64,000 nucleotides of DNA from Brevibacterium sp. W7.2. GTDB taxonomy: Bacteria > Actinomycetota > Actinomycetes > Actinomycetales > Brevibacteriaceae. Numbering within the stretch: the first letter of the stretch is position 1; each line of letters begins with the position of its first letter. The translations under genes were made by a program, and so were the position numbers. The stretch lies in NCBI RefSeq assembly GCF_018137945.1, contig NZ_CP073089.1, positions 744,001 to 808,000 of the forward strand, written 5' to 3'. Below are positions 1 through 64,000 of this stretch, in pieces. The notes beneath the pieces were generated by a model. That model did no database searches. It had not been told where the DNA came from and worked only from the letters and a program-made list of their open reading frames with translations.

Positions 1-395
1 AAGTAGGTCTCCGCGTCATCGCCCCACGCCTGGTTGAGCGAGAAGAACATGTACGCCCCGGCCCAGCCGATGATCGCGGCATAGTAGATGCCGATGACGA
101 CGGCCACGCCGGTCTGGAACCAGCCGATCGGCTCGGCGACCTTCGTCGCCATGCGGAACGCCAGCGGCGCCGAGCCGCGGGAGCGGTGGCCCATCGCGTA
201 GTCGAAGAAGAGCAGCGGGATGCCCGCTGTCAGCAGTGCGACGAGGTAGGGGATGATGAAGGCGCCGCCGCCGTTCTCATACGTGACATACGGGAAGCGC
301 CAGATGTTGCCGAGGCCGACTGCCGAGCCGATGGCCGCGAAGATGAACGCGCCGCGGGTGGCGAAGACCTCCCTCTGGGGTGTGGTGGTAGACAT
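1..395 (-). CDS. Sodium-dependent transporter, NSS/SNF family (N-terminal part, gene runs off the window)
   Basis: The first 131 codons are visible; the 3' end lies beyond base 1. The protein starts [15 protein letters not shown] and has the family hallmark in TM1, [14 protein letters not shown], the unwound sodium/substrate-binding helix of LeuT-like symporters, followed by the ENGGGAF motif and two more hydrophobic segments. Family members take up amino acids or similar solutes with Na+ across the plasma membrane; the substrate cannot be told. The ATG at 395 is preceded by GAAAGG at a good distance. It is divergent from cysS with 177 bases between. Family call is firm, substrate unknown. 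Confidence 0.85.
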
Positions 396-559
396 GATGA
401 CCTTTCGTAGTTCACCGCCGGGAGGCGACGATGCCTCCTGCTTGCGGATGATCGACTTCCATTTTACTGGGAATTGCTTGTGAGTGGTGGTGCGCATCAC
501 GTGTCGCGGGTCACAATTCAGCACCGAATGGTCTCGGTTCGGGAGTGATCCATCCCCGG

Positions 560-572
560 TAGACTTGGGCGG
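560..572 (+). promoter_or_regulatory. -10 element and leaderless start of cysS
   Basis: TAGACT at 560-565 is followed by seven bases and then the GTG start at 573. There is no convincing Shine-Dalgarno sequence, so transcription would begin at or next to the start codon. The same arrangement recurs before other genes in the window. Confidence 0.5.
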
Positions 573-2024
573 GTGACTATCGCCTTGTACAACACCGCCA
601 CCCGCACGACCGAAGATCTCCGGCCCGTCATCGACGGCCACGTCGGGATCTACGCGTGTGGTGCCACGGTGCAGGGCGAACCCCACATCGGGCATCTGCG
701 GTCTGCCTCGGTCTTCGACGTGCTCCGACGCTGGCTGCTCTACCGCGGCTACGACGTCACCCTCATCCGCAATGTCACGGACATCGACGACAAGATCCTC
801 TCGAAGTCCGTCGAAGAAGGACGGCCCTGGTTCGCCCACGCCTACCTCTACGAGCGCGCCTTCACCGCTGCCTACGACGCCCTCGACGTCCTCCCGCCGA
901 GCTACGAGCCCCGGGCCACCGGCCACATCACGGAGATGCACGAGCTCATCAGCCGCCTCATCGAGGCCGGGCACGCCTACCCCGCGCTCGACGACAGCGG
1001 GGACGTCTACTTCTCGACGACCTCGTGGCCCGACTACGGGGAGCTGACGAACCAGCAGCTGGCGGACATGGAGCCGGCCGAGGACTCGGACATGCGCGGG
1101 AAGAAGGATCCCCGGGACTTCGCGCTGTGGAAGGCGCACAAGCCCGGCGAACCGGAGACCGCCTCATGGCCGTCCCCGTGGGGACGCGGCCGCCCGGGCT
1201 GGCACATCGAATGCTCGGCGATGTCGACGAAGTACCTCGGGTCGCACTTCGACATCCACGGCGGCGGCCTCGACCTGCGCTTCCCGCACCATGAGAACGA
1301 ACTCGCCCAGTCCCGCGCCGCCGGTGACGAGTTCGCCAACATCTGGATGCACTCGGGCCTGCTCAACGTCGGCGGGGACAAGATGTCGAAGTCGCTCGGC
1401 AACTCCGTCTTCGCCTCCGACCTCTTCGCCCGCTTCAGCCCGCTCGCGGTGCGCTACTTCCTCACGAGCGCGAGCTACCGCTCCGTGCTCGAGTACTCGC
1501 CCGAGGCGATGGAGCGCCAGACCGCCTCACTCGAGCGACTCTCGAACTTCCTCGACCGGGCCCGGCAGGCGCTCGGGGATAAGACACCGCCGCTGCCGAA
1601 CGTCGCAGCCGCCTACCGCGACCGCATCATCGACGTCCCCGTCGAGTTCGCCGCCGCCCTCGACGACGACCTCGGCGTGCCCCGCGCGCTGTCCGTCGTC
1701 TTCGCCCGCGTCACCGAGGGGGCGAAGCTCCTCGACGCCGGTTCCGACAAGCCGGAGCTGGCCCGGATCGTCGCCGAGGTGGAGCTCATGCTCGACATCC
1801 TCGGCGTCAACCCCAGCGCCGAGGTGTGGGGCAGTGCCGACGGCAGCGCCCCGGCCGCCGCCGCCCTCGATGCGCTCGTCGGCGACCTCGCGAGCAAGCG
1901 GATCGCGGCGAAGGCGGAGAAGGACTATGCGCAGGCCGATGCGATCCGCGATCAGCTCGCCGCCGCCGGTGTCGCGATCGAGGACACGACCGACGGTTAC
2001 CGTTACCATCTCAAGAACAGCTGA
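573..2024 (+). CDS. cysS: Cysteinyl-tRNA synthetase
   Basis: Charges tRNA-Cys with cysteine in the cytosol. It is a class I synthetase of 483 residues, the usual length. The HIGH motif appears as PHIGH at residues 37-41, just after the zinc-ligand Cys in YACGATV (residue 29). HIECSAM and the zinc-binding histidines in FPHHENE come in the middle, and KMSKS is at 270-274. The C-terminal third is the helical anticodon-binding part. The GTG start at 573 keeps the full N-terminus and fits the leaderless -10 box. rlmB follows 65 bases later in the same direction, a common actinobacterial pair. IspF and IspD, often upstream of cysS, are absent here. Confidence 0.97.
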
Positions 2025-2089
2025 GACCGCGGACGCGCCCGGGCAGGCCCGGGCACCGCACCCAGCACCGACGAACCAAGAGGACTGAC

Positions 2090-3031
2090 ATGGCTTCCAA
2101 CCCACGCTCCGGCGGGTCGAAGAAGAAGGGCCCGCCCAAGGGATCCGGCGGCAAGCACCGCCGCAGCCTGCAGGGCAAGGGGCCCACGCCCAAGGCCGAG
2201 GACCGCGTCTACCACAAGGCGCACAAGGCCGCGCAGGCGAAGCGGGCCGCCAACGCCTCGGCGCAGGCGAAGCGGAAGAAGAAGGAGCTCGGGCCGAACA
2301 TGGTCGCCGGGCGCAACTCCGTCGTCGAAGCACTCCGTGAGGAGGTGCCGGCGACCGCGCTCTACGTGGCCAGCCGCATCGACTCCGACGACCGGGTCAA
2401 AGAGGCGATCAAGCTCGCCTCGGCCCGCGGCATCTCGATGCTCGAGGCCAGCCGCTCCGACCTCGACCGGCTCACCGACGACGCGATCCACCAGGGCATC
2501 GCCCTGCAGATCCCGCCGTATGACTACGCCGATCCCCGCGACCTCCTCGAGTTCGCCGCCGACCGGGGCGAGGCTCCGCTCATCGTCGCCCTCGACGGCA
2601 TCACGGATCCGCGCAACCTCGGCGCGATCGTCCGCTCCGTCGCGGCCTTCGGCGGGCACGGGGTCATCATCCCCGAACGCCGCGCGGCATCGATGACGGC
2701 GGCGGCCTGGAAGACTTCCGCCGGGGCCGCCTCGCGGATCAAGGTCGCGCAGGTCGTCAACCTCGCCCGCGCGATCGACGAGCTGAAGAAGCAGGGCGTC
2801 TTCGTCGTCGGCCTCGACATGGACGGCGACGTCGACCTGCCCGAGCTCACCTTCAGCAACGACCCGCTGTGCATCGTCGTCGGCTCCGAGGGCAAGGGCC
2901 TCTCACGCCTCATCGCCGACAAGTGCGACCAGATCGTCTCGATCCCGATCGCCGCGACGACCGAATCGCTCAACGCCGGCATCGCCGCAGCCGTGAGTCT
3001 CTACGAGGTCGCCCGCGCCCGTCGGGCGTGA
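2090..3031 (+). CDS. rlmB: 23S rRNA (guanosine-2'-O-)-methyltransferase RlmB, SpoU family
   Basis: Methylates the ribose of a conserved guanosine (E. coli G2251) in 23S rRNA. The first ~70 residues are a Lys/Gly-rich basic tail typical of actinobacterial RlmB. Next comes a substrate-binding domain beginning [15 protein letters not shown], then the SPOUT knot domain with motif 1 ([12 protein letters not shown]), motif 2 ([11 protein letters not shown]) and motif 3 ([18 protein letters not shown]). Length is 313 residues. ATG at 2090 follows AGAGGA. It is probably cotranscribed with cysS. Confidence 0.95.
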
Positions 3032-3122
3032 GCGTTTTCAGCCACCGCCCGGGCGCTGCCGGCCCTCTGGGCGCCGAGCAGATGCGCCCTTCGGGTGACC
3101 GCCGCAAGGGTGAGAGCGTCCC

Positions 3123-4607
3123 TCAGGCGTCGAGGCTCGTGCGGTAGTCCTGCTCGCTCATCGCGCCGACCCGGGAGTGGCGGCGGCTGTAGCCGAAGTA
3201 GATGAGCGCCCCGACGAGCATCCAGATGCCGAAGACCGCCCAGGTCACGCCGCCGAGGTTGAGCATGAGGAACGCACAGGCGAGTGCGCCGAGCACGGGG
3301 ATCGTGTACCCCAGCGGTGCCTTGAAGGTCCGCTCGAGCTGCGGCTTCGTCACGCGCAGGTAGATGACGGCGACGTTGACGAGGCAGAACGCGAAGAGCG
3401 TGCCGATGCTCGTCGCGTTCGCGAGCTCGCCGAGCGGGATGAGCGCCGCGGTGATCGCGACGAGGGTGCCGGTGACGAGCGTGCCGACGAGCGGAGTGCC
3501 GGTGCGCGGGGAGACGACGCCGAAGAGGCGCGGGACCATGCCGTCGCGCGACATCGTCAGCAGGATGCGCGACTGTCCGTAGAGGACGGTGATGACGACG
3601 GAGAAGATCGCGAGCACCGAGGAGGCGGCGAAGAGGAAGACCGCGAAGTTCGACTGCGTGATCTCATGGACGATCTGGACGAGCGGAGCCGTCGAGGTCT
3701 CGAACCACTCCCACTCCCTGGCGCCGATCGCGGTGACGGCGACGAGGACGTACATCGTCGTGACGATGACCATCGAGAGGATGATCGCCCGCGGCAGATC
3801 CCGCTTCGGGTTCTTCGCCTCCTCACCGGCGGTCGAGGCGGCGTCGAAGCCGATGTAGGAGAAGAAGACGACCGAGGCCGCCGCCGTGACTCCGGCCGCG
3901 CCCATCGGCAGCAGCGGTTCGAAGTTCCCGGCCTGGAACGCGGTGAACGCGACGATCGAGAAGAAGACGAGGATGCCGATCTTGACGAACACGATGATCG
4001 TGTTGACGATGCCGGACTCCTTCGCCCCGCGCATGAGCAGGATCGTGGCGAGTGCCACGACGATGAGGGCGGAGAGATTGATGACCCCACCGGGCTGCTC
4101 GGGCCCCGAGGCGAGTGCCGGGGGCAGCTCGAGTCCGAAGATCCGCAGCGTCTCGTTGACGTAGTCGGCCGCACCGACGGCGACCGCGGCGACGGACACG
4201 GCGTACTCGAGGACGAGGCACCACCCGCAGACCCAGGCCACGCCCTCGCCGAGAGTCGCGTACGTGTACGAGTAGCTCGACCCCGAGACGGGCACCATGC
4301 CCGCCATCTCCGCGTAGCTGACGGCCGAGAGCAGTGCCGTGACACCGGCGAGGATGAACGCGATCCACACCCCGGGCCCGGCGATCGGCACGGCCTCGCC
4401 GAGGATGACGAGGATGCCGGTGCCGAGCGTCGCGCCGACGCTGATCATCGTCAGCTGGAAGACACCGAAGGTGCGCCGCAGCTCCTTCGAGTTCGCATCC
4501 TCGGTGTCCTTGATCATGCTCGTGATCGACTTGCGTCGTCCCAATTGGCGGACGATTCCTGTGCCCTGCCCCGACGGTGGGGCAGGCGTGTGCTGCGGAG
4601 AACTCAT
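3123..4607 (-). CDS. APC-family amino acid permease (cationic amino acid transporter type)
   Basis: An integral membrane protein of 494 residues with about 12 hydrophobic segments. After a ~45-residue cytoplasmic tail comes the APC TM1 motif GATLGTGILVILGE, then YAEMAGMVPVSGSSYSYTY in TM3 and a conserved FFSYIGFDAASTAGEEAKNP stretch in the middle. This pattern is typical of the CAT subgroup, which carries basic amino acids and relatives. The true substrate is not shown. It is convergent with rlmB and stands alone. Confidence 0.88.
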   Translation of the reverse strand: MSSPQHTPAPPSGQGTGIVRQLGRRKSITSMIKDTEDANSKELRRTFGVFQLTMISVGATLGTGILVILGEAVPIAGPGVWIAFILAGVTALLSAVSYAEMAGMVPVSGSSYSYTYATLGEGVAWVCGWCLVLEYAVSVAAVAVGAADYVNETLRIFGLELPPALASGPEQPGGVINLSALIVVALATILLMRGAKESGIVNTIIVFVKIGILVFFSIVAFTAFQAGNFEPLLPMGAAGVTAAASVVFFSYIGFDAASTAGEEAKNPKRDLPRAIILSMVIVTTMYVLVAVTAIGAREWEWFETSTAPLVQIVHEITQSNFAVFLFAASSVLAIFSVVITVLYGQSRILLTMSRDGMVPRLFGVVSPRTGTPLVGTLVTGTLVAITAALIPLGELANATSIGTLFAFCLVNVAVIYLRVTKPQLERTFKAPLGYTIPVLGALACAFLMLNLGGVTWAVFGIWMLVGALIYFGYSRRHSRVGAMSEQDYRTSLDA

Positions 4608-4895
4608 TGAGCCATTGTCACATGTCGTTCACAGGCCGCTGACACCGAGGTTTGATCGTGATCGGGGTGAACCGCCTCACACCTGGGACGACGCCCGCAG
4701 TGGACGGGTTCGATGAGGTTCAGATCACATTCGCCGAGGCGGTCGGACCGATCCGGTCAGGCAGGGTGTGGTCCGTGGAGAGTGACGCAGGGGGTCGTCC
4801 TGGGGTGATCGTGCAGGGAGCGTCGTACCGGACGGCCGTCCGGCGAGGGACTGGCGGGGCAGTGGTGGTGGACGGGCGGTTCCGGAGGGATGGGC
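4608..4895. other. Intergenic region between two minus-strand genes
   Basis: It holds the upstream region of the permease and the 3' flank of the SDR gene. A plus-strand open frame of about 86 codons crosses it (from 4652), but it has no recognisable domain or ribosome binding site and reads like GC-rich chance coding. No hairpin terminator is obvious. Confidence 0.4.
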
Positions 4896-5867
4896 TCACA
4901 CGTCGGGGGTGAACCGTCCGTCGTGGGCCATCCAGCCGCCGTCGACGAGCTGGGAGGTGCCGGTCACGTACGAGGACGCGTCGGAGGCGAGGAAGAGAAC
5001 CGGTCCGGCGATCTCGTGGAGGCGGCCCCACCGGCCCAGCGCCGTCTTGTCCGCGTAGGCCTCCCACCACGTCTCGTCGGCTTTGATCTGCTGCGTCAGG
5101 GGAGTGTCGAACGGGCCGGGGAGGATCGCGTTGACCCGCACGCCATCGGGGCCGAGTTCGCTCGCGAGCGTCTTCGTCAGCTGGACGACCCCGGCCTTCG
5201 CCGCCGCGTAGAGGCCCTGGCCCGGTTCGACGGTGAGCGCTCTGAACGACGCGTAGGTGACGATCGACCCGCGCCCGCGCTGCGCCATCTGCGCGCCGAA
5301 CCCGCGCATCAGCCGGTAGGTGCCCTTGAGGTTGATGTCGATGACCCGATCGAACTCGTCGTCGGTCGTCGCCGTCAGGCGTTTGCGGACGTTCGCCCCG
5401 GGGGTGATGACGAGGACCTCGGCATCAGGGTGGGCGGCGACGAGCGCGTCGACGGATGCCGGGTCGGTGATGTCGACGACGGCGGCCTCGGCGCTGCCCC
5501 GGTCCTCCCCGCGGGCGCCGTCCGAACGGGCATCGCCGGCCCCGCCCTGTGTGTCAGCCGCGTGCGCGCCGAGCCCGTGTCGCCCGCCGCCCGAACCGGC
5601 CCCGCCGGCCGTGTCGTCGTGTCGGCCCGCACCGTCGTGCCGGCCCGTGCCGGTGCGCTCGGTGATGAGGCGGACGGTCTCGGCGGCGCCGTCGGCATTG
5701 AGGTCGGCGGCGATGACGTGGGCGCCGGCATCGGCGAGGCCGAGCGCGCTCGCCTGCCCGAGCCCGGACCCGGCACCGACGACGACGGCGGTGCGCCCGC
5801 TGAGGTCGAACAGCGAGGGGATCGACGGATTGGCCGCGTTCGTCGGCATGGTGGGATCCGGGGTCAT
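4896..5867 (-). CDS. SDR-family oxidoreductase with a Gly/His/Asp-rich insertion
   Basis: A classical short-chain dehydrogenase/reductase using NAD(P)H; substrate unknown. Visible are the cofactor motif GAGSGLG near residue 32, the catalytic Ser in TYASF, the YxxxK pair in YAAAKAG, and the C-terminal VTGTSQLVDGGW. Classical SDRs have about 250 residues; this one has 323 because an insertion of ~50 residues rich in Gly, His, Asp and Arg lies between the RLITERTGTG and AAVVDITDP segments, roughly residues 72-120. The insertion stays in frame and the core motifs are intact, so the enzyme is probably active. ATG 5867 was chosen because it follows AAGGA and gives a normal N-terminus. Confidence 0.85.
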   Translation of the reverse strand: MTPDPTMPTNAANPSIPSLFDLSGRTAVVVGAGSGLGQASALGLADAGAHVIAADLNADGAAETVRLITERTGTGRHDGAGRHDDTAGGAGSGGGRHGLGAHAADTQGGAGDARSDGARGEDRGSAEAAVVDITDPASVDALVAAHPDAEVLVITPGANVRKRLTATTDDEFDRVIDINLKGTYRLMRGFGAQMAQRGRGSIVTYASFRALTVEPGQGLYAAAKAGVVQLTKTLASELGPDGVRVNAILPGPFDTPLTQQIKADETWWEAYADKTALGRWGRLHEIAGPVLFLASDASSYVTGTSQLVDGGWMAHDGRFTPDV

Positions 5868-6022
5868 CGGAGGTCCTTTCCGTCCGGCATCGTCGCCGGT
5901 CAGGGTGCGGTGGTGCGCGCCCGCGAGGTGCCTGCCCGCGGGTGCCGTTGCGCTCACCCTAGTTCACCTCACCGAGGTTCGCCCTGCCGTCCGCGTCACC
6001 GCCGCCGCGTCCGCGGGGCACC

Positions 6023-7321
6023 TCACCGCGGTGGGGGCTGGACGTACCGGGATTCGTCGGGCAGCTTCGCGAGATCGTCCATGATGAAGTACGCGATCGC
6101 CTCCCGCAGCGGGATGTCGCGCTGTCGGGCGTGGGCCATGACCCGCCGGCGCTCGGCGAACTCGTAGAAGATCTGGCCTGCTTCGAGCTTGTTCATCAGG
6201 CTCTCCGGGATCGCCCCGAAGAGCGGCTTGTAGACCTCGTCGAGCCAGATCCGCGCGGCCTCCTCCTCGCTCAACTCCGCATGGTGCTCACCCGAGCCGT
6301 GCGCACCCCCGGTGAACCCGGGAGCCGTCCGGTACGAGTCGAGGTCGTTGAGCATCGCCCGCGCCTGGTTCTCGTTCGCCCCGATCCCCGTCAACCGCAG
6401 CAGGCGCCGGGAATGGTGGTTGGGTTCGACGACCTTCGGTTCGACGAGGAGGCTGACCCCGTCGAGGTCCGTCGTCACCGTGAGCTCGCCGAGGTCGAAG
6501 CCGAGGTCGTTGAGCCGGCGGATCCGCTCGTCGATGCGCCACCGTTCGTTGACGGAGAACTCCTCGACCCGGGTGAGCTCGGCCCACAGGCCGTTGTACG
6601 CCTCATAGAGGCGGTCGCCGGCGGCGAGCGGATCGACCGAGGCCTCGATGAGCCCGGCGGCCTGGAGGTCGAGGAAGTCCCCGGCGATATTCGTCCGCGC
6701 GATCCGCAGATCCATCTCCCGCTGCCCGTCGGAGAGGCGGTCGTGGAGCTCCCCGGTCTCGGCATCGACGACGTACGCGGCGTAGGCGTCGGCGTCCCGC
6801 CGGAAGAGCGTGTTCGACAGGGAGACATCGCCCCAGTAGAACCCGACGAGGTGGAGCCGGGCGAGCAGCACGGCGAGGGCGTCGACGAGGCGACCGGCCG
6901 TGTCCTCAGCCAGTGACCGGGAGAACAGCGCCCGGTACGGCAGGGAGAAGTCGAGGTGCGAGGTGACGAGCGCCCCGGGCAGCGGTTCGCCGTCGGGGGT
7001 GCGGCGGCCGGTGATGTAGGCCCGCGGTTCGACGCTGGGCACGTCGAGGTTCTCGAGCACGCCGAGGATGTCGAACTCCCGCAGCGCCTGCCGGTCCTCG
7101 GTCTCCTTGATCGCGAGCACCTCGGCGCCGTTCTCGATGAACCGGACGATGTGCCGGGAGATGCCACGGGGGATCCCGCCGATGATGTCGGCCGGCCAGT
7201 CCTCGAGCGGGAGCTCCCAGGGCAGGTCTGCGAGCGCCGCCTGGTCGGCGGGGTCGATGGTGTGGATGAGCGGGCCGGTCTCGGTCGGGGGAGTGGCCGA
7301 TGCGCCCGGGGAACCGGGCAC
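6023..7321 (-). CDS. DUF4032 domain protein with kinase-like fold
   Basis: A cytosolic protein of 432 residues of the actinobacterial DUF4032 family. The middle holds a segment, FYWGDVSLSNTLF, resembling the catalytic loop of WaaP/Kdo-type lipopolysaccharide kinases (GDxxxxN), followed by a YVVDAETGE strand that could give a DFG-like aspartate. The second half is helical and ends in a proline-rich tail. A GTG start at 7321 follows two bases after the ABC gene's stop codon, so the two genes are one transcription unit. Biochemical role is not known to me; a phosphotransferase is inference from the motif. Confidence 0.72.
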   Translation of the reverse strand: MPGSPGASATPPTETGPLIHTIDPADQAALADLPWELPLEDWPADIIGGIPRGISRHIVRFIENGAEVLAIKETEDRQALREFDILGVLENLDVPSVEPRAYITGRRTPDGEPLPGALVTSHLDFSLPYRALFSRSLAEDTAGRLVDALAVLLARLHLVGFYWGDVSLSNTLFRRDADAYAAYVVDAETGELHDRLSDGQREMDLRIARTNIAGDFLDLQAAGLIEASVDPLAAGDRLYEAYNGLWAELTRVEEFSVNERWRIDERIRRLNDLGFDLGELTVTTDLDGVSLLVEPKVVEPNHHSRRLLRLTGIGANENQARAMLNDLDSYRTAPGFTGGAHGSGEHHAELSEEEAARIWLDEVYKPLFGAIPESLMNKLEAGQIFYEFAERRRVMAHARQRDIPLREAIAYFIMDDLAKLPDESRYVQPPPR

Positions 7322-7324
7322 GGC

Positions 7325-8032
7325 TCAGACCTCCGGGTCGGCGGCCGAGGCGACGAGCGCCTCGGCGACTTCGGGCTTCTCCACGCCGATGAGCCGACCG
7401 CGGTCGAGGAAGGCGATGCGGTCGCCGAGGACCTTCGCGTCCTCGAGGTTCGACGTCGCATAGAGCGTCGTCAGCCCGAAGTCCTGCTGGAGGTCCTTGA
7501 TGAGGCGGATCGTGTCGGCCTGGTGCTCGGGCACGAGGTTGACGACGGGTTCGTCCATGATGAGGACCTTCGGCTGGCGCACGACCGCGCGGGCCAGGGC
7601 GATCGTCTGCCGCTGGAGCGGGGAGAGATCACCGGGAACGGCGTCGAGGAGGTCGTGCAGCCCGATCGTCGCGGCCACGGATTCGACGCGGGCGGCGATC
7701 TCCTCGGCGGGCAGGCCGTCGACGCGGAGGGCGAACCCGAGGTTGTCGCGCACGCTCATGTGCGGGTAGAGAGCGTAGGACTCGAGCGCCAGCGTGACAT
7801 CGCGGTCGTTGACCGCCGCATGCGTGACGTCGACGCCGTCGATGAGGATCGTGCCCGACTTCGGTGCCTCGAGTCCGTGGAGCATCCGCAGGATCGTCGA
7901 CTTGCCCGACCCGGACGGGCCGTAGAGGACGAGGAACTCGCCGTCGTCGATGAAGAGATTGAACGGATGGACCGAGGGCGACACGGTGTTCTCATACACG
8001 TGGCTGAGACCGTTCAACGACACTGTTGACAT
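7325..8032 (-). CDS. ABC-type ATP-binding protein with degenerate catalytic motifs
   Basis: 235 residues, one nucleotide-binding domain of the MalK/UgpC type without a C-terminal regulatory domain. Walker A is intact (GPSGSGKST) and Walker B keeps its acidic pair (VLIMDEP). Other motifs are abnormal: the signature reads LSPLQRQ instead of LSGGQ, the D-loop lacks its Asp (NLVPEHQ), and the switch histidine is missing (YATSNLEDA where YVTHD is normal). ATP hydrolysis is therefore doubtful. No permease or binding protein is nearby; the partner is the DUF4032 gene. ATG 8032 follows AGAAGGAG. Confidence 0.8.
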   Translation of the reverse strand: MSTVSLNGLSHVYENTVSPSVHPFNLFIDDGEFLVLYGPSGSGKSTILRMLHGLEAPKSGTILIDGVDVTHAAVNDRDVTLALESYALYPHMSVRDNLGFALRVDGLPAEEIAARVESVAATIGLHDLLDAVPGDLSPLQRQTIALARAVVRQPKVLIMDEPVVNLVPEHQADTIRLIKDLQQDFGLTTLYATSNLEDAKVLGDRIAFLDRGRLIGVEKPEVAEALVASAADPEV

Positions 8033-8415
8033 GCCAACTCCTTCTCCATCGATCGTGAGCAGATGATCGCCGGTTCCCCGGCGGAGTTGCCCAACACCCA
8101 CCATCCTATGCGGTGCGCGCAGGGGGGAGATAGGAAATTCGACACGGCGTAGAGTGATTCTCAGCACTGTGACAGGCCCCGCCCGTCCGCCTGAGGGCGG
8201 GCTGAACGCGGCCAGGTGCCTTGTCGGGAATCAGGCGGACCGGCGTGCGCTCCGGGAAGGCCCCCGCGCCGAGGTGGTGCCCGGGTACCCACGACTGTGT
8301 CCCTGCGTGCGGGGCGCGGTTCTCTGCACGGTTCCGGGCACGACGCCCATGGTGGTCGGCAGGGCGGCCCCGGCGCAGTTCCCGGTGGGCCGGCCACTGA
8401 CCGTACACTCGCGGT
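8033..8415. other. Divergent intergenic region between the ABC gene and the first LacI gene
   Basis: 383 bases with promoters for both directions expected. Near the right end TACACT (8404-8409) sits six bases before the ATG at 8416, a leaderless arrangement. Open frames crossing the region show no domain. No clear palindromic operator was picked out by eye. Confidence 0.5.
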
Positions 8416-9396
8416 ATGAGGGTCACACTGGAGGAGGTCGCCGCCCGGGCGGGAGTGTCGCTGGCGACGGTCTCGCGGGTCATCGGGCGCCGCGGCACCG
8501 TCGCAGCGACGACGCGCACCGCCGTCCTCGAGGCGATGGACGCCCTCGGCTATACCCGCTCGACGCTGCTGCCCGATGCGCCGCGGCGGCTCGTGGCCGT
8601 CGGCGCCCCCGGCAACCCCGAGTACTGGCAGACGCAGGTGTGCACCCGGGTCGCCACCGCCCTGCAGGACCGCGGCCTGCTCATCACCCGCCCGCCGGTG
8701 GAGACGGAGTCAGCCCCGCTCGACCTCGCGATCGCGGCCGGTGCCGTCGCCCTCGTCACCCCGACGCTGACCTCCCTGGAGACGACGATCCCCTGCATCC
8801 GCGTCGACGAGCAGTCGGCCGGCGGCGGGGAGAACGCCAGCGGCGACATCATCGCCGCCCGCCTCGACCTCGGCGGGGGAATGACGACGGCGTTCGAGCA
8901 TCTGCGGGCGATCGGCCACCGCCGCATCGGACTGATCTGCAACGACACCGGCGAGCTCGCCGCGCAGCTGATCAAGCGGTTCCTCGCCGAACACCCCGCA
9001 CGCTCCTTCGGTCTGCCGCTCGAGGACTGGATCGCCCCGGTGCCGAAGTCGTTCTCCGGCGGGTCGCGGGCGGTCCTCGAACTCAAGGACGCCACGTGCA
9101 CGGCCGTCATCGTCCAATCGGCCCTCCAACTCCACGGGGCGCTCTACGGGCTGCGCAACCGGCACCTCCAGGTGCCCCGCGACATGTCGCTCGTCGGCTT
9201 CGGGGACTCCCCGACGATGAAGTTCACCGGCCCACCGGCGACCGTGCTCGGCATCGACGTCGACGGTCTCTCCACCGCCCTCATCGACGCCACCCTGAGC
9301 ACGCTCAAGCTCACCGATGCGCCGCTGCCGTCGGTGCCGCCCGTCTTCCGTCCCCGCCTCCTGGCCAGGGGCTCGACCGCGGCGGCCCGGCAGTGA
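8416..9396 (+). CDS. LacI-family transcriptional regulator (first of a tandem pair)
   Basis: 326 residues. The N-terminal helix-turn-helix is canonical for LacI (VTLEEVAARAGVSLATVSRVIG), followed by a periplasmic-binding-protein-like ligand domain containing the conserved GHRRIGLI segment and PRDMSLVGFGD near the C-terminus. It probably responds to a sugar or related ligand, but no transport or sugar operon lies next to it. The -10 box TACACT six bases upstream suggests a leaderless transcript. Its stop overlaps the start of a second LacI gene by four bases. Confidence 0.9.
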   Translation: MRVTLEEVAARAGVSLATVSRVIGRRGTVAATTRTAVLEAMDALGYTRSTLLPDAPRRLVAVGAPGNPEYWQTQVCTRVATALQDRGLLITRPPVETESAPLDLAIAAGAVALVTPTLTSLETTIPCIRVDEQSAGGGENASGDIIAARLDLGGGMTTAFEHLRAIGHRRIGLICNDTGELAAQLIKRFLAEHPARSFGLPLEDWIAPVPKSFSGGSRAVLELKDATCTAVIVQSALQLHGALYGLRNRHLQVPRDMSLVGFGDSPTMKFTGPPATVLGIDVDGLSTALIDATLSTLKLTDAPLPSVPPVFRPRLLARGSTAAARQ

Positions 9397-10481
9397 GCGC
9401 CGGTCAGTCCCGGCAGGTCCGCCTCGCCGACATCGCCGACCTCGCCGGAGTCTCGAAGGCCACGGTCTCCCGGGCCCTGCGCGACCCGCAGGCCGTCTCC
9501 GGGCCGTCCCTGGCCGCGGTCCGGCAGGCGCTCGCGGTCCTCGGCGTCGAGGTCCCGGCGGCGGAGTCCGCCGCGGTGCCCCTCATCGCGCTCGTGCGCC
9601 CTGCCGCCCCGGCCGGCAACGTCGACCCGTACACGCATCTCTTCGAGATCCTCACCAACCGGATGTTCGCCCAGGGCATCGCCGTCGTCCACGTCGAAGC
9701 CGAGGCCGACCGCCTCGACCAGCTCACCGAGTCCCTCCTCGGACCACCCCGCGATGACGCCGGGCCAGCGGCCGCCGGGGCGTCCGCGCTCGGTTCCACG
9801 CGGACGGCGGGCCCGCAGATCGCGGGGGCGATCGTCCTCGGCGGGGGTGCTGCCGGAGCGCTCGCGGCCCGGCTCTCCGGGCGGGGACTGCCGCTCATCC
9901 GCGTCTCGAACGCCCGGCACGGCGACGGTCTCTCACGGATCATCCTCGACGCCACCGACGGCATCGCCACCGCCGTCCAGCATCTCGTCCACCTCGGGCA
10001 TCGGCGGATCGGGCTCGCGGTGCTCCGGGACACGGCGGCGGCCGCGCGCATCGCGGGATTCCGGAAGTCGATGGCCGCGGTCCTTCACATCCCGGCGACC
10101 CGCGATCAGGCCCCCGTCGTCGAAGCCGCAGGCGGGCCGATGGCCGGAGTCGCGGCCGCCGAGGAGCTCCTCGACATCGGCTGCACCGCCGTCATCGCGT
10201 GTGCCCCGTCCCTGTCGTTCGGCATCCTCGAGGCGGCTGCGCGGGCCCGACTCGATGTGCCCCGGGACCTCTCACTGCTCACGGTCGGCGACATGCCCGA
10301 CGCCGATGTCATCGCCCCGCCCCTGTCCCAGGTCAGCTACGACTGGGAGACGGTCGCGGCATCCGCTCTCGACGAGGTGCTCGCGATGATCGCGAATCCC
10401 GGCAACGCGGCGCGGGTCGACTACTCCGTCACCCCTGATCTCGTCCTGCGGGCGAGTGCGGTTCCCCCGCAGCGGCGGTGA
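9393..10481 (+). CDS. LacI-family transcriptional regulator (second of a tandem pair)
   Basis: 362 residues beginning at GTG 9393, overlapping the previous stop as GTGA, so the pair is translationally coupled. The HTH is LADIADLAGVSKATVSRALR, and the effector domain has HLGHRRIGLAV and VPRDLSLLTVGD. It differs clearly in sequence from the first regulator, so this is not a recent duplication. The 3' end overlaps the convergent otsB gene by 53 bases. Two LacI regulators in one operon could form a heteromer or read two ligands; that is speculation. Control of the trehalose genes is possible but unproven. Confidence 0.9.
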   Translation: MSAGQSRQVRLADIADLAGVSKATVSRALRDPQAVSGPSLAAVRQALAVLGVEVPAAESAAVPLIALVRPAAPAGNVDPYTHLFEILTNRMFAQGIAVVHVEAEADRLDQLTESLLGPPRDDAGPAAAGASALGSTRTAGPQIAGAIVLGGGAAGALAARLSGRGLPLIRVSNARHGDGLSRIILDATDGIATAVQHLVHLGHRRIGLAVLRDTAAAARIAGFRKSMAAVLHIPATRDQAPVVEAAGGPMAGVAAAEELLDIGCTAVIACAPSLSFGILEAAARARLDVPRDLSLLTVGDMPDADVIAPPLSQVSYDWETVAASALDEVLAMIANPGNAARVDYSVTPDLVLRASAVPPQRR

Positions 10482-11427
10482 ACCCGCGCCGCTGCTCGGC
10501 GAGCCGGGTGAGCAGCGCGGCGACGGCGTCGGGATCGGCGACGCGGAACTCGGCCTGCGTCGGCGCCTCCCCGACCTTGATGCCCACCCCGGTGAGCTCG
10601 TCGTCCATGTCGGCCAGTTCCGCGAAGGCGTCCTCGTCGGTGATGTCATCGCCGAGGTAGAGCGCGGCGGTCGGGTCGACGGCGCCGACGAGGGCGCGGA
10701 TGCCGGTGCCCTTCGTCGCCTGACTCACGGCGAGTTCGGTGATGTCGTGGCCTTCGATGACGCGGATGCCCCCGTGCTCGGACTGGACGGCGACGACGTG
10801 GGTGCGCAGCTCCTTCGCCAGTCCCGGCGCCATGCCCCGGGTGTGGACGGTCCGCGAGTACGGCTTGTACTCGATGCGCAGGTCGAAGCCGTCGCGGTCG
10901 CTGACCCGGGCGAGCTCGGTGAGGTGGTCATCGATCGCGGCGAGCAGAGCGGTCTCGTCGTTGGTCAGGGCGCTCGCCTCCGCGGCCCGCTGCTCGGCTG
11001 CCGCCTCGTCATCGCCGTCCTCGGCGTTGTCGATGCTCACCTCGGTGCTGGGAGCCTCCGTCGGAGTCGCGCCTGCATCGTCACTGCCGTCGCCGAGGTC
11101 GATCTCCGCCCCGTGGGAGCCGACGACCATCGTCTCCGGCGGGGGAGAGGCGAGCCGGCGCAGCGTCTCGACGTCACGACCGGAGACGAGGGCGAGCTGG
11201 GTGCGCGGCAGCCCGGCGAGCTCGGCGATCGCCTCCGCCGAGGCGGGCACCACCCGGCTGCGGGACGGATCGTCCTGCAGGGGAGCGAGCACCCCGTCGA
11301 AGTCGAGGGCGACGAGGAGGACGTCCGCCTCGGCGAGGGGGCGCAGATCGATCTCGCCGGGATCGACGAGCGGGGGCACGAGTGGATCGGAAACGGCAGG
11401 CGGCATCGAGGTCGAGTCCGAGGTCAC
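10429..11427 (-). CDS. otsB: Trehalose-6-phosphate phosphatase
   Basis: Removes phosphate from trehalose 6-phosphate, second step of the OtsAB route. A HAD-superfamily enzyme: motif I is ALDFDGVLAPL with the nucleophile Asp, motif II LVSGRD, and motif IV YLGDDITDEDAF. Length is 332 residues because an acidic, low-complexity stretch of ~50 residues is inserted after VVGSHGAEIDLG. It lies eight bases downstream of otsA, so the two are cotranscribed. The last 53 bases overlap the convergent LacI gene. Confidence 0.93.
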   Translation of the reverse strand: MTSDSTSMPPAVSDPLVPPLVDPGEIDLRPLAEADVLLVALDFDGVLAPLQDDPSRSRVVPASAEAIAELAGLPRTQLALVSGRDVETLRRLASPPPETMVVGSHGAEIDLGDGSDDAGATPTEAPSTEVSIDNAEDGDDEAAAEQRAAEASALTNDETALLAAIDDHLTELARVSDRDGFDLRIEYKPYSRTVHTRGMAPGLAKELRTHVVAVQSEHGGIRVIEGHDITELAVSQATKGTGIRALVGAVDPTAALYLGDDITDEDAFAELADMDDELTGVGIKVGEAPTQAEFRVADPDAVAALLTRLAEQRRGFTAAAGEPHSPAGRDQG

Positions 11428-11435
11428 GGGGTCTC

Positions 11436-13103
11436 CTAAGTCGCGGAACGGGATTCAGGGGCGGGCGGCGGCTGCTCGGCGCTCGACGCCGGTGCGGCGG
11501 GTCGGGCCGTCGATGCCGTGGCCGACGACGTCGATGCCGTCGGGGTCGACGCGGGAGCCGCTGCCACGGGAGTCACGGGCACCGCCTCGGGGGCCGGCGG
11601 CTGGGCGGCAGGACGCCCCGCGGTCGCCGGACGGTCCGGGACGACGGCCTCGGGGTTGGCGCGGATGGCTTCGAGCTCGCCGAGGAAGCGCTTCGACCAG
11701 GCGGTCACGGTGTCGGTCTTGACCTTCTTGCGCATCTGCCGCATCCGCCGGGCCCGGGCCTTCGGGTCCATGGTGACGGCCTCCATGATGCCGGCCTTGA
11801 GGTTGCCGATGTCATGCGGGTTGACGAGGACGGCGCCGGCGAGCTGCTCGGCGGCACCGGCGAACTCCGAGAGGACGAGCGCGCCGTCGTCGTCGAGGCG
11901 GCACGCGACGTACTCCTTGGCCACGAGGTTCATGCCGTCGCGCAGGGCGGTGACGAGCATGACGTCGGCGGCGATGAAGAACGCCGTCATCTCATCGCGC
12001 GGATAGGAGTGGTGGAGGTAGTGGACGGCGATCGTGCCGATGTCGGCCTGTTCGCCGTTGATCCGGCCGACGGCGAGTTCGACGTCATGGCGGATGAGCT
12101 TGTACTGCTCGAGGCGCTCCCGCGAGGGCGTGGCGATCTGGATGAGGACGACGTCCTCGACGTTGAGCCGGCCTTCGGCGAGGAGCTCTCCGTACGCCTT
12201 GAGGCGGTGCCGGATGCCCTTCGTGTAGTCCATCCGGTCGACGCCGAGCATGATGACCTTCGGGTTGCCGACCTCCTCGCGGATCTGGGCGGCGCGCTCG
12301 ATGATCGCCGGATTCCGGGCGAGCTCCTCGAGGTAGGGGGTGTCGATCGAGATGGGGAACGCCTCGGCGCGGACGAGATGCGCGGGCAGTTCGTCACCGG
12401 CGGGGACGGTGACCGTCGACCCCTTCGTCTGGAAGCCGAGGCGACCGCGCACCGCGCGCCGGAAGTTCGCCGCATCCGCGGGCCGCTGGAAGCCGATGAG
12501 GTCGGCGCCGAGGAGGCCGCGGAGGATCTCGTCGCGCCACGGCAGCTGCGCGAAGAGCTCGAACGGCGGGAACGGGATGTGGTTGAAGAAGCCGATCTCG
12601 AGGTCCGGGCGCATCCGGCGCACGAGCTGTGGGACGAGCTGGAGCTGGTAGTCGTGGACCCACACGGTCGCGGACTTCGCCGCCACCTCGGCGACCTTGG
12701 CCGCGAAGCGCTCATTGACCCGCACATACGCATCCCACCACGTCCGGTGGTACTCCGGCGGGGCGATGACGTCGTGGTAGAGGGGCCACAGGGTGGCGTT
12801 GGAAAACCCTTCGTAGTACCTGAGGACATCCTCATTTGTCAGCGTCACGGGGATGAGGTGCATGCCGTCGATGTCGAAGGGCTCGAACTCGACGTCGGGC
12901 ACACCGGTCCAGCCGATCCACGCCCCCTCCTGCGCCTTCATCACCGGGGCCACCGCTGTGACCAAACCTCCTGGTGAAGTGCGCCATTCCCGGTCCGGGT
13001 CGCTGGCGTCGCGGTCGACGGGAAGCCTGTTGGCCACGACGACGAAATCGCTGTCGCCGTACGTGTCCGCAGTCGCGTTTTCAGTGGCGTCGACGGTGCT
13101 CAT
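11436..13103 (-). CDS. otsA: Alpha,alpha-trehalose-phosphate synthase (UDP-forming)
   Basis: Joins UDP-glucose and glucose 6-phosphate to trehalose 6-phosphate, a GT20 glycosyltransferase. Motifs in order are VVVANRLPVDR and SPGGLVTA at the N-terminus, VWVHDYQLQLVPQLVR, LGVDRMDYTKGI and the C-lobe LVLSEFAGAAEQL. The catalytic part ends near residue 485; the last ~70 residues are a Pro/Ala/Thr/Ser-rich tail with no known domain. It is divergent from the kinase gene with 62 bases between them. Trehalose made here serves osmotic and desiccation stress in actinomycetes. Confidence 0.95.
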   Translation of the reverse strand: MSTVDATENATADTYGDSDFVVVANRLPVDRDASDPDREWRTSPGGLVTAVAPVMKAQEGAWIGWTGVPDVEFEPFDIDGMHLIPVTLTNEDVLRYYEGFSNATLWPLYHDVIAPPEYHRTWWDAYVRVNERFAAKVAEVAAKSATVWVHDYQLQLVPQLVRRMRPDLEIGFFNHIPFPPFELFAQLPWRDEILRGLLGADLIGFQRPADAANFRRAVRGRLGFQTKGSTVTVPAGDELPAHLVRAEAFPISIDTPYLEELARNPAIIERAAQIREEVGNPKVIMLGVDRMDYTKGIRHRLKAYGELLAEGRLNVEDVVLIQIATPSRERLEQYKLIRHDVELAVGRINGEQADIGTIAVHYLHHSYPRDEMTAFFIAADVMLVTALRDGMNLVAKEYVACRLDDDGALVLSEFAGAAEQLAGAVLVNPHDIGNLKAGIMEAVTMDPKARARRMRQMRKKVKTDTVTAWSKRFLGELEAIRANPEAVVPDRPATAGRPAAQPPAPEAVPVTPVAAAPASTPTASTSSATASTARPAAPASSAEQPPPAPESRSAT

Positions 13104-13152
13104 CTGCGCCTCCTCATGTGTCGTTGCTTGGAACGAACTCTACTCGCTCGAC

Positions 13153-13165
13153 TACCCTTGTGACC
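13153..13165 (+). promoter_or_regulatory. -10 element of the kinase gene
   Basis: TACCCT at 13153-13158, then seven bases to the GTG at 13166. The spacing matches cysS and ung in this window and suggests a leaderless mRNA. Confidence 0.45.
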
Positions 13166-15271
13166 GTGATGGTTCAGGATCTGGGAGGCTACCGCCTCAT
13201 CGAGGAGCTCGGCTCGGGCGGCATGGGTGTCGTCTACCTCGGTGTCGACGGCGGCAACAATCCTGTGGCCGTCAAAGTCCTCCACCCGCACATCGCCGGC
13301 GACGAGACCGCGCGCAAACGGCTGGCCCGGGAGGTGCGCACGCTGCGGCGGATCCGCCACCCCCGCATCGCCGAGGTGCTCGACGCCGAACTCGACTCCG
13401 CGCAGCCGTTCATCATCACCGAATTCGTCGACGGTCAGACCCTGTCCGACGATGTCCGGGAGAACGGTCCCTTCGCCGAGGACGAGCTCGTCCACTTCGG
13501 CCATGCCCTGCTCGACGCCCTCGGCGCCGTCCACGACTCCGGTGTCATCCACCGCGACCTCAAACCCGCGAACGTCATGATCATGGACGGCGAGCCGATG
13601 GTCATCGACTTCGGCATCGCCCAGGTCGCGGACGAGGTGCGGGTGACGGCCACCGGGCTCGTCATGGGCACCCCCGGCTACCTGTCCCCGGAGATCGCCG
13701 ACGGCAAGGCCTCGAGCGAGAAGACCGACTGGTGGGGGTGGGCTGCGACGATGGCGTTCGCGGCGACCGGGCGCAACCCGTACGGTGCCGGCCCCCTCGA
13801 GGCGGTGCTCGGTCGCGTCGCGATGGGCAAGTTCGATCTCGACGACACCCCCCGCAACTTCATCCCCCTGCTCAAGGCGTGCCTCGATCCGAAGCCGGAG
13901 CGGCGCCCGAGCGGTCAGATGATCCTCGACGCGCTCGTCGACATCGAGTCGGGCCGGCCCCCGCAGCTCGGTTCGGGATCCGGTCAGGGCTCCGTGCAGC
14001 GCACCGCCGTCATGCCGGCCGTCGAGGACACCGCTGAGGGACGCGGGTCGCTGCGCGGCGGGTACCCCGGCGGGGCTGCGGCTGCTGGCGGTGCGGCGGC
14101 TGTCGGTGGGGCTGCGCTCGGGGCGGCTGCCGGCGGGATGGGCTCCGGTGGTGCCGGCAATCCGCCGACGCGGATCGCCGACCCCGCCGCCTTCGCCCAG
14201 GGCGCCGGTCAGGGTGGCCAGCCGTTTGCGGGACAGGGACGCGCCCCCGGTCAAGGGCAGCTCAATCACGGACAGTTCAGTCAGGGGCAGTTCAACCAGG
14301 GGCAGCCCGGTCAAGGACTGCTCAGGCAGGGCCAGCCCAACCAGGGCCAGCCCAACCAGGGCCAGGTCAACCCAGGGCATCCCGGTCAGATGCCGGGGCA
14401 GATGCGCGGACCGCTGTCCTCCCCGCAGGGACAGCCGCAGATGCGACAGCCTCTCGGACAGCACCCCGGTCAAGGTGGGGCGATGCGCCAGGCGACCGCC
14501 GGGCCGATCCACAATCCCAACGGGGCGATCCAGGTCGGCCCCGGCTCGCAGATGGCCGGTACTGACATCGGCAGCCGGCAGGGACCGGGCGCGGGTCACG
14601 GCGGCCCCGGCCCTGCGGGTGGACCTTCCGGCGACGTGTCCGGCGGACCGGACAATCCGCCGTGGGCGCCGATGACGTATCGGTCGGTGCGCACCGGCGG
14701 CTGGGTCGTCTTCGCCCTCGTCGTCTTCGCTGTTGCCATCACCCCGCTCAGCCCGCTCGTCATCACGGCCTTCGCCTTCGCGTGGTCGGTGCTCGCCCGC
14801 ACCGCGACGCGGCTGGACCACAAGGTCCAGAAGTACCGGTACGAACGCGGCGAGGACGGCGGGGGCACGCTGCGGTCGGTCGCCTCGGCGCCGGGAGCCC
14901 TGCTGGCCTCCGTGCTCACCTCCGTCGCGACGTTCCTGCTGCCGGCGGTCGCCGGCATCGCCATGCTCGTCCTCACCCGCCTCGACGTCGCCGGCATCGT
15001 CCCCGGCGAGCTGTCCGAGCAGTGGTCGGTGTGGGCGGCGGCCGCGGCCGGGGCGCTCGTGCTGTGGATCGGGCCGGGCGCGGCGAGCCTGCGCTACGGG
15101 TCGCGCCTCCTCGTCAGCGGGGCCACCCGCAGCGGTCTCGGTCGGCTCATCGCTCTCGGGGTCATCGCTGTGCTCATCGTGCTCGCGATCATGGTCATCA
15201 CCTCGGGGGCGGCGATGAACTGGTGGCCGCTGCCGGAAAGCCCCTTCACCTACCTGCCCGGCCCTGTGTGA
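13166..15271 (+). CDS. Membrane-anchored Ser/Thr protein kinase with Gln/Gly-rich linker
   Basis: About 700 residues in three parts. Residues ~8-270 form a Hanks-type kinase: Gly loop GSGGMGVVYLG, lysine in VAVKVL, catalytic loop HRDLKPANV, DFG in IDFGIAQ, and activation segment GTPGYLSPE. Residues ~300-500 are a low-complexity linker with many GQ-type repeats (for example QGQPNQGQ). The C-terminal ~190 residues carry about four or five hydrophobic helices, so the kinase lies at the cytoplasmic face. There is no PASTA or other sensor domain outside the membrane. GTG 13166 fits the leaderless -10; ATG 13169 is the next choice. Signal and targets unknown. Confidence 0.9.
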   Translation: MMVQDLGGYRLIEELGSGGMGVVYLGVDGGNNPVAVKVLHPHIAGDETARKRLAREVRTLRRIRHPRIAEVLDAELDSAQPFIITEFVDGQTLSDDVRENGPFAEDELVHFGHALLDALGAVHDSGVIHRDLKPANVMIMDGEPMVIDFGIAQVADEVRVTATGLVMGTPGYLSPEIADGKASSEKTDWWGWAATMAFAATGRNPYGAGPLEAVLGRVAMGKFDLDDTPRNFIPLLKACLDPKPERRPSGQMILDALVDIESGRPPQLGSGSGQGSVQRTAVMPAVEDTAEGRGSLRGGYPGGAAAAGGAAAVGGAALGAAAGGMGSGGAGNPPTRIADPAAFAQGAGQGGQPFAGQGRAPGQGQLNHGQFSQGQFNQGQPGQGLLRQGQPNQGQPNQGQVNPGHPGQMPGQMRGPLSSPQGQPQMRQPLGQHPGQGGAMRQATAGPIHNPNGAIQVGPGSQMAGTDIGSRQGPGAGHGGPGPAGGPSGDVSGGPDNPPWAPMTYRSVRTGGWVVFALVVFAVAITPLSPLVITAFAFAWSVLARTATRLDHKVQKYRYERGEDGGGTLRSVASAPGALLASVLTSVATFLLPAVAGIAMLVLTRLDVAGIVPGELSEQWSVWAAAAAGALVLWIGPGAASLRYGSRLLVSGATRSGLGRLIALGVIAVLIVLAIMVITSGAAMNWWPLPESPFTYLPGPV

Positions 15272-15536
15272 GCGTGGGATGACCGGGGTGCACGCATCGC
15301 GGACGCGACGACGCTCCCGCGCGATGCCCGCCGGCCCGGCTGCCAGCGTGCCCTGTCATGGGGGCTTGCCGCCTCGGCGGATGAAGTGGTTGAACCTTGA
15401 ATTTCACTGGGAGCCGCGCCACAGACGGTTTCGGTACAGTGGGGGCGTCGAGGGAATGGACCGCTCGACGGGTCCTGCAGTCGGCGCGCGCCGACAGGGA
15501 CCGGCCCCAGTCGGACGATCGACAACGTGAGGAACC
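15272..15536 (+). other. Intergenic region before the DsbA-like gene
   Basis: 265 bases. TACAGT near 15435 could be a -10 element for the DsbA-like gene, with the RBS GAGGAA just before the ATG. No gene is seen. Confidence 0.35.
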
Positions 15537-16397
15537 ATGGCGAAAGACAACTCCGCTGAGCAGAGGCGGAACAAGGCACGCGAGAACGCCCGCCAGATCG
15601 CAGCAGCTCAGGCGAAGAAGGAGAAGACCGCCAAGACGATCCTCTACTCGGGGATCGGCGTGGTCGTCGTCGCCGTGGCGGTCATCGTCACGCTGCTCAT
15701 CGTGCAGCAGGCGCAGCCGGCCGTCTCCCCCTCGAACTACGTCGCCGGCGGCGTCAACGTCGCCAGGGACAACACCGTCGTCCAGCCGATGAACATGCCC
15801 GAGGGCGAGGAGTCGAGCCTGCCGACCGCCGCCGACTCCGGCGTCAAGGAGAACGCGGCCACCGTGACCGCGTACATCGACTTCCAGTGCCCGGCGTGCA
15901 AGGCGTTCGAGGACACGAACACGGAAATGCTCATGAACCTCGTCAACGAGGGCTCGATCGTGCTCGAGTATAAGCCGATCGCGATCCTCGACCGCTTCTC
16001 CAACGGCAACGAGTACTCGACCCGCTCGGCGAACATCGCCGCCTGCGTCGTCGACGCCCAGCCGGAGAAGACCGCGGACTTCTTCGCCGCGATGTTCGCC
16101 CAGCAGCCCCAGGAGGGCACGAGCGGCCGCACCGACGAAGAGCTCCTCCAGGTCGCCACCGATGCCGGCGTCGACACGAACGCTCCGCTCCAGGCCGACC
16201 CGGAGCAGACGATCGCGAGCTGCGTGACGGATCAGACCTTCGCGAAGTACGTCGCCAACACCACGCAGGAGACCCTCGACTCGGGCGTCGACGCGACCCC
16301 GACCGTGCTCATCAACGGCCAGCCGACCCAGCAGACCGGTGACGCCCAGGCGCTCGCCGTCGAGATCCTCCAGGCCACCGGCGAAGTCCAGAACTGA
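15537..16397 (+). CDS. DsbA-family thioredoxin-like protein, membrane-anchored
   Basis: 286 residues. A basic cytoplasmic tail is followed by one membrane helix near residues 36-60 (GVVVVAVAVIVTLLIV), putting the thioredoxin fold outside. The active site is CPAC in YIDFQCPACKAFED, and the cis-proline region is DATPTVLINGQ. Family members oxidise or isomerise disulfides in exported proteins. Two further Cys (AACVVD, ASCVTD) lie in the helical insert. No DsbB/VKOR partner is adjacent. ATG 15537 follows GAGGAA. Confidence 0.88.
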   Translation: MAKDNSAEQRRNKARENARQIAAAQAKKEKTAKTILYSGIGVVVVAVAVIVTLLIVQQAQPAVSPSNYVAGGVNVARDNTVVQPMNMPEGEESSLPTAADSGVKENAATVTAYIDFQCPACKAFEDTNTEMLMNLVNEGSIVLEYKPIAILDRFSNGNEYSTRSANIAACVVDAQPEKTADFFAAMFAQQPQEGTSGRTDEELLQVATDAGVDTNAPLQADPEQTIASCVTDQTFAKYVANTTQETLDSGVDATPTVLINGQPTQQTGDAQALAVEILQATGEVQN

Positions 16398-16452
16398 CCC
16401 GGTAGTCCGCGGGGGCTGTACCTCCGCGGAGTCTCGGCCTCCGGAACAACCC

Positions 16453-16516
16453 AGACCGCACGGCCGGTCGCACCCGGGCACTCGCCCCGGTGCGGCCGGC
16501 CGTTCGTCTGCGGTCT
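16453..16516 (+). terminator. Nested hairpin after the DsbA-like gene
   Basis: An inner stem (16461-16474 with 16489-16502, one G-U pair) is enclosed by an outer stem (AGACCGCA with TGCGGTCT, 16453-16460 and 16509-16516). There is no long T-run, as is common in actinobacteria. Confidence 0.6.
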
Positions 16517-16703
16517 CGCCGACCTGTGATCGGTCGCTCCTTGGAAGCTCAGCGGCGTGTGGTCACCCGTTTGTGATCAGAGAGCCGAGCGTGATGCGGC
16601 GATTCGGCAGAATCTGCTCGGTGTTTCGACCACAAATGCGCCTGGCGGTCCGACGGCTTTGTCGCCCATGGCCCGCATGCACTACTATCGTGGAGGCGCA
16701 GCC

Positions 16704-16776
16704 GCCTCCTTAGCTCAGTTGGTAGAGCACCGCTCTTGTAAAGCGAAGGTCGTCAGTTCGAGTCTGACAGGGGGCT
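16704..16776 (+). tRNA. tRNA-Thr, anticodon UGU
   Basis: 73 bases with a full cloverleaf. The acceptor GCCTCCT pairs with AGGGGGC including one G-U pair, the anticodon stem CGCTC/GAGCG-like arm carries loop CTTGTAA, and the T arm is GTCAG TTCGAGT CTGAC. CCA is not encoded. TACTAT at 16683-16688 is a likely -10. The 3' half is the integration site of the adjacent island and was restored by the incoming element, so the gene stays functional. Confidence 0.95.
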
Positions 16777-16777
16777 C
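16739..16777 (+). repeat. attL: Left attachment site (39-bp direct repeat in the tRNA 3' end)
   Basis: This stretch, from the anticodon loop to one base past the discriminator, is repeated without mismatch at 29103-29141. Identity ends abruptly on both sides. This is the standard signature of tyrosine-integrase insertion into a tRNA gene. Confidence 0.92.
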
Positions 16778-16785
16778 TCTCACCA

Positions 16786-16820
16786 GGCCGGATGATATTA
16801 CATCCGGCCGGGTTCGCTTT
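16786..16820 (+). terminator. Terminator after tRNA-Thr
   Basis: A perfect 9-bp stem GGCCGGATG/CATCCGGCC (16786-16794, 16801-16809) with a six-base loop, followed by GGGTTCGCTTTT. It lies inside the island, so the element supplies the tRNA's terminator. Confidence 0.75.
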
Positions 16821-16826
16821 TAAAGA

Positions 16827-16841
16827 CACGTTTACGACACG
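16827..16841 (+). repeat. Candidate integrase arm-type site, left
   Basis: CACGTTTACGACACG. A copy with one difference, CACGGTTACGACACG, lies at 28957-28971 near the right att site in the same orientation. Short direct repeats beside both ends of an element are where tyrosine integrases bind arm sites. The assignment is inference from position and similarity. Confidence 0.45.
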
Positions 16842-17013
16842 CTTTCATCGTCAATTTCGGCGCTCGCCACGAATTCATCCATGACTGCGACGACTTCAGC
16901 CGGCCCGCGATTGTCGCGTTCAACGTAGTGCTTGCTCGTTACACCGATCTCCGAATGACCCAGCTGTGAACTCGCGTGCTGCAGGTCGGAAGTGCGGTAC
17001 ACGTTTGTCGCCA
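16832..17013 (-). pseudogene. int: Tyrosine integrase, C-terminal remnant
   Basis: About 60 codons survive, ending with TAA at 16834-16832. The readable part has the hallmarks of the phage integrase C-terminus: QHASSQLGHSEIGVTSKHY, with box-II GH and the catalytic tyrosine in KHYVER. The gene is cut at its 5' side by IS3 copy 1 at 17014, and no other part of it appears beyond the IS, so the rest was deleted. The 3' end points at attL, 55 bases away, which is the normal place for the integrase of a tRNA-inserted element. Confidence 0.88.
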
Positions 17014-17038
17014 GGGACTGCTGAGGGTTTGGTTGACT
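17014..17038 (+). repeat. Left terminal inverted repeat of IS3 copy 1
   Basis: 25 bases starting GGGACTGCTGAGGG. Exact reverse complement of 18266-18290. Confidence 0.92.
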
Positions 17039-17073
17039 TCACGACTGGATAAATTCCAGGAAGGTGAGAGGTC

Positions 17074-17376
17074 ATGCCAAAGATCTACACCGATGAGTTC
17101 AAGTAGTCAGCACTCGACCTCATCAACGACGGGATGACCCAGAAGCAGGTCTGCGCCGACCTCGGCATCTCGAAATCAGCCCTGCAGGCCTGGGTGCGTG
17201 ATGCACGTCTGCGTGAGCACGGCCTTGAGCCCGCGCATGACCCTGACGAGTCCCGCGCCCAGGCAGCAGCGCTCAAGCGCATCCGCGAGCTTGAGCGGGA
17301 GAACAAGATCCTCCGCGAGGCCGCAGCGTATCTCTCGCAAGCGAACTTGAAGCTCGGTGGTCACCACCCACAATGA
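17074..17376 (+). pseudogene. IS3 orfA with an early stop codon
   Basis: Encodes the helix-turn-helix/leucine-zipper half of an IS3 transposase. ATG 17074 follows AAGGTGAG and reads MPKIYTDEFK, then TAG at 17104-17106 stops translation after 10 codons. The frame continues with SALDLINDGMTQKQVCADLG (HTH) and a zipper-like IRELERENKILREAAAYL to the stop at 17376. A restart at ATG 17134 would lose the first part of the HTH, so function is doubtful. Confidence 0.85.
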
Positions 17377-18258
17377 TGTACCCGCAGGTACCGTGACCTT
17401 GCTGCCACCGGTATCCCGGTGGCAGTGACCTGCAGGGTGCTCGGCTTTACGAAGCAAGGGTTCTACCAATGGTGTGCACGTCCGGTCTCGGACCGGGACT
17501 GGGACGAGACACACCTGCTCAATGCCGCCTACGACGTCCATACGGACGATCCGGAGTTCGGACACCGGTTCATCGCCGATGAACTCCATGCTGCCGGCTA
17601 CGGGGCGTCTGAGCGACGTGTGTGGCGATTGTGCTCTCAGCAGCAACTGTTCTCCCACACGATCAAACGAGCCCGAAAACACGGCAAGAAGCCCGGCCCG
17701 CCGGTCTGTGATGACCTCGTCAAACGCGACTTCACCTCAAGCCGGATCAACGAAGTGTGGCTCACCGACATTACGGAGCACCACACGGATGAGGGCAAGC
17801 TCTACATGTGCGCGGTCAAGGACGTGTTCAGCAACAGAATCGTCGGATACGCCATCGCTTCGCGGATGAAATCGCGCCTGGCGGTCGCGGCGATCGAGGA
17901 TGCTGTGGCCCGTCGCGGCGGGCCTGGAACCGTGGCCGGTTGCCTCGTTCACAGCGACCGCGGGTCGCAATTTCGTTCCCGAAAATTCCAGCACGCTGTA
18001 CGGCATTATGGGCTCGTCGGGTCGATGGGTAGGGTCGGAGCTGCTGGCGACAATGCGGCGATGGAATCGTTCTTCGCCGTGTTGCAGAAGAACGTCCTCG
18101 ACCGTGGTCGCTGGGACACGCGAGCGAGGTTGCGGAAGGCGATCGTGCACTGGGTCGAGAGGACCTATCACAGGAAGCGTCGGCAGAGGCATTTGGGTAA
18201 ACTGACCCCAGTTGAATACGAACTGGTTCACCACGAGGCCGTCGCCCTGGCGGCATAA
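17373..18258 (+). pseudogene. IS3 orfB (DDE transposase) with a frameshift near its start
   Basis: The natural start ATG ATG TAC CCG CAG at 17373 overlaps the orfA stop. After five codons an extra base around 17388-17393 shifts the frame and leads to TGA. The remaining ~280 codons are open in the next frame and otherwise look complete, with the HTH_21 part and an intact catalytic triad: Asp at 17767 (LTDITEH), Asp at 17956 (HSDRGSQF) and Glu at 18064 (NAAMESFF), D-E spacing as in rve transposases. Re-initiation at GTG 17419 might still give nearly full-length protein. Confidence 0.82.
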
Positions 18259-18265
18259 ACCCCGG

Positions 18266-18290
18266 AGTCAACCAAACCCTCAGCAGTCCC
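18266..18290 (-). repeat. Right terminal inverted repeat of IS3 copy 1
   Basis: Exact reverse complement of the left terminal repeat, 25 of 25 bases. Confidence 0.92.
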
Positions 18291-18291
18291 A

Positions 18292-18405
18292 TTCGAAGAG
18301 CTGAAGCGATGTTCCCGGTGCGCAGCACAGCTCGCGTACGTCGACGATGATGGTGGACGAATGGTCTGCCCGAACTGCGGAGATCCAAAGGATCTCGTCG
18401 GCTGA
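18292..18405 (+). pseudogene. C-terminal remnant with a zinc ribbon
   Basis: 37 codons run from the IS edge to TGA at 18403. They read FEELKRCSRCAAQLAY and end with VCPNCGDPKDLVG, giving two CxxC knuckles spaced like a zinc ribbon. The 5' part is missing, cut by IS3 copy 1. The parent gene cannot be named. Confidence 0.5.
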
Positions 18406-18423
18406 TCAACGACGACGATGAGA

Positions 18424-18454
18424 GGGTGACGAGAGCGCGTGGTGTTCCGTCACC
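18424..18454. terminator. Hairpin at the 3' end of the serine recombinase gene
   Basis: AGGGTGAC and GTCACCCT pair across a loop of about 16 bases, overlapping the recombinase stop codon. On the minus strand it could end that transcript. Confidence 0.45.
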
Positions 18455-19019
18455 CTTTCTGATGCCGGTAGAGCGTTGCTCGAGACCAGCCAACGAGTTT
18501 TGCCGCCTCCGCCGCGGTGCGACCCTTCGCCCGTTCGGCATTGACGATGTCGAGCTTGCGCCGAATCACGTCCGGATCGGTTGGAGGACGACCGAACCGG
18601 GTGCCGCGCGCGCGAGCGACATCGACACCGGCTTGCACCCGTTCGGCGATGAGTTCACGCTCATAATCCGCCAGCGTCCCGAGCAGCCCGATCATAAGGC
18701 GCCCGGTGGGAGTGGAGGAATCGATGCCGTCGACGACAGACCGGAGGCCGACGTCGCGGTGTGTGAGGACGTCGACGGTCTTGAGGAGGTCCGGCAGAGA
18801 ACGGCCAAGCCGATCGAGTCGCCACACGACGACAATGTCGCCCGGTTGAGCGTAGGCGAGGAGATTCCTCATCTGGGGACGCTTCACGGCTGGCCGAGAC
18901 CCGGTGATGACATCGGAAAAGATGTCGCGTCGCTCAACGCCACAGTCTTCGAGCGCTGAGACCTGGAGAGTGGAATCCTGCTGCTTCGTTGAGACGCGGG
19001 TATAGCCGATGAGTCGCAT
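18450..19019 (-). CDS. Serine recombinase, resolvase/invertase family
   Basis: 189 residues, the normal size of small serine recombinases. It starts MRLIGYTRVSTKQQ, with catalytic Ser10 and Arg8, and carries WRLDRLGRSLPDLL with conserved arginines of the active site. A long dimer helix ends near residue 140 (GLLGTLADYERELIAERVQAG), followed by GRPP and a C-terminal HTH (AAEAAKLVGWSRATLYRH). ATG 19019 is the start because the family motif begins there. It could resolve cointegrates or invert DNA; no paired crossover sites were recognised. The gene looks intact. Confidence 0.92.
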   Translation of the reverse strand: MRLIGYTRVSTKQQDSTLQVSALEDCGVERRDIFSDVITGSRPAVKRPQMRNLLAYAQPGDIVVVWRLDRLGRSLPDLLKTVDVLTHRDVGLRSVVDGIDSSTPTGRLMIGLLGTLADYERELIAERVQAGVDVARARGTRFGRPPTDPDVIRRKLDIVNAERAKGRTAAEAAKLVGWSRATLYRHQKG

Positions 19020-19240
19020 GCGACCAGTATGACCGAGCGGAGGGGCACGGGTGAGCGAGAGTCTTGGAAAGGCACAACTTGTAGAGACTGTGCAGGTGAT
19101 TCGAATCGGGGGATTCAATCAGTTGGACTGGTGGTTATGGTGGTGTCTCACATAGTCGTTTTTCATGAACTGTCTCACCCGCGGGGAGTCTATGGTTTGA
19201 AAAGACACTCCGAAGCGCACGAGTGGCGTTGCAGAACGAA

Positions 19241-19252
19241 TAGCATGTTCCT
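19241..19252 (+). promoter_or_regulatory. -10 element of the HicAB-like pair
   Basis: TAGCAT at 19241-19246, six bases before ATG 19253, with no Shine-Dalgarno sequence. A leaderless start is likely. Confidence 0.4.
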
Positions 19253-19459
19253 ATGAAACCGAAGTTGGTTGAAAAAGTTCGTGAGGAACTCTTGTGCCGA
19301 GGGTGGCGAAATGTCCGGAGTCAGGAGGACGGGTTCCAATTATGGGAAGATATGGACGGTAATAGACTTACTTTGCCGTCCGGCTACGGCGAAGTAAGTT
19401 CCGCTGTGATAGTTCAGGCTTCGAAGGTTGCGGGGCTGGATCCGAGAGCAGGCGGCTGA
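19253..19459 (+). CDS. HicA-like small protein, candidate toxin
   Basis: 68 residues with the layout of HicA mRNA interferases: a first helix (LVEKVREELLCRGW), two or three strands including GNRLTLPSGY, and a last helix ending KVAGLDP. HicA normally has a catalytic His in a GSHH-type turn; here that place reads SQEDGFQLW with no His anywhere in the protein. Either the mechanism differs or the toxin is inactive. The gene overlaps the HicB-like gene by one base (TGATG). The HicA label rests on size, layout and neighbour, so it is tentative. Confidence 0.45.
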   Translation: MKPKLVEKVREELLCRGWRNVRSQEDGFQLWEDMDGNRLTLPSGYGEVSSAVIVQASKVAGLDPRAGG

Positions 19460-19884
19460 TGGTGGAGGAACTACGAGTAGTCGCTTTCCGAGAGGGCAAG
19501 TGGTGGAGCTTTTCTCTGCCAGATCTGAGCATTGCTTCGCCAGTATCTCCTGAGCTGAAGTTGATCCCGATTGGACAGAGCGCCAGGGCTACCTCCGTCG
19601 GGAGAGCTGCGGAGAAGCTTGCTTCAGTTTGGACTGGAAGGGCATCTCAAGATTTCACTGCTACAGTAAATTTTCAGCTTCCACGTCATATGGCTGATGT
19701 GCTCACTCGAGCTCGAGAGCTTGAAGAGAAGGTGCGGAAAGACCAGGAAGAGGTTGATCACCTTTACCGGCAGGTAATCCGAAAACTTCTCGCTACCCGC
19801 ATGGCGAAGACGGAAGTGTGCGAAGTGACAGGACTCTCAGCGAACGTAGTGAAATCACTCCTGCTGGAACAGGTAGAAGACTAG
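19459..19884 (+). CDS. HicB-family antitoxin-like protein
   Basis: 141 residues. The N-terminus, VVAFREGKWWSFSLPDL, then ARATSVGRAAEKLASVW, matches the degraded RNase-H-like HicB domain of actinobacterial HicB proteins (WW..EVPEL, ..QAR....E.MAR). Next comes a strand/helix TATVNFQLP, a charged coiled-coil-like stretch (RARELEEKVRKDQEEV) and a C-terminal HTH-like segment (MAKTEVCEVTGLSANVVKSLL) that could bind the operon's own promoter. Antitoxin role is inferred from domain order and coupling with the upstream small gene. Confidence 0.58.
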   Translation: MVEELRVVAFREGKWWSFSLPDLSIASPVSPELKLIPIGQSARATSVGRAAEKLASVWTGRASQDFTATVNFQLPRHMADVLTRARELEEKVRKDQEEVDHLYRQVIRKLLATRMAKTEVCEVTGLSANVVKSLLLEQVED

Positions 19885-20048
19885 CCCCGTCCCTCCGAAC
19901 TGTTATCGGATCGTGACATTGTTCCGACGAGAACGCTCATTGAATTCACATAAAGTTCTTATAGTCAGAGAGTGCTCAACACTGAGGTTGGGCGGGCATC
20001 ACTGGTGCGAAAAACCGTTGGTGATCTTGCTGGAATGAGGAGTTGCAA

Positions 20049-20447
20049 GTGTTTCGAGTATGTGCGGCAGTGAGCTCGGTGGCCTGCGTGTGGGCGGCCC
20101 ATGTGCTGCACGCCTACGCCAATGCGGATGAGGGTAACGTGGCGGTGAATGAAACACTCGCAGCCATGTGCTTGATGGTGGCGGCTACGCTGGTCGTCGC
20201 TTCAACTTCCAACGCGAGGCGAAACAGGATTGAATTGCGTATCTTCGAGCTGACGATATTCGTCCTCGCGATTCTCGCGGCGGCTTTCTTGTTGGTGATT
20301 GCGAACGCGAGTGGTGCCCCCTTAGTTAGCGTCATTGCGCTAACTGCACTTTTGCCGCTATTAGGACTCGCGAGTGTGATAACGATCGTCATTGCTGTGG
20401 TGACTCTTGTTGGTGATCGAAGGCAGTCATCGAGGGCAACGTCCTAA
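20049..20447 (+). CDS. Small membrane protein upstream of the PLA2-like gene
   Basis: 132 residues and almost entirely hydrophobic, with about four membrane helices (near residues 5-25, 42-58, 68-92 and 97-125) and a short basic tail. No known domain. GTG 20049 was chosen because GAGGAG ends six bases before it; TTG 20043 would sit on the RBS. The secreted PLA2-like gene follows 55 bases later on the same strand. A second PLA2-like gene in the island also has a membrane-protein neighbour, so an immunity or export role is a reasonable guess, no more. Confidence 0.7.
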   Translation: MFRVCAAVSSVACVWAAHVLHAYANADEGNVAVNETLAAMCLMVAATLVVASTSNARRNRIELRIFELTIFVLAILAAAFLLVIANASGAPLVSVIALTALLPLLGLASVITIVIAVVTLVGDRRQSSRATS

Positions 20448-20502
20448 TAACAGTTTTGCAACCTCTGCAGGCCTAACCAATGGAGATTAGAAGGGTAGAT
20501 CC

Positions 20503-21576
20503 ATGCGTCAATGGCTCTTGAAGCGATGCTCTATAGTTGCAGGATTGGTCTTAGTCGGAAGCGCTGGAGTGGCTACTTCAGTTGAAGCGAATACGCCCCT
20601 CGTCGGACAACCAATGTTGATTACTAGCCAGAGCGATGAACCCCCAGAAACAGGAGGTGACGGTGATCCGATCGAGCAAGACTTTACTCTATTCGATGCG
20701 GTCGTCGCCAGCCCCGGGAATGCTGACAGGTTCAAAAACAGAACTGTGAACTTCACTCTTCCGGCGGGTTGCTCAGGACAAAATGGTGCAACGAAGTACT
20801 CTTGCGATGGGAAAGAATTCTCCTTTACCGCGTCAGCATTCGCGGATGATGGCGTAGAGATGGTCGCGACGGGTCGTATAAGCGGAACGTCGATTGTGGT
20901 GAAAGCGGAGTTCATCCCTAGTGGTTATATTAGTCAGGATCTCACTTTTACGGTTTATGCTGTCGAGGCGGGTGTAGCTGGAGGAATCACGTCTGGCGAG
21001 ATCAGTCAATCTGTGATCGAGATGACTAAGTCGGATGCGGGAATATTGACCGAGACGGAGCTGAATGCTGAAGAAGAAGAGCTGAAAGATGCTTTCGACG
21101 AGGGTGACAGCGGAGAGGTGGCAGCGCGCACCGGTGTGAGTCCCTATCTTTCTGCTAGCCGGCCCTCAAAGGTCGGTATCCCGAGTACTTATGTTTGGTG
21201 CAGTTTCTACGATCGACCGAGATACAAGAGATGTCAGCCGCCTCGATTGCACGATTACTGTTCTTGGTCACCAGACCGTCCGGTTGTGTATGCGGGAAGG
21301 ACGTCAAGAACGGTCGACTTCCGTGGACCTTGCGCGAGGCACGACATGGGCATCGCGAAAATTCTTAAACAAGGGGGGACCGTAGGCACCAAACGAAGCA
21401 AAAGAAGAACTGCCGATCGGGTATTTCGTGATCGTATGTATCAAAATTGTTCGAACGCATTTTACCAAAGTACTAGTTCTGGAAGAGCTCTGAAGTCAAA
21501 CTGTCGATCAATAGCTTCAACCTACTATCGTGTAGTTTCGGGTGTTACGAACCGCTGGAGTGGTAAGGGAGCCTGA
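20503..21576 (+). CDS. Secreted protein with C-terminal prokaryotic phospholipase A2-like domain
   Basis: 357 residues. A signal peptide covers ~residues 1-30 (positive KR, hydrophobic core, cleavage near VEA). Residues ~40-180 are probably beta-rich with no recognised domain, and ~180-215 is an acidic linker. The last ~120 residues resemble bacterial PLA2 (PF09056 type): DYCSWSPD, then a Cys before the catalytic pair in CARHDMG (His280, Asp281), and the partner helix TADRVFRDRMYQNC. Such enzymes cut the sn-2 ester of phospholipids with Ca2+. The usual HDFGYRN is altered to HDMGIAK, so activity needs testing. ATG follows GAAGGG. The A/T-rich codon use differs from the chromosome. Confidence 0.72.
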   Translation: MRQWLLKRCSIVAGLVLVGSAGVATSVEANTPLVGQPMLITSQSDEPPETGGDGDPIEQDFTLFDAVVASPGNADRFKNRTVNFTLPAGCSGQNGATKYSCDGKEFSFTASAFADDGVEMVATGRISGTSIVVKAEFIPSGYISQDLTFTVYAVEAGVAGGITSGEISQSVIEMTKSDAGILTETELNAEEEELKDAFDEGDSGEVAARTGVSPYLSASRPSKVGIPSTYVWCSFYDRPRYKRCQPPRLHDYCSWSPDRPVVYAGRTSRTVDFRGPCARHDMGIAKILKQGGTVGTKRSKRRTADRVFRDRMYQNCSNAFYQSTSSGRALKSNCRSIASTYYRVVSGVTNRWSGKGA

Positions 21577-21594
21577 GTAGTTCGCTACGATCAG

Positions 21595-21630
21595 GAAGTG
21601 GGGTCTTTGCGTGCGCGAAGACCCCACTTC
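21595..21630 (+). terminator. Terminator after the first PLA2-like gene
   Basis: A perfect 13-bp stem, GAAGTGGGGTCTT with AAGACCCCACTTC, loop of ten bases, 19 bases after the stop codon. Confidence 0.75.
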
Positions 21631-21692
21631 TATGTCCGAAACTGAACTGAGCCTCTCGGGACTTCGAATGGTGCTCGCGAAGGTTTGTTGAA

Positions 21693-21900
21693 GCGTGTTT
21701 GGACAATTCGGTCGGATCTCTGTTCTTTGTGGAGTGTTCATGCAGCCCGGAGTTGCCGAGGACTTTGTGTTGTCGATCCCGGTAGGGCCTAAGGTGATCA
21801 CCGGCAGGGTGTTCCTTGCGCTGTGCAGTGGCTCCACCGGTTGGAGAGGAAACGCCGCGCCACACGATGACGGTGGCGACGCTGACCGTCCCACTGCTCT
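21693..21900 (-). pseudogene. Strongly decayed copy of the relaxase-like C-terminal region
   Basis: Between about 21750 and 21895 the sequence aligns by eye with 22240-22380, sharing blocks such as TAGGG(C/T)CT(A/G)AGGT, GTTCCTTGC and GCGCCA(C/G)ACGATGACGG. On the minus strand it still reads WRGVSSPTGGATA where the better copy reads WRGVSDQTDAATA. Frames are broken by indels. It is a second, older relic of the same gene family. Confidence 0.55.
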
Positions 21901-22044
21901 TGAGGGGGCCGTCTGGTTCGGCCTTACCCCGATTTACCAGCAGTTCGCGCTTCCGAGATAGGGCGGATCTGCGATCGCGAGCTTCATGGTGGACTCCTCA
22001 GGATTCGAATTGTGTGACGGTGCGAGCGTGATTTCGTGACGGAT

Positions 22045-22772
22045 TCAGGACGGACCGTTGGGGTTTGGACTGTGGGTTTCTGACGAGGGTGGGGTGGTTG
22101 AGGATGGCACCGGCTGTGCTGGGCCGGAACGACAGTCGTCGAGCGCGTCGAAGGCGGGTTCGGCAGCCACGCTCTCCCAGTCGATCGGGTCGGGGGTCAA
22201 GCCGGCCGCGGTGTTGTCATCGTCGGCGATTTCGAGTGGTGCAGGCTCGTCGACGAGACTCTGCAGTCGGTCCCAATAGGGTCTGAGGTAGTCGCGATAG
22301 TTGGGTTCCTTGCCGAAGGCGGTGGCTGCATCGGTCTGATCGGAGACCCCGCGCCAGACGATGACGGCGTCCACGACATCGTCGCGACGAGGGTGTGACG
22401 CGAGGCGTTGGGTGAGGTGGACGAACCAATCCGGCGGATCAGCTGCGAGAACGGCACGGCGAGCGGCGACCTGATCGGTGAGAGCAAGCATGGTGGTTTC
22501 CCACAGGCGAGACTGTTCGTCGGTCTCGGGGGGGCGAACCGGTGATCATTGCACCGGGGCCGGTGAGAGGTTGCGAGGCTGGACGTTGGCAGGAGTCGAT
22601 GATCGTCTCAGCTGTGTCAGCGTCGGTGAGCTCGCCGTGGAAGTTTTCGCGCGGATCCATGCTGACGAGCTGATGCCAGGAGGGATCCCATGGCAGAGTT
22701 TCGCGAACGGGTGGAGGAACGTCGCTGTGCAACCATTGCTGGGTGCGGGAGACTTTCGCAGCCCAGCTGAGT
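22045..22772 (-). pseudogene. C-terminal remnant of a large protein, possibly a MobF-type relaxase, with a frameshift
   Basis: The 5' side is cut at 22772 by IS3 copy 2. About 80 codons (RTQQWLHSDVPPPVRE, then FHGELTDADTAE) run to a C7 tract (22527-22533 as G on the plus strand); one extra base there shifts the frame. With six C the reading continues ETDEQSRLWETTMLAL into the downstream frame, which runs to TGA at 22047-22045. The segment VVDAVIVWRGVSDQTDAATA followed by DYLRPYWDRLQSL resembles the helical end of actinobacterial TraA/MobF relaxases, and the tail is Pro/Ser-rich. The relaxase reading is tentative. Confidence 0.45.
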
Positions 22773-22825
22773 GTCATGCCCCGGGGATAATAGAGGCTGG
22801 GAGATTGGAAGAAGGAGATTCTCTC

Positions 22826-23137
22826 TTGCCAGTGAAGTACACCGACGAACTCAAGGCGCGTGCCGTCGAGCTCGTCATCCATGCCCAGGCCGATCCGGAC
22901 ACTGCGAACGGGGCAATCACCCGTGTCGCGAAAGAACTCGGGTTAAGCAAAGAGACCCTGCGAGTCTGGGTTCGCAAGCACAAGGAATCCGGCGAAGCCA
23001 CACCGACTGAGTCAGTCGACCTGGAAACGGAGAACCGCCGGCTACGGGCTGAGCTGGCTGAGGCGAAACGGGCCAATGAGATTCTGCGCCGAGCGTCGGC
23101 TTTCTTCGCGGCGGAGCTCGACCGCCCATCCAAGTGA
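22826..23137 (+). CDS. IS3 orfA, transposase helix-turn-helix subunit
   Basis: 103 residues from TTG 22826, eight bases after GAAGGAG. The start reads KYTDELKARAVELVIHAQ, the HTH is NGAITRVAKELGLSKETLRVWVRKH in part, and the C-terminal zipper is LETENRRLRAELAEAKRANE followed by ILRRASAFFAAEL. It is typical and intact, and it ends in the usual TGA overlapping the start of orfB. Confidence 0.88.
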   Translation: MPVKYTDELKARAVELVIHAQADPDTANGAITRVAKELGLSKETLRVWVRKHKESGEATPTESVDLETENRRLRAELAEAKRANEILRRASAFFAAELDRPSK

Positions 23138-24059
23138 TCGTCGCCTTCATCGACGAGAACAAATACGAGTTCGGAGTCGAACCACAATCGTGCGCGCCCT
23201 GTCCGGGACTGCTGCACGGATTGCTGTGAGTTCGTATTACGCGTACAAGAAGCGCCGCCCTTCCGCTCGTGCTCTGCGGGATGCTGCACTCAGGGTCGTC
23301 ATCAGGGACGTCTATGAAGCGAACTACTCCTGCTACGGGGTGCGGAAGTTGTGGCGCGCGGTCAACCGCGACTACGCCGACCGGTTCGGGTCGATGGCCC
23401 GTTGCACGGTGGAGCGGTTGATGCGCCAGTTGGGCATCGACGGGATCCGGCGGAGACGGAAGCGTCCGAAAACGGCCTCGGCCAGGGCTGAGGACTGCCC
23501 GGACGACCTTGTTGATCGTGAGTTCACAGCACCGGGCCCGAACTGCGTCTGGGTCGCCGATATCACGTACGTGCCGACGCAGGCTGGGTGGGTGTACGCG
23601 ATGTTCATCCTTGATGTGTTCACCAGGGAGATCGTGGGCTGGCAGGTGACGAACCATCTGCGGGAGTCGCTGGCCAGGGACGCTTTGACGATGGCGCTAG
23701 CGGCGAAATTCCGGGCTGGTGAAGATGTGTCGGGGCTGGTCCACCACAGTGGCCGCGGCGTTCAATTTCGGTCGATTCGCTATGGCGAGGCTCTCGCGGA
23801 ATCCGAGTTCGTTGCGTCGGTGGGATCGCGCGGAGATTCGAATGACAATGCGATGGCTGAGGCTCTGAACTCGGTGTACAAGGCTGAGCTGATCGACAGA
23901 CGGGTCTGGTCAGGGTTGATCGAGGTGCTCGCGGAGACGTCTGCGTGGGTGGCCTGGTACAACCAGGAGCGGTTGCATTCAGCGATCGATTACCGTCCGC
24001 CGTACGAGGTCCATTCGGAATGGGTCAACCAGTTCGCGGCAGAACCCGTGGCTGCTTAG
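23134..24059 (+). pseudogene. IS3 orfB (DDE transposase), frameshifted and with a catalytic Asp lost
   Basis: GTG 23134 overlaps the orfA stop and opens IVAFIDENKYEFGVEP; about 17 codons later (near 23183-23195) the frame shifts, and the rest is open in another frame. Catalytic residues: first Asp is present at 23559 (VADITYV) and Glu at 23859 (NAMAEALNS), but the second Asp is replaced by Gly at 23751-23753 (HHSGRGVQF where HHSDRG is invariant). Even after programmed frameshifting the enzyme should be dead. The C-terminus YNQERLHSAIDYRPP is normal. Confidence 0.88.
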
Positions 24060-24101
24060 GAAACCAAGAAGAGGAGCCTCTAAGAAACCCGGAGCTTGAC
24101 A

Positions 24102-24263
24102 TTCATCGGAACTCCCGGCACCACCACCGCCACGGTCACCGCACCGCCCTGGCAGCTGTTCAAGGACTGGAAGGGCAGGAGCCCGCGCCTGCGCGCATTC
24201 ATCAAGGGTGCACCGCGCGATCTCACCATCAGCAACGTCTCGGTGCAGGGCGCACGGGACTGA
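24102..24263 (+). pseudogene. C-terminal remnant of a phage structural protein
   Basis: 53 codons from the IS edge to TGA at 24261. Reads FIGTPGTTTATVTAPP, then WQLFKDWKGRSPRLRAFIKG and ISNVSVQGARD. Its place 11 bases before a holin gene and its composition suggest a tail or minor virion protein, but the parent cannot be named. The 5' part was lost at IS3 copy 2. Confidence 0.45.
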
Positions 24264-24274
24264 GAGGACTCATC

Positions 24275-24748
24275 ATGGAATTCAACCTCGACATCTGGCA
24301 GATCATCCAGCTCTGCGTCTCCACCGTGTTCCCCCTCCTCGTCGGCCTCGTCACGAAGCTCTCCACCTCTGGTGGGGTCCGGGCGGTCCTGCTTGCGGTG
24401 ATCGCTCTCGTCACTTCTCTGGGAACCGAGGCACTGGCGGCCAACACTGCCGGGCAGGTCTACGACCTCGGGCAGGGGCTCATGACGGGTCTGACGTCGT
24501 TCCTCATCGCCGTCGGTATGTACTACGGCCTGTGGAAGCCCACCGGCGCTGCTGTGGCCGTCCAGGCGGTCGGATCGACCGGAGCCGCCCCTGCCGATCA
24601 GATCCCCGGCAACTGGTCCGGTGCCGACTCGGACGAGGTTGCGCCCCTCGAGGATGACGGTAATGAAGACCTCGACGAATCCGACGACCTCGGACTCACC
24701 GAGCCCGACGCTACCCCGCCTGCTGAGGGTTACGAACCCCGCCACTGA
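24275..24748 (+). CDS. Phage holin-like membrane protein
   Basis: 157 residues. Two to three membrane helices lie at about 8-25 (IIQLCVSTVFPLLVGLV), 33-52 and 66-86 (GLTSFLIAVGMYYGLW), followed by a ~70-residue acidic, disordered tail. This layout, and the position after a virion-protein end, fit actinophage holins, which permeabilise the membrane at lysis. No endolysin is nearby. ATG 24275 lies after GAGAGGA. It has high-GC codon use, unlike the A/T-rich cargo genes around it. Confidence 0.65.
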   Translation: MEFNLDIWQIIQLCVSTVFPLLVGLVTKLSTSGGVRAVLLAVIALVTSLGTEALAANTAGQVYDLGQGLMTGLTSFLIAVGMYYGLWKPTGAAVAVQAVGSTGAAPADQIPGNWSGADSDEVAPLEDDGNEDLDESDDLGLTEPDATPPAEGYEPRH

Positions 24749-24757
24749 CACAACTCA

Positions 24758-24786
24758 GCCCCGTCGCTCACACCGAGCGGCGGGGC
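24758..24786 (+). terminator. Terminator after the holin-like gene
   Basis: Stem GCCCCGTCGCT with AGCGGCGGGGC (one G-U pair), seven-base loop, followed by GTTTCGTCG. Confidence 0.75.
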
Positions 24787-24865
24787 GTTTCGTCGTAGCT
24801 GAAGCTGGTTGAACCTACATAAACTTGTGCAATAATGACAACTCGTAGACGTTGCAGGGGGCCAG

Positions 24866-25093
24866 GTGGGGTACTGGAAGAGGCACCAGAAGCCTGAACT
24901 CGAAAGCGTTCTACAACAGTTCCATGAAGCTGGGTGGACGATTGAGGACCCGCCTAAGTACTACACGGTGAAGTGCCCCTGTGGGGACCATATGAGGCAG
25001 ATTCACCTCACCCCGAGCAACCGGAACTACTCAAACCAAGCACTGAGGTGGCTGAACCGCCAGGAGTGCATGCACCCCCAGGAGCAGAGATGA
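24866..25093 (+). CDS. Small HicA-like protein with Cys/His cluster, candidate toxin
   Basis: 75 residues from GTG 24866, with the G-rich RBS GCAGGGGG upstream. Layout is helix (ELESVLQQFHEAGW), strands, KCPCGDHMRQIHLTPS, then helix (SNQALRWLNRQ) and ECMHP. The strand-helix order and the ....GW....HLTPS pattern resemble HicA. The Cys-x-Cys-Gly-x-His and a C-terminal Cys/His may bind zinc. I recall similar two-gene modules in actinomycetes but cannot search. It overlaps the next gene as ATGA, so the two are coupled. Confidence 0.5.
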   Translation: MGYWKRHQKPELESVLQQFHEAGWTIEDPPKYYTVKCPCGDHMRQIHLTPSNRNYSNQALRWLNRQECMHPQEQR

Positions 25094-25410
25094 AACTCAT
25101 CGGAATTGGCATGACGTTGCATGTCGATGGTGACGCCCGTGACTTTCTGCGCGAACAGTTCGACGCGGTGATGGAGGAGTTGCTGTTCCTCGAAGCTCGC
25201 GACAAGATCATCATGGACCCCGCGGTATCTGTCGACCTCGCCGCCGGCGACATGGAGATCGAAGTCGCGGTCGAGGCCGAGACAGCTGAAGAGGGTGAGC
25301 AGAAGGCCCGCCGTGAGATCGCGAAAGCCCTCGAAGAGGCGGGCAAGCAGGAGAATCGATTGCCGTATGTCAACAGTGGGAACCGCAGCGAGCTTCTCGA
25401 GCTCGCCTGA
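25090..25410 (+). CDS. Partner of the HicA-like protein, candidate antitoxin
   Basis: 106 residues; ATG 25090 lies within the upstream stop (ATGA) and GGAG precedes it. The sequence alternates strands and helices: IGMTLHVDGDARDFLREQF, AVSVDLAAGDMEIEVAV, then a charged helix ETAEEGEQKARREIAKAL. The second part looks like the HicB-type beta-beta-alpha half. It is acidic, as antitoxins often are. No DNA-binding domain is visible. Function is inferred only from coupling and layout. Confidence 0.48.
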   Translation: MKLIGIGMTLHVDGDARDFLREQFDAVMEELLFLEARDKIIMDPAVSVDLAAGDMEIEVAVEAETAEEGEQKARREIAKALEEAGKQENRLPYVNSGNRSELLELA

Positions 25411-25417
25411 CACATAG

Positions 25418-25460
25418 ACGAATCGGCCTCCACCACGTGAAGCGGTGGGGGCCGATTCGT
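25418..25460. terminator. Strong terminator hairpin after the second two-gene module
   Basis: 17-bp stem (ACGAATCGGCCTCCACC against GGTGGGGGCCGATTCGT, one G-U pair), nine-base loop. It is symmetric enough to work on both strands. Confidence 0.8.
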
Positions 25461-25611
25461 CATTCACGTTTGATCCCGTAGGGGTCGTCGTACTATCGCC
25501 CTCGGCGAACTATGGAGCGTCTCTCCGCTGGTGCACACGTTAGGTCGTCTCACGACTGGCGCATTGTGATCCCAGCCGGTATTGGTCGGCTCGCTCGTCA
25601 TGTCGCACTCA

Positions 25612-25863
25612 TCAGCTGCGGATGCGGGGCTCGGATTTCGACTTGCCTCTACCACTGAGGAGAAGTGCCGTCCAGATCACCGAGCCGAGGATGAACGGCG
25701 CGCTCACCAGCCAGCTCAGCAGCGTAAAGGCAGTGACTGTTATCCACCCGTCCTCAGCGGTGTTCGCCCACACCGTCATGGCAACGCTGCCCACTAGCAT
25801 CAGTGTCGCTACGCTAAGCAATGACAAATATGCAATTTTCAGGATTTTTCTCTTCGGGATCAC
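25612..25863 (-). CDS. Small two-helix membrane protein coupled to the second PLA2-like gene
   Basis: 83 residues. Two hydrophobic segments, about 12-32 (LSLLSVATLMLVGSVAMTVW) and 42-68, with basic ends, so both termini are probably cytosolic. Its ATG at 25863 lies inside the stop of the PLA2-like gene (ATGA overlap), which makes the two a coupled operon. No domain recognised. It is not visibly similar to the membrane protein at 20049. Candidate immunity protein by position only. Confidence 0.7.
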   Translation of the reverse strand: MIPKRKILKIAYLSLLSVATLMLVGSVAMTVWANTAEDGWITVTAFTLLSWLVSAPFILGSVIWTALLLSGRGKSKSEPRIRS

Positions 25864-26399
25864 CAGGGGTTGCCCTTTCCTTTGTAGTGCTTCTTACCGC
25901 CGATTCGCACAGCCTCGAAGTAAACCACTGCAACTGTCTTGCAAACGAATACTTCCTTTTTCCTCTTGTTGCATATGCTTTTCATATTCTCGCGGAATCT
26001 CGCGTCGCAGACGTTCCTGTTGGTCTTCGAGTTCTTCCCGTAGCACAGATCGTGGTTATCACACGCTGGTTTGAATATTTTGTTCCATTTCGCCGCTGCC
26101 TTCTTCAATTGCTTCGGCGTCGAGCACCCGTTGGGCTTCGCGTATGGTTGCAGGACGATCGGACCGAGCGAGTCTGAACCATAGTAGTCCTCAATCAGAG
26201 CATCCTCGGAGATATCACCGTCGACCTCGACGCCCTCGTCCTTCAAGGTCTGCAATGCCGCACTCAGCTCCGATATGGCATCACGGTCGACAGTGTCAGG
26301 CTCGGCAGCACTGGCGGGAGCACCTGTGAGTGCTGCGGTGAGAACAACTGCGATCAACGAAGCGACTACTAGTCTAAGACGGTGAGGTCCAAATTTCAT
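25860..26399 (-). CDS. Secreted phospholipase A2-fold protein
   Basis: 179 residues. A signal peptide (RLRLVVASLIAVVLTAALTG, cleavage near ASA-AEP) is followed by an acidic region (~35-75) that could act as a propeptide, and then a Cys-rich C-terminal domain. The catalytic motif is CDNHDLCYG, with His116 and Asp117, close to the CCxxHDxCY of classical secreted PLA2; RNVCDARFRENMKSIC supplies the disulfide-linked second helix. The Ca2+ loop is less clear (PNGCSTP). ATG 26399 gives the best signal peptide; AGAAAG upstream is a weak RBS. Likely phospholipid hydrolase outside the cell. Confidence 0.75.
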   Translation of the reverse strand: MKFGPHRLRLVVASLIAVVLTAALTGAPASAAEPDTVDRDAISELSAALQTLKDEGVEVDGDISEDALIEDYYGSDSLGPIVLQPYAKPNGCSTPKQLKKAAAKWNKIFKPACDNHDLCYGKNSKTNRNVCDARFRENMKSICNKRKKEVFVCKTVAVVYFEAVRIGGKKHYKGKGNPW

Positions 26400-26546
26400 G
26401 GGGTCAACTTTCTGCACTTGACTCTAGATGCAAGAAGACTCTCGCAGAGATTCCAGGCGTGCACATCGCACAAAAGTATGAATTCCCTCTTCTCGAGTCC
26501 AAGGACGCCGCTATGCGCGCAACACTCGACGCCGGACCCCGACGCA

Positions 26547-26586
26547 CGAAGCGGCCCCCACCGTCACCACGGTGGAGGCCGCTTCG
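26547..26586. terminator. Hairpin similar to the one at 25418
   Basis: 18-bp stem (CGAAGCGGCCCCCACCGT with ACGGTGGAGGCCGCTTCG) with a four-base loop. The sequence resembles the 25418-25460 hairpin (shared CGGCC.CCACC), so both may come from the same phage. Confidence 0.65.
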
Positions 26587-26620
26587 TCGTACTTGAGGGC
26601 TTTCGTAACCTTCGACTGCC

Positions 26621-26713
26621 GACATCGTCACCCTCCGCGGATGCACCCTCGACAAGAGCAGGTATCAGGGCGACCCGTACTGGCGGGCGAAACTGCTGCG
26701 GGACAACGAGTGA
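26621..26713 (+). pseudogene. Possible C-terminal remnant of a phage gene
   Basis: 30 codons from 26621 to TGA at 26711: DIVTLRGCTLDKSRYQG, then PYWRAKLLRDNE. The frame is closed just upstream by TAA. The residue pattern looks like real coding sequence, and it lies directly after a phage-type terminator, but the family is unknown. Confidence 0.3.
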
Positions 26714-26888
26714 GGTTCTCGTGCCCACAATTCGCCCACAGTTGCCCACATATACGCCGTGGTACGTAGTGGTTCATGGGGGTGCCAACGGCGAGAATTC
26801 AACGATCCGAGCCCTGCCCTGCGCGCCCACCCCGGCTCAAGTCCCGCTAATTGGTCAAGTCGCATCAAGTAGCGGGACTTGAGGAGGT

Positions 26889-27233
26889 TCATGAATGCAG
26901 ATAAGCAGCACCTTCGACCCACTCGAGGTCACGAGTTTCACCTGGATCAAGTGGGGGCCGTGAATCATACCTCGCGATTAGCACACTATCCTTTTTCGTG
27001 CCCGAACAGACCATTGCAAAGATTTCGATGAGGCGCGGAGGTGGAATCTGATCTCGCTTGGCCCAGCTCAACGTTTCATCAAGCGTGGCCTCGGAGGATT
27101 CAAAAACAGCGACGGAGGTGAGGTCTTGCGAGTCATCATGTTGGCCGTGCCAGAACGCCACTCGAAAAGCATCAACCTCTCCCTCGCGCCGTACATCGCG
27201 CTCGTCGATCAATTGAAAGCCGTGATTTTTCAT
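26889..27233 (-). CDS. Small cytosolic protein of unknown function beside a secreted-protein gene
   Basis: 114 residues from ATG 27233 (TTG 27236 possible), with GAGG upstream. No signal peptide or membrane segment. Mixed alpha/beta pattern: FQLIDERDVRREGEVDAFRV, LTSVAVFESSEATLDETLSW, RLIEIFAMVCSG. No domain is recognised. It follows the secreted protein gene by 57 bases on the same strand, an order seen in effector-immunity pairs. Position is the only basis for that idea. Confidence 0.6.
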   Translation of the reverse strand: MKNHGFQLIDERDVRREGEVDAFRVAFWHGQHDDSQDLTSVAVFESSEATLDETLSWAKRDQIPPPRLIEIFAMVCSGTKKDSVLIARYDSRPPLDPGETRDLEWVEGAAYLHS

Positions 27234-27290
27234 CAATACTCGCCTCAGCTAAGCGGAGTCATATTGACTGCCGAACCAATTTTCCAGGAA

Positions 27291-27968
27291 TCAGATCTTC
27301 CTCCAGATGCTCTTCGATTGGGAAGCTGTTCGCTTTCCCGACAAAGAGGCATGACTTGTGATGATCCAGGTGCTAGTGGCATTCCAAAATCCCGTGCCCC
27401 GTCCGCCATTTGAGCCAACAACTGGAGTGTAGTATGGTGTGGAAAACTGTCCAGTGTTAGCCGTGACGGTAATCCGTGCATCACTGTATGCTCTGCTCTG
27501 AGCTTTTCCTGGCCTCGAGCTCGAGCTGGCGGCGGGATACAAGCTTAAAAGCCCCTTGACACGCAAACTGACTTTGGTGTTCACTCCCTTTGACTCGCAC
27601 TTGTAACGAGTCTTGTAAATGGCTCCGCCAGCGCCCGAAGAATAATGCGGGTTGTCAACTCTTGCAGTGCACTTAACATAACGAGCATTTTGCTCTTCGG
27701 CTGACTCTGCGCTTCTGGCTGCGACTTGACCGCCGATCGTCACAGTCGTCTCGACGTAGTCACGAGAATCGTTCGCTTGTCTTAGGAGTTCTTCTTCCGG
27801 CATGTTCAATGCGCTGGTCTCGACTCTTTCGGCCCAAGCTTCGTATTGCTGCATGGAGGACGTACTAATTTGCGCGTCCTCATCTTCTTCTGCCGCGACT
27901 GGTGAAGTCGTGCCAGCGACTAGGAGCAAAGAAGCGCTGATGGCCAGGACTGTCTTGAATGGTTTCAC
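27291..27968 (-). CDS. Secreted protein of unknown function
   Basis: 225 residues from GTG 27968, with GGGA six bases upstream; this start puts a proper signal peptide first (KPFKTVLAISASLLLVAG, cleavage near VAA-EED). An acidic stretch (~35-100) may be a propeptide. The C-terminal part is Ser/Gly/Thr/Lys-rich and basic with two Cys (VKCTARVD, YKCESKG), and looks beta-rich (YSDARITVTANTGQFSTPYY). I recognise no family. Its position beside two PLA2-like exoproteins suggests another exported effector. Confidence 0.65.
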   Translation of the reverse strand: MKPFKTVLAISASLLLVAGTTSPVAAEEDEDAQISTSSMQQYEAWAERVETSALNMPEEELLRQANDSRDYVETTVTIGGQVAARSAESAEEQNARYVKCTARVDNPHYSSGAGGAIYKTRYKCESKGVNTKVSLRVKGLLSLYPAASSSSRPGKAQSRAYSDARITVTANTGQFSTPYYTPVVGSNGGRGTGFWNATSTWIITSHASLSGKRTASQSKSIWRKI

Positions 27969-28302
27969 TGCATTTCCCGTTCTTATAGGTCCTCCCCGGA
28001 AGCGACAGTGCGACCGAGCGTCGGAGTTGGGTGAGCCGATACTAAGCAGCAGAAATCTCTCCTTGGTCGGAGAATGTGGGCCGGGGTCCAAACTGTGGCC
28101 AAAATGAGATGTTCGACGACGTTCGGGGAGATTGCCTCCGTCAGGTGATTGCGCCTGCAACATCGACCAACGCACGCTTGGATGTGTGACGCTGTTGAGA
28201 CGTATCAAGGCCATGCTGAATTAGTGACAGCTAGAAGGTTCATGTCCGTGCCGTGGTCCAAGGTTGCAGGGTCCGCATAGAAGAAGAACCAGGAGGATCC
28301 AA
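27969..28302. other. Divergent regulatory region
   Basis: 334 bases between the secreted-protein gene (minus) and the HTH gene (plus). It should hold promoters for both. The right end has a strong RBS (AGGAGG, 28291-28296). No gene supported. Confidence 0.45.
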
Positions 28303-28737
28303 TTGACCACCTACGACGAAGCAATCCAGCACGCCGGTCGTGCCCTGGCAGAGGGGTTCCGCCGCCTTCAGGAAGGCACACCCCGCGAAGCCGCGGAACG
28401 CGCCTACACCCCGGGAGGGCCGAGCGTTGAAGAACTCGAAGCTCGGATTGTCGCCTGGCGCCGCGTAATCAGTGTTAAGGAAAGACGGGTGAGCAAGCAA
28501 GTGAGGAGGCTACTTTCCGATGACGAGGTGGCCGAGCGGATTGGTTGCTCGAAATCTAAGCTTCAGGCGAATCGTGCCCTTGACCGCGGAGATGGCGGTG
28601 ATCGTGTCCCCAAGTGGATTCAAGCTGGAAACTCATGGCGTCCGCGAACGCGAGGTACAAGGCAGTCTGCGGTCAACGAGTGGCTCGACCGACATGAAGA
28701 AGGTCGGATTTCGGGCAATGAAGGGACGCCAAGTTGA
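28303..28737 (+). CDS. Helix-turn-helix DNA-binding protein of the element
   Basis: 144 residues. TTG 28303 is set by a perfect AGGAGG six bases before it. The N-terminal helices (TTYDEAIQHAGRALAEGF, REAAERAYTPGG) are followed by a linker and a C-terminal HTH (LLSDDEVAERIGCSKSKLQA) with a basic wing-like tail (NSWRPRTRGTRQSAVNEWL), the plan of phage excisionase or repressor-like proteins. It overlaps the excisionase start and probably controls or assists it. Exact role is unknown. Confidence 0.65.
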   Translation: MTTYDEAIQHAGRALAEGFRRLQEGTPREAAERAYTPGGPSVEELEARIVAWRRVISVKERRVSKQVRRLLSDDEVAERIGCSKSKLQANRALDRGDGGDRVPKWIQAGNSWRPRTRGTRQSAVNEWLDRHEEGRISGNEGTPS

Positions 28738-28901
28738 TTAATCTCGAACGTTTGCTCACTGCGAAACAGGTGGCAGAAATACTGAATTGTTCGGTACAGC
28801 ATGTCTACCGACTTCGTGGGCGGGGAGATCTCCCTGCCATAGCTGTAGGAGGCATGTATCGATACTCACCGGAGGAGCTTCGCCGGTATATCGATCGGTA
28901 G
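28734..28901 (+). CDS. xis: Excisionase, HTH_17 (MerR-like) family
   Basis: 55 residues starting TTG 28734, which overlaps the previous stop; AAGGGA lies seven bases upstream. The sequence is a classic excisionase/AlpA-type winged HTH: LLTAKQVAEILNCSVQHVYR, then LRGRGDLPAIAVGGMYRYS and PEELRRYIDR. Such proteins bend attR/attL DNA and steer integrase towards excision. Its place 200 bases from attR fits. The gene is intact while its integrase is not. Confidence 0.85.
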   Translation: MINLERLLTAKQVAEILNCSVQHVYRLRGRGDLPAIAVGGMYRYSPEELRRYIDR

Positions 28902-28956
28902 AACTCCTTGGGTCGCCAGTCTTCGCAGAGGGACGTTGGCCTGAGCAAGGTTGCGG

Positions 28957-28971
28957 CACGGTTACGACACG
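28957..28971 (+). repeat. Candidate integrase arm-type site, right
   Basis: CACGGTTACGACACG, one base different from 16827-16841 and in the same orientation, between xis and attR. The 28902-29102 stretch otherwise has no gene and is the expected attR arm. Confidence 0.45.
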
Positions 28972-29102
28972 GAATCGCGCTCGATTCGTCACCGCAGGGC
29001 CACCAGGGGGGGCTTCCCCGCAAGTCCTGAAAGCATGCATATTTGCAGGTCAGAGGAGAGCCAATGCAAACCAAAGAGAACCATGAGGGACATTCTGCCC
29101 TA

Positions 29103-29141
29103 TAAAGCGAAGGTCGTCAGTTCGAGTCTGACAGGGGGCTC
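29103..29141 (+). repeat. attR: Right attachment site (39-bp copy of the tRNA-Thr 3' end)
   Basis: Identical to 16739-16777. It contains the T arm and acceptor 3' strand only, so it is not a second tRNA gene. The chromosome resumes directly after it. Confidence 0.92.
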
Positions 29142-29147
29142 ATTCAT

Positions 29148-29183
29148 CAGGGGCGGCACTCGGGGAATCGGGTGCCGCCCCTG
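29148..29183. terminator. Terminator just right of the island
   Basis: 12-bp stem CAGGGGCGGCAC with GTGCCGCCCCTG, loop of 12 bases. Before the island arrived it would have followed tRNA-Thr; now it may serve the MFS gene from the other side. Confidence 0.7.
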
Positions 29184-29221
29184 AGCGCATTCCGCCCTTC
29201 AGTGTTCGCGCGATCGCGCCC

Positions 29222-30580
29222 TCACCCGCCCGTCGACGAGCGCGCGGTGCGGCGGTCGTCCCGGCTCGCTCGACGCTCCCGGCCGGCGGCGCGACCGGGC
29301 AGCCCGATCCGCCTGGCCCACACGAGCACCCAGAGCGCGCCGGCGATCGCGAAGACACCGGTGAAGAGGACCCCGAAGCGCAGGGACGCGATCGCGATGA
29401 CGAGCGAGATGAGCGTCGGCCCGGCGAGCTTGCCGCCGTTGGAGAAGATCGCCCAGATGCCGAGGAACCGTGCGCGCCCGACGGCGGGGGAAAGGTCCGC
29501 CCCGATCGTCATGTTCACCCCCGCTCCGAGGCCGTTGCCGACGGCCATGATGCCCACGGACACGATCATGCCGATGAGGCTCGGCGCGCAGACCATGACG
29601 ATGAACCCGGCACCGAAGATCGTCAGGCAGGCGACGAGCGTGGCGACCCGGCCCAGGCGGTCCTTGATGTAGGCGCCGAGGAACATGAAGACGAGTTCGA
29701 GCCCGGCGCCGAACGCGATGAGCAGCGAGATCTCCGACTCGTGCAGTCCGATCGTCACTCCCCACAGCTGGATGACGACCGGCTGAGCAGACCGGGCGAT
29801 CGTCAGCGTCATGATCGAGATCCCGACGAGGATTACCGCGCCCCAGCGCACATCGAGCCGTGCCCGCCGAGGCGGGGCGGAGGGGACGCCGACTGCGAGG
29901 TCGTCGGAGGTCGGGGCCACCGCCTCGGTGGAGTTGGCCTCCTGAGCCACCGCCTCGGCGGGGTGTGCCTGCGCCTTCCCAGTGCTGCCGCCGACCCGCG
30001 TGCCCGGGTAGTCGGGGATGCGCGCGCTCGGCAGCGCCATCACCCCGATCGCGGCGAGCCCCGCGACCCCGGCGAAGACGAACACCGACCACAGCGGGAA
30101 GACGAGCATGAGGCCGGCGCCGATGATCGGTCCGAGGAGGTTGCCCACCCGCATGCTCCCGCCGAGCGCCGTCATCGCCTTCGCGAGATCGGCGGCGGGC
30201 ATCACCTCGGCGACGACGGCCTGCCGGGCCAGATTCCACACATCGGAGACCGGGGCGAAGAGCATGAGCGCGACGGTGTAGACGATGAGCGAGGCCGGCG
30301 ACTCCCAGACGAACGCGGCGACGATGGCCCCGAGGACGACGATCGCGGTGAGCGTGGCGACGACCATCGCACGGAAATCGCCGAGGCGGTCGATGAGCAG
30401 CCCCGCCGGCACCGTGGCGAGCAGCGAGACGGCCCCCATGACCCCGACGACCGCCGCCGCGAACGCCGCCGTCGCCCCCAGCGACAGGGCCCCGAGCACG
30501 AGGACCGGGAGGATCGACCCCAGCCCGACCGCGAAGAGCAGCGAGGGGATGAGGACCGGCCAGAGGATGGGTTTGAGCAC
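29222..30580 (-). CDS. MFS transporter
   Basis: 452 residues with about 12 membrane helices in two halves. The MFS motif A-like loop between TM2 and TM3 reads GLLIDRLGDFRAM, and the matching loop in the second half YIKDRLGRVATL. A ~50-residue cytosolic linker lies in the middle, and the C-terminal tail is Arg-rich. Drug or metabolite export is likely but the substrate is unknown. GTG 30580 is six bases after TACACT (on the minus strand), suggesting a leaderless mRNA. Confidence 0.87.
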   Translation of the reverse strand: MLKPILWPVLIPSLLFAVGLGSILPVLVLGALSLGATAAFAAAVVGVMGAVSLLATVPAGLLIDRLGDFRAMVVATLTAIVVLGAIVAAFVWESPASLIVYTVALMLFAPVSDVWNLARQAVVAEVMPAADLAKAMTALGGSMRVGNLLGPIIGAGLMLVFPLWSVFVFAGVAGLAAIGVMALPSARIPDYPGTRVGGSTGKAQAHPAEAVAQEANSTEAVAPTSDDLAVGVPSAPPRRARLDVRWGAVILVGISIMTLTIARSAQPVVIQLWGVTIGLHESEISLLIAFGAGLELVFMFLGAYIKDRLGRVATLVACLTIFGAGFIVMVCAPSLIGMIVSVGIMAVGNGLGAGVNMTIGADLSPAVGRARFLGIWAIFSNGGKLAGPTLISLVIAIASLRFGVLFTGVFAIAGALWVLVWARRIGLPGRAAGRERRASRDDRRTARSSTGG

Positions 30581-30745
30581 GTCGTCAGTGTAGATCCGGT
30601 GTCCTCACCCCCGCCGAGGAGGTCGAGTGGTGGCCAGGTCCGCCGCGGCGGTGCGGTCCAGCCAGTCCGACCGAGGCAACCCCTGTTGCTGCGCAGTGGA
30701 GGCAACTCCCATTGAAATCTCGGACGGAAGTGAGAGCCTGGTCAC

Positions 30746-31870
30746 ATGACACGCACTGATCTGCCATCGCTGTCCACCGTCGTCCCGCCCTACCTCCTCA
30801 ACGCCATCGCCGAGAACGGCGCGACGAAGTTCCCCAAGGCCGCCGTCGCCGCCCGCTCCTTCCTCGCCCAGGACCAGCGGGTCCGTGAGCTCCGCGCACA
30901 AGGGCTGCGCACATCCGGCGACGGTGCCACCGCGCGGACCGTCAGCGCCGACCAGCAGGCCGCCGGAGCAGGACCGAACCGCCAGGTCCACGACGCTCAG
31001 AACAAAGAGGACCTCCCCGGTGTCCTCGCCCGCGCCGAAGGGGACGCCCCCGTCGCCGACGAGGCGGTCAACGAAGCCTACGACGGCCTCGGCGATTCCT
31101 ACGCCCTCTTCTCCGAGGCCTTCGGCCGGGACTCCCTCGATGACAACGGGATGCCGCTCATCGCGAGCGTCCACTACGGTCAGGACTACGACAACGCCTT
31201 CTGGGACGGCCGCCTCCTCGTCTTCGGCGACGGTGACGGCGAAGTGTTCACGAGCTTCACCGGGTCCCTGTCGATCATCGGCCACGAACTCAGCCACGGC
31301 GTCATCACGAACACCGCCGACCTCGAGTACTTCGACCAGCCCGGCGCCCTCAACGAGCACATCTCCGACGTCTTCGGTGCGCTGACGGAGCAGCACGCGG
31401 CCGGTCAGTCCGCGGAGGATGCGACGTGGCTCATCGGGGCGGGCATCTTCACCGAGGCGGTCACCGGCAAGGCCCTGCGCTCGATGCTCGAACCCGGCAC
31501 CGCCTACGACGACGGCGTCCTCGGCAAGGACCCGCAGCCGGCGCACATGGACGACTTCGTCACCACCGAGTCCGACAACGGCGGCGTCCACCTCAACGCC
31601 GGGATCCCCAACCGCGCGTTTGCGGTCGCGGCGACGAGCCTCGGCGGGCCGGCGTGGGAGACCGTCGGTCCCGTCTGGTACGCCGTGCTCACCGGTCCCG
31701 CCATCACGACGAAGACGGATTTCGCCGAGTTCGCAGCGCTCACCGTCGCCGAGGCGGCCGAGCAGTTCGGTGAGGGCTCCGACGTCCACGACGCCGTCAT
31801 CGAGGGCTGGACGACCGTCGGCGTCGACACCGGAGCCTCCCAGCGGGGCAACCGCGGGAGCAGCTGGTGA
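30746..31870 (+). CDS. M4-family (protealysin-like) zinc metalloprotease
   Basis: 374 residues with no signal peptide. A short N-terminal propeptide-like part (PPYLLNAIAENGATKF) is typical of the protealysin subgroup. The zinc site is HELSHGVI, with the third ligand in LNEHISDVFGA about 20 residues later; the substrate-site motif is DNGGVHLNAGIPNRAF. The downstream gene, overlapping by four bases, encodes an emfourin-type inhibitor, the usual partner of these proteases. Export route is unclear. Confidence 0.9.
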   Translation: MTRTDLPSLSTVVPPYLLNAIAENGATKFPKAAVAARSFLAQDQRVRELRAQGLRTSGDGATARTVSADQQAAGAGPNRQVHDAQNKEDLPGVLARAEGDAPVADEAVNEAYDGLGDSYALFSEAFGRDSLDDNGMPLIASVHYGQDYDNAFWDGRLLVFGDGDGEVFTSFTGSLSIIGHELSHGVITNTADLEYFDQPGALNEHISDVFGALTEQHAAGQSAEDATWLIGAGIFTEAVTGKALRSMLEPGTAYDDGVLGKDPQPAHMDDFVTTESDNGGVHLNAGIPNRAFAVAATSLGGPAWETVGPVWYAVLTGPAITTKTDFAEFAALTVAEAAEQFGEGSDVHDAVIEGWTTVGVDTGASQRGNRGSSW

Positions 31871-32343
31871 ACGCCGAGTCGGCTGCCGGCGGGGCAGCGG
31901 GCGACGGTGGTTCGGCTCCGGGCGGTGGCTCAGCACAGGGCGGTGGTGCCGACAAGCGCGGCTTCGGCCACGTCCTCGTCGAACGCAGCGGCGGGATCGG
32001 CGGCTTCCTCCTCGTCTGGGATCTCAACATCGACGCCACGGCGCAGCCGGAGCAGCTCGGCGAACGGGTCGCCGACCTGCCCTGGCCGCACCGGGACGAC
32101 GGCTGTGATTCGGGAAGCGGGGGCAGTGAGGGTGCCCAGAGCAGTGCAGGCGCCGGGAGCAGTGCCGCCGGCGCACAGGCCGCCCCCGGGCCCTCCTCGG
32201 CCGACCGGTACGTCTACCTCATCGAGAGCCGCTTCGGCTCTGCCCGCTTCGGGGAGAAGGAGCTGACGGGGGAGTGGAAGGACCTCGTCGACCACGTCCG
32301 CGACGTCGCCGAACCCGAACGCCGCCCGCCCGGCGGGAAGTGA
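31867..32343 (+). CDS. Emfourin-type inhibitor of M4 metalloprotease
   Basis: 158 residues starting GTG 31867, inside the stop of the protease gene (GTGA). The core pieces GFGHVLVERSGGIGGFLLVW near the N-terminus and YVYLIESRFGSARFGEKELT near the C-terminus match the protealysin-associated inhibitor family (emfourin), which docks into the protease active site. Here they are separated by a ~50-residue Gly/Ala/Ser-rich insert, and a Gly/Ser-rich tail precedes them, so it is longer than the ~110 residues usual for the family. Confidence 0.72.
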   Translation: MNAESAAGGAAGDGGSAPGGGSAQGGGADKRGFGHVLVERSGGIGGFLLVWDLNIDATAQPEQLGERVADLPWPHRDDGCDSGSGGSEGAQSSAGAGSSAAGAQAAPGPSSADRYVYLIESRFGSARFGEKELTGEWKDLVDHVRDVAEPERRPPGGK

Positions 32344-32395
32344 CCGGGCACCCACCCGATGCAGGCCCGGCGCCCGCCCATGACATGCTGGTGGG

Positions 32396-33295
32396 ATGAC
32401 ACACGACACGTCGACGGCTGAGAAGAACGAGCGCGCGCTCGAGGACGAGATCCACACCGACCTGCGGGAGCAGATGACGTACGGGTCGTACCTCGACCTC
32501 GACGATCTGCTCAGCGCTCAGCATCCGGTGAGCAGCCCCGAGCACCACGACGAACTGCTCTTCATCATCCAGCACCAGACGACCGAGCTGTGGTTCAAGC
32601 TCGTCATCCACGAACTCCTCGATGCCCGGCGGCTCATCGCCGCCGACCAGCTGCAGCTCGCGCTCAAGCGCATCGCCCGGGTCAAGCACATCCAGAAGAC
32701 GCTCACCGAGCAGTGGTCGGTGCTCGCGACCCTGACGCCGAGCGAGTACGTCGGCTTCCGCGACGAGCTCGGCCAGTCCTCGGGCTTCCAGTCCTGGCAG
32801 TATCGCGCCGTGGAGTTCCTCCTCGGCAACAAGAACAAGGGCATGCTCAAGGTTTTCGACGCAGAGCCCGAGGCCCAGGCCGTGCTGCGGCAGTACCTCG
32901 AGGAGCCGAGCGTCTACGACGAGTTCCTCCGCTTCCTCGCCCGCCGCGGACTCCCGGTCCCGCAGCGGGTCCTCGACCGGGACGTGTCGGTCGCGCACAC
33001 CTTCGACGAGGAGCTGCTCGAGACCTTCCGCATCATCTACGAGAACCCGGAGGAGTACTGGCTCGAATACGAGAGCTGCGAGGAACTCGTCGATCTCGAG
33101 GAGAACTTCCAGTTCTGGCGCTACCGCCACATGCGCACGGTGCTGCGCATCATCGGCATGAAGCGCGGCACCGGGGGCTCGAGCGGCGTCGGCTTCCTCC
33201 AGAAAGCCCTCGACCTCACGTTCTTCCCCGAGCTCTTCGACATCCGCACCGGCATCGAGAACGGCCCGGGCACGCAGACGGCTCCGAAGCACTGA
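32396..33295 (+). CDS. kynA: Tryptophan 2,3-dioxygenase
   Basis: Opens the indole ring of L-tryptophan to N-formylkynurenine using haem iron, first step of the kynurenine route. 299 residues. The family motif [17 protein letters not shown] near residue 22, then [19 protein letters not shown] with haem-pocket residues, [16 protein letters not shown], and near the end [15 protein letters not shown] (haem-ligand His) and [12 protein letters not shown] formamidase-like hydrolase lies convergently next to it, which would give the second step. kynU was not seen. Confidence 0.95.
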
Positions 33296-33371
33296 GCCAC
33301 TGTCCGGGCGCTCGGTACCCCTGCGCCGCGGAGGACAGCCCTACCGTGTTCAGCGTCCGGACGGCGGCTGC

Positions 33372-34187
33372 TCAGCGGTCGGCGAGGAGGAGCTCGATCA
33401 CCTGCGGGAAGTACGACGACTCGGGGTCGACGAGGTCCATGTGATCGGCGCCGGGCAGGATCGTCAGCGGCGCCGGATAGTTCTCGGAGAACGACACAGC
33501 GACGATCCCGTCGGCGTCACCGTGGATGATGTGCGCATTGGCGCGGGCCGGAATGAGCACCGCCCGGGAGCGCGGATCCTGCCACAGGTAGGCCGCGAGA
33601 TCCTCCTGGGGAGGCGCCCCCATGTAGTCGAGCACCGCGCCGTCGGCGAGCCCGTCGTTGACCTCCCGGAGCAGATCCGAGATCGGCGCGAGCGGACGCA
33701 GACGGAACTCCGCGCCGTCCTCGCCGAGGTGGCTCGCCCAGCTGAGCACGAGGCAGCCGCCTGCCGAATGACCGGCGACGACGGGCCGCTCGCGCGCCGC
33801 AGCGGGCACGCCCCACGCCGCGAACGCGTCCTGGGCGAACCGAATCGCGGCGGTGACATCGGTGAGGCAGCGCGGCTGCCCGCCGATGCGCCCGTACTCG
33901 ACGAGCACGCAGAGCAGACCGCGACCGGCCAGGTCCTGGGCGAGCGGTCGCGCGTGGACGAAGTCGATAGATGGCCGGAAGTACCCGCCGTGGACGAAGA
34001 TCACCACCGCCGAGGCGGTCGCCGGGTCCCCGTGGACCTCGACGAACTGGTCGGCATCGTCCCCATAGGCGTGGCGGACCACGTTCGGTGCGGTGCCGAG
34101 GGTCTGGCCGAGGGCATCGAGGGCGTCGCTGCGCTCATCCTCGGTGGGGCGGTGTGCCGGCGACCCCGGATTCGTCGATTCAGTCAT
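33372..34187 (-). CDS. Alpha/beta hydrolase, probable arylformamidase (kynurenine formamidase)
   Basis: 271 residues. The oxyanion-hole motif HGGYF and nucleophile elbow GHSAGG are as in bacterial/eukaryotic kynurenine formamidases of the BNA7 type; the acid is likely Asp in HGDADGIV and the His in GADHMDLV. Adjacency to kynA (convergent, 76 bases apart) supports hydrolysis of N-formylkynurenine, but another ester or amide is possible. ATG 34187 overlaps the upstream SGNH gene by eight bases (ATGACTGA). Confidence 0.72.
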   Translation of the reverse strand: MTESTNPGSPAHRPTEDERSDALDALGQTLGTAPNVVRHAYGDDADQFVEVHGDPATASAVVIFVHGGYFRPSIDFVHARPLAQDLAGRGLLCVLVEYGRIGGQPRCLTDVTAAIRFAQDAFAAWGVPAAARERPVVAGHSAGGCLVLSWASHLGEDGAEFRLRPLAPISDLLREVNDGLADGAVLDYMGAPPQEDLAAYLWQDPRSRAVLIPARANAHIIHGDADGIVAVSFSENYPAPLTILPGADHMDLVDPESSYFPQVIELLLADR

Positions 34188-35061
34188 TCCTGCCCTCACT
34201 CACTGCGTCATCGCTGATGATGCGTTCGACCTCGACGTCCCTGCCCTCGACGTGCTCCTCATCGACGACGATGCGCTTGACGGGCGAGAGATCGGGAACC
34301 TTGGGGGAGAGCTTGTCACCGGAGGACTCCCCGCGCAAGCGCCTGCCCACCCACGGGGCGAGGTGCTCGCGCGCCCACTTCGACTCCTCGACGACGACCT
34401 CGCGGGTCGTCCGCGGCGTCCGCGGCGGCATCCCGAACCCCGTCGTCGGCAGCGAATGCCCCGACTCGAGCGTCGCGAGCGCCTGCCGGGCGACGAGGTC
34501 GTGACCGGTCGGGGAGAGGTGGATCTTGTCCTCGGCCCACATGTCCTCGGCGTAGAGGGGACGCAGCCCCCACACGTCGACCATGTGGCAGCCGTGGCGC
34601 TGCGCGATCGTCCACAGGTGCGCGTTGTAGACGCCGACGCGGGGGCGGACCGCCCGCAGCAGGGGCGACATCGTCTCGGTGTCGAAGCCGTTGGCCATGA
34701 CGACCTCGATGCCCTCCTCGCGCATCGCGATGACGGCGCGCTCGAACTGGTTGGCGAGACCGTCGATGTCGGTGCGCGGGCGCAGGCAGTCGTTGCCGCC
34801 GGCGCAGAAGCTCACGAGGTCCGGTTTGAGGTCGAGGACCTTCGGCACCTGCTCGTCGATGACGCCCTGGAGCAGGCGGCCGCGGATCGCGAAGTTCGCG
34901 TAGAGGAGCTCGGGCCCGGCAGCCGGCGAGTCGACGAGGAGCTCGGCGAGGCGGTCCGTCCAGCCGCGGAAGCGATCGGGGGTGCCGTCGGGGTCGGGGT
35001 CCATGAGGCCCTCGCTGAAGGAGTCGCCGATCGCGACGTAGGAAGTGATGGTCTCGAGCAT
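34180..35061 (-). CDS. SGNH/GDSL hydrolase
   Basis: 293 residues, no signal peptide. Block I is AIGDSFSEGL with the nucleophile Ser, block III GGND, block V DKIHLSPTGH with the Asp-His pair. Such enzymes are esterases or lipases of small substrates. The last ~80 residues are a charged tail without a known domain. ATG 35061 follows AAGGAGAG. It forms an operon with the downstream alpha/beta hydrolase. Confidence 0.87.
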   Translation of the reverse strand: MLETITSYVAIGDSFSEGLMDPDPDGTPDRFRGWTDRLAELLVDSPAAGPELLYANFAIRGRLLQGVIDEQVPKVLDLKPDLVSFCAGGNDCLRPRTDIDGLANQFERAVIAMREEGIEVVMANGFDTETMSPLLRAVRPRVGVYNAHLWTIAQRHGCHMVDVWGLRPLYAEDMWAEDKIHLSPTGHDLVARQALATLESGHSLPTTGFGMPPRTPRTTREVVVEESKWAREHLAPWVGRRLRGESSGDKLSPKVPDLSPVKRIVVDEEHVEGRDVEVERIISDDAVSEGRND

Positions 35062-35318
35062 CGCCCTCTCCTTGACTCATTGATCCGCTGCGTCCAACCT
35101 ATACCCATGATCAGGCCAGGTGTACCCGTGAGTAGCCGCGGAGTCTGAGCGGTGACGACACGGTGACTGTGCCGCCTCGGCACGTCGTCTGTGCCGGCGG
35201 CCCACGCCCGCGCAGAGGTCGCCGCGCACTCCGATCGACGGCATGGTCCAGGCGGTGTGCGGACCCCCTCGTGGCGTAGACTCGTCCCGTCGCGAACCAC
35301 CGCCGTCGAAGGAGCACG
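35062..35318. promoter_or_regulatory. Divergent promoter region for the SGNH hydrolase and amidohydrolase
   Basis: 257 bases, no gene seen. TAGACT near 35277 is a likely -10 for the plus-strand gene, whose RBS GAAGGAG ends a few bases before ATG 35319. Confidence 0.4.
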
Positions 35319-36587
35319 ATGTATCGTTCGGTCCCCGTTCCCCCTCGCCACGATGTCGCCATCACCGGTGCCCGCATCCTGCCGATCGCGAACGCCGACG
35401 GCACCCGGGCCGAACCGATCGAGACCGGCACGATCGTCCTCTCCGACGGCGTCATCACCGCCGTCGGCGCCGATGTCGAGGTCCCCGAGGGTGCTGAGGT
35501 CATCGAGGCCGCCGGCCGCTGGGTGCTGCCGGGCTTCATCGAAGCCCACGGCCACCTCGGCGTGCATGAGGACGGCGAGGGCTGGTCCGGTGACGACACG
35601 AACGAGATGACCGACCCCAACGGCGCCGGGCTGCGGGCGCTCGACGGCATCGACCCCGCCGACCTCGGCTTCAAGGACGCGCTGCGCGGAGGGGTCACCT
35701 CGGCGCTCATCAAACCCGGATCGGGCAACCCGATCGGCGGGCGCACCGCCTTCGTCAAGACCTGGGGACGGATCGTCGACGAGATGCTCGTGACCGAGGA
35801 CCTCTCGGTGAAGTCCGCGCTCGGGGAGAACCCGAAGCGGGTCTACGGAGACAAGAAGGTCACCCCGTCGACGCGGATGGGCACCGCGAAGATCATCCGC
35901 GACGCCTTCGTCGACGCGCAGAACTACCAGGCCAAACGCGCCCATGCCGAAGCCGAGGGCACCCCGTTCGAACGCGACCTCGTCAGCGAGACCCTCGCCG
36001 CGGTCCTCGACGGCACCCTCGCCTGGGACCAGCACTGCCACCGCGCCGACGACATCGCCACCGCGATCCGACTGTCCGAGGAATTCGGGTACCGGCTCGT
36101 CATCAACCACGGCACCGAGGGCCACAAGATCGCCGACTACATCGCCGAGAAGGGCATCGACGTCATCCTCGGACCCCTGATGACGAGCCGGTCGAAGGTC
36201 GAGCTGCGCGACCGGACGCTTGCCACCGCGGCGGCGCTCGCCGAGGCGGGGGTGCGCATCGCGCTGACGACCGACCATCCGGTCATCCCCATCAACTTCC
36301 TCATCCACGAGGCCTCGCTCGCCGTCAAGGAGGGCCTCGACCCCGTCGTCGCCCTCGAGGCGCTGACGATCAACCCGGCCGCGATCTTCGGCCTCGACGA
36401 CCGCCTCGGCTCGCTGGCTCCCGGCCGGGACGCCGACCTCGTCCTGTGGTCCGGTGATCCCCTCGACCTCGATTCGCGGGCCGAGCAGGTCTTCGTCGAC
36501 GGTCGCCGGGTCTACGCATTCGACGCCGACACCGGCACCGCCGAGGTCGCCGACCCCTTCGGCCCGACTCTCATCAGCGAGCCGTGA
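35319..36587 (+). CDS. Amidohydrolase-superfamily metalloenzyme
   Basis: 422 residues with the TIM-barrel amidohydrolase plan. The first metal motif is HGHLG near residue 70; other likely metal ligands are in DQHCHRADD and NHGTEGHK, and the catalytic Asp in LTTDHP. The N- and C-terminal beta-sandwich parts are typical (ITGARILPIAN; LGSLAPGRDADLVLW). It resembles imidazolonepropionase-like or cyclic-amide hydrolases; the substrate is not known. It overlaps the next gene by four bases, so an operon with the exporter is likely. Confidence 0.85.
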   Translation: MYRSVPVPPRHDVAITGARILPIANADGTRAEPIETGTIVLSDGVITAVGADVEVPEGAEVIEAAGRWVLPGFIEAHGHLGVHEDGEGWSGDDTNEMTDPNGAGLRALDGIDPADLGFKDALRGGVTSALIKPGSGNPIGGRTAFVKTWGRIVDEMLVTEDLSVKSALGENPKRVYGDKKVTPSTRMGTAKIIRDAFVDAQNYQAKRAHAEAEGTPFERDLVSETLAAVLDGTLAWDQHCHRADDIATAIRLSEEFGYRLVINHGTEGHKIADYIAEKGIDVILGPLMTSRSKVELRDRTLATAAALAEAGVRIALTTDHPVIPINFLIHEASLAVKEGLDPVVALEALTINPAAIFGLDDRLGSLAPGRDADLVLWSGDPLDLDSRAEQVFVDGRRVYAFDADTGTAEVADPFGPTLISEP

Positions 36588-38458
36588 CGCAGAGGCCCCC
36601 TGACCGCACCGGGAACGGAGCCGACGAGGCGACTCCGGTCGACGCGAACGAGGCCACGACCGCCGAGGTGTCCGTCGAGGCGACGACGACGGCCACCGAG
36701 GTCACCGCCTACGAGGTCATCGTCGAATCCGCCGCGGCCGCCGCCGAGGCCGAGGACGCGACGACCGCGGACATCCCCCTCGACCGGGGGCAGGGCGCCG
36801 AGGTGGTCCGCGACCAGGAGCAGGCGACGGGACCGGTGAGGAACCGGGAGCAGACCCAAACCGGGTCGACGGCGCTGCGCGAACTCCTCGAACGCACCCG
36901 CGCACAGCGTCTGGCCGAACTCCAGAGCACCGGTGCACCCAAGCCGCGCGGACCGAAACCCGGAAAGCCGCGCACCGACACGACCCTCGGCGCCTCCCAG
37001 CGGGTCGCCCAGCGGGTGGCCCGGCGCACCGTCGGCCGGCTCGTCACCGGCACCTCGGTCAACACCCAGCCGGTGCCGATCATCACCGCCCTCAAGGGCA
37101 CCCCGTACCAGGCGCCCGTGCAGGCGAGCGAACCGAGCGAGGACGAGGCGCGGATGATCCTCGACCTCGCCGCCGACATCGCCGCGATCATGATGCGCGC
37201 CGGCGCCGGCACGAACGACATCGAGGTCTCCGTCATCGCCGCCTGCACGGCGTGCGGACTCGCGACCGCGGAGATCGACCTCACCTCGAACACCCTCGTC
37301 GTCCACTATTCGACCTCCGACGGGCGCCTGATGACGGTGATGCGGGTCAACCGCGGCGAGTCGACGCACTACGCGAAGCTCGCCTCCGTCCACAAGCTCG
37401 TCTCCGACCTCGTCGACGGCCGCATCGGCTTCATGGAGGCCCGCAGCCGCCTCGACGCGATCCGCTCCCAGCGGCGGCCGTTCAAGGAATGGTTCGTCAC
37501 CGGGGCCTGGGGGATGATGGTCGGCAGCCTCGTCCTCCTCCTCGGCGGGGGTGCGATCGCGATCGTCCTCGGCATCGCGATGGCCGTCTTCATCTTCGAA
37601 CTCGGCAAGCTCATCGGCCGCACGAGCCTGCCGTCGTTCTTCATCACCGCGCTGCAGGCGGCGATCGGCACCCTTGTGGCGATGGCGGCGGGGAACTTCG
37701 GACTCATCGACTCCCCGCAGTACCTCGTCGCCGCCGCGATCGTCCTCCTCCTGCCCACCCAGGCCCTCTACTCCGCCGTCCAGGACGCCCTGACGAACTT
37801 CCCGCTCACCGCCGCCGGGCGCCTGGTCGGGGTGTTCATCTCCTTCGCCGGCATCGTGTCGGGACTGGCGTTCGGGGTCGTGTGCGGGCAGGCGCTGGGC
37901 ATGCAGCCGATCGAGATCCTCGTGCCCCGCTCCGGGGTCCACGTCGTCGCCGTCATCGTCTCCCTCGGCGCCGCCGCGATCGTCGCGATGGCCGGTGCCG
38001 TGGGCATGCAGGCCTCCCGCCGGTTCATCCTGCCCGCCGCCTTCGTCGGCCTCGCCTCGTTCATCACGATGACCTCGCTGACGCTGCTCGGCCTCGACAA
38101 CGTGCTCGCGAGTCTCCTGTCGGCGACCGTCGCCGGGTTCCTCGCCCGGCCGCTCGCACTGCGGCTCGGGGCGCCGGCGATCGTGCTGACGATTCCCGCG
38201 ATCTACACCCTCCTCCAGGGGCTCTCGATCTTCACCGCGGTCTACCGCATCGTCGCGGAGACGGAGACGACCTCGTTCGCCGTCGGTCTCTCAGCGCTGT
38301 TCACCGCGATCCTCGCCAACGCCGCGCTTGCCGTCGGCGCCGTCCTCGGCAGCTACCTCGCCCGGCCGCTCAAGGGCCGCAAGGCGGAGAAGGTCGCCGA
38401 TTCGGTGCGCGCCGGGGACACGCCGACCGGTACGGACACCGGCCCGGCGCAGGGCTGA
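36584..38458 (+). CDS. Threonine/serine exporter-family protein (ThrE type)
   Basis: 624 residues from GTG 36584 (GTGA overlap). The first ~180 residues are a hydrophilic Thr/Glu/Gln-rich extension. Then comes the soluble ThrE domain (LDLAADIAAIMMRAGAGTND, EIDLTSNTLVVHYS), a first membrane block of about five helices, and a second one (ThrE_2) of about five helices. C. glutamicum ThrE exports Thr and Ser; a peptide amino acid export role is likely here. Coupling to the amidohydrolase could mean it clears a product. Confidence 0.87.
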   Translation: MTQRPPDRTGNGADEATPVDANEATTAEVSVEATTTATEVTAYEVIVESAAAAAEAEDATTADIPLDRGQGAEVVRDQEQATGPVRNREQTQTGSTALRELLERTRAQRLAELQSTGAPKPRGPKPGKPRTDTTLGASQRVAQRVARRTVGRLVTGTSVNTQPVPIITALKGTPYQAPVQASEPSEDEARMILDLAADIAAIMMRAGAGTNDIEVSVIAACTACGLATAEIDLTSNTLVVHYSTSDGRLMTVMRVNRGESTHYAKLASVHKLVSDLVDGRIGFMEARSRLDAIRSQRRPFKEWFVTGAWGMMVGSLVLLLGGGAIAIVLGIAMAVFIFELGKLIGRTSLPSFFITALQAAIGTLVAMAAGNFGLIDSPQYLVAAAIVLLLPTQALYSAVQDALTNFPLTAAGRLVGVFISFAGIVSGLAFGVVCGQALGMQPIEILVPRSGVHVVAVIVSLGAAAIVAMAGAVGMQASRRFILPAAFVGLASFITMTSLTLLGLDNVLASLLSATVAGFLARPLALRLGAPAIVLTIPAIYTLLQGLSIFTAVYRIVAETETTSFAVGLSALFTAILANAALAVGAVLGSYLARPLKGRKAEKVADSVRAGDTPTGTDTGPAQG

Positions 38459-38516
38459 GCGGGTCTGCCCCTGCGCGGGCAATGCCCGGCGGACTTCGTG
38501 TCACGCCGGCCGCGCG

Positions 38517-39218
38517 TCACGCCTGTGCGGGCAGTCGCCAATCGATGGGGTCGAGGCCCTTCTGCGCGAGCAGGTCGCTCGTCCGGGAGAACGGCCGGGA
38601 TCCGAAGAACCCGCGCGAGGCCGACAGCGGTGAGGGGTGCGCGGATTCGATGATCGCGACCTCGGCGGTGCCCGAGGTGAGCAGGGGAGCGAGGTTCCGG
38701 GCGTCGCGACCCCAGAGGATCGCCACGAGCGGCTGGTCGCGAGCGACCAGCGCCCGGATCGCGTGCTCGGTGATCGCCTCCCAGCCCTTGCCGCGGTGGG
38801 AGGCCGGCTGACCGGGGCTGACGGTGAGGACGCGGTTGAGGAGCATGACGCCCTGCCGCGACCAGGCGCGCAGGTCTCCGTGGGCGGCCGGGGGCACGCC
38901 GAGGTCGTCCGCGAGCTCCTTGTAGATGTTCGTCAGGGACCGCGGCAGGGGCCTGACCTCGGGGTCGACGGAGAAGGAGAGCCCGATGGGATGGCCGGGA
39001 GTCGGGTAGGGGTCCTGCCCGACGATGAGGACCGTGACCTCGGACAGCGGTTCGGCGAATGCCCGGAACACCGCGTCACCGGCGGGCAGGTACGATCGGC
39101 CGGCGGCGATCTCGGCGCGGAGGAAGTCGCCCATCGCGTGGATCCCGGCCTCGGAGTCGGCGAGGGCCTCGGCCCAGTCGGGGGACATGATCGTGCTCAG
39201 CTGCGCTGTCGAGGTCAT
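38517..39218 (-). CDS. ung: Uracil-DNA glycosylase, family 1
   Basis: Removes uracil from DNA at the start of base excision repair. 233 residues. Water-activating loop [20 protein letters not shown] with catalytic Asp, uracil-binding [23 protein letters not shown], and leucine/His loop [14 protein letters not shown]. All key residues are present. ATG 39218 sits seven bases after TAGACT (minus strand), so the mRNA is probably leaderless. Confidence 0.97.
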
Positions 39219-39225
39219 GTCCGCG

Positions 39226-39231
39226 AGTCTA
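39226..39231 (-). promoter_or_regulatory. -10 element of ung
   Basis: TAGACT on the minus strand, seven bases from the ATG. Same hexamer and spacing as for cysS. Confidence 0.5.
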
Positions 39232-39405
39232 GCGAGGACCGCCTCGGCGCCGGGAATCCCACCGCGCAGACCTGCTGTGCACCGCGCGCAGATCGGCTGT
39301 GCGCGATCGCGCAGACCCCAGCCGTTCAGCTCCGGCGGCGTCAGAGCTATGCTCGAGACAGCGAGTTCATCGAAGAACCCCTGACTGGCGAGAGGACAGC
39401 GAAGT

Positions 39406-40872
39406 ATGTCGGAATTCCCCGAGGCCAAGGCCTGGAAGATGCTCATCGGCGGAGAATGGGTCGACGCCCTCGACGGAGGCACGCACGACGTCATCACCCC
39501 CATCGACCGCAACGTCGTCATCGCCACGGTGCCCGAGGGCAAGGAGGCCGACGCCGACCGCGCCGTCAAGGCCGCACGCGCCGCGTTCCCCGGCTGGGCG
39601 GGCCTGCCGTTCAAGGAGCGGCAGAAGCTGCTCATCAAGTGCGCCGACGCGCTCGAGGCCGGGTCGGAGGAGCTCGCCGAGCTCACCGCACTCGACACCG
39701 GCAACGCGATCCGCACCCAGGCGCGCCCCGAGACCGTCATCCTCGCCGACCTCTTCCGCTACATGGGCGGCGTCGCCGGGGAGGTCAAGGGCACGACCCT
39801 GCCGGCCGGTGACAAGCAGTTCCAGTACACGAAGCGCGTGCCCCTCGGCGTCGTCGCCGGCATCCTGCCGTGGAACTCGCCGCTGATGATCGCGGCGTTC
39901 AAGACCCCGGCCGCGCTCGCCGCCGGCAACACGATCGTCCTCAAGTCCGCCGAGGACGCCCCGCTGACCATCCTCAAGATGGCCGAGCTCATCGCCGACA
40001 TCCTCCCGCCCGGCGTCCTCAACGTCGTCACCGGCAAGGGCTCGGTCATCGGCGAGGCCCTCAACGTCCACCCCGACGTCGACAAGCTCTCCTTCACCGG
40101 GTCGACGAACGTCGGCCGCCACGTCGCCGAGGTCGCCGGTCATCGCCTCGCGCATTCGTCGATGGAGCTCGGCGGCAAGAGCCCGAACATCATCTTCCCC
40201 GACTCCGATGACGAGGACACGGTCGAGCAGGTCCTCCTCTCGACGCGCTTCGCCCGGCAGGGCCAGTCGTGCACGATGGGCTCGCGCCTCTTCCTCCACG
40301 AGGACATCTACGATTCGTTCCTCGAGAAGCTCGTCGCCGCGGTGGCGAAGATGAAGGTCGGCGACCCGCGCGACGAGGAGACGGACATCGGCGCGATCAT
40401 CAACCAGAAGCAGTACGACCAGGTCGAGAACTACATCGAGATCGGCAAGGGCATGGACGGCGTCGAGGTCGCCTACGACGGCCACGGCGAGCTCAACGTC
40501 GGCGAGCCCGGCTTCTACCATGCGCCGGTGATCTTCTCGAAGGCGCAGAACGACTGGCAGACGAGCCAGGAGGAGATCTTCGGTCCCGTCCTCTCCGTCA
40601 TCCCGTGGAAGACCGTCGACGAGGTCATCTCGATGGCCAACACGAACGAGTACGGCCTCGCCGCCTACGTCTTCACGAAGGACCTCGATTCGGCGCTGAC
40701 GATGGCCGACCGGATCGAGTCCGGCTGGATCCAGGTCAACCAGGGCGGCGGGCAGCTGGCCGGACAGTCCTACGGCGGCATGAAGAACTCGGGCTTCGGT
40801 CGTGAGGCCTCGCTTGAGGGCATGCTCGAGGGCTTCACGCAGATCAAGCAGGTCAACATCCGGATCCGCTGA
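39406..40872 (+). CDS. Aldehyde dehydrogenase family protein
   Basis: NAD(P)+-dependent oxidation of an aldehyde; substrate unknown. 488 residues. Cofactor Asn/Lys sites in [11 protein letters not shown] and [13 protein letters not shown], catalytic Glu in [12 protein letters not shown], catalytic Cys in [12 protein letters not shown], and the C-terminal [13 protein letters not shown]. All catalytic residues are present. TATGCT near 39350 is a plausible -10. It stands alone and ends in a clear terminator. Confidence 0.93.
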
Positions 40873-40930
40873 GCGCCCGGCTCAGCCGCGTGCTGGCTCG
40901 GCTGCTGCGGCTCGGCTGCGCCGGTGACCC

Positions 40931-40965
40931 ACAGAGGGCAGGGGGATTGATCCCCTGCCCTCTGT
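40931..40965 (+). terminator. Terminator after the aldehyde dehydrogenase gene
   Basis: Perfect 15-bp stem ACAGAGGGCAGGGGG-type arm with its complement, five- to six-base loop. No T-run. Confidence 0.8.
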
Positions 40966-41280
40966 CGCGTCCGGGCGTGGCCGCGCGGTCGAGTCCGTGT
41001 GCCGGTGAATGCGGGCGCAGGATTCCCTCGCCGAGGCGACCGACCGATGTGATGTCCATGACCCTTGAGCGCCCGCCTCGGCGCTCGTCGGGGGCGGGCG
41101 ACGGACAGGGCAGACTGCCCCGTGATCGCGCATGAGCGCTGGTCGCGCGGTGCTCACGGTGGTGACCGGGCGGTGCGGCCGGCCCGCTGCGGCGCGGAGG
41201 CGGGCGTGCCGAGAATGACAGCCGTGTCATTCTCCCGATAGCATAAGCTCAAAGAAAACTCGTGAAGGAGCAGACCCCCT
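40966..41280. other. Intergenic region before the DUF3263 gene
   Basis: 315 bases with no supported gene. The right end is A/T-richer (41220-41270) and includes AGCATAAGCT and an AAGGAG RBS before ATG 41281, so it should hold the promoter. Confidence 0.45.
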
Positions 41281-41547
41281 ATGCCGCAGAACGATGGCGC
41301 CTCTGAACTGAGTGAGCTCGAGGTGTCCGTTTTGGAGTTCGAGCGGCGCTGGTGGAAGTACGGGGGAGCGAAGGACCACGCGATCCGCGAGCGCTTCGAC
41401 ATGTCCGCCACGAGCTACTTCCAGATCCTCAACTCCCTGCTCGACAATCCTGCGGCCCTCGCAAGCGACCCCATGCTCGTCAAGCGCCTGCGACGCATCC
41501 GCACCACGCGCCAGAGCGAACGCGCTCAGGCTCGCGTCTCGAGGTGA
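41281..41547 (+). CDS. DUF3263 domain protein
   Basis: 88 residues, the normal size for this actinobacterial family. Core ELEVSVLEFERRWWKYGGAKD, then SATSYFQILNSLLDNPAAL, which looks like a helix-turn-helix and may bind DNA. RBS AAGGAG upstream. The LytR_C gene follows after three bases, a conserved pairing in actinomycetes. Function unknown. Confidence 0.88.
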   Translation: MPQNDGASELSELEVSVLEFERRWWKYGGAKDHAIRERFDMSATSYFQILNSLLDNPAALASDPMLVKRLRRIRTTRQSERAQARVSR

Positions 41548-41550
41548 CAC

Positions 41551-42210
41551 ATGGCTGACGACTACGACGACATCGAACCGGGCCGCCGCAGCGGAGCTCA
41601 TCGCCAGGAGGCGGCCGCTTCGTCGAACGTCGGCGCGATCGTGCTCGTCATCGTGCTCGCCCTCGTGGCCGTGCTACTCGTCGTCGCGGCCATCAACATC
41701 ATCACCTCGTCGATGCGCAATCCCGAGTCGAACGTCGCCGAGCCCGCGCCGGAGACCTCGGCGCCGGCGACCCCGACGCCCTCGGAGAGCGAAGTCAGCG
41801 TCGCCGACTCCTCGCTCACCGTCGACGTCCTCAACGGCTCCGGGGTCTCCGGCGTCGCGCGGGACTTCTCCTCGGTCGTCGAGGAGGAGGGCTGGACCGT
41901 CGGTCAGGTCGGCAACTACTCGACGGCCCGCAGCGACTCGGTCGTCTATTACCGCGACGACGCCGATGAGGCGCAGGCCCAGCTCGTCGCCGATGCCCTC
42001 GGCATCGAGGCCACCGAGCAGTCGAACGACTTCACCGCCGACCTCACGGTGCTCATCTGCTCGGACATCGCCCAGCGCGGACCCGCTTCGAGCGGCGGCG
42101 AATCCGCCGGCACCGAGGAGTCGGGAGCCCAGGGCGGCGGATCGACGGCCGCCGACGGCGCTGGAACGACCGGTGGCGATTCGACGGACGGCAGCCTCGG
42201 CGAGGGCTGA
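41551..42210 (+). CDS. LytR C-terminal domain (LytR_C) membrane protein
   Basis: 219 residues. Cytosolic N-terminus, one membrane helix near 31-52 (IVLVIVLALVAVLLVVAAIN), a Pro/Thr-rich spacer, then the LytR_C domain at ~90-175 (LTVDVLNGSGVSGVARDFS, SVVYYRDDADEAQAQLVADA) and a Gly/Ser-rich tail. The domain lies outside the membrane, probably near the cell wall. It lacks the LCP catalytic domain, so it is an accessory protein. Confidence 0.88.
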   Translation: MADDYDDIEPGRRSGAHRQEAAASSNVGAIVLVIVLALVAVLLVVAAINIITSSMRNPESNVAEPAPETSAPATPTPSESEVSVADSSLTVDVLNGSGVSGVARDFSSVVEEEGWTVGQVGNYSTARSDSVVYYRDDADEAQAQLVADALGIEATEQSNDFTADLTVLICSDIAQRGPASSGGESAGTEESGAQGGGSTAADGAGTTGGDSTDGSLGEG

Positions 42211-42488
42211 GCACTGCGCGACTGACCAGGGTGAACGCCGCTGGAATTCAAATGTAACGAATTGATAACAGTGTTGAGCGAACCTGAGACGCGCACCACG
42301 CTGGGGTAGAGTTTTACCAGCTAGGCAAGCACTGCACCTTGTGTTCTGATCGTGCTTCACCGAGATCAATCTCCAGAGGTCAATGAGAGAAATCGCGGGG
42401 TCTGTTGAGGTTTACTAGCGTTCGCTCTTCGCCACTGAGCTGTGGGGTCGGGCGAATTTCAAATGACACTGCATTTTATGGAGAAGCA
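42211..42488 (+). promoter_or_regulatory. Long leader of cspA
   Basis: 278 bases without a gene. A/T-rich stretches (TGTAACGAATTGATAACAG near 42253) could form the promoter, leaving a long 5' untranslated leader as is known for cold-shock mRNAs. No fixed structure is claimed. Confidence 0.4.
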
Positions 42489-42692
42489 ATGGCACAAGGC
42501 ACCGTCAAGTGGTTCAACGCCGAAAAGGGCTACGGATTCATCACGCTCGAAGGCGATGGCCAGGACGTGTTCGTTCACTGGAGCGCGATCCAGATGGACG
42601 GCTACCGCTCGCTCGAAGAGGGCCAGCAGGTTGAGTTCGAGGTCGGAGAAGGACAGAAGGGTCCCCAGGCGGAATCCGTCACCCTCCTCTGA
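42489..42692 (+). CDS. cspA: Cold-shock protein, CspA family
   Basis: 67 residues, one OB-fold domain binding single-stranded RNA/DNA. RNP1 KGYGFIT and RNP2 VFVHWSAI are clear (the usual Phe in FVHFS is Trp here). ATG 42489 is the only start giving the standard [14 protein letters not shown]. It acts as an RNA chaperone. A strong terminator follows. Confidence 0.95.
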
Positions 42693-42838
42693 TCGTCTCT
42701 GATCACATCCGAGTCGGGAGCCTGAGGCTGTCGCAGCATCGGGTCGGCGGTCTGCGCTGATCGTCGACCCCCGAGCTGCTGCGGATCATTCGCTCCGACG
42801 TGGTTTGAACGCCGTCGACCGCCGAACGGTCGGCAACG

Positions 42839-42874
42839 AGAAGACGCCGAGTCGCACGCGACTCGGCGTCTTCT
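42839..42874 (+). terminator. Terminator after cspA
   Basis: Perfect 15-bp stem AGAAGACGCCGAGTC/GACTCGGCGTCTTCT with a six-base loop. The stretch 42693-43044 around it has no gene. Confidence 0.85.
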
Positions 42875-43044
42875 GCGTCGCGGGCGGGGCGCCGGGGACG
42901 GCGTTGTCGGCCGTTGATGTCCGGTCGGCCGCGCCCGCTCTCAAGGGCCCGGTGTCGGGCGTTCGCGCTGAGCCGAACACCTCGGCGATGCCCGGAAACG
43001 CGCCTGACGAAACGCCCGGAATCACGGGCGTCGGCAGGATTTCG

Positions 43045-43071
43045 TTTGCACTCTCCCCCTGAGAGTGCTAA
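43045..43071 (+). promoter_or_regulatory. CIRCE element upstream of groEL
   Basis: TTTGCACTC, nine bases, GAGTGCTAA: one mismatch from the consensus TTAGCACTC-N9-GAGTGCTAA. CIRCE is bound by the repressor HrcA, so groEL is heat-inducible through HrcA. The element probably overlaps the promoter. The ATG lies 155 bases downstream. Confidence 0.93.
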
Positions 43072-43220
43072 ATCTAGTACTGGTGAAAACCACGGGATTT
43101 CATCAGTCGTCTCGAGAGCGTGGTCCCTGTGTGGAATGGAACATGCGGACACACTCTCTGCCGTCGCGGGCGCTGACGACTGCTCTGCGATTCCAGTCCA
43201 CTCCATCAGGGAGGATCTAG

Positions 43221-44864
<1,644 letters not shown>

Positions 44865-44886
44865 CCCACGCCCGCCAGGCACTGAG

Positions 44887-44926
44887 AGAGCCGTGCCATC
44901 ACCCGCAGGGGTGGTGGCACGGCTCT
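44887..44926 (+). terminator. Terminator after groEL
   Basis: About 17-bp stem (AGAGCCGTGCCATCACCC with GGGTGGTGGCACGGCTCT, one mismatch), short loop, then TCTCATT. Confidence 0.85.
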
Positions 44927-44969
44927 TCTCATTCCTGCACTTGGCTGACCTGCACTCGGCCTCGCGCGC

Positions 44970-45737
44970 TCAGTCCCAGGGGTTGCCGCGCCGGCGTCGC
45001 CGCTCTTCCCTCCGCCGTCGCAGTTCGTCGGTCGACGGCTCCTGCCCGGGGGCGTAGGGCGGGGCGAGCGGGTGGGGAGGCTGGAGGCCGTGGCCGAAGT
45101 TCTCCTCGTAGTCGTCGTCCTGTCGCGGCTGCTCCTCGAGCTGGCGCTTCGCCTCCTCATCGCCGAGGTGGGCCCGGGCGCGCTTCGTCAGCTCCTGTTT
45201 GCGTTTGCGGATGATCTCCTCTTTGCCGGTCATCTGCGCGACCGCGCCGAAGAACATCGGGCCGAGGATGAAGATCGGCCAGAAGAAGATGAGGCTGCCG
45301 GCGAACAGACTCGTCGCTCCCCAGATGAGCAGCATGAAACCGGCAGGACCGGCCATGAGACCGATGAGGGCGCGTTTGACGCGGTCGCGGTAGAACTTCT
45401 CCGCGGCTTCCTGGATCTGCTCGGGCGTGATCGGAATCCGATCATCGCTGAGCTGAGCCAGCGCGCGAGCCCGGCTCGCCTCGTCGAGGTGGTCGGGATC
45501 GACGGGTTCGGCCTCGGCGATGACGAGATCGTCGATGAGCGACGGGATCTCTCCGAGGGTCTTCACCCGCGCCGCCGCCTCGGTGCGCTCATCGAACTCC
45601 CCGGCATCGATCTGACCGAGCGCATACGCCTCGGAGAGCACGTCGGTGACCACGGCTCGATCGGCATCGGAGGCTCTGACCTGCCCGTAATCGCGCGGGT
45701 CGGCGCTGAAGCGGGACCAGAGTGGACGACTTTCCAT
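44970..45737 (-). CDS. DUF1707 (SHOCT-like) membrane protein
   Basis: 255 residues. The N-terminal DUF1707 domain reads VRASDADRAVVTDVLSEAYA then GQIDAGEFDERTEAA, typical of actinobacterial membrane-associated proteins. A spacer is followed by two close membrane helices (~142-190: ALIGLMAGPAGFMLLIWG and SLIFFWPIFILGPMFFG), then a long charged tail ending in an Arg-rich stretch. Role unknown. ATG 45737 gives MESRPLW. Convergent with groEL. Confidence 0.82.
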   Translation of the reverse strand: MESRPLWSRFSADPRDYGQVRASDADRAVVTDVLSEAYALGQIDAGEFDERTEAAARVKTLGEIPSLIDDLVIAEAEPVDPDHLDEASRARALAQLSDDRIPITPEQIQEAAEKFYRDRVKRALIGLMAGPAGFMLLIWGATSLFAGSLIFFWPIFILGPMFFGAVAQMTGKEEIIRKRKQELTKRARAHLGDEEAKRQLEEQPRQDDDYEENFGHGLQPPHPLAPPYAPGQEPSTDELRRRREERRRRRGNPWD

Positions 45738-45912
45738 CTGTCTACTGTAACCCCGCTCCCACGGCCGCAAACCTGGGACGTCGCGGCGAATGCGGCGAGA
45801 GAATCTCGTCCGCGACAGCGGCTGTCCGGTCGCGGAGACTCGTCTCCCGACGGGGCGACTCACGGTGCGGGCGCCCCCGCTGAGCGGGGGCGAAACCACT
45901 ACACTTGCTCAG

Positions 45913-46662
45913 GTGGAACCTGTGGTCGTGCTCATCCTCGCAGCGGTCTTCATCGGGGCACTCGCACAGCGCATCACCGGAATGGGCTTCGGCCTGGTCT
46001 CCGGGCCGTTCCTCGTCCTCCTCCTCGATCCCGTCTCCGGGGTCCTCCTCGTCAACCTCTGCGGCATCGTCGCGGCCGCCACCGTCTTCGCGCGGACATG
46101 GCGCGAGGTCGAATGGCCGGTGTTCTGGAAGCTCGCGGTCGGCACGGTCGTCGGCACGGTCCCCGGGGCGCTGCTGACGACGGCGCTGCCGACGGCGTCG
46201 CTCCAGGTGCTCATCGGCGCCCTCATCATCGCCTCGCTCGCCGTCTCCCTGCTCATCGGTCGGGTCGGGACGACGATGCCGGCGAACTTCGGCACGCAGT
46301 TCTCGGCCGGCTTCGTCTCCGGCACGATGTCGGCAGCGGCCGGGGCCGGCGGACCCGCGGTGAGCGCGTATGCGGTGCTCACCCGGTGGGAGCACCGGCC
46401 GTTCGCGGCGACCCTGCAGCCGTTCCTCGTCGTCGGCACCGCCTCGGCGATCATCGCGAAGGTCATCGTCGACGGCGGGGTGTGGCCGCAGCTCGACCCG
46501 GCCATCTGGATCGGGATCGGCATCGTCCTCGTCGCCGGCCTCCTCGGCGGGGATCTGCTCGCACAGAAGGTCGCACCGACGGCGGCGCGGATCGCGATGA
46601 TCGTTCTCGCCTTCGGCGGGGGAGCGGCGACGCTCGCCAAGGGCCTCGGCCTCTTCGGCTGA
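45913..46662 (+). CDS. TSUP-family transporter (TauE/SafE type)
   Basis: 249 residues and about eight membrane helices in two repeats. The TSUP pattern is visible: AQRITGMGFGLVSGPFLVLL in the first half and SGTMSAAAGAGGPAVSAYAV in the second. The family exports sulfite, sulfoacetate or related anions; the substrate is unknown. GTG 45913 is the best start, although the RBS is weak. Stands alone. Confidence 0.85.
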   Translation: MEPVVVLILAAVFIGALAQRITGMGFGLVSGPFLVLLLDPVSGVLLVNLCGIVAAATVFARTWREVEWPVFWKLAVGTVVGTVPGALLTTALPTASLQVLIGALIIASLAVSLLIGRVGTTMPANFGTQFSAGFVSGTMSAAAGAGGPAVSAYAVLTRWEHRPFAATLQPFLVVGTASAIIAKVIVDGGVWPQLDPAIWIGIGIVLVAGLLGGDLLAQKVAPTAARIAMIVLAFGGGAATLAKGLGLFG

Positions 46663-46834
46663 CGACGCTGCGGGGGCATCGCGCTGACCCTGTCTGCGCA
46701 GGCCCGCTAACACCCTGCGAGCACCCAGGGGTGCAGGCCGGACAAGCGGAGGCGGCATGCGGGGTTGGCTCAGTCGCTTGCCAGTTTCGTCGGGCATACT
46801 GGACAGTGATCCGTCCATCTGGGAGGCATTGATC

Positions 46835-47665
46835 GTGGGAACAGTATTCCTGCTCATACTCATCGTTCTCGGCACCATCTTCTTCGTCGGCTACCGCAAG
46901 GAGAAGAAGCGCAAGCAAGAGCTTCACGCAGCGGAACTCGAACTCGTGAAGAAGGCAGCGGAAGAGGACGTCACCGAGTTCGGTGAGGAAGTCGCCGAAC
47001 TCGACATCATCACGTCCGGAGTCGAGCTCGACACCGGTGGCCAGCAGGACTACAAGCAGGCCCTCGACTCCTACGACGTCGCGAAGGAGACGCTCGAGAA
47101 GGTCGACGAGCCCACCGACATCCGCCACGTCACCGAGGCGCTCGAGGACGGCCGCTACGCCGCGAAGTGCGTGCGCGCCCGTGTCGAGGGCAAGCCGCTT
47201 CCGGTGCGCCGCCCGCCGTGCTTCTTCAATCCGCAGCACGGTCCCTCGGTCGAGGACATCGACTGGGCTCCCGCCGGCGGTCAGCTCCGGCCTGTTCCCG
47301 TGTGCGCCGCCGACGCCGAGCGCGTCGCCGTGGGCGCCGAACCCGCCGTGCGCAAGGTCGTCACCGGTGACGGTCAGACCCGCCGGGCCTACTGGGAAGC
47401 GGGACCGGCCTACGCCGAATACAACCGCGGCTACTTCAACTCCTACGCCGGATCCGGTCTTCTCCCCGGCGTCCTCATGGGCGCCATGCTCTTCGGCGGC
47501 ATGGGCGGCGGCTGGGACGGCTCGTACGCCGACGGCTACCAGGACGGCATGGGCGCCGACGGCGGCGGTGACGCCGGAGGCGACATGGGCGGCGGAGACG
47601 GCGGAGGCTTCTTCGACGGCGGTGGCGACGGCGGCGGCTTCGACTTCGGAGGCTTCGACTTCTGA
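46835..47665 (+). CDS. Membrane-anchored protein with Gly/Asp-rich tail
   Basis: 276 residues from GTG 46835, eight bases after GGGAGG. One membrane helix at the very N-terminus (VFLLILIVLGTIFFVGY), a charged coiled-coil-like region, then a central domain with conserved-looking PPCFFNPQHGPSV and DGQTRRAYWEAGPAYAEYNRGY. A second hydrophobic patch (LLPGVLMGAMLFGGM) precedes a ~50-residue Gly/Asp/Phe repeat tail. Actinomycetes have relatives of unknown function. The S4 gene follows with a one-base overlap. Confidence 0.7.
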   Translation: MGTVFLLILIVLGTIFFVGYRKEKKRKQELHAAELELVKKAAEEDVTEFGEEVAELDIITSGVELDTGGQQDYKQALDSYDVAKETLEKVDEPTDIRHVTEALEDGRYAAKCVRARVEGKPLPVRRPPCFFNPQHGPSVEDIDWAPAGGQLRPVPVCAADAERVAVGAEPAVRKVVTGDGQTRRAYWEAGPAYAEYNRGYFNSYAGSGLLPGVLMGAMLFGGMGGGWDGSYADGYQDGMGADGGGDAGGDMGGGDGGGFFDGGGDGGGFDFGGFDF

Positions 47666-47892
47666 TGGACGTCGTGACCATCCGCGACGAGACGATCAGG
47701 CTCGGTCAGCTCCTCAAGCTCCACGGCGTCGCTGAACACGGCGCCATGGCCAAGGACCTCATCGCTGCCGGTGACGTCCGGGTCAACGGCGAGGTCGAGA
47801 CCCGCCGCGGGGCGACGATCCGTCCCGGCGACCGCGTCGAAGCCCTCGGTGAGGCCTTCGAGGTCGAATCCGAAAGCGCCGGCGAAGCGTAG
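47665..47892 (+). CDS. Small S4-domain RNA-binding protein (YbcJ-like)
   Basis: 75 residues, nearly all one S4 domain: IRLGQLLKLHGVAEHGAMAK then DLIAAGDVRVNGEVETRRG. Probably binds RNA or the ribosome. ATG 47665 overlaps the upstream TGA (TGATG), so translation is coupled. Confidence 0.9.
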   Translation: MDVVTIRDETIRLGQLLKLHGVAEHGAMAKDLIAAGDVRVNGEVETRRGATIRPGDRVEALGEAFEVESESAGEA

Positions 47893-47918
47893 GCAGAGCC
47901 GCCAGGCAGCGGTCGCCG

Positions 47919-48539
47919 ATGATGAACCGGGCCACGGGAGAGGGACTCGATCTCGACTTCCCGTTCCGCGGCCGCTGGCTTGTCCAGAACAGTCCAGCCG
48001 ATCGTCTGCCCAGTCACGGAACCACAGTGTTCGCGACTGGGCAGGCGATCGATTTCGTACCCGTCGATGACACGGGGAGGACCGCGCGGTTCACCCTCAC
48101 CTCACTGCTGGCCCCGGAACCGCCGCAGCGCTTTCCCGGCTTCGGCCGCACGCTGCTCTCGCCCGCGAACGGCACGGTCGTCGCCGACGGTCACCCCGAC
48201 CATCCTGCACACCGTGGACTGCCGTCGCTGAGCTATCTGGCCGCCCAACCTCGCCGCCTGCGCCGCGGGTGGTCTGCGCTCGCCGGCAATCACATCGCCA
48301 TCGACGTCGGCGGGATCGTCGTCGTCCTCTGCCACCTGCGAAAGCACAGCACCGAGGTGGCCCTCGGGCAGTCCGTCCGCCTCGGTGAGGCGGTGGCGGA
48401 GACGGGCAACTCGGGCAACAGCACCGAACCCCACCTCCACATCCAGGCGATGGATCGCCTCGACCCCGAACGCGCCGACGCGGTGCCGCTGCACTTCCGC
48501 GGCCGCCTGCCCCGCAACGGCGAGATCATCGAGGCGTGA
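47919..48539 (+). CDS. M23-family (LytM-like) peptidase domain protein
   Basis: 206 residues without a signal peptide. The LytM signs are the N-terminal SHGTTVFATGQAIDFVPVD (zinc His and Asp), NHIAIDVGGIVVVLCHLRKH, and GNSGNSTEPHLHIQAMD with the HxH motif. Members cut peptidoglycan cross-links or sense cell-wall state; without an export signal an intracellular role or different export is possible. Start ATG 47919 or 47922. Confidence 0.82.
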   Translation: MMNRATGEGLDLDFPFRGRWLVQNSPADRLPSHGTTVFATGQAIDFVPVDDTGRTARFTLTSLLAPEPPQRFPGFGRTLLSPANGTVVADGHPDHPAHRGLPSLSYLAAQPRRLRRGWSALAGNHIAIDVGGIVVVLCHLRKHSTEVALGQSVRLGEAVAETGNSGNSTEPHLHIQAMDRLDPERADAVPLHFRGRLPRNGEIIEA

Positions 48540-48582
48540 GCGCAGCGACGCGGTCGGCTGTCGCACCGCGCCGGACGAGGTG

Positions 48583-49179
48583 TCAGCTGTCGAGGGCGCG
48601 GGGGGTCTCGTCCATGCCCGGCGCATCCCAGAGCGGGGACCAGCGGGACATGTCGTCCTCGAACGGCAGCTCGCCGGAGAGGATGCCGCGGACCTGGATC
48701 TCGAGCGCATTGTCCCGCTGCCGGGGGCCGGTCGGGGCGAAGGGGTAGAACGTTCCGCGCTTGTACTGGTAGACGAGGGCAAGGCGGCGCCCGTCCGGGT
48801 GCGCGAAATAGACGGTCGAGCACAGAAGCATCGTGTCGAAGCCCTGATTGACGAGGGCGGAGTTGACGGCGTGGAGGTTCGTCACGAGGTTGACGGCGTC
48901 GCCATCCGCGTCGGAGACGACCTGCCACGTGTAGCCGAAGCCGTCGTTCGTCTGCCGCACACTCGCGGCCGGGTCCGAGCCGATGAGGGCGACGCTCTCC
49001 TGCTCGGCGGAGTCGAACGCCGCGCCCTCGACCTGGCGGAAGACGACGGCACCGACACCGGTCGGGACGAATCCTGTCGCCGCCTGCAGGGTGAGCGCGG
49101 CCGGTGGAAGCGCGAAGAGGTCGTCGAGGTTGGCGCGTTTGGGTTTGGAGCGTCCCAGGATGGCGTCGAAGAAGCCCAT
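48583..49179 (-). CDS. pspAB: PspA-associated protein PspAB
   Basis: 198 residues. Starts MGFFDAILGRSKPKRANLDD followed by FALPPAALTLQAATGF, the signature of the actinobacterial PspAB family. ATG 49179 lies after GAGGAG. It ends the pspA-pspAA-htpX-pspAB cluster; in such clusters the proteins act in the response to membrane stress. Molecular role unknown. Confidence 0.88.
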   Translation of the reverse strand: MGFFDAILGRSKPKRANLDDLFALPPAALTLQAATGFVPTGVGAVVFRQVEGAAFDSAEQESVALIGSDPAASVRQTNDGFGYTWQVVSDADGDAVNLVTNLHAVNSALVNQGFDTMLLCSTVYFAHPDGRRLALVYQYKRGTFYPFAPTGPRQRDNALEIQVRGILSGELPFEDDMSRWSPLWDAPGMDETPRALDS

Positions 49180-49278
49180 GAAACTCCTCATCGGTGGTGG
49201 TCGGTCAGTGGTGGATTCGTCGCCGGTCAGGCGGTCGGTCGCAGTGCTGCCGTGGTGCCCGTCAGCCGGGGCGTCGGC

Positions 49279-50190
49279 TCACTCCGGCTTCGACAGCTGC
49301 GCGGAGATCTTCGCGAGCTGAGCGAGCCGCTTGTCGAGCGAGGGATGGGTGGAGAAGAGCTCCCCGAAGCCCGAGCCGCCGTGGGCGGCGGGGATGAGCG
49401 CGAGATGGTTCGCCGAGGCGGTGGCGCGGAGGTCCTTCTCCGGGATCTTGTTCATGTCTCCGCTCAGCTTCGTCAGCGCCGAGGCGAGCACCGACGGGCG
49501 GCCGGTGAGGAGCGCGGCCGCGCGATCGGCGGCGAGCTCGCGGTAGCGGGAGAGGCTGCGGATGAGGAGGAACGAGAGTCCGTAGACCACGGCTCCGACG
49601 AGGATGAAGAGGAGCTGGATCGGGATGCCGCCGTTGTTGTCGCGGCGCCCGCCGAGGGTCATGTAGTAGCCGGCGCGCATCATCAGGGCGGCGACGACGC
49701 CGGTCACTCCCGCCACCGTCATGACGGTGACGTCACGGTGGGCGACGTGGGAGAGCTCATGGGCGAGGACGACCTCGACCTCTTCGCGATCGAGGTTCTC
49801 GAGCAGACCGCGGGTCACGCAGACCACGGACCGCTTCGGGGAGCGCCCGGTGGCGAAGGCGTTCGGCGTCGCCGAGTTCGACACGGCCACCCGCGGCTTC
49901 GTCGAATCGGAGAGCTGTGTGAGGCGGTCGACCATCGTGTGGAGTTCGGGGGCCTCCTCGGGGGTGACCTCCCGTGCCCCCATCGCCTTCATCGCGATGG
50001 AGTCGGAGAAGTACCACTGGAAGAAGAACGCCCCGATGCTGACGACCACCGCGATGATGACTCCGGTCGTGCTGCCGCCGAGCATCCACCAGATGGCGAG
50101 GATGAGGACGACGTAGATGAGGCCGTTGAGGAAGATCGTCCACCCCATGCGCATCGTGAGCCCGCTGTCCTTGACGAAACGGTTGGACAT
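49279..50190 (-). CDS. htpX: Membrane zinc metalloprotease HtpX
   Basis: 303 residues. Two membrane helices at the N-terminus (LNGLIYVVLILAIWWML and GVIIAVVVSIGAFFFQWY), then the active site VVLAHELSHVAHRDV (HExxH), two further helices, and the third ligand Glu in YRELAADRAAALLTG. It degrades damaged membrane proteins, facing the cytosol. The location inside the psp cluster fits an envelope-stress role. ATG 50190 has AGAGGA at correct distance. Confidence 0.94.
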   Translation of the reverse strand: MSNRFVKDSGLTMRMGWTIFLNGLIYVVLILAIWWMLGGSTTGVIIAVVVSIGAFFFQWYFSDSIAMKAMGAREVTPEEAPELHTMVDRLTQLSDSTKPRVAVSNSATPNAFATGRSPKRSVVCVTRGLLENLDREEVEVVLAHELSHVAHRDVTVMTVAGVTGVVAALMMRAGYYMTLGGRRDNNGGIPIQLLFILVGAVVYGLSFLLIRSLSRYRELAADRAAALLTGRPSVLASALTKLSGDMNKIPEKDLRATASANHLALIPAAHGGSGFGELFSTHPSLDKRLAQLAKISAQLSKPE

Positions 50191-50321
50191 CCTCATTCCT
50201 CTCTGGTGTTGCAGGTCCGGCCCACTGCCTGGTGAGCAGGCAATGGGCCGGAGGTGTCATCGTCGAACCGGTGCACCGGCGTTCATCGGGATCGTGCTGC
50301 GGGGCCGGAGGCCGGTCCGGC

Positions 50322-50606
50322 TCACGCGGGGTCGGGGATGAACCCTTCGCCGGTGAGCAGCTCGGCGATCTCCGTCAGGGTCGCGTCGACGAAGGGCACG
50401 ACGACATCGCTCGATCCGAGGTAGTCATCGGAGACGGGCGTGCCGTGGCTGATGACGTAGTCGTGGAGCGCGTTGAGCGCGGACTTCGCCTCCTCCTCGT
50501 CACCGGATTCGACGGCGTGTTCGACCTGGTTGTCGTACTTCTGCAGAAGCTCCTGGTCGACGTTCGCGACGTCGTACTGGCCCTCGCCCATGATGCGGAT
50601 GATCAT
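50322..50606 (-). CDS. pspAA: PspA-associated protein PspAA
   Basis: 94 residues. Starts MIIRIMGEGQYDVANVDQEL, the family signature, followed by a short helical repeat-like acidic region (NQVEHAVESGDEEEAKSALN). The start overlaps the pspA stop (TGATG). Always paired with PspA in actinomycetes; it probably regulates PspA assembly. Confidence 0.9.
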   Translation of the reverse strand: MIIRIMGEGQYDVANVDQELLQKYDNQVEHAVESGDEEEAKSALNALHDYVISHGTPVSDDYLGSSDVVVPFVDATLTEIAELLTGEGFIPDPA

Positions 50607-51352
50607 CACTGACCCTCGCCTTCGAGCGATTTCTGGTTGTTCTTCTCCTGGCCGGCGGGCAGCGATTCGCGCATCCGGGCGAGCTCCATCTCGACGTCGT
50701 TCTCGCTGGAGAGGGCATCGAGCTGGGCGCTGATGTCGTCCTTCGACGAGCCGGTGACGTCCTCGAGGGCGCCGGAGGCGATGAGTTCGTCGACAGCGCC
50801 GGCCCGTGCCTGCAGGGCCGCGGTCTTGTCCTCGGCGCGCTGGACGGCGAGTCCGACGTCGCCGAGCTCTTCGGAGATGCCCGAGAACGCCTCTCCGATC
50901 TTCGACTGCGCTTCAGCGGCGTTGTAGGTGGCCTTGATGGTCTCCTTGCGCGTGCGGAAGGCATCGACCTTCGCCTGCAGCCGCTGCGAGGCCAGCGTGA
51001 GCTTCTGCTCCTCGCCCTGGAGGCCCTCGTGCTGGGTCTGCAGGTCGGTGATCTGCTGCGAGAGACCGGACTTGCGGGTCAGAGCCTCACGGGCGAGGTC
51101 CTCACGGCCGATCTCCATGGCCTTCTGGGCCTGCCCGGAGAGCTTGTTCTGCTGCTGCTCGAGCTGATTGATCTGCAGTTCGAGGCGCTTGCGGCTGGTG
51201 GCGACGTCCGCGACGCCGCGGCGCACCTTCTGCAGCAGTTCGAGCTGCTTCTGGTACGAGTAGTCGAGGGTTTCATTGGGGTTCTCGGCCTTGTCGAGGG
51301 CCTTGTTCGCCTTCGCTCCGAAGATCGTCGCGATTCGTTGGAAGATGCTCAC
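50606..51352 (-). CDS. pspA: Phage-shock protein A (PspA/IM30 family)
   Basis: 248 residues, almost all helical. Starts MSIFQRIATIFGAKANKALD, an amphipathic membrane-binding helix, then long coiled coils (LQINQLEQQQNKLSGQAQKA). ESCRT-III-like proteins of this family coat and repair stressed membrane. It leads the four-gene psp cluster. The promoter must lie in 51353-51500; no consensus was picked with confidence. Confidence 0.93.
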   Translation of the reverse strand: MSIFQRIATIFGAKANKALDKAENPNETLDYSYQKQLELLQKVRRGVADVATSRKRLELQINQLEQQQNKLSGQAQKAMEIGREDLAREALTRKSGLSQQITDLQTQHEGLQGEEQKLTLASQRLQAKVDAFRTRKETIKATYNAAEAQSKIGEAFSGISEELGDVGLAVQRAEDKTAALQARAGAVDELIASGALEDVTGSSKDDISAQLDALSSENDVEMELARMRESLPAGQEKNNQKSLEGEGQ

Positions 51353-51749
51353 CGTTGTCGACTCCTGCTCTGGTCCTGGTCCGACGAGTGCGGTCGGAAA
51401 CCTCCGGGTGCGGAGTGTCCCGGCCTCGATCGCCGTGAACTATCCCCTTCAGCCTACTCAAAAAGGCTGATAGTTTCCCAGATGTCGGCGAGGGAGAACT
51501 ACAGATGACTCAGCGTGTCGCGCACGTGCGGACAGCGCGGATTCACCCCCTGATGCGTGACGGCGGACTTGTGGTCGGACTCTGTCGGCCCGCCCCTCAG
51601 TCCGGCCTGCGCTCCGGGTGTCCTTGAGGACCCGATCACGGCGCTCGGTTCTGAACCGGTCACGGTGCGAGGAGACGCGGCCGCAGTGCTCGCTCTTGGA
51701 TCGCTCACGGCGCGAGGAGGTGCAGCCGGAGTGCTCGCTCGTGGATCGG
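51353..51749. other. Region between pspA and the WXG100 gene
   Basis: 397 bases, no gene. Left part holds the psp promoter area with a small hairpin (TCAGCCT/AGGCTGA, 51449-51470). The right part is a triple 45-bp tandem repeat, listed separately. Confidence 0.5.
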
Positions 51750-51775
51750 TCACGGCGCGAAGAGACGCGAGTTCG
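51641..51775. repeat. Three imperfect 45-bp tandem repeats
   Basis: Units at 51641-51685, 51686-51730 and 51731-51775. Each begins G(C/T)GCTCG and contains G(G/C)TCACGG(T/C)GCGA(G/A)GAG. The last unit runs into the 3' end of the WXG100 gene (its final eight codons and stop). The unit length is a multiple of three, but no supported gene covers all of it. Confidence 0.75.
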
Positions 51776-52037
51776 CCGCCTCGACCTCGGAGTACTGGGT
51801 GGCTGCGGTGCCGAGCGCACCGTGGATCGAGGTGAGCGATTCGAACAGCTGCTTCTGAGCCCCCTCCCACTGGTTGATCACCGCCTGGAAGTTCTGGGCG
51901 GCGCTGCCCTTCCAGCACTCCTGCAGGGTGAGCAGGTTCCGCAGCATCGTGTTCGACTCGGCGATGAGTGCCTGGGACGATGCGGCGGTCGCCGTGGCCG
52001 CGGACGAGACGCGTTCGGCGTCGACTTCGAAACTCAT
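51750..52037 (-). CDS. WXG100 (ESAT-6-like) protein
   Basis: 95 residues, the normal size: a helical hairpin with the motif ECWKGSAAQNF at the turn. Such proteins are exported by type VII secretion as dimers. Only one WXG gene and no eccC, eccB or mycosin gene lies near, so it depends on an ESX system elsewhere, or acts alone. RBS AGGAGAG precedes ATG 52037. The end of the gene is formed by a tandem repeat unit. Confidence 0.9.
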   Translation of the reverse strand: MSFEVDAERVSSAATATAASSQALIAESNTMLRNLLTLQECWKGSAAQNFQAVINQWEGAQKQLFESLTSIHGALGTAATQYSEVEAANSRLFAP

Positions 52038-52407
52038 GATCTCTCCTCTGATGGTCGGCGAATCGTGGATTCCGCCGTGCTGCGCGAGCGCACCGGGTCA
52101 GTGCGGTGACCACGATCCTCATCGGGCGGTCACGGTCGCAAGGGCGTGGAACATCCCTGTGGATACGTGCTGAGCGTCCACAGTCGTCTCGCACACGAGT
52201 GTGTGCGTCCTCCACCGCCGCACGAACGCGAGTCACACCCGCAGGCGACCAAGCAGAGCCACACGGGCCCGGGGGAGAAGCCAGCGAGGGGATGTCGCAC
52301 CTGGCGAGCTGGTGCGCGGAAGTGTCGCCACGCGAACGGCGCCTCCCCGAGTGGGGAGACGCCGTGTCGCAGACGCGCAGCGCCGAGGCGGCCTCGGCGC
52401 TCGAGCC
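52038..52407. other. Intergenic region with two terminators
   Basis: 370 bases without a gene. Near the htrA end, stems at 52338-52363 (GGCGCCTCCCC with GGGGAGACGCC) and 52379-52401 (perfect AGCGCCGAGG/CCTCGGCGCT, loop of three) should end the minus-strand operon. Confidence 0.65.
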
Positions 52408-54498
52408 TCACTTCAGTTCGAGGGACACCTGGAGGTTCTGCTCCTGGCCGCCGCGGACGATCGTGAAGTCGACGGGAGTGTTGACCGGCTGAGCGCGGAC
52501 GAGGGCCTGCAGCGACACTGCGCTGTTGACCTTCGTGCCGCCCACGGCGATGACGTCGTCACCGTCCTGGAACCCGGCCGCTGCGGCCGGCGATCCTGCC
52601 TCGACGGTCTGCACCTTCGCGCTGGCGCGGGTCACTCCGCCGCTGTTGATCTGCCCGTCGGTGAGGGTGACGCCGAGGAACGGGTGCAGAGCCTGGCCGG
52701 TCGCGATGAGCTGATCGGCGATCGACACCGCCTGCGAGGCGGGGATCGCGAAGCCGATGCCGATCGACCCCGACTGCTGTCCCTCCTCGCCGGAGCCGAG
52801 TGAGGCGGCGGCGGAGTTGACGCCGATGAAGTTGCCGTTGCCGTCGACGAGCGGGCCGCCCGAGTTGCCCGGGTTGATGGCCGCATCCGTCTGGATGGCG
52901 TTCGTGATGGTCAGCTCCCGCTGCTGGGCCGAGGCGTCGTCACCGATGTTCTCCGTGGTCACCGGCCGGTCGAGGGCGGAGACGATGCCGGTGGTCACCG
53001 AGTCGGCGAGTCCGAGCGGGTTGCCCAGCGCCATCACGGGATCGCCGACCTGGAGTGCCTTCGAATCGCCCACCGGCAGCGGCGTGACGTTCTGCGGAAC
53101 CTGATCGAGCTTGATGATCGCGATGTCGGTCGAGGGGTCGCGCCCGACGATGCTCGCTTTCATCGCCGCGCCGCTCTTCATCGTCACCGTGAGCTCTCCG
53201 CCTGCGGTGTCCGACGGCGCCACCACGTGGTTGTTCGTGATGACATGGCCCTGGTCGTCATAGAGCGATCCCGAGCCGAGCGCGACGGGACGTCCGCCGA
53301 CACCGGCCTGGATCGAGACGACGGCCTCGGAGGCCTGCTTCGCGACCTGAGTCCAGTCGGGGGTCTCGATGGTCTGCTCGGCGACCTTGCGCGGGGCGTC
53401 GTCCTGGAGGGCGTTGACCGCGTAGCTGCCGCCGAACGCTGCGCCTCCGCCGATGAGCGCGGCGATGAGGGCGATCGCGATCGTCGCCCCCCAGCCCGGT
53501 CCGCGCTTCTGGCGCCGAGGCGGTGCTCCACCGCCGTACGGACCCTGATCGCCGGGTCCACCGGGGCCTGACGGGTTCGACCCGTAGGCGGCGGATCCGT
53601 AGCTCCCGGAACCGTAGGCGTTCGAGCCGTAACCGCCATACGGTGAGGCCTGCTGGGACCCTGCGGGACCGGTCGTCGCCGAACTCGAACCGGCAGCGGC
53701 ACCGGCTGCCGCGCCGGCACCCGCCGCCGCGCCGAAGGTCGCGGTCGAACCGGTCGTTCCCTGCTGCCCGGTCCCTGCACCGTACTGGCCCGGTTGTCCG
53801 GACCCCGCACCGTACTGGCCTGGCTGTCCGGACCCCGCACCGTGCTGACCCGACTGTCCGGATCCCGCACCGTGCTGACCCGAGCCCGCCCCGTGCTGGC
53901 CCGAGCCGGGCGTCGGATTCTGCCCGTACCGGTCGGCACCGGACTGTCCGGACGCCGAGGCGCCGCCCGCGCCCTGCTGGCCTGCGGGGCTGAAGGGACT
54001 CGAGGCGCTCGGCTGGTTCGACGACCCGTATCCCGAGGATCCGTAGCCGGACTGGCCCGAGCCTGACTGCTGGCCTGACTGCTGGCCCGAGCCAGGCTGC
54101 TGGCCCGAGCCCGACTGCTGGCCGGGGCCCGAGAGGTGGCCGCCGCTCGCATTGCCCTGCGGTGCTCCGGTCACTCCTCGCGAGTTGTCCCCAGGCGTCT
54201 GCGCATAAGTCGGCTGCACCCGAGTCGTGTCCTCGCCGCGACCGGTCCCGGGCTGTCCCTGGCCAGGCGCGGCGGGGAAGCTGCGCGTGGAGGGATCGGG
54301 CTGCCCCTGACCTGAACCCGGCTGGGACGGGTCGGACGCGGTTGCGCCGTCCCGCCTCGGCGAGGCCCCCTGATCGGAGGTCGGGAAGGTGCGCGGAACG
54401 TCCGATGACGCACGGGAACCGTCGGTGGGGAACGTCCGGTAGTCGTCGTCTCCGTGGCGTCCCCGGTTGCGGGGAGTGTTGCCGTCGTTGCTGCTCAT
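52408..54498 (-). CDS. HtrA/DegP-type serine protease with PDZ domain (PepD-like)
   Basis: 696 residues. Residues 1-~320 are a long Gly/Gln/Ser/Pro-rich cytosolic tail with many GSGQxG repeats; one membrane helix follows (GATIAIALIAALIGGGAAF). The exported trypsin-like domain has His in VITNNHVV, Asp in DIAIIKL and Ser in NPGNSGGPLVDG. A C-terminal PDZ domain (GSPAAAAGFQDGDDVIAVG) recognises misfolded proteins. It overlaps the histidine kinase gene as ATGA, giving the order regulator, kinase, protease, as in mycobacterial mprA-mprB-pepD. The N-terminal tail is unusually long. Confidence 0.92.
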   Translation of the reverse strand: MSSNDGNTPRNRGRHGDDDYRTFPTDGSRASSDVPRTFPTSDQGASPRRDGATASDPSQPGSGQGQPDPSTRSFPAAPGQGQPGTGRGEDTTRVQPTYAQTPGDNSRGVTGAPQGNASGGHLSGPGQQSGSGQQPGSGQQSGQQSGSGQSGYGSSGYGSSNQPSASSPFSPAGQQGAGGASASGQSGADRYGQNPTPGSGQHGAGSGQHGAGSGQSGQHGAGSGQPGQYGAGSGQPGQYGAGTGQQGTTGSTATFGAAAGAGAAAGAAAGSSSATTGPAGSQQASPYGGYGSNAYGSGSYGSAAYGSNPSGPGGPGDQGPYGGGAPPRRQKRGPGWGATIAIALIAALIGGGAAFGGSYAVNALQDDAPRKVAEQTIETPDWTQVAKQASEAVVSIQAGVGGRPVALGSGSLYDDQGHVITNNHVVAPSDTAGGELTVTMKSGAAMKASIVGRDPSTDIAIIKLDQVPQNVTPLPVGDSKALQVGDPVMALGNPLGLADSVTTGIVSALDRPVTTENIGDDASAQQRELTITNAIQTDAAINPGNSGGPLVDGNGNFIGVNSAAASLGSGEEGQQSGSIGIGFAIPASQAVSIADQLIATGQALHPFLGVTLTDGQINSGGVTRASAKVQTVEAGSPAAAAGFQDGDDVIAVGGTKVNSAVSLQALVRAQPVNTPVDFTIVRGGQEQNLQVSLELK

Positions 54499-56282
54499 CG
54501 CTCGTCCTTTCGCGCGTCTGGAGCACTGTCTTCGTTATCTGGGATGGGCAGGTCGACGCGGAAGGTCGCGCCGCCCCCGGGTGTCTGCTGCACGGAGATG
54601 ACTCCGTGGTGGTTCTCGACGATCGCCTTGACGATCGAGAGTCCGAGGCCGGATCCGCCGGTGTCGCGGGTGCGTGAGACGTCGAGCCGGTAGAACCGTT
54701 CGAAGATGCGGGGGACGAGCTCGGGGTCGATGCCCTCGCCGTGGTCGCGGACCTCGAAGCGGACGCGTCCGTTCGGGAAGCCGCGCAGCGACTCGTCGAC
54801 GGCGACCGTGCCCGCCGCCGTGACGTTGGGGACGATTCCCGCCGGCTCCTGCGCGTCGGCAGGCTCCGCTCCGCTCGCGTCGCCGCGACGGAAGATGCGG
54901 ACTCCGCCGGTGACGAAGCCGCGCTCCCGGGACTTCTCCTTCGCCCCTGCCTTTCCGCTGTCGTCCGAGCCGGTGGTGCCGGCCTCGGCCGTGGGGTCCT
55001 CGGGGAGTCCGACGACGCCGACGGCGAACTCGATCGCCGCGTCCTCCGGGGTGTGGCGGACGGCGTTGCCGGCGAGGTTGACGATGACCTGGCGGATCTT
55101 CGACTCCGAGCCGCGGATGAGCGGCACCGGGGAGGCATCGTCCCCGTCGAGGCCGACGAAGCTGATCTCCCGGTCAGGGGCCTGCGCGGCGGCGTCGGCG
55201 GCGGCGTCGCGGACGACCTTGAAGAGGTCGATCGGGCCGATCTCCGTCGGGCGCTGCTCGTCGAGCCGGGCGAGGACGACGAGGTCGTCGACGAGGACGC
55301 CCATGCGCTTGGCCTCCGACTCCATCCGCTCCATCGCCTGCGCGATGTCATCGGGCTTGGTGATCGCTCCCTGACGGTAGAGCTCGGCGTAGCCGCGGAT
55401 CGTCACGAGCGGGGTGCGCAGCTCGTGCGAGGCGTCGGAGACGAACTGTCGGATCCGCTTCTCCGACCGCGTCTGACCGTCGAAGGAGTCCTCGATGCGA
55501 CCGAGCATCGTGTTGAGCGCCGCCGAGAGCCTCCCGAGCTCCGTGTTGCGGGGGAACGTCGGCACGCGCTGGCTGAGGTCGCCGCCGGCGATCCGCGAGG
55601 CCGTCTTCTCGATGTCGCGCAGCGGGCGGAAGGTGTTGTTGATCGCCCAGTAGCCGACTCCGGCGACCATCGCCAGAGCGAGGAGGCCGATGCCGATCAT
55701 CGTGTTGCGGGCGCGCTCGTTGATGTTGTCGATCTCGCGGTCGAAGGGGACCGCGATCGCCACGAGCACGTCGGTGTTCTGCACCTTCATCGCCCGTGCC
55801 CGCCACTGCGACTTCGTGCCGGACACCGTGAACGGCCGGCCGCCCTGCGCATAGACATCGGATTCGGTGATCGGCGGCAGCACCGGCTGATTCTTCGGCT
55901 CGGGCGCCACGGGATCGCTGATCGCCTTGCCGTCGGTCGAGTAGAACTGGACGTAGAAGCCGCCGGGCAGGAGGCTCTTGAGCTCGTTCCACGAGTTCGA
56001 GTCGATCGTCGTCGCACTGCCGTCGCCGCCGGATTCGGTCGACTGCAGCTGCGCCGGGGCGAAGACATCCTGGTAGGCCTGCTTCGCGAGCGTTTCGGAC
56101 GCGCTGATGAGCCGCTCGTCGGTGCGCTCGATGAGACTGTCGCGCAGGTTCTCGAGCACCCACGCGCTCGTCCCCGAGAGAACGAGCAGCATGAGCAGCA
56201 TCATGATCCCCAGGAGCTTGGTGGTCAGAGACCACTCCTCCCAGAAACCGGGTCGGGAGGGACGGGTGTGTTTTGTTGCCAC
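54495..56282 (-). CDS. Sensor histidine kinase (MprB-like)
   Basis: 595 residues. TM1 ~22-45 (LLGIMMLLMLLVLSGTSAWV), an exported sensor part to ~185, TM2 ~190-212, HAMP (RPLRDIEKTASRIAGGDLSQ), HisKA with phospho-His in SDASHELRTPLVTIR, and HATPase with N box NLAGNAVRHTP, G1 DHGEGID and G2 GGSGLGLSIVKA. Between N and G1 boxes sits an extra ~75-residue Gly/Glu/Ala-rich insert (near AEAGTTGSDDSGKAGAKEKS), not usual for the family. It senses envelope stress by analogy with MprB and phosphorylates the adjacent regulator. Confidence 0.93.
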   Translation of the reverse strand: MATKHTRPSRPGFWEEWSLTTKLLGIMMLLMLLVLSGTSAWVLENLRDSLIERTDERLISASETLAKQAYQDVFAPAQLQSTESGGDGSATTIDSNSWNELKSLLPGGFYVQFYSTDGKAISDPVAPEPKNQPVLPPITESDVYAQGGRPFTVSGTKSQWRARAMKVQNTDVLVAIAVPFDREIDNINERARNTMIGIGLLALAMVAGVGYWAINNTFRPLRDIEKTASRIAGGDLSQRVPTFPRNTELGRLSAALNTMLGRIEDSFDGQTRSEKRIRQFVSDASHELRTPLVTIRGYAELYRQGAITKPDDIAQAMERMESEAKRMGVLVDDLVVLARLDEQRPTEIGPIDLFKVVRDAAADAAAQAPDREISFVGLDGDDASPVPLIRGSESKIRQVIVNLAGNAVRHTPEDAAIEFAVGVVGLPEDPTAEAGTTGSDDSGKAGAKEKSRERGFVTGGVRIFRRGDASGAEPADAQEPAGIVPNVTAAGTVAVDESLRGFPNGRVRFEVRDHGEGIDPELVPRIFERFYRLDVSRTRDTGGSGLGLSIVKAIVENHHGVISVQQTPGGGATFRVDLPIPDNEDSAPDARKDER

Positions 56283-56312
56283 GTGAGTAATCTAGCGCCC
56301 GTGCTTGGGCGA

Positions 56313-57068
56313 CTACTTGGATTCCGGTGTGCGCAGCATGTAGCCGACGCCGCGCTTCGTCTGGATCATCGGCGTCCACTCCATCTCCACGGTGTGACCG
56401 GCGGCGTCCGTTTCCGGGGTGACGTCGATCTTGCGTCGCAGGTAGGAGATGTAGGACTCGACGATTCCCGTGTCGCCGCCGAAGTCGTATTCCCAGACAT
56501 GGTCGAGGATCTGCGACTTCGAGAGCACGCGGTTGGCGTTGAGCATGAGGTAGCGCAGCAGCTTGAACTCGGTGGGGGAGAGGTCGATGAGGATCCCCGA
56601 GCGGCGCACCTCGTGGGTGTCGTCGTCGAGTTCGAGATCGCCTGCCACGATGACGGCGTTCTCCTCGTCCTCGAGGCTGCGGGTGCGGCGGAGGACGGCG
56701 CGGATGCGGGCGACGACCTCTTCGAGGCTGAACGGCTTCGTCACGTAGTCATCGCCGCCGACGGTCAGCCCCGTGATCTTGTCAGAGGTGTCATCGCGGG
56801 CGGTGAGGAAGACGACGGGGGCGTTCATCCCGATCTGGCGGAGGCGCCGGGTGACGGTGAAGCCGTCCATGTCCGGCAGCATCACGTCGAGGACGAGGAG
56901 GTCGGGGGTGGTCTGCTCGGCGAGGCGCAGGGCCTCGGCGCCGTTGGCTGCCGACACGACGTCGAAGCCGGCGAAGCGCAGGCTCGTGGAGAGGAGTTCG
57001 CGGATGTTGGGCTCATCGTCGACAACGAGCAGAGTGGCTTCGATGTCGGTGTCGTTCTGTGTAGTCAT
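56313..57068 (-). CDS. OmpR-family response regulator (MprA-like)
   Basis: 251 residues. Receiver domain with acidic pocket VVDDEPN, phospho-Asp in LLVLDVMLPDMDG, Thr in FLTARDD, and Lys in VTKPFS. The C-terminal winged helix (LSPTEFKLLRYLMLNANRVL, SYISYLRRKID) binds DNA. First gene of the three-gene operon, 30 bases before the kinase gene. Mycobacterial MprA controls its own operon and sigma factors; the same is plausible here. Confidence 0.94.
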   Translation of the reverse strand: MTTQNDTDIEATLLVVDDEPNIRELLSTSLRFAGFDVVSAANGAEALRLAEQTTPDLLVLDVMLPDMDGFTVTRRLRQIGMNAPVVFLTARDDTSDKITGLTVGGDDYVTKPFSLEEVVARIRAVLRRTRSLEDEENAVIVAGDLELDDDTHEVRRSGILIDLSPTEFKLLRYLMLNANRVLSKSQILDHVWEYDFGGDTGIVESYISYLRRKIDVTPETDAAGHTVEMEWTPMIQTKRGVGYMLRTPESK

Positions 57069-57240
57069 GACTTCAGTGTGAAGAGCGAGTCTGGGAGCCA
57101 GGTGAACGTTGCCTGAATGCGATTGTGACCTCCGTCACGGAAAATTCCCAGAAAAGTCCATTCGAGTCCCCTGAGGGGCTTCGGCTCTCAGGATCGGAGT
57201 GGTGAATTGCGGGATTTTTCAGCCTGCGAGCAGGTCGGGT

Positions 57241-57888
57241 TCAGGAGGCGTGGTCGCCGGCGTCGCTCTGGCGGGCGCGGAAGGCGGCGACGTGGGTGCG
57301 GTTGGCGCAGTTGCCGGTGTCGCAGAAGCGCTTCGAGCGGTTGCGGCTGAAGTCGGCGAGGTAGGCCCGGCAGTCCTCGGCCGCGCATCGGCCCAGGCGG
57401 TCGAGGTCGCCGGAGCGGATGAGGTCGATGAGCACGAGGGCGACATCGGCGGCGACGCGGTCGGCGAGGCTCGCCGTCGCGCCCACGGCGTGGAGGTGCC
57501 AGTCCCAGTCGCCGTGGCGCACGAGCTGCGGCAGCGCGTCGGTCTCGCGCAGGGTGAGATTGACCTCCTCGACGATGCGCCGCTCGAGGGCGTCGGCCGC
57601 CGAATCTCCGTCCGGATCGGTGTCGCCGGCCGCGTTTGTGCCGACGGCCGCGGGCACGGAGTCGAGGCCCGCCTCGAAGGCGGCGGCGAAGCGCTCGCGC
57701 AGGCGGCGCGTCTCCTCGACGTCGGCCTTCGTCGCCGTGAGCGGCCCGGAGAAGTCGTGTCCGGCGGCGAAGTCGCGGAGGCCCGCGGTCGTCGTCAGCT
57801 GATCCCCGTCCGCGGCGATGCCGCCCGCGGTGTTGAGGAGGTCGACGAGCATCGTGAGGTTCGAGCGGATGTCATACGCGAAAGTCAT
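57241..57888 (-). CDS. CGNR zinc-finger transcriptional regulator
   Basis: 215 residues. N-terminal ABATE-like domain (DIRSNLTMLVDLLNTAGG) and C-terminal zinc finger: GRCAAEDCRAYLAD, then FCDTGNCANRTHVAAFRARQ, the CGNR hallmark written CANR here. ATG 57888 gives the family's usual MTFAYD start; ATG 57900 is possible. Divergent from an EamA transporter, a common pairing, so it probably regulates that exporter. Confidence 0.88.
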   Translation of the reverse strand: MTFAYDIRSNLTMLVDLLNTAGGIAADGDQLTTTAGLRDFAAGHDFSGPLTATKADVEETRRLRERFAAAFEAGLDSVPAAVGTNAAGDTDPDGDSAADALERRIVEEVNLTLRETDALPQLVRHGDWDWHLHAVGATASLADRVAADVALVLIDLIRSGDLDRLGRCAAEDCRAYLADFSRNRSKRFCDTGNCANRTHVAAFRARQSDAGDHAS

Positions 57889-58038
57889 GATGCCTGCCAT
57901 TGTGCCACATCGCGTAAGGAGCAAAATGCACTTGACTCATTTCATGGCGGTGGGAAATACTGGCGATGGACACGTCCACCACCAACTCGGCGCGCTCATC
58001 CGACCGCGTCGACCGCACCCGATATCAGGAGGCTGAGA

Positions 58039-58998
58039 ATGACCCGCACCGTCGTCCTGGGGTTCCTCCTCACCCTGGCCTCCGCCTTCTTCTTCGCCGT
58101 CTCCGGGCCGATCGCGAAGACGATGTACGCCGTCGGGTGGACGCCGGGCGCGGTCGTGCTCATCCGCCTCATCGGCTCAGCGCTCCTCCTGCTCATCCCC
58201 AGCCTCATCGCGCTCCGCGGACGCTGGAGTGAGGTGCGCACGCACTGGAAGACGGTCCTCACCTACGGGCTCGTGTCGATGGCCGGCGTGCAGGGCTTCT
58301 ACTTCGTCGCCGTCGAACACCTCACCGTCGCCGTCGCCCTGCTCCTCGAGATGACGGCGCCGATGCTCATCGTGTTCTGGATCTGGGGTCGGACCCGGAC
58401 CCGTCCGGCGACCGTGACGTTCATCGGGGTCCTCGTCTCGATGGTCGGTCTCCTCCTCGTCCTCAACCTGCGCGGGGCCTCGATCAGCGTCCTCGGTGTC
58501 GTCATGGCGCTCGCCGCCGCCGTCTGCCTCGCCTCCTACTTCCTCGTCTCGGCGAAGGACACGATCAATGTGCCGCCGGTGGCACTGACCGGACTCGGCA
58601 TGGGCGTCGGCGCGCTGACCATGGGTCTCATCGTCCTCCTCGGCGTCATGCCGTGGGGTGCGGCGACGACGGACGTCGACTTCGGGGGCCTCCAGGTCTC
58701 GTGGGTGCTGCCGATGGCGCTCATCATCCTCTTCACCGCCGGCGCCTACATCACCGGCATCCTCGGCCTGCGCTACATCGGCGCGACCGTCGGCTCGTTC
58801 GTCAACCTCATCGAAGTGCCCTTCTCCGTCATCGTCGCGTGGCTCCTGCTCGCCGAGCTGCCCGCGCCGATCCAGCTCTTCGGCGGCGTCTTCATCCTCG
58901 GCGGCGTCGTCTTCATCAAATGGGGCGAGGCCCGGCTGGCCCGGCGCATCGCCACCCGTGAGGTCGTCGCCCGCTCCGGAGCCCTCGCCGAGGTGTGA
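58039..58998 (+). CDS. EamA/DMT-family transporter
   Basis: 319 residues with ten membrane helices in two EamA repeats (first ends near KTMYAVGWTPGAVVLIRL, second includes YITGILGLRYIGATVGSFVN). Drug/metabolite transporters of this type export amino acids or similar. AGGAGG lies six bases before ATG 58039. Partner: the divergent CGNR regulator. Confidence 0.9.
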   Translation: MTRTVVLGFLLTLASAFFFAVSGPIAKTMYAVGWTPGAVVLIRLIGSALLLLIPSLIALRGRWSEVRTHWKTVLTYGLVSMAGVQGFYFVAVEHLTVAVALLLEMTAPMLIVFWIWGRTRTRPATVTFIGVLVSMVGLLLVLNLRGASISVLGVVMALAAAVCLASYFLVSAKDTINVPPVALTGLGMGVGALTMGLIVLLGVMPWGAATTDVDFGGLQVSWVLPMALIILFTAGAYITGILGLRYIGATVGSFVNLIEVPFSVIVAWLLLAELPAPIQLFGGVFILGGVVFIKWGEARLARRIATREVVARSGALAEV

Positions 58999-59082
58999 GC
59001 GGGCGAGGCGCGTGCGTCCCGGTTGCCCGCAGGGTTGCTGGGGGCGGAGGGCGCCTGGGTGCGGCGCTGATAGCGTGAGGCC

Positions 59083-60762
59083 ATGGGCCATATCGACATC
59101 AACGACGTTGCGTACACCCTCGCCGACGGCAGACCGCTGCTGTCGGGGGTGTCGTTCCGGGTCGGCGACGGGGCGAAGGCGGCGCTCATCGGCGCCAACG
59201 GGGCGGGGAAGACGACGCTGCTGCGCATCCTCACCGGTGAGCTGTCCCCGGAGTCCGGGTCGGTGTCCCACACCGGCAGCGTCGGTCTGATGCGCCAGTT
59301 CATCACCGCCGACACCGTCGCCGAGGCGCTCGAAGAGCTCGCACCCCAGCGGATCCAGCGGGCCGCCGCCGTCGTCCGGCGGGCCGAGGAGCGGCTGCTC
59401 GGCCCCGACGGAGAGGCGACCGAGGTCCAGATGGCCTACGCGAACGCCCTGAGCGAATGGGCGGATGCGGGAGGCTACGACGCGGAGGTCCTCTGGGACA
59501 CCTGCATCACCTCGGCGCTGGGGATCCCCTTCGACCGGTGTCGGGACCGGGCGATCGCGACGCTCTCGGGCGGGGAGCAGAAGAAGCTCGTCCTCGAGGC
59601 GCTGCTGCGCGGACATGACGACGTGCTCATCCTCGACGAACCGGACAACTTCCTCGACGTGCCGGGCAAGCGGTGGCTGGAGGCGCAGCTGCGGGAGACG
59701 GACAAGAGCGTCCTCTTCGTCTCCCACGATCGGGAGCTGCTCGCGCAGGCCGCGACGGAGATCATCACGCTCGAGCTCTCCGCCGCCGGCAACACCGCCT
59801 GGGTGCATCCGGGCGGGTTCACCTCGTATCACGCGGCGCGGGTCGCCCGGTTCGACCGGCTCGAGGAGCTGCGCAAACGGTGGGATGAGGAGCATGCGAA
59901 GCTCAAGGCTCTTGTCCAGATGTACAAGCAGAAGGCCGCGTACAACTCGGATATGACCTCACGGTACCGGGCGGCGCAGACCCGACTCGAGCGGTTCGAA
60001 ACCGCCGGCCCGCCCGAGGCGATGCCCAGGGAGCAGAACCTCGGGATCCGCCTCGGCGGGGGTCGGACGGGGAAGATCGCGATCGTCGCCGACGCACTCG
60101 AGCTCACCGACCTCATGCTGCCCTTCGACCTCGAGGTCCACTACGGCGATCGGGTGGCGGTGCTCGGGTCGAACGGGTCGGGGAAGTCGCACTTCCTGCG
60201 CCTGCTCGCCGCCGGCGGCACCGATCCCGAACCCGAGCATCGGCCGGTCAGCGACATCGACATCCCCGCTGTCGCCCATGAGGGTCGGGTGCGGCTGGGG
60301 GCCCGGGTGCGGCCCGGCTGGTTCGCGCAGACCCACGGGCGGCCCGACCTCGTCGGACGGACCCTGCTCGGCATCCTCCATCGGGGCGACGAGCACCGCA
60401 GCGGGCTGCCGCGCGAACCCGCGTCACGGGCGCTGGCCCGCTACGAACTCGCCGGGGCCGCGGAGCAGACCTTCGACTCGCTCTCGGGCGGGCAGCAGGC
60501 GCGGTTCCAGATCCTCCTGCTCGAACTCGCCGGCGCGACACTGCTCCTCCTCGACGAGCCGACGGACAACCTCGACCTCGTCTCCGCCGAGGCGCTCCAG
60601 GATGCGCTCACCGCCTTCGACGGCACGGTGCTCGCGGTCACCCACGATCGCTGGTTCGCCCGTGATTTCGATCGGTTCCTCGTCTTCGGCGCCGACGGGG
60701 AGATCTACGAGTCGAACGAGCCCGTCTGGGACGAGGGACGCGTGTCTCGCGCCCGAGGGTGA
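59083..60762 (+). CDS. ABC-F family ATP-binding protein
   Basis: 559 residues, two ABC domains in one chain and no membrane part. Domain 1: Walker A GANGAGKTT, signature LSGGEQKKL, Walker B VLILDEPDNFLDV. Domain 2: Walker A GSNGSGKSH, signature LSGGQQARF, Walker B LLLLDEPTDNLDL. The linker contains the charged RWDEEHAKLKALVQMYKQKA. ABC-F proteins act on the ribosome, as translation factors or antibiotic-resistance factors; which one cannot be read from sequence. Walker A of domain 2 has His after Ser-Lys-Ser, which is unusual. Confidence 0.92.
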   Translation: MGHIDINDVAYTLADGRPLLSGVSFRVGDGAKAALIGANGAGKTTLLRILTGELSPESGSVSHTGSVGLMRQFITADTVAEALEELAPQRIQRAAAVVRRAEERLLGPDGEATEVQMAYANALSEWADAGGYDAEVLWDTCITSALGIPFDRCRDRAIATLSGGEQKKLVLEALLRGHDDVLILDEPDNFLDVPGKRWLEAQLRETDKSVLFVSHDRELLAQAATEIITLELSAAGNTAWVHPGGFTSYHAARVARFDRLEELRKRWDEEHAKLKALVQMYKQKAAYNSDMTSRYRAAQTRLERFETAGPPEAMPREQNLGIRLGGGRTGKIAIVADALELTDLMLPFDLEVHYGDRVAVLGSNGSGKSHFLRLLAAGGTDPEPEHRPVSDIDIPAVAHEGRVRLGARVRPGWFAQTHGRPDLVGRTLLGILHRGDEHRSGLPREPASRALARYELAGAAEQTFDSLSGGQQARFQILLLELAGATLLLLDEPTDNLDLVSAEALQDALTAFDGTVLAVTHDRWFARDFDRFLVFGADGEIYESNEPVWDEGRVSRARG

Positions 60763-60778
60763 GCCTCGCGGCCCGCGC

Positions 60779-62413
60779 CTACCGCACCTCGATGTCGTAG
60801 CTGTAGCCCTGCTCGGTGAGGAAGCGGCGGCGCTGGGCGGCGAAGTGCTCGTCGACGGTGTCGGCGGCGACGACGGTGTAGAACGTCGCCGAACCCGAAT
60901 CCTTCTTGGGGCGCAGGATCCGGCCGAGGCGCTGCGCCTCCTCCTGCCGCGACCCGAAGGCGCCGGAGACCTGGATGGCCACCGAGGCGGCGGGCAGGTC
61001 GACGGAGAAGTTCGCGACCTTGGACACGACGAGGACCCGAATCGCCCCCGACCGGAAGTCGCGGAAGAGCTCCTGCCGCTGTGACTCCGGGGTCTGCCCG
61101 GTGAGCACGGGGGCACCGAGGGCCTCGCCGATCTCCTCGAGCTGGTCGAGGTACTGGCCGATGACGAGGATCTGCGCCTCCGGATGGTCGGCGACGAGGG
61201 TCTTGACGATCGGCAGCTTGGCATCCGAGGTCGCGGCCAGACGGTAGCGGTCCTCGCCGTCGGCGCGGGCATACGCGGTGCGGGTGCCCCCGTCGAGCCG
61301 GACGCGGACCTCATGGCACGCGGCGGTGGCGATGAAGCCGAGGCGTTCGAGCTCCTTCCACGGCACCTCGTACTGCTTGGGTCCGATGAGGGAGAACACC
61401 TCGTCCTCCCGGCCGTCCTCGCGCACGAGCGTGGCGGTCAGCCCGAGTCGGCGCCGGGCCTGGAGGCTCGCGGTGAGCCGGAAGATCGGTGCCGGCAGCA
61501 GGTGCACCTCGTCGTAGATGACGAGCCCCCAGTCCTTGGCGTCGAGGAGTTCGAGGTGGAGGTAGGAGCCCTTCCGCCTCGTCGTGAGCACCTGGTAGGT
61601 CGCGATCGTGATCGGGCGGATCTCCTTGACCGATCCCGAATACTCGCCGATCTCGTCCTCAGTCAGCGTCGTGCGCGCGAGGATCTCGTCCTTCCACTGC
61701 TTCGCCGACACGGAGTTCGTCACGAGGATGAGCGTCGTCGTCTGCACCCGCGACATCGTCGCGACCCCGACGACCGTCTTCCCGGCCCCGCAGGGGAGGA
61801 CGACGACCCCGGACTCCCCGGACAGCGACTGGTCGATGGCCTCCCGCTGGTAGTCGCGCAGATGCCAGGCCCCGCCGTGGGCGTCATCGCTGAGCTCGAT
61901 GTCGTGGGCTTCGCCGTCGACGTAGCCGGCGTGGTCGGAGACCGGATGCCCGAGCTGGAGGAGGGCGTGCTTGAGCTCGCCCCGTTCCGAGGGGTGGACG
62001 AGGACGGACTCCTCATCGAGCCGCCTGCCGAACTTGCCGACGAGGTCGGGTTGACCGGTGAGCCGGTCGAGGAGTGCGGTCTCCGTCGACGTCAGTGTCA
62101 GACCGTGGATGGGATGGTCGATGAGGGTGAGCACCCCGAACCGGTCCATGATGTCGACGATGTCGACGAGCAGTTCGTGCGGGACCGGGTACTTCGCGAA
62201 CTCGAGGAGGACGTCGACGACCGATTCGGCGTCGTGGCCGCTCGCGCGCGCGTTCCACAGGCCCAGCGGGGTGATCGTGTACGTGTGGATGTACTCCGGG
62301 GTCCGGGCCAGCTGCGCGAACGGGGCGATCGCCACCGCCGCCTCGGTGGCCAGGGGGTGCCCCGATTCGAGGAGCACAGTCCGATCGGACTGGACGATGA
62401 GAGGTCCGTTCAT
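60779..62413 (-). CDS. XPB/Ssl2-family DNA helicase
   Basis: 544 residues, superfamily 2. After a ~190-residue N-terminal domain come motif I PCGAGKTVVG, Ia (LILVTNSVSAKQW), II YDEVHLLP (DEVH box), III LTATLVRED and motif VI region RLGRILRPKKDSG. Actinobacterial XPB helicases unwind DNA in 3' to 5' direction and are linked to DNA repair. The neighbouring upstream gene encodes a helicase-associated protein, a constant partner. Confidence 0.95.
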   Translation of the reverse strand: MNGPLIVQSDRTVLLESGHPLATEAAVAIAPFAQLARTPEYIHTYTITPLGLWNARASGHDAESVVDVLLEFAKYPVPHELLVDIVDIMDRFGVLTLIDHPIHGLTLTSTETALLDRLTGQPDLVGKFGRRLDEESVLVHPSERGELKHALLQLGHPVSDHAGYVDGEAHDIELSDDAHGGAWHLRDYQREAIDQSLSGESGVVVLPCGAGKTVVGVATMSRVQTTTLILVTNSVSAKQWKDEILARTTLTEDEIGEYSGSVKEIRPITIATYQVLTTRRKGSYLHLELLDAKDWGLVIYDEVHLLPAPIFRLTASLQARRRLGLTATLVREDGREDEVFSLIGPKQYEVPWKELERLGFIATAACHEVRVRLDGGTRTAYARADGEDRYRLAATSDAKLPIVKTLVADHPEAQILVIGQYLDQLEEIGEALGAPVLTGQTPESQRQELFRDFRSGAIRVLVVSKVANFSVDLPAASVAIQVSGAFGSRQEEAQRLGRILRPKKDSGSATFYTVVAADTVDEHFAAQRRRFLTEQGYSYDIEVR

Positions 62414-62501
62414 GAATTCCTTCGCCGAGGTGACAACGACGAGGTCAACGCGCCGGGCGGCGCGATTGTTCCCACCGGTGCCCCCGCCCGCCGGTGAGTG
62501 C

Positions 62502-64000
62502 TCATGTCGGCTCCGGCGCCGGTTCGACGCTGACGATGCGCGCGATCGACAGGGAGGCCTCGGCGCCGGTCGTCGTCACCGTGCCGCGGACGCGTCCGCC
62601 GTTGACCGTCGTCGGCTGCATCTGCACGATGCGCTCCTGACCGTGGGAGTCGGCGAGCCGGATCGTCACGAGCGTCCGGGCCTGTGCGGCCTCCCGCAGC
62701 CGATCGAGGTGACCGAGCGGTTCGTCCGTCGGTTTCTGCTCCGCGGTCGCGCCCGCGGGAGAGCGCAGGATGCGGATGTAATCGCCGAGGCGGTCGTCGG
62801 TGACCCGGGCCCGTGTCCGCGTCGTCACCTCGGGTTCGGTCTGCGTGATCACCGACCGGCGGCGCACGGGACCGGCGGGGGAGTGGAGGAGCGCGTGATG
62901 ATCCCCGGCCTCGAGAAGGTGCATCGTGCGCTCGGGGCCGAGCTGGCTGATCGCCACCGTCGGGGCGAGACGGTCGAGGCCGGCGGGGGCCATGAGCGGG
63001 TCGGAGAGGATGACGTCGAGGTCGACCGGGTCGTCGACGACGAGGACGGCGCGAGCCCCGGCGACCCGGACCCGGCGCAGCTTCGCCGCAGTGTTCGAGA
63101 TGAGGAAATCGAGCGTCGAGGGCAGCGGTTCGGCGCTGATGGCGGCGAGTTCGCGCAGCGCTTCGGCGGCGTCGACGCCGGACTGCATGCTCGCCTCGAT
63201 CGTGTCCCCGTCGATGCGGTAGACGGTGCCCTGGCCGCGGGCTTCGACGACGGCGAAGCGGCGGAGGATGTGGTGGACGCGGGGGTCGATCGGGCCGGTC
63301 GCCACGGCGGTGAGATCGGACTGGATGAGGACGGTGTCGACCTCGGGGACGAGTCCCGTGCGGACCTCGGCGACGACCTCGGCGGGCACGGACAGTGCAG
63401 CGACGCTGACACCGAGCGGCGCGAGCGCCGGATTGTCACGGACCGCGGCGGCCGCAGCCCGCTCGAGACCGGCGGCGAGCATCACCCCGAACCGGCTCGG
63501 TCCGAAATGGCCCGGCTGCTGGAGCGGGGTCGTCGCGAGCCCGAACATCACCGCCGACTGCAGGACCTCCTCGGTGATCGCGGGATCGTGGGCCGGGGTC
63601 AGCGGCCGGGATCGCAGGACCTGCGCGTGGATCCACTCGGCCGAACGCGACGATCCGACCCCGATGCCGTGGAGCACGGAGAGCACGGTGGAGCGCAGCA
63701 GCGGCATCGCCGGAACCGACTGGCTGAAGCCCTTGAACAGGGACTTCTTCGGGGCGGCGAGGACGGTGAGGCGCTCGTTCGCGCTCGCCCCGGTCACGAG
63801 CTGGGTGACGTCCTGGGATTCGCGCAGCCACGAGGAGACGAGGGACGCCCAGAGGTCGGCGCGATCACCGGCGAGCATCGTCGCCGCGTCATCGCTTGCC
63901 GTCCACTGCGGGTCGAGCGGATCGTCGAGGACGCCGATGAGACCGAGGGACTTCGCCGCCAGCAGCAGGGTGATCGTCGGTTCGAGGTCGAGTTCGAGGG
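62502..64000 (-). CDS. Helicase-associated domain protein (partial, 5' end outside the window)
   Basis: At least 499 codons, open to the right edge; the start lies beyond 64000. The visible part includes LWASLVSSWLRES, RVHHILRRFAVVEARGQGTV with YRIDGDTIEASMQSG, and LDFLISNTAAKLRRVRVAGA, which match the large WYL/helicase C-terminal-like proteins that sit next to XPB helicase genes in actinomycetes. It is transcribed towards the helicase gene and ends 88 bases before it. Function unknown; probably works with the helicase. Confidence 0.82.
   Translation of the reverse strand, partial: LELDLEPTITLLLAAKSLGLIGVLDDPLDPQWTASDDAATMLAGDRADLWASLVSSWLRESQDVTQLVTGASANERLTVLAAPKKSLFKGFSQSVPAMPLLRSTVLSVLHGIGVGSSRSAEWIHAQVLRSRPLTPAHDPAITEEVLQSAVMFGLATTPLQQPGHFGPSRFGVMLAAGLERAAAAAVRDNPALAPLGVSVAALSVPAEVVAEVRTGLVPEVDTVLIQSDLTAVATGPIDPRVHHILRRFAVVEARGQGTVYRIDGDTIEASMQSGVDAAEALRELAAISAEPLPSTLDFLISNTAAKLRRVRVAGARAVLVVDDPVDLDVILSDPLMAPAGLDRLAPTVAISQLGPERTMHLLEAGDHHALLHSPAGPVRRRSVITQTEPEVTTRTRARVTDDRLGDYIRILRSPAGATAEQKPTDEPLGHLDRLREAAQARTLVTIRLADSHGQERIVQMQPTTVNGGRVRGTVTTTGAEASLSIARIVSVEPAPEPT

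Follow-up and report, generated by a model that had tools for sequence, protein, structure and literature searches.

Why should the gene for a small secreted protein of the phospholipase A2 (PLA2) fold share its last nucleotides with the gene for a tiny membrane protein? The question is posed by a window of 64,000 nucleotides, the whole stretch of DNA analysed here, from a genome of the genus Brevibacterium (3.86 Mb, one contig). The answer that we consider likely is that the two genes, P0001 and P0002, encode an antibacterial secreted toxin and its membrane-embedded immunity protein.

25860..26399, minus strand: P0001, secreted PLA2-fold protein, 179 aa (ORF and translation, PF09056 match)
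25612..25863, minus strand: P0002, two-helix membrane protein, 83 aa, proposed immunity protein (ORF, linkage to the PLA2 gene)
25860..25863, minus strand: GTGA in which the PLA2 stop and the membrane-gene start overlap (sequence)
25873..25880, minus strand: candidate ribosome-binding site GGAAAGGG for the membrane gene (by eye)

An earlier reading of the window from its letters alone (the sequence-only reading) had described an exported protein of 179 residues with the motif CDNHDLCYG and a Cys-rich second helix, its stop overlapping the start of an 83-residue two-helix membrane protein in an ATGA. Coordinates, length, motif and signal-peptide-like N-terminus of the first protein all hold, as do the length and the two helices of the second. 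The overlap of stop and start is also real, but it reads GTGA (25863-25860); the ATGA version is found in Rothia (L022) and in two further genomes, G350 (L075) and G132 (L078). An alternative start of P0001, a GTG at 26417, would give 185 aa.

Three parts can be recognized in P0001.

26307..26399, minus strand: Sec-type signal peptide, roughly residues 1-31 (translation, judged by eye)
26145..26303, minus strand: acidic pro-segment, about residues 33-85 (alignment of seven relatives)
25872..26129, minus strand: PLA2 domain, residues 91-176 (alignment and predicted helices)

P0001 passes the curated cut-off for prokaryotic phospholipase A2 (PF09056; 35.5 vs 29.4 bits) and stays just under that for group XII PLA2 (PF06951; 33.5 vs 34 bits). 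Its Cys residues lie at 92, 113, 119, 131, 143 and 153. In the alignment of seven relatives C113, H116, D117, C119 and Y120 are invariant in the PLA2 domain, and the His-Asp dyad of CxxHD (H116, D117) is kept in 7/7 P0001-type homologues. The pro-segment has a GDISE(E/D)AL-like motif in the same seven sequences, and would be cleaved and inhibitory. An AlphaFold model (mean pLDDT 75.3, pTM 0.71) predicts two pro-segment helices (residues 39-54 and 65-73, in a block with pLDDT 59-95) and three in the PLA2 domain (96-119, 128-144 and 150-166). By a profile built from the seven relatives, the best solved relative is the Streptomyces violaceoruber PLA2 (PDB 1faz, 1it4, 1kp4, 1lwb), with 1faz matched at 1.1e-8 and 4aup at 2.2e-8. 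Foldseek also puts 1faz on top, and aligns one 4aup chain over 67 columns at 2.3 A, but the E value for 1faz is only 0.17, so the sequence profile carries more weight than Foldseek in the fold assignment.

The PLA2 fold is widespread among toxins. It was named as a toxin domain, Tox-PLA2, with PDB 1kp4 as reference (Zhang et al. 2012, PMC3482391). P0001, a small stand-alone exported protein, departs from both motifs given there, DxC[ST] and CxxHxxxYxN. At the first, Asn-Gly-Cys-Ser is found in 6/7 homologues and Asp-Gly-Cys-Ser in 1/7; at the second, CxxHxxxY is kept in 7/7 and the final N is missing in 7/7. Because Asn replaces the Tox-PLA2 Asp in six of the seven, metal-dependent catalysis by proteins of the P0001 type is not certain. 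The long N-terminal delivery module of polymorphic toxins, with its exchangeable C-terminal toxin, is absent, the 179 aa of P0001 holding a signal peptide and pro-segment only ahead of the PLA2 domain; a long N-terminus is present in some distant relatives. For P0001, the Pfam and NCBIfam matches up to E=1 include no LXG or TslA-type lipase domain. Residues 90-176 also match phrog_1158 (26.7 bits), a family labelled tail assembly chaperone; the label may mislead, and the family may include a PLA2-like domain.

The partner belongs to no named family that we could find. Neither Pfam nor NCBIfam gives a match to P0002 up to E=1, and the PHROG families, lysis and holin families included, give none up to E=0.01. 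Two helices are predicted, at residues 4-35 and 40-74, in a weak model (pTM 0.39), and between them lies a conserved turn.

25744..25755, minus strand: EDGW turn, residues 37-40 of P0002 (alignment)

E37, G39, W40 and W51 are invariant across the seven Brevibacterium membrane proteins, three of these four residues being at the turn; when the Rothia partner is added to the alignment, E37 alone stays invariant in the turn. Because positive residues stand at both ends of P0002, the turn is predicted to face outside, where the enzyme would act.

We asked how regularly the two genes occur together in 60 genomes of Brevibacteriaceae, one per species, counting transmembrane (TM) segments with a simple hydropathy window. 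P0001 homologues are present in 7/60 genomes, the window's own included, the other six at 45-60% identity. At all seven loci a two-helix gene starts between -7 and +2 nt from the PLA2 stop, so that the partner gene lies immediately downstream, as in polymorphic toxin systems. Loss of the membrane gene from most close relatives of the exoprotein would have spoken against the sequence-only reading; the gene is present after every one of the seven intact homologues. Pairwise divergence of PLA2 and partner is correlated (r=0.68, exact permutation p=0.010 in a Mantel test on 7 pairs only), a correlation that may reflect shared species descent.

The window encodes another secreted PLA2 with a membrane neighbour.

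20503..21576, plus strand: P0003, secreted PLA2-type protein, 357 aa, CARHDM subtype (PF09056, 40 bits)
20043..20447, plus strand: P0004, small multi-helix membrane protein, 134 aa, TTG start, neighbour of P0003 (ORF)

P0001 and P0003 had been called unrelated. They are not: both pass PF09056 and they share 22% identity (E=0.003), which makes them divergent members of one family. The P0003 type was found at 9 loci in 8/60 genomes, own included, and a small gene with 4-5 TM segments stands directly upstream or downstream at 9/9. These amount to fewer than nine independent cases, because L067 appears almost identical to L070, and L068 resembles L069. A blastp comparison among nine of the 4-5-TM partners, from seven genomes and with the close copies in L067, L070 and L069 left out, gave weak matches only, except between the two of G011, and a search with P0004 did not find the partner of G017; these partners are not one recognisable family. 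Four genomes have distant P0004 relatives (24-29% identity) at a single chromosomal site, where no adjacent PLA2 was seen and where we take the neighbours to be of LacI and siderophore type. At one locus (L065 610-2849) a P0003-type PLA2 lies between two multi-helix proteins with 73% mutual identity.

The proposal that a phospholipase and a membrane partner form a selected module is supported for Brevibacterium, where each type of PLA2 does lie beside a small membrane protein (2 TM at 7/7 P0001-type loci, 4-5 TM at 9/9 P0003-type loci). Most relatives of the PLA2s in other genera lack such a neighbour, and the partners differ, with 2 TM in one case and 4-5 TM in the other. As a control, the same adjacency test was applied to the 30 best-scoring PF09056 loci in 394 genomes of the class, a non-random sample. 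Qualifying small membrane neighbours were found at 3/30, all of them upstream 5-TM ORFs, and at 1/30 in a run with slightly different limits. A small membrane neighbour as a general trait of PLA2 genes was rejected on this result. Fisher's test of 16/16 against 3/30 gives p=1e-9, with rows that are not independent because of shared phylogeny. The neighbour is also missing in 13/15 weaker relatives from the order, being present in G350 and G132, and at 10/12 distant loci on genome contigs, being present in Rothia and Frigoribacterium. Since the control loci and weaker relatives are mostly without it, the partnership belongs to particular lineages and not to the fold. The partners outside Brevibacterium are no more than possible homologues of P0002, the Rothia partner being 16% identical.

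Some distant PLA2 domains have another architecture. They end proteins that we take to be YD-repeat-like in Nonomuraea and in a Verrucomicrobia MAG. In G132 (L078 13-2186) a presumably YD-repeat-like protein with a C-terminal PLA2 is followed by a 4-TM gene with an ATGA overlap; no following 4-TM gene was found for a similar protein at L031 147-3911.

The control also bears on a more ordinary explanation, in which the exported PLA2 serves feeding by releasing fatty acids from lipids, and its membrane partner helps to anchor the enzyme or to import the products. Secreted PF09056 proteins are common (over the cut-off in 76/394 class genomes), and 27 of the 30 best class loci lack a small membrane neighbour, as ordinary exoenzymes would; in this the family entry that contains the S. 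violaceoruber enzyme differs from P0001. A shared operon would suit co-regulation. We nevertheless regard a feeding enzyme as unlikely. The partners differ between the two PLA2 subtypes, the distribution is patchy (7/60), and the copy in the window lies in an island, that in G044 near phage genes. It is further opposed by membrane genes that remain without an enzyme, or intact beside a broken one.

Matches to the membrane family were counted at E<=0.01. There are 28 in 20/60 family genomes: 7 by an intact PLA2, 2 by PLA2 remnants, 14 strong solo copies (E<=6e-21, without an adjacent PLA2) and 5 weak ones. The family is present in 7/7 genomes with a P0001-type PLA2 and also in 13/53 others, 8 of them by strong matches. 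The weak matches (G020, G022, which has a stop, G023, G024 and G025) are within the 28 and the 13/53, and outside the 14 strong copies and the 8/53. Five of the 14 strong solo copies are near-identical extended forms; L054-L056 share an identical core, as do L043 and L060. Among 396 genomes of the order, 18 have a match, 16 of them in the same genus and the other two weak. No intact P0001-type PLA2 without a membrane gene was found among the 60 genomes.

At four loci (G002, G005, L016 and L023) the PLA2 gene is broken and the adjoining membrane gene is intact. In G002 (L126 9858-10944), genes for a secreted-type protein of 209 aa and a protein of 144 aa sit between the two ends of the PLA2 gene, with the intact two-helix gene beyond. 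The upstream side with the signal-peptide end, and the last codons, are 91% and 94% identical to G044. The 209-aa and 144-aa proteins are possibly a further toxin pair. G005 retains a C-terminal PLA2 remnant as in G002, together with the membrane gene; the upstream match stops before the PLA2 start, and no 209-aa gene was seen in its ORF list. The two loci may share one ancestral event, and their PLA2 remnants were tallied as broken, outside the PLA2 genomes. Over residues 37-179, L016 (4678-6680) matches the window at 99% identity, and its membrane protein is identical to P0002; an insertion element, presumably IS3-type, replaces the region of the PLA2 signal peptide. The contig is filed under a Planctomycetota MAG, and is probably a mis-binned Brevibacterium contig. 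In Frigoribacterium faeni (L023) stops occur near the C-terminal end of the PLA2 frame, and a 68-aa two-helix gene follows. Two frames were left out of the counts: G010 C35, a fragment with stops, and G052 C31 (L015 10900-11200), a second PLA2-like frame of 128 aa without stops that has Pro at the catalytic His position, no signal peptide and no membrane neighbour. By its sequence, the latter appears to be a decaying or repurposed copy.

Membrane genes that outlast broken PLA2 genes are the pattern expected of a weapon and its maker's shield. Orphan immunity and cassette replacement, both familiar from polymorphic toxins, are represented by the 14 strong solo copies and by the G002 locus, with its secreted-protein pair inside a PLA2 gene. 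This asymmetry between PLA2 and membrane gene suggests toxin and immunity.

The genomic setting points to mobile DNA. A 12-kb element had been proposed around these genes, and its boundaries can be seen in a pair of direct repeats and a drop in GC content.

16739..16787, plus strand: left 49-nt repeat, the tRNA-Thr 3' half (begins within tRNA-Thr 16704-16777)
29103..29151, plus strand: right 49-nt repeat (94% identity to the left copy)
18450..19118, minus strand: serine DNA invertase/resolvase (phrog_125 DNA invertase, 195.1 bits)
24275..24748, plus strand: phage holin homologue (phrog_8269 holin, 92.3 bits, residues 114-213 of ORF 23945-24748)

The repeats are 12,364 bp apart, start to start, and GC in 1-kb bins is 52-62% from 17000 to 28999 against 65-74% in bins outside. 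Two transposase regions inside the island look IS3-like by eye; the label of the first is our assumption, and the second overlaps plasmid pieces annotated as IS3. When plasmid DNA was searched with window positions 16500-29500, five records matched in short pieces at 80-90% identity, four at the IS3-annotated stretch and one at the tRNA stretch. Flanks of the tRNA-Thr site were searched in 19 genomes, own included. The right flank lies about 1-3 kb from the same tRNA-Thr in G005, G009, G035 and G046, and 34-44 kb from it in G014 and G026. Because this spacing varies from about 1 to 44 kb in six relatives, the site takes up variable DNA, and it looks like an insertion hotspot.

A phage might have assembled such a pair for its own use, as a lysis or lysogenic-conversion module in which PLA2 helps to break the envelope and the two-helix protein acts like a holin or antiholin. 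The holin homologue of the island is 0.9 kb away from the pair. In G044 the pair adjoins an endolysin gene (phrog_1493), a minor tail gene (phrog_25212) follows at a distance of about 7.5 kb, and a two-helix gene of 76 aa lies in between. Against this, tblastn of P0001 gave no match in plasmids or in 50,697 phage records, and two pattern scans of IMG/VR found no homologue; an origin in phages or plasmids, as judged by similarity, was rejected on this basis. The absence of P0002 from the PHROG families argues in the same direction, as do the flanks of L009, L010, L012, L013 and L014, which by eye have no phage structural genes, and the solo membrane genes, which by eye have no adjacent lysis genes. 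We consider a phage module improbable, slightly more so than a feeding enzyme. None of P0001-P0006 matches a model of anti-phage defence (PADLOC) up to E=0.01.

The island encodes three secreted proteins (P0001, P0003 and P0005), each with a partner gene, and the third pair is located just upstream of the P0001 gene.

27294..28004, minus strand: P0005, third secreted protein, start uncertain (homologue comparison)
26889..27236, minus strand: P0006, 115-aa soluble protein downstream of P0005 (adjacent in 5/5 P0005 genomes)

P0005 is present in 5/60 genomes, with P0006 after it in each, and is truncated or interrupted in three of the five (G004, G026 and G047). The alignment of P0006 spans 113 of its 115 residues in the other four genomes.

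By analogy, the P0001/P0002 pair most likely works like TslA/TilA or EsxX/ExiCD of Staphylococcus aureus, built from other families. TslA is a secreted antibacterial phospholipase A; the immunity lipoprotein TilA neutralises it outside the cytoplasm, and relatives of TilA occur in immunity islands (PMC10730906). TslA differs from P0001 in that it is exported as a type VII substrate, has helper proteins and contains another lipase domain, and TilA is a DUF576 lipoprotein, unlike the two-helix P0002 (PMC10730906). EsxX/ExiCD provides polytopic membrane immunity against a membrane-acting extracellular toxin, with orphans in non-producers; unlike P0001, EsxX is a glycine-zipper depolariser and not a phospholipase, and ExiCD consists of two proteins (PMC12744356). 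The 2012 survey that named Tox-PLA2 gives no immunity protein for it in its table, and names only two immunity families with two transmembrane helices as in P0002, Imm-CdiI and Imm17 (PMC3482391). Imm17 has WxW and an Arg between its helices, in contrast to the EDGW turn of P0002 (PMC3482391). No homology of either family to P0002 was seen in the Pfam scan. A search of openly available journal papers turned up none that describes, in Brevibacterium, a PLA2 toxin paired with a membrane protein.

The following steps could connect these observations. First, the PLA2-type protein would be exported by the Sec pathway behind its acidic pro-segment. Second, removal of the pro-segment would free a disulphide-bonded His-Asp phospholipase, which would hydrolyse the membrane phospholipids of competing bacteria nearby. 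Third, the two-helix protein would sit in the membrane of the maker with its EDGW turn outside, and there either bind the enzyme or shield against it. The overlapping genes would hold toxin and protection together on mobile DNA, whether in a tRNA island or in a prophage. An animal secreted PLA2 inhibits several Gram-positive species, including one named Brevibacterium flavum (PMC3024238). This makes Gram-positive membranes a plausible target. The habitats of Brevibacterium include cheese rinds and skin, and the name Brevibacterium flavum is now used for a Corynebacterium.

One could instead imagine a PLA2 aimed at eukaryotes such as fungi or protozoa, with the membrane protein merely guarding the producer from its own lipase; PLA2 domains act as toxins in animal venoms, and fungi also have them in proteins that they secrete (Zhang et al. 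2012, PMC3482391). However, genomes that lack such a PLA2 would be expected to keep solo immunity-like genes mainly if non-producing bacteria are attacked, and we rate a eukaryotic target as the least probable of the alternatives.

An antibacterial role for the pair leads to a broader proposal, which we offer tentatively and hold with slightly less than even confidence. Brevibacterium and some relatives may possess a class of polymorphic exotoxins that are small, exported by the Sec pathway and independent of contact, each with a signal peptide, an acidic pro-segment, its own toxin part (two PLA2 subtypes, P0005 and the 209-aa protein of G002) and its own immunity gene. Such exotoxins would gather in tRNA islands and prophages and displace one another, with old immunity genes remaining. 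Proteins with 2 or 4 TM segments would halt the PLA2 toxins on the outward side of the membrane, and would be the first to be put forward as immunity proteins against this toxin fold.

If P0002 does protect its maker, a Gram-positive cell would survive its own secreted phospholipase by means of a tiny membrane hairpin and not a soluble inhibitor. The pair would then offer a small, tractable system for membrane-level immunity and for competition among Brevibacterium, and it gives a reason to seek overlooked small membrane genes beside other exported lipases. The two-helix family itself also has longer members. One of them (L054 1447-2094) is lengthened to 215 aa by a soluble C-terminal part and has no Pfam match, and such extended forms occur at five loci (L054, L055, L056, L043 and L060) in four genomes.
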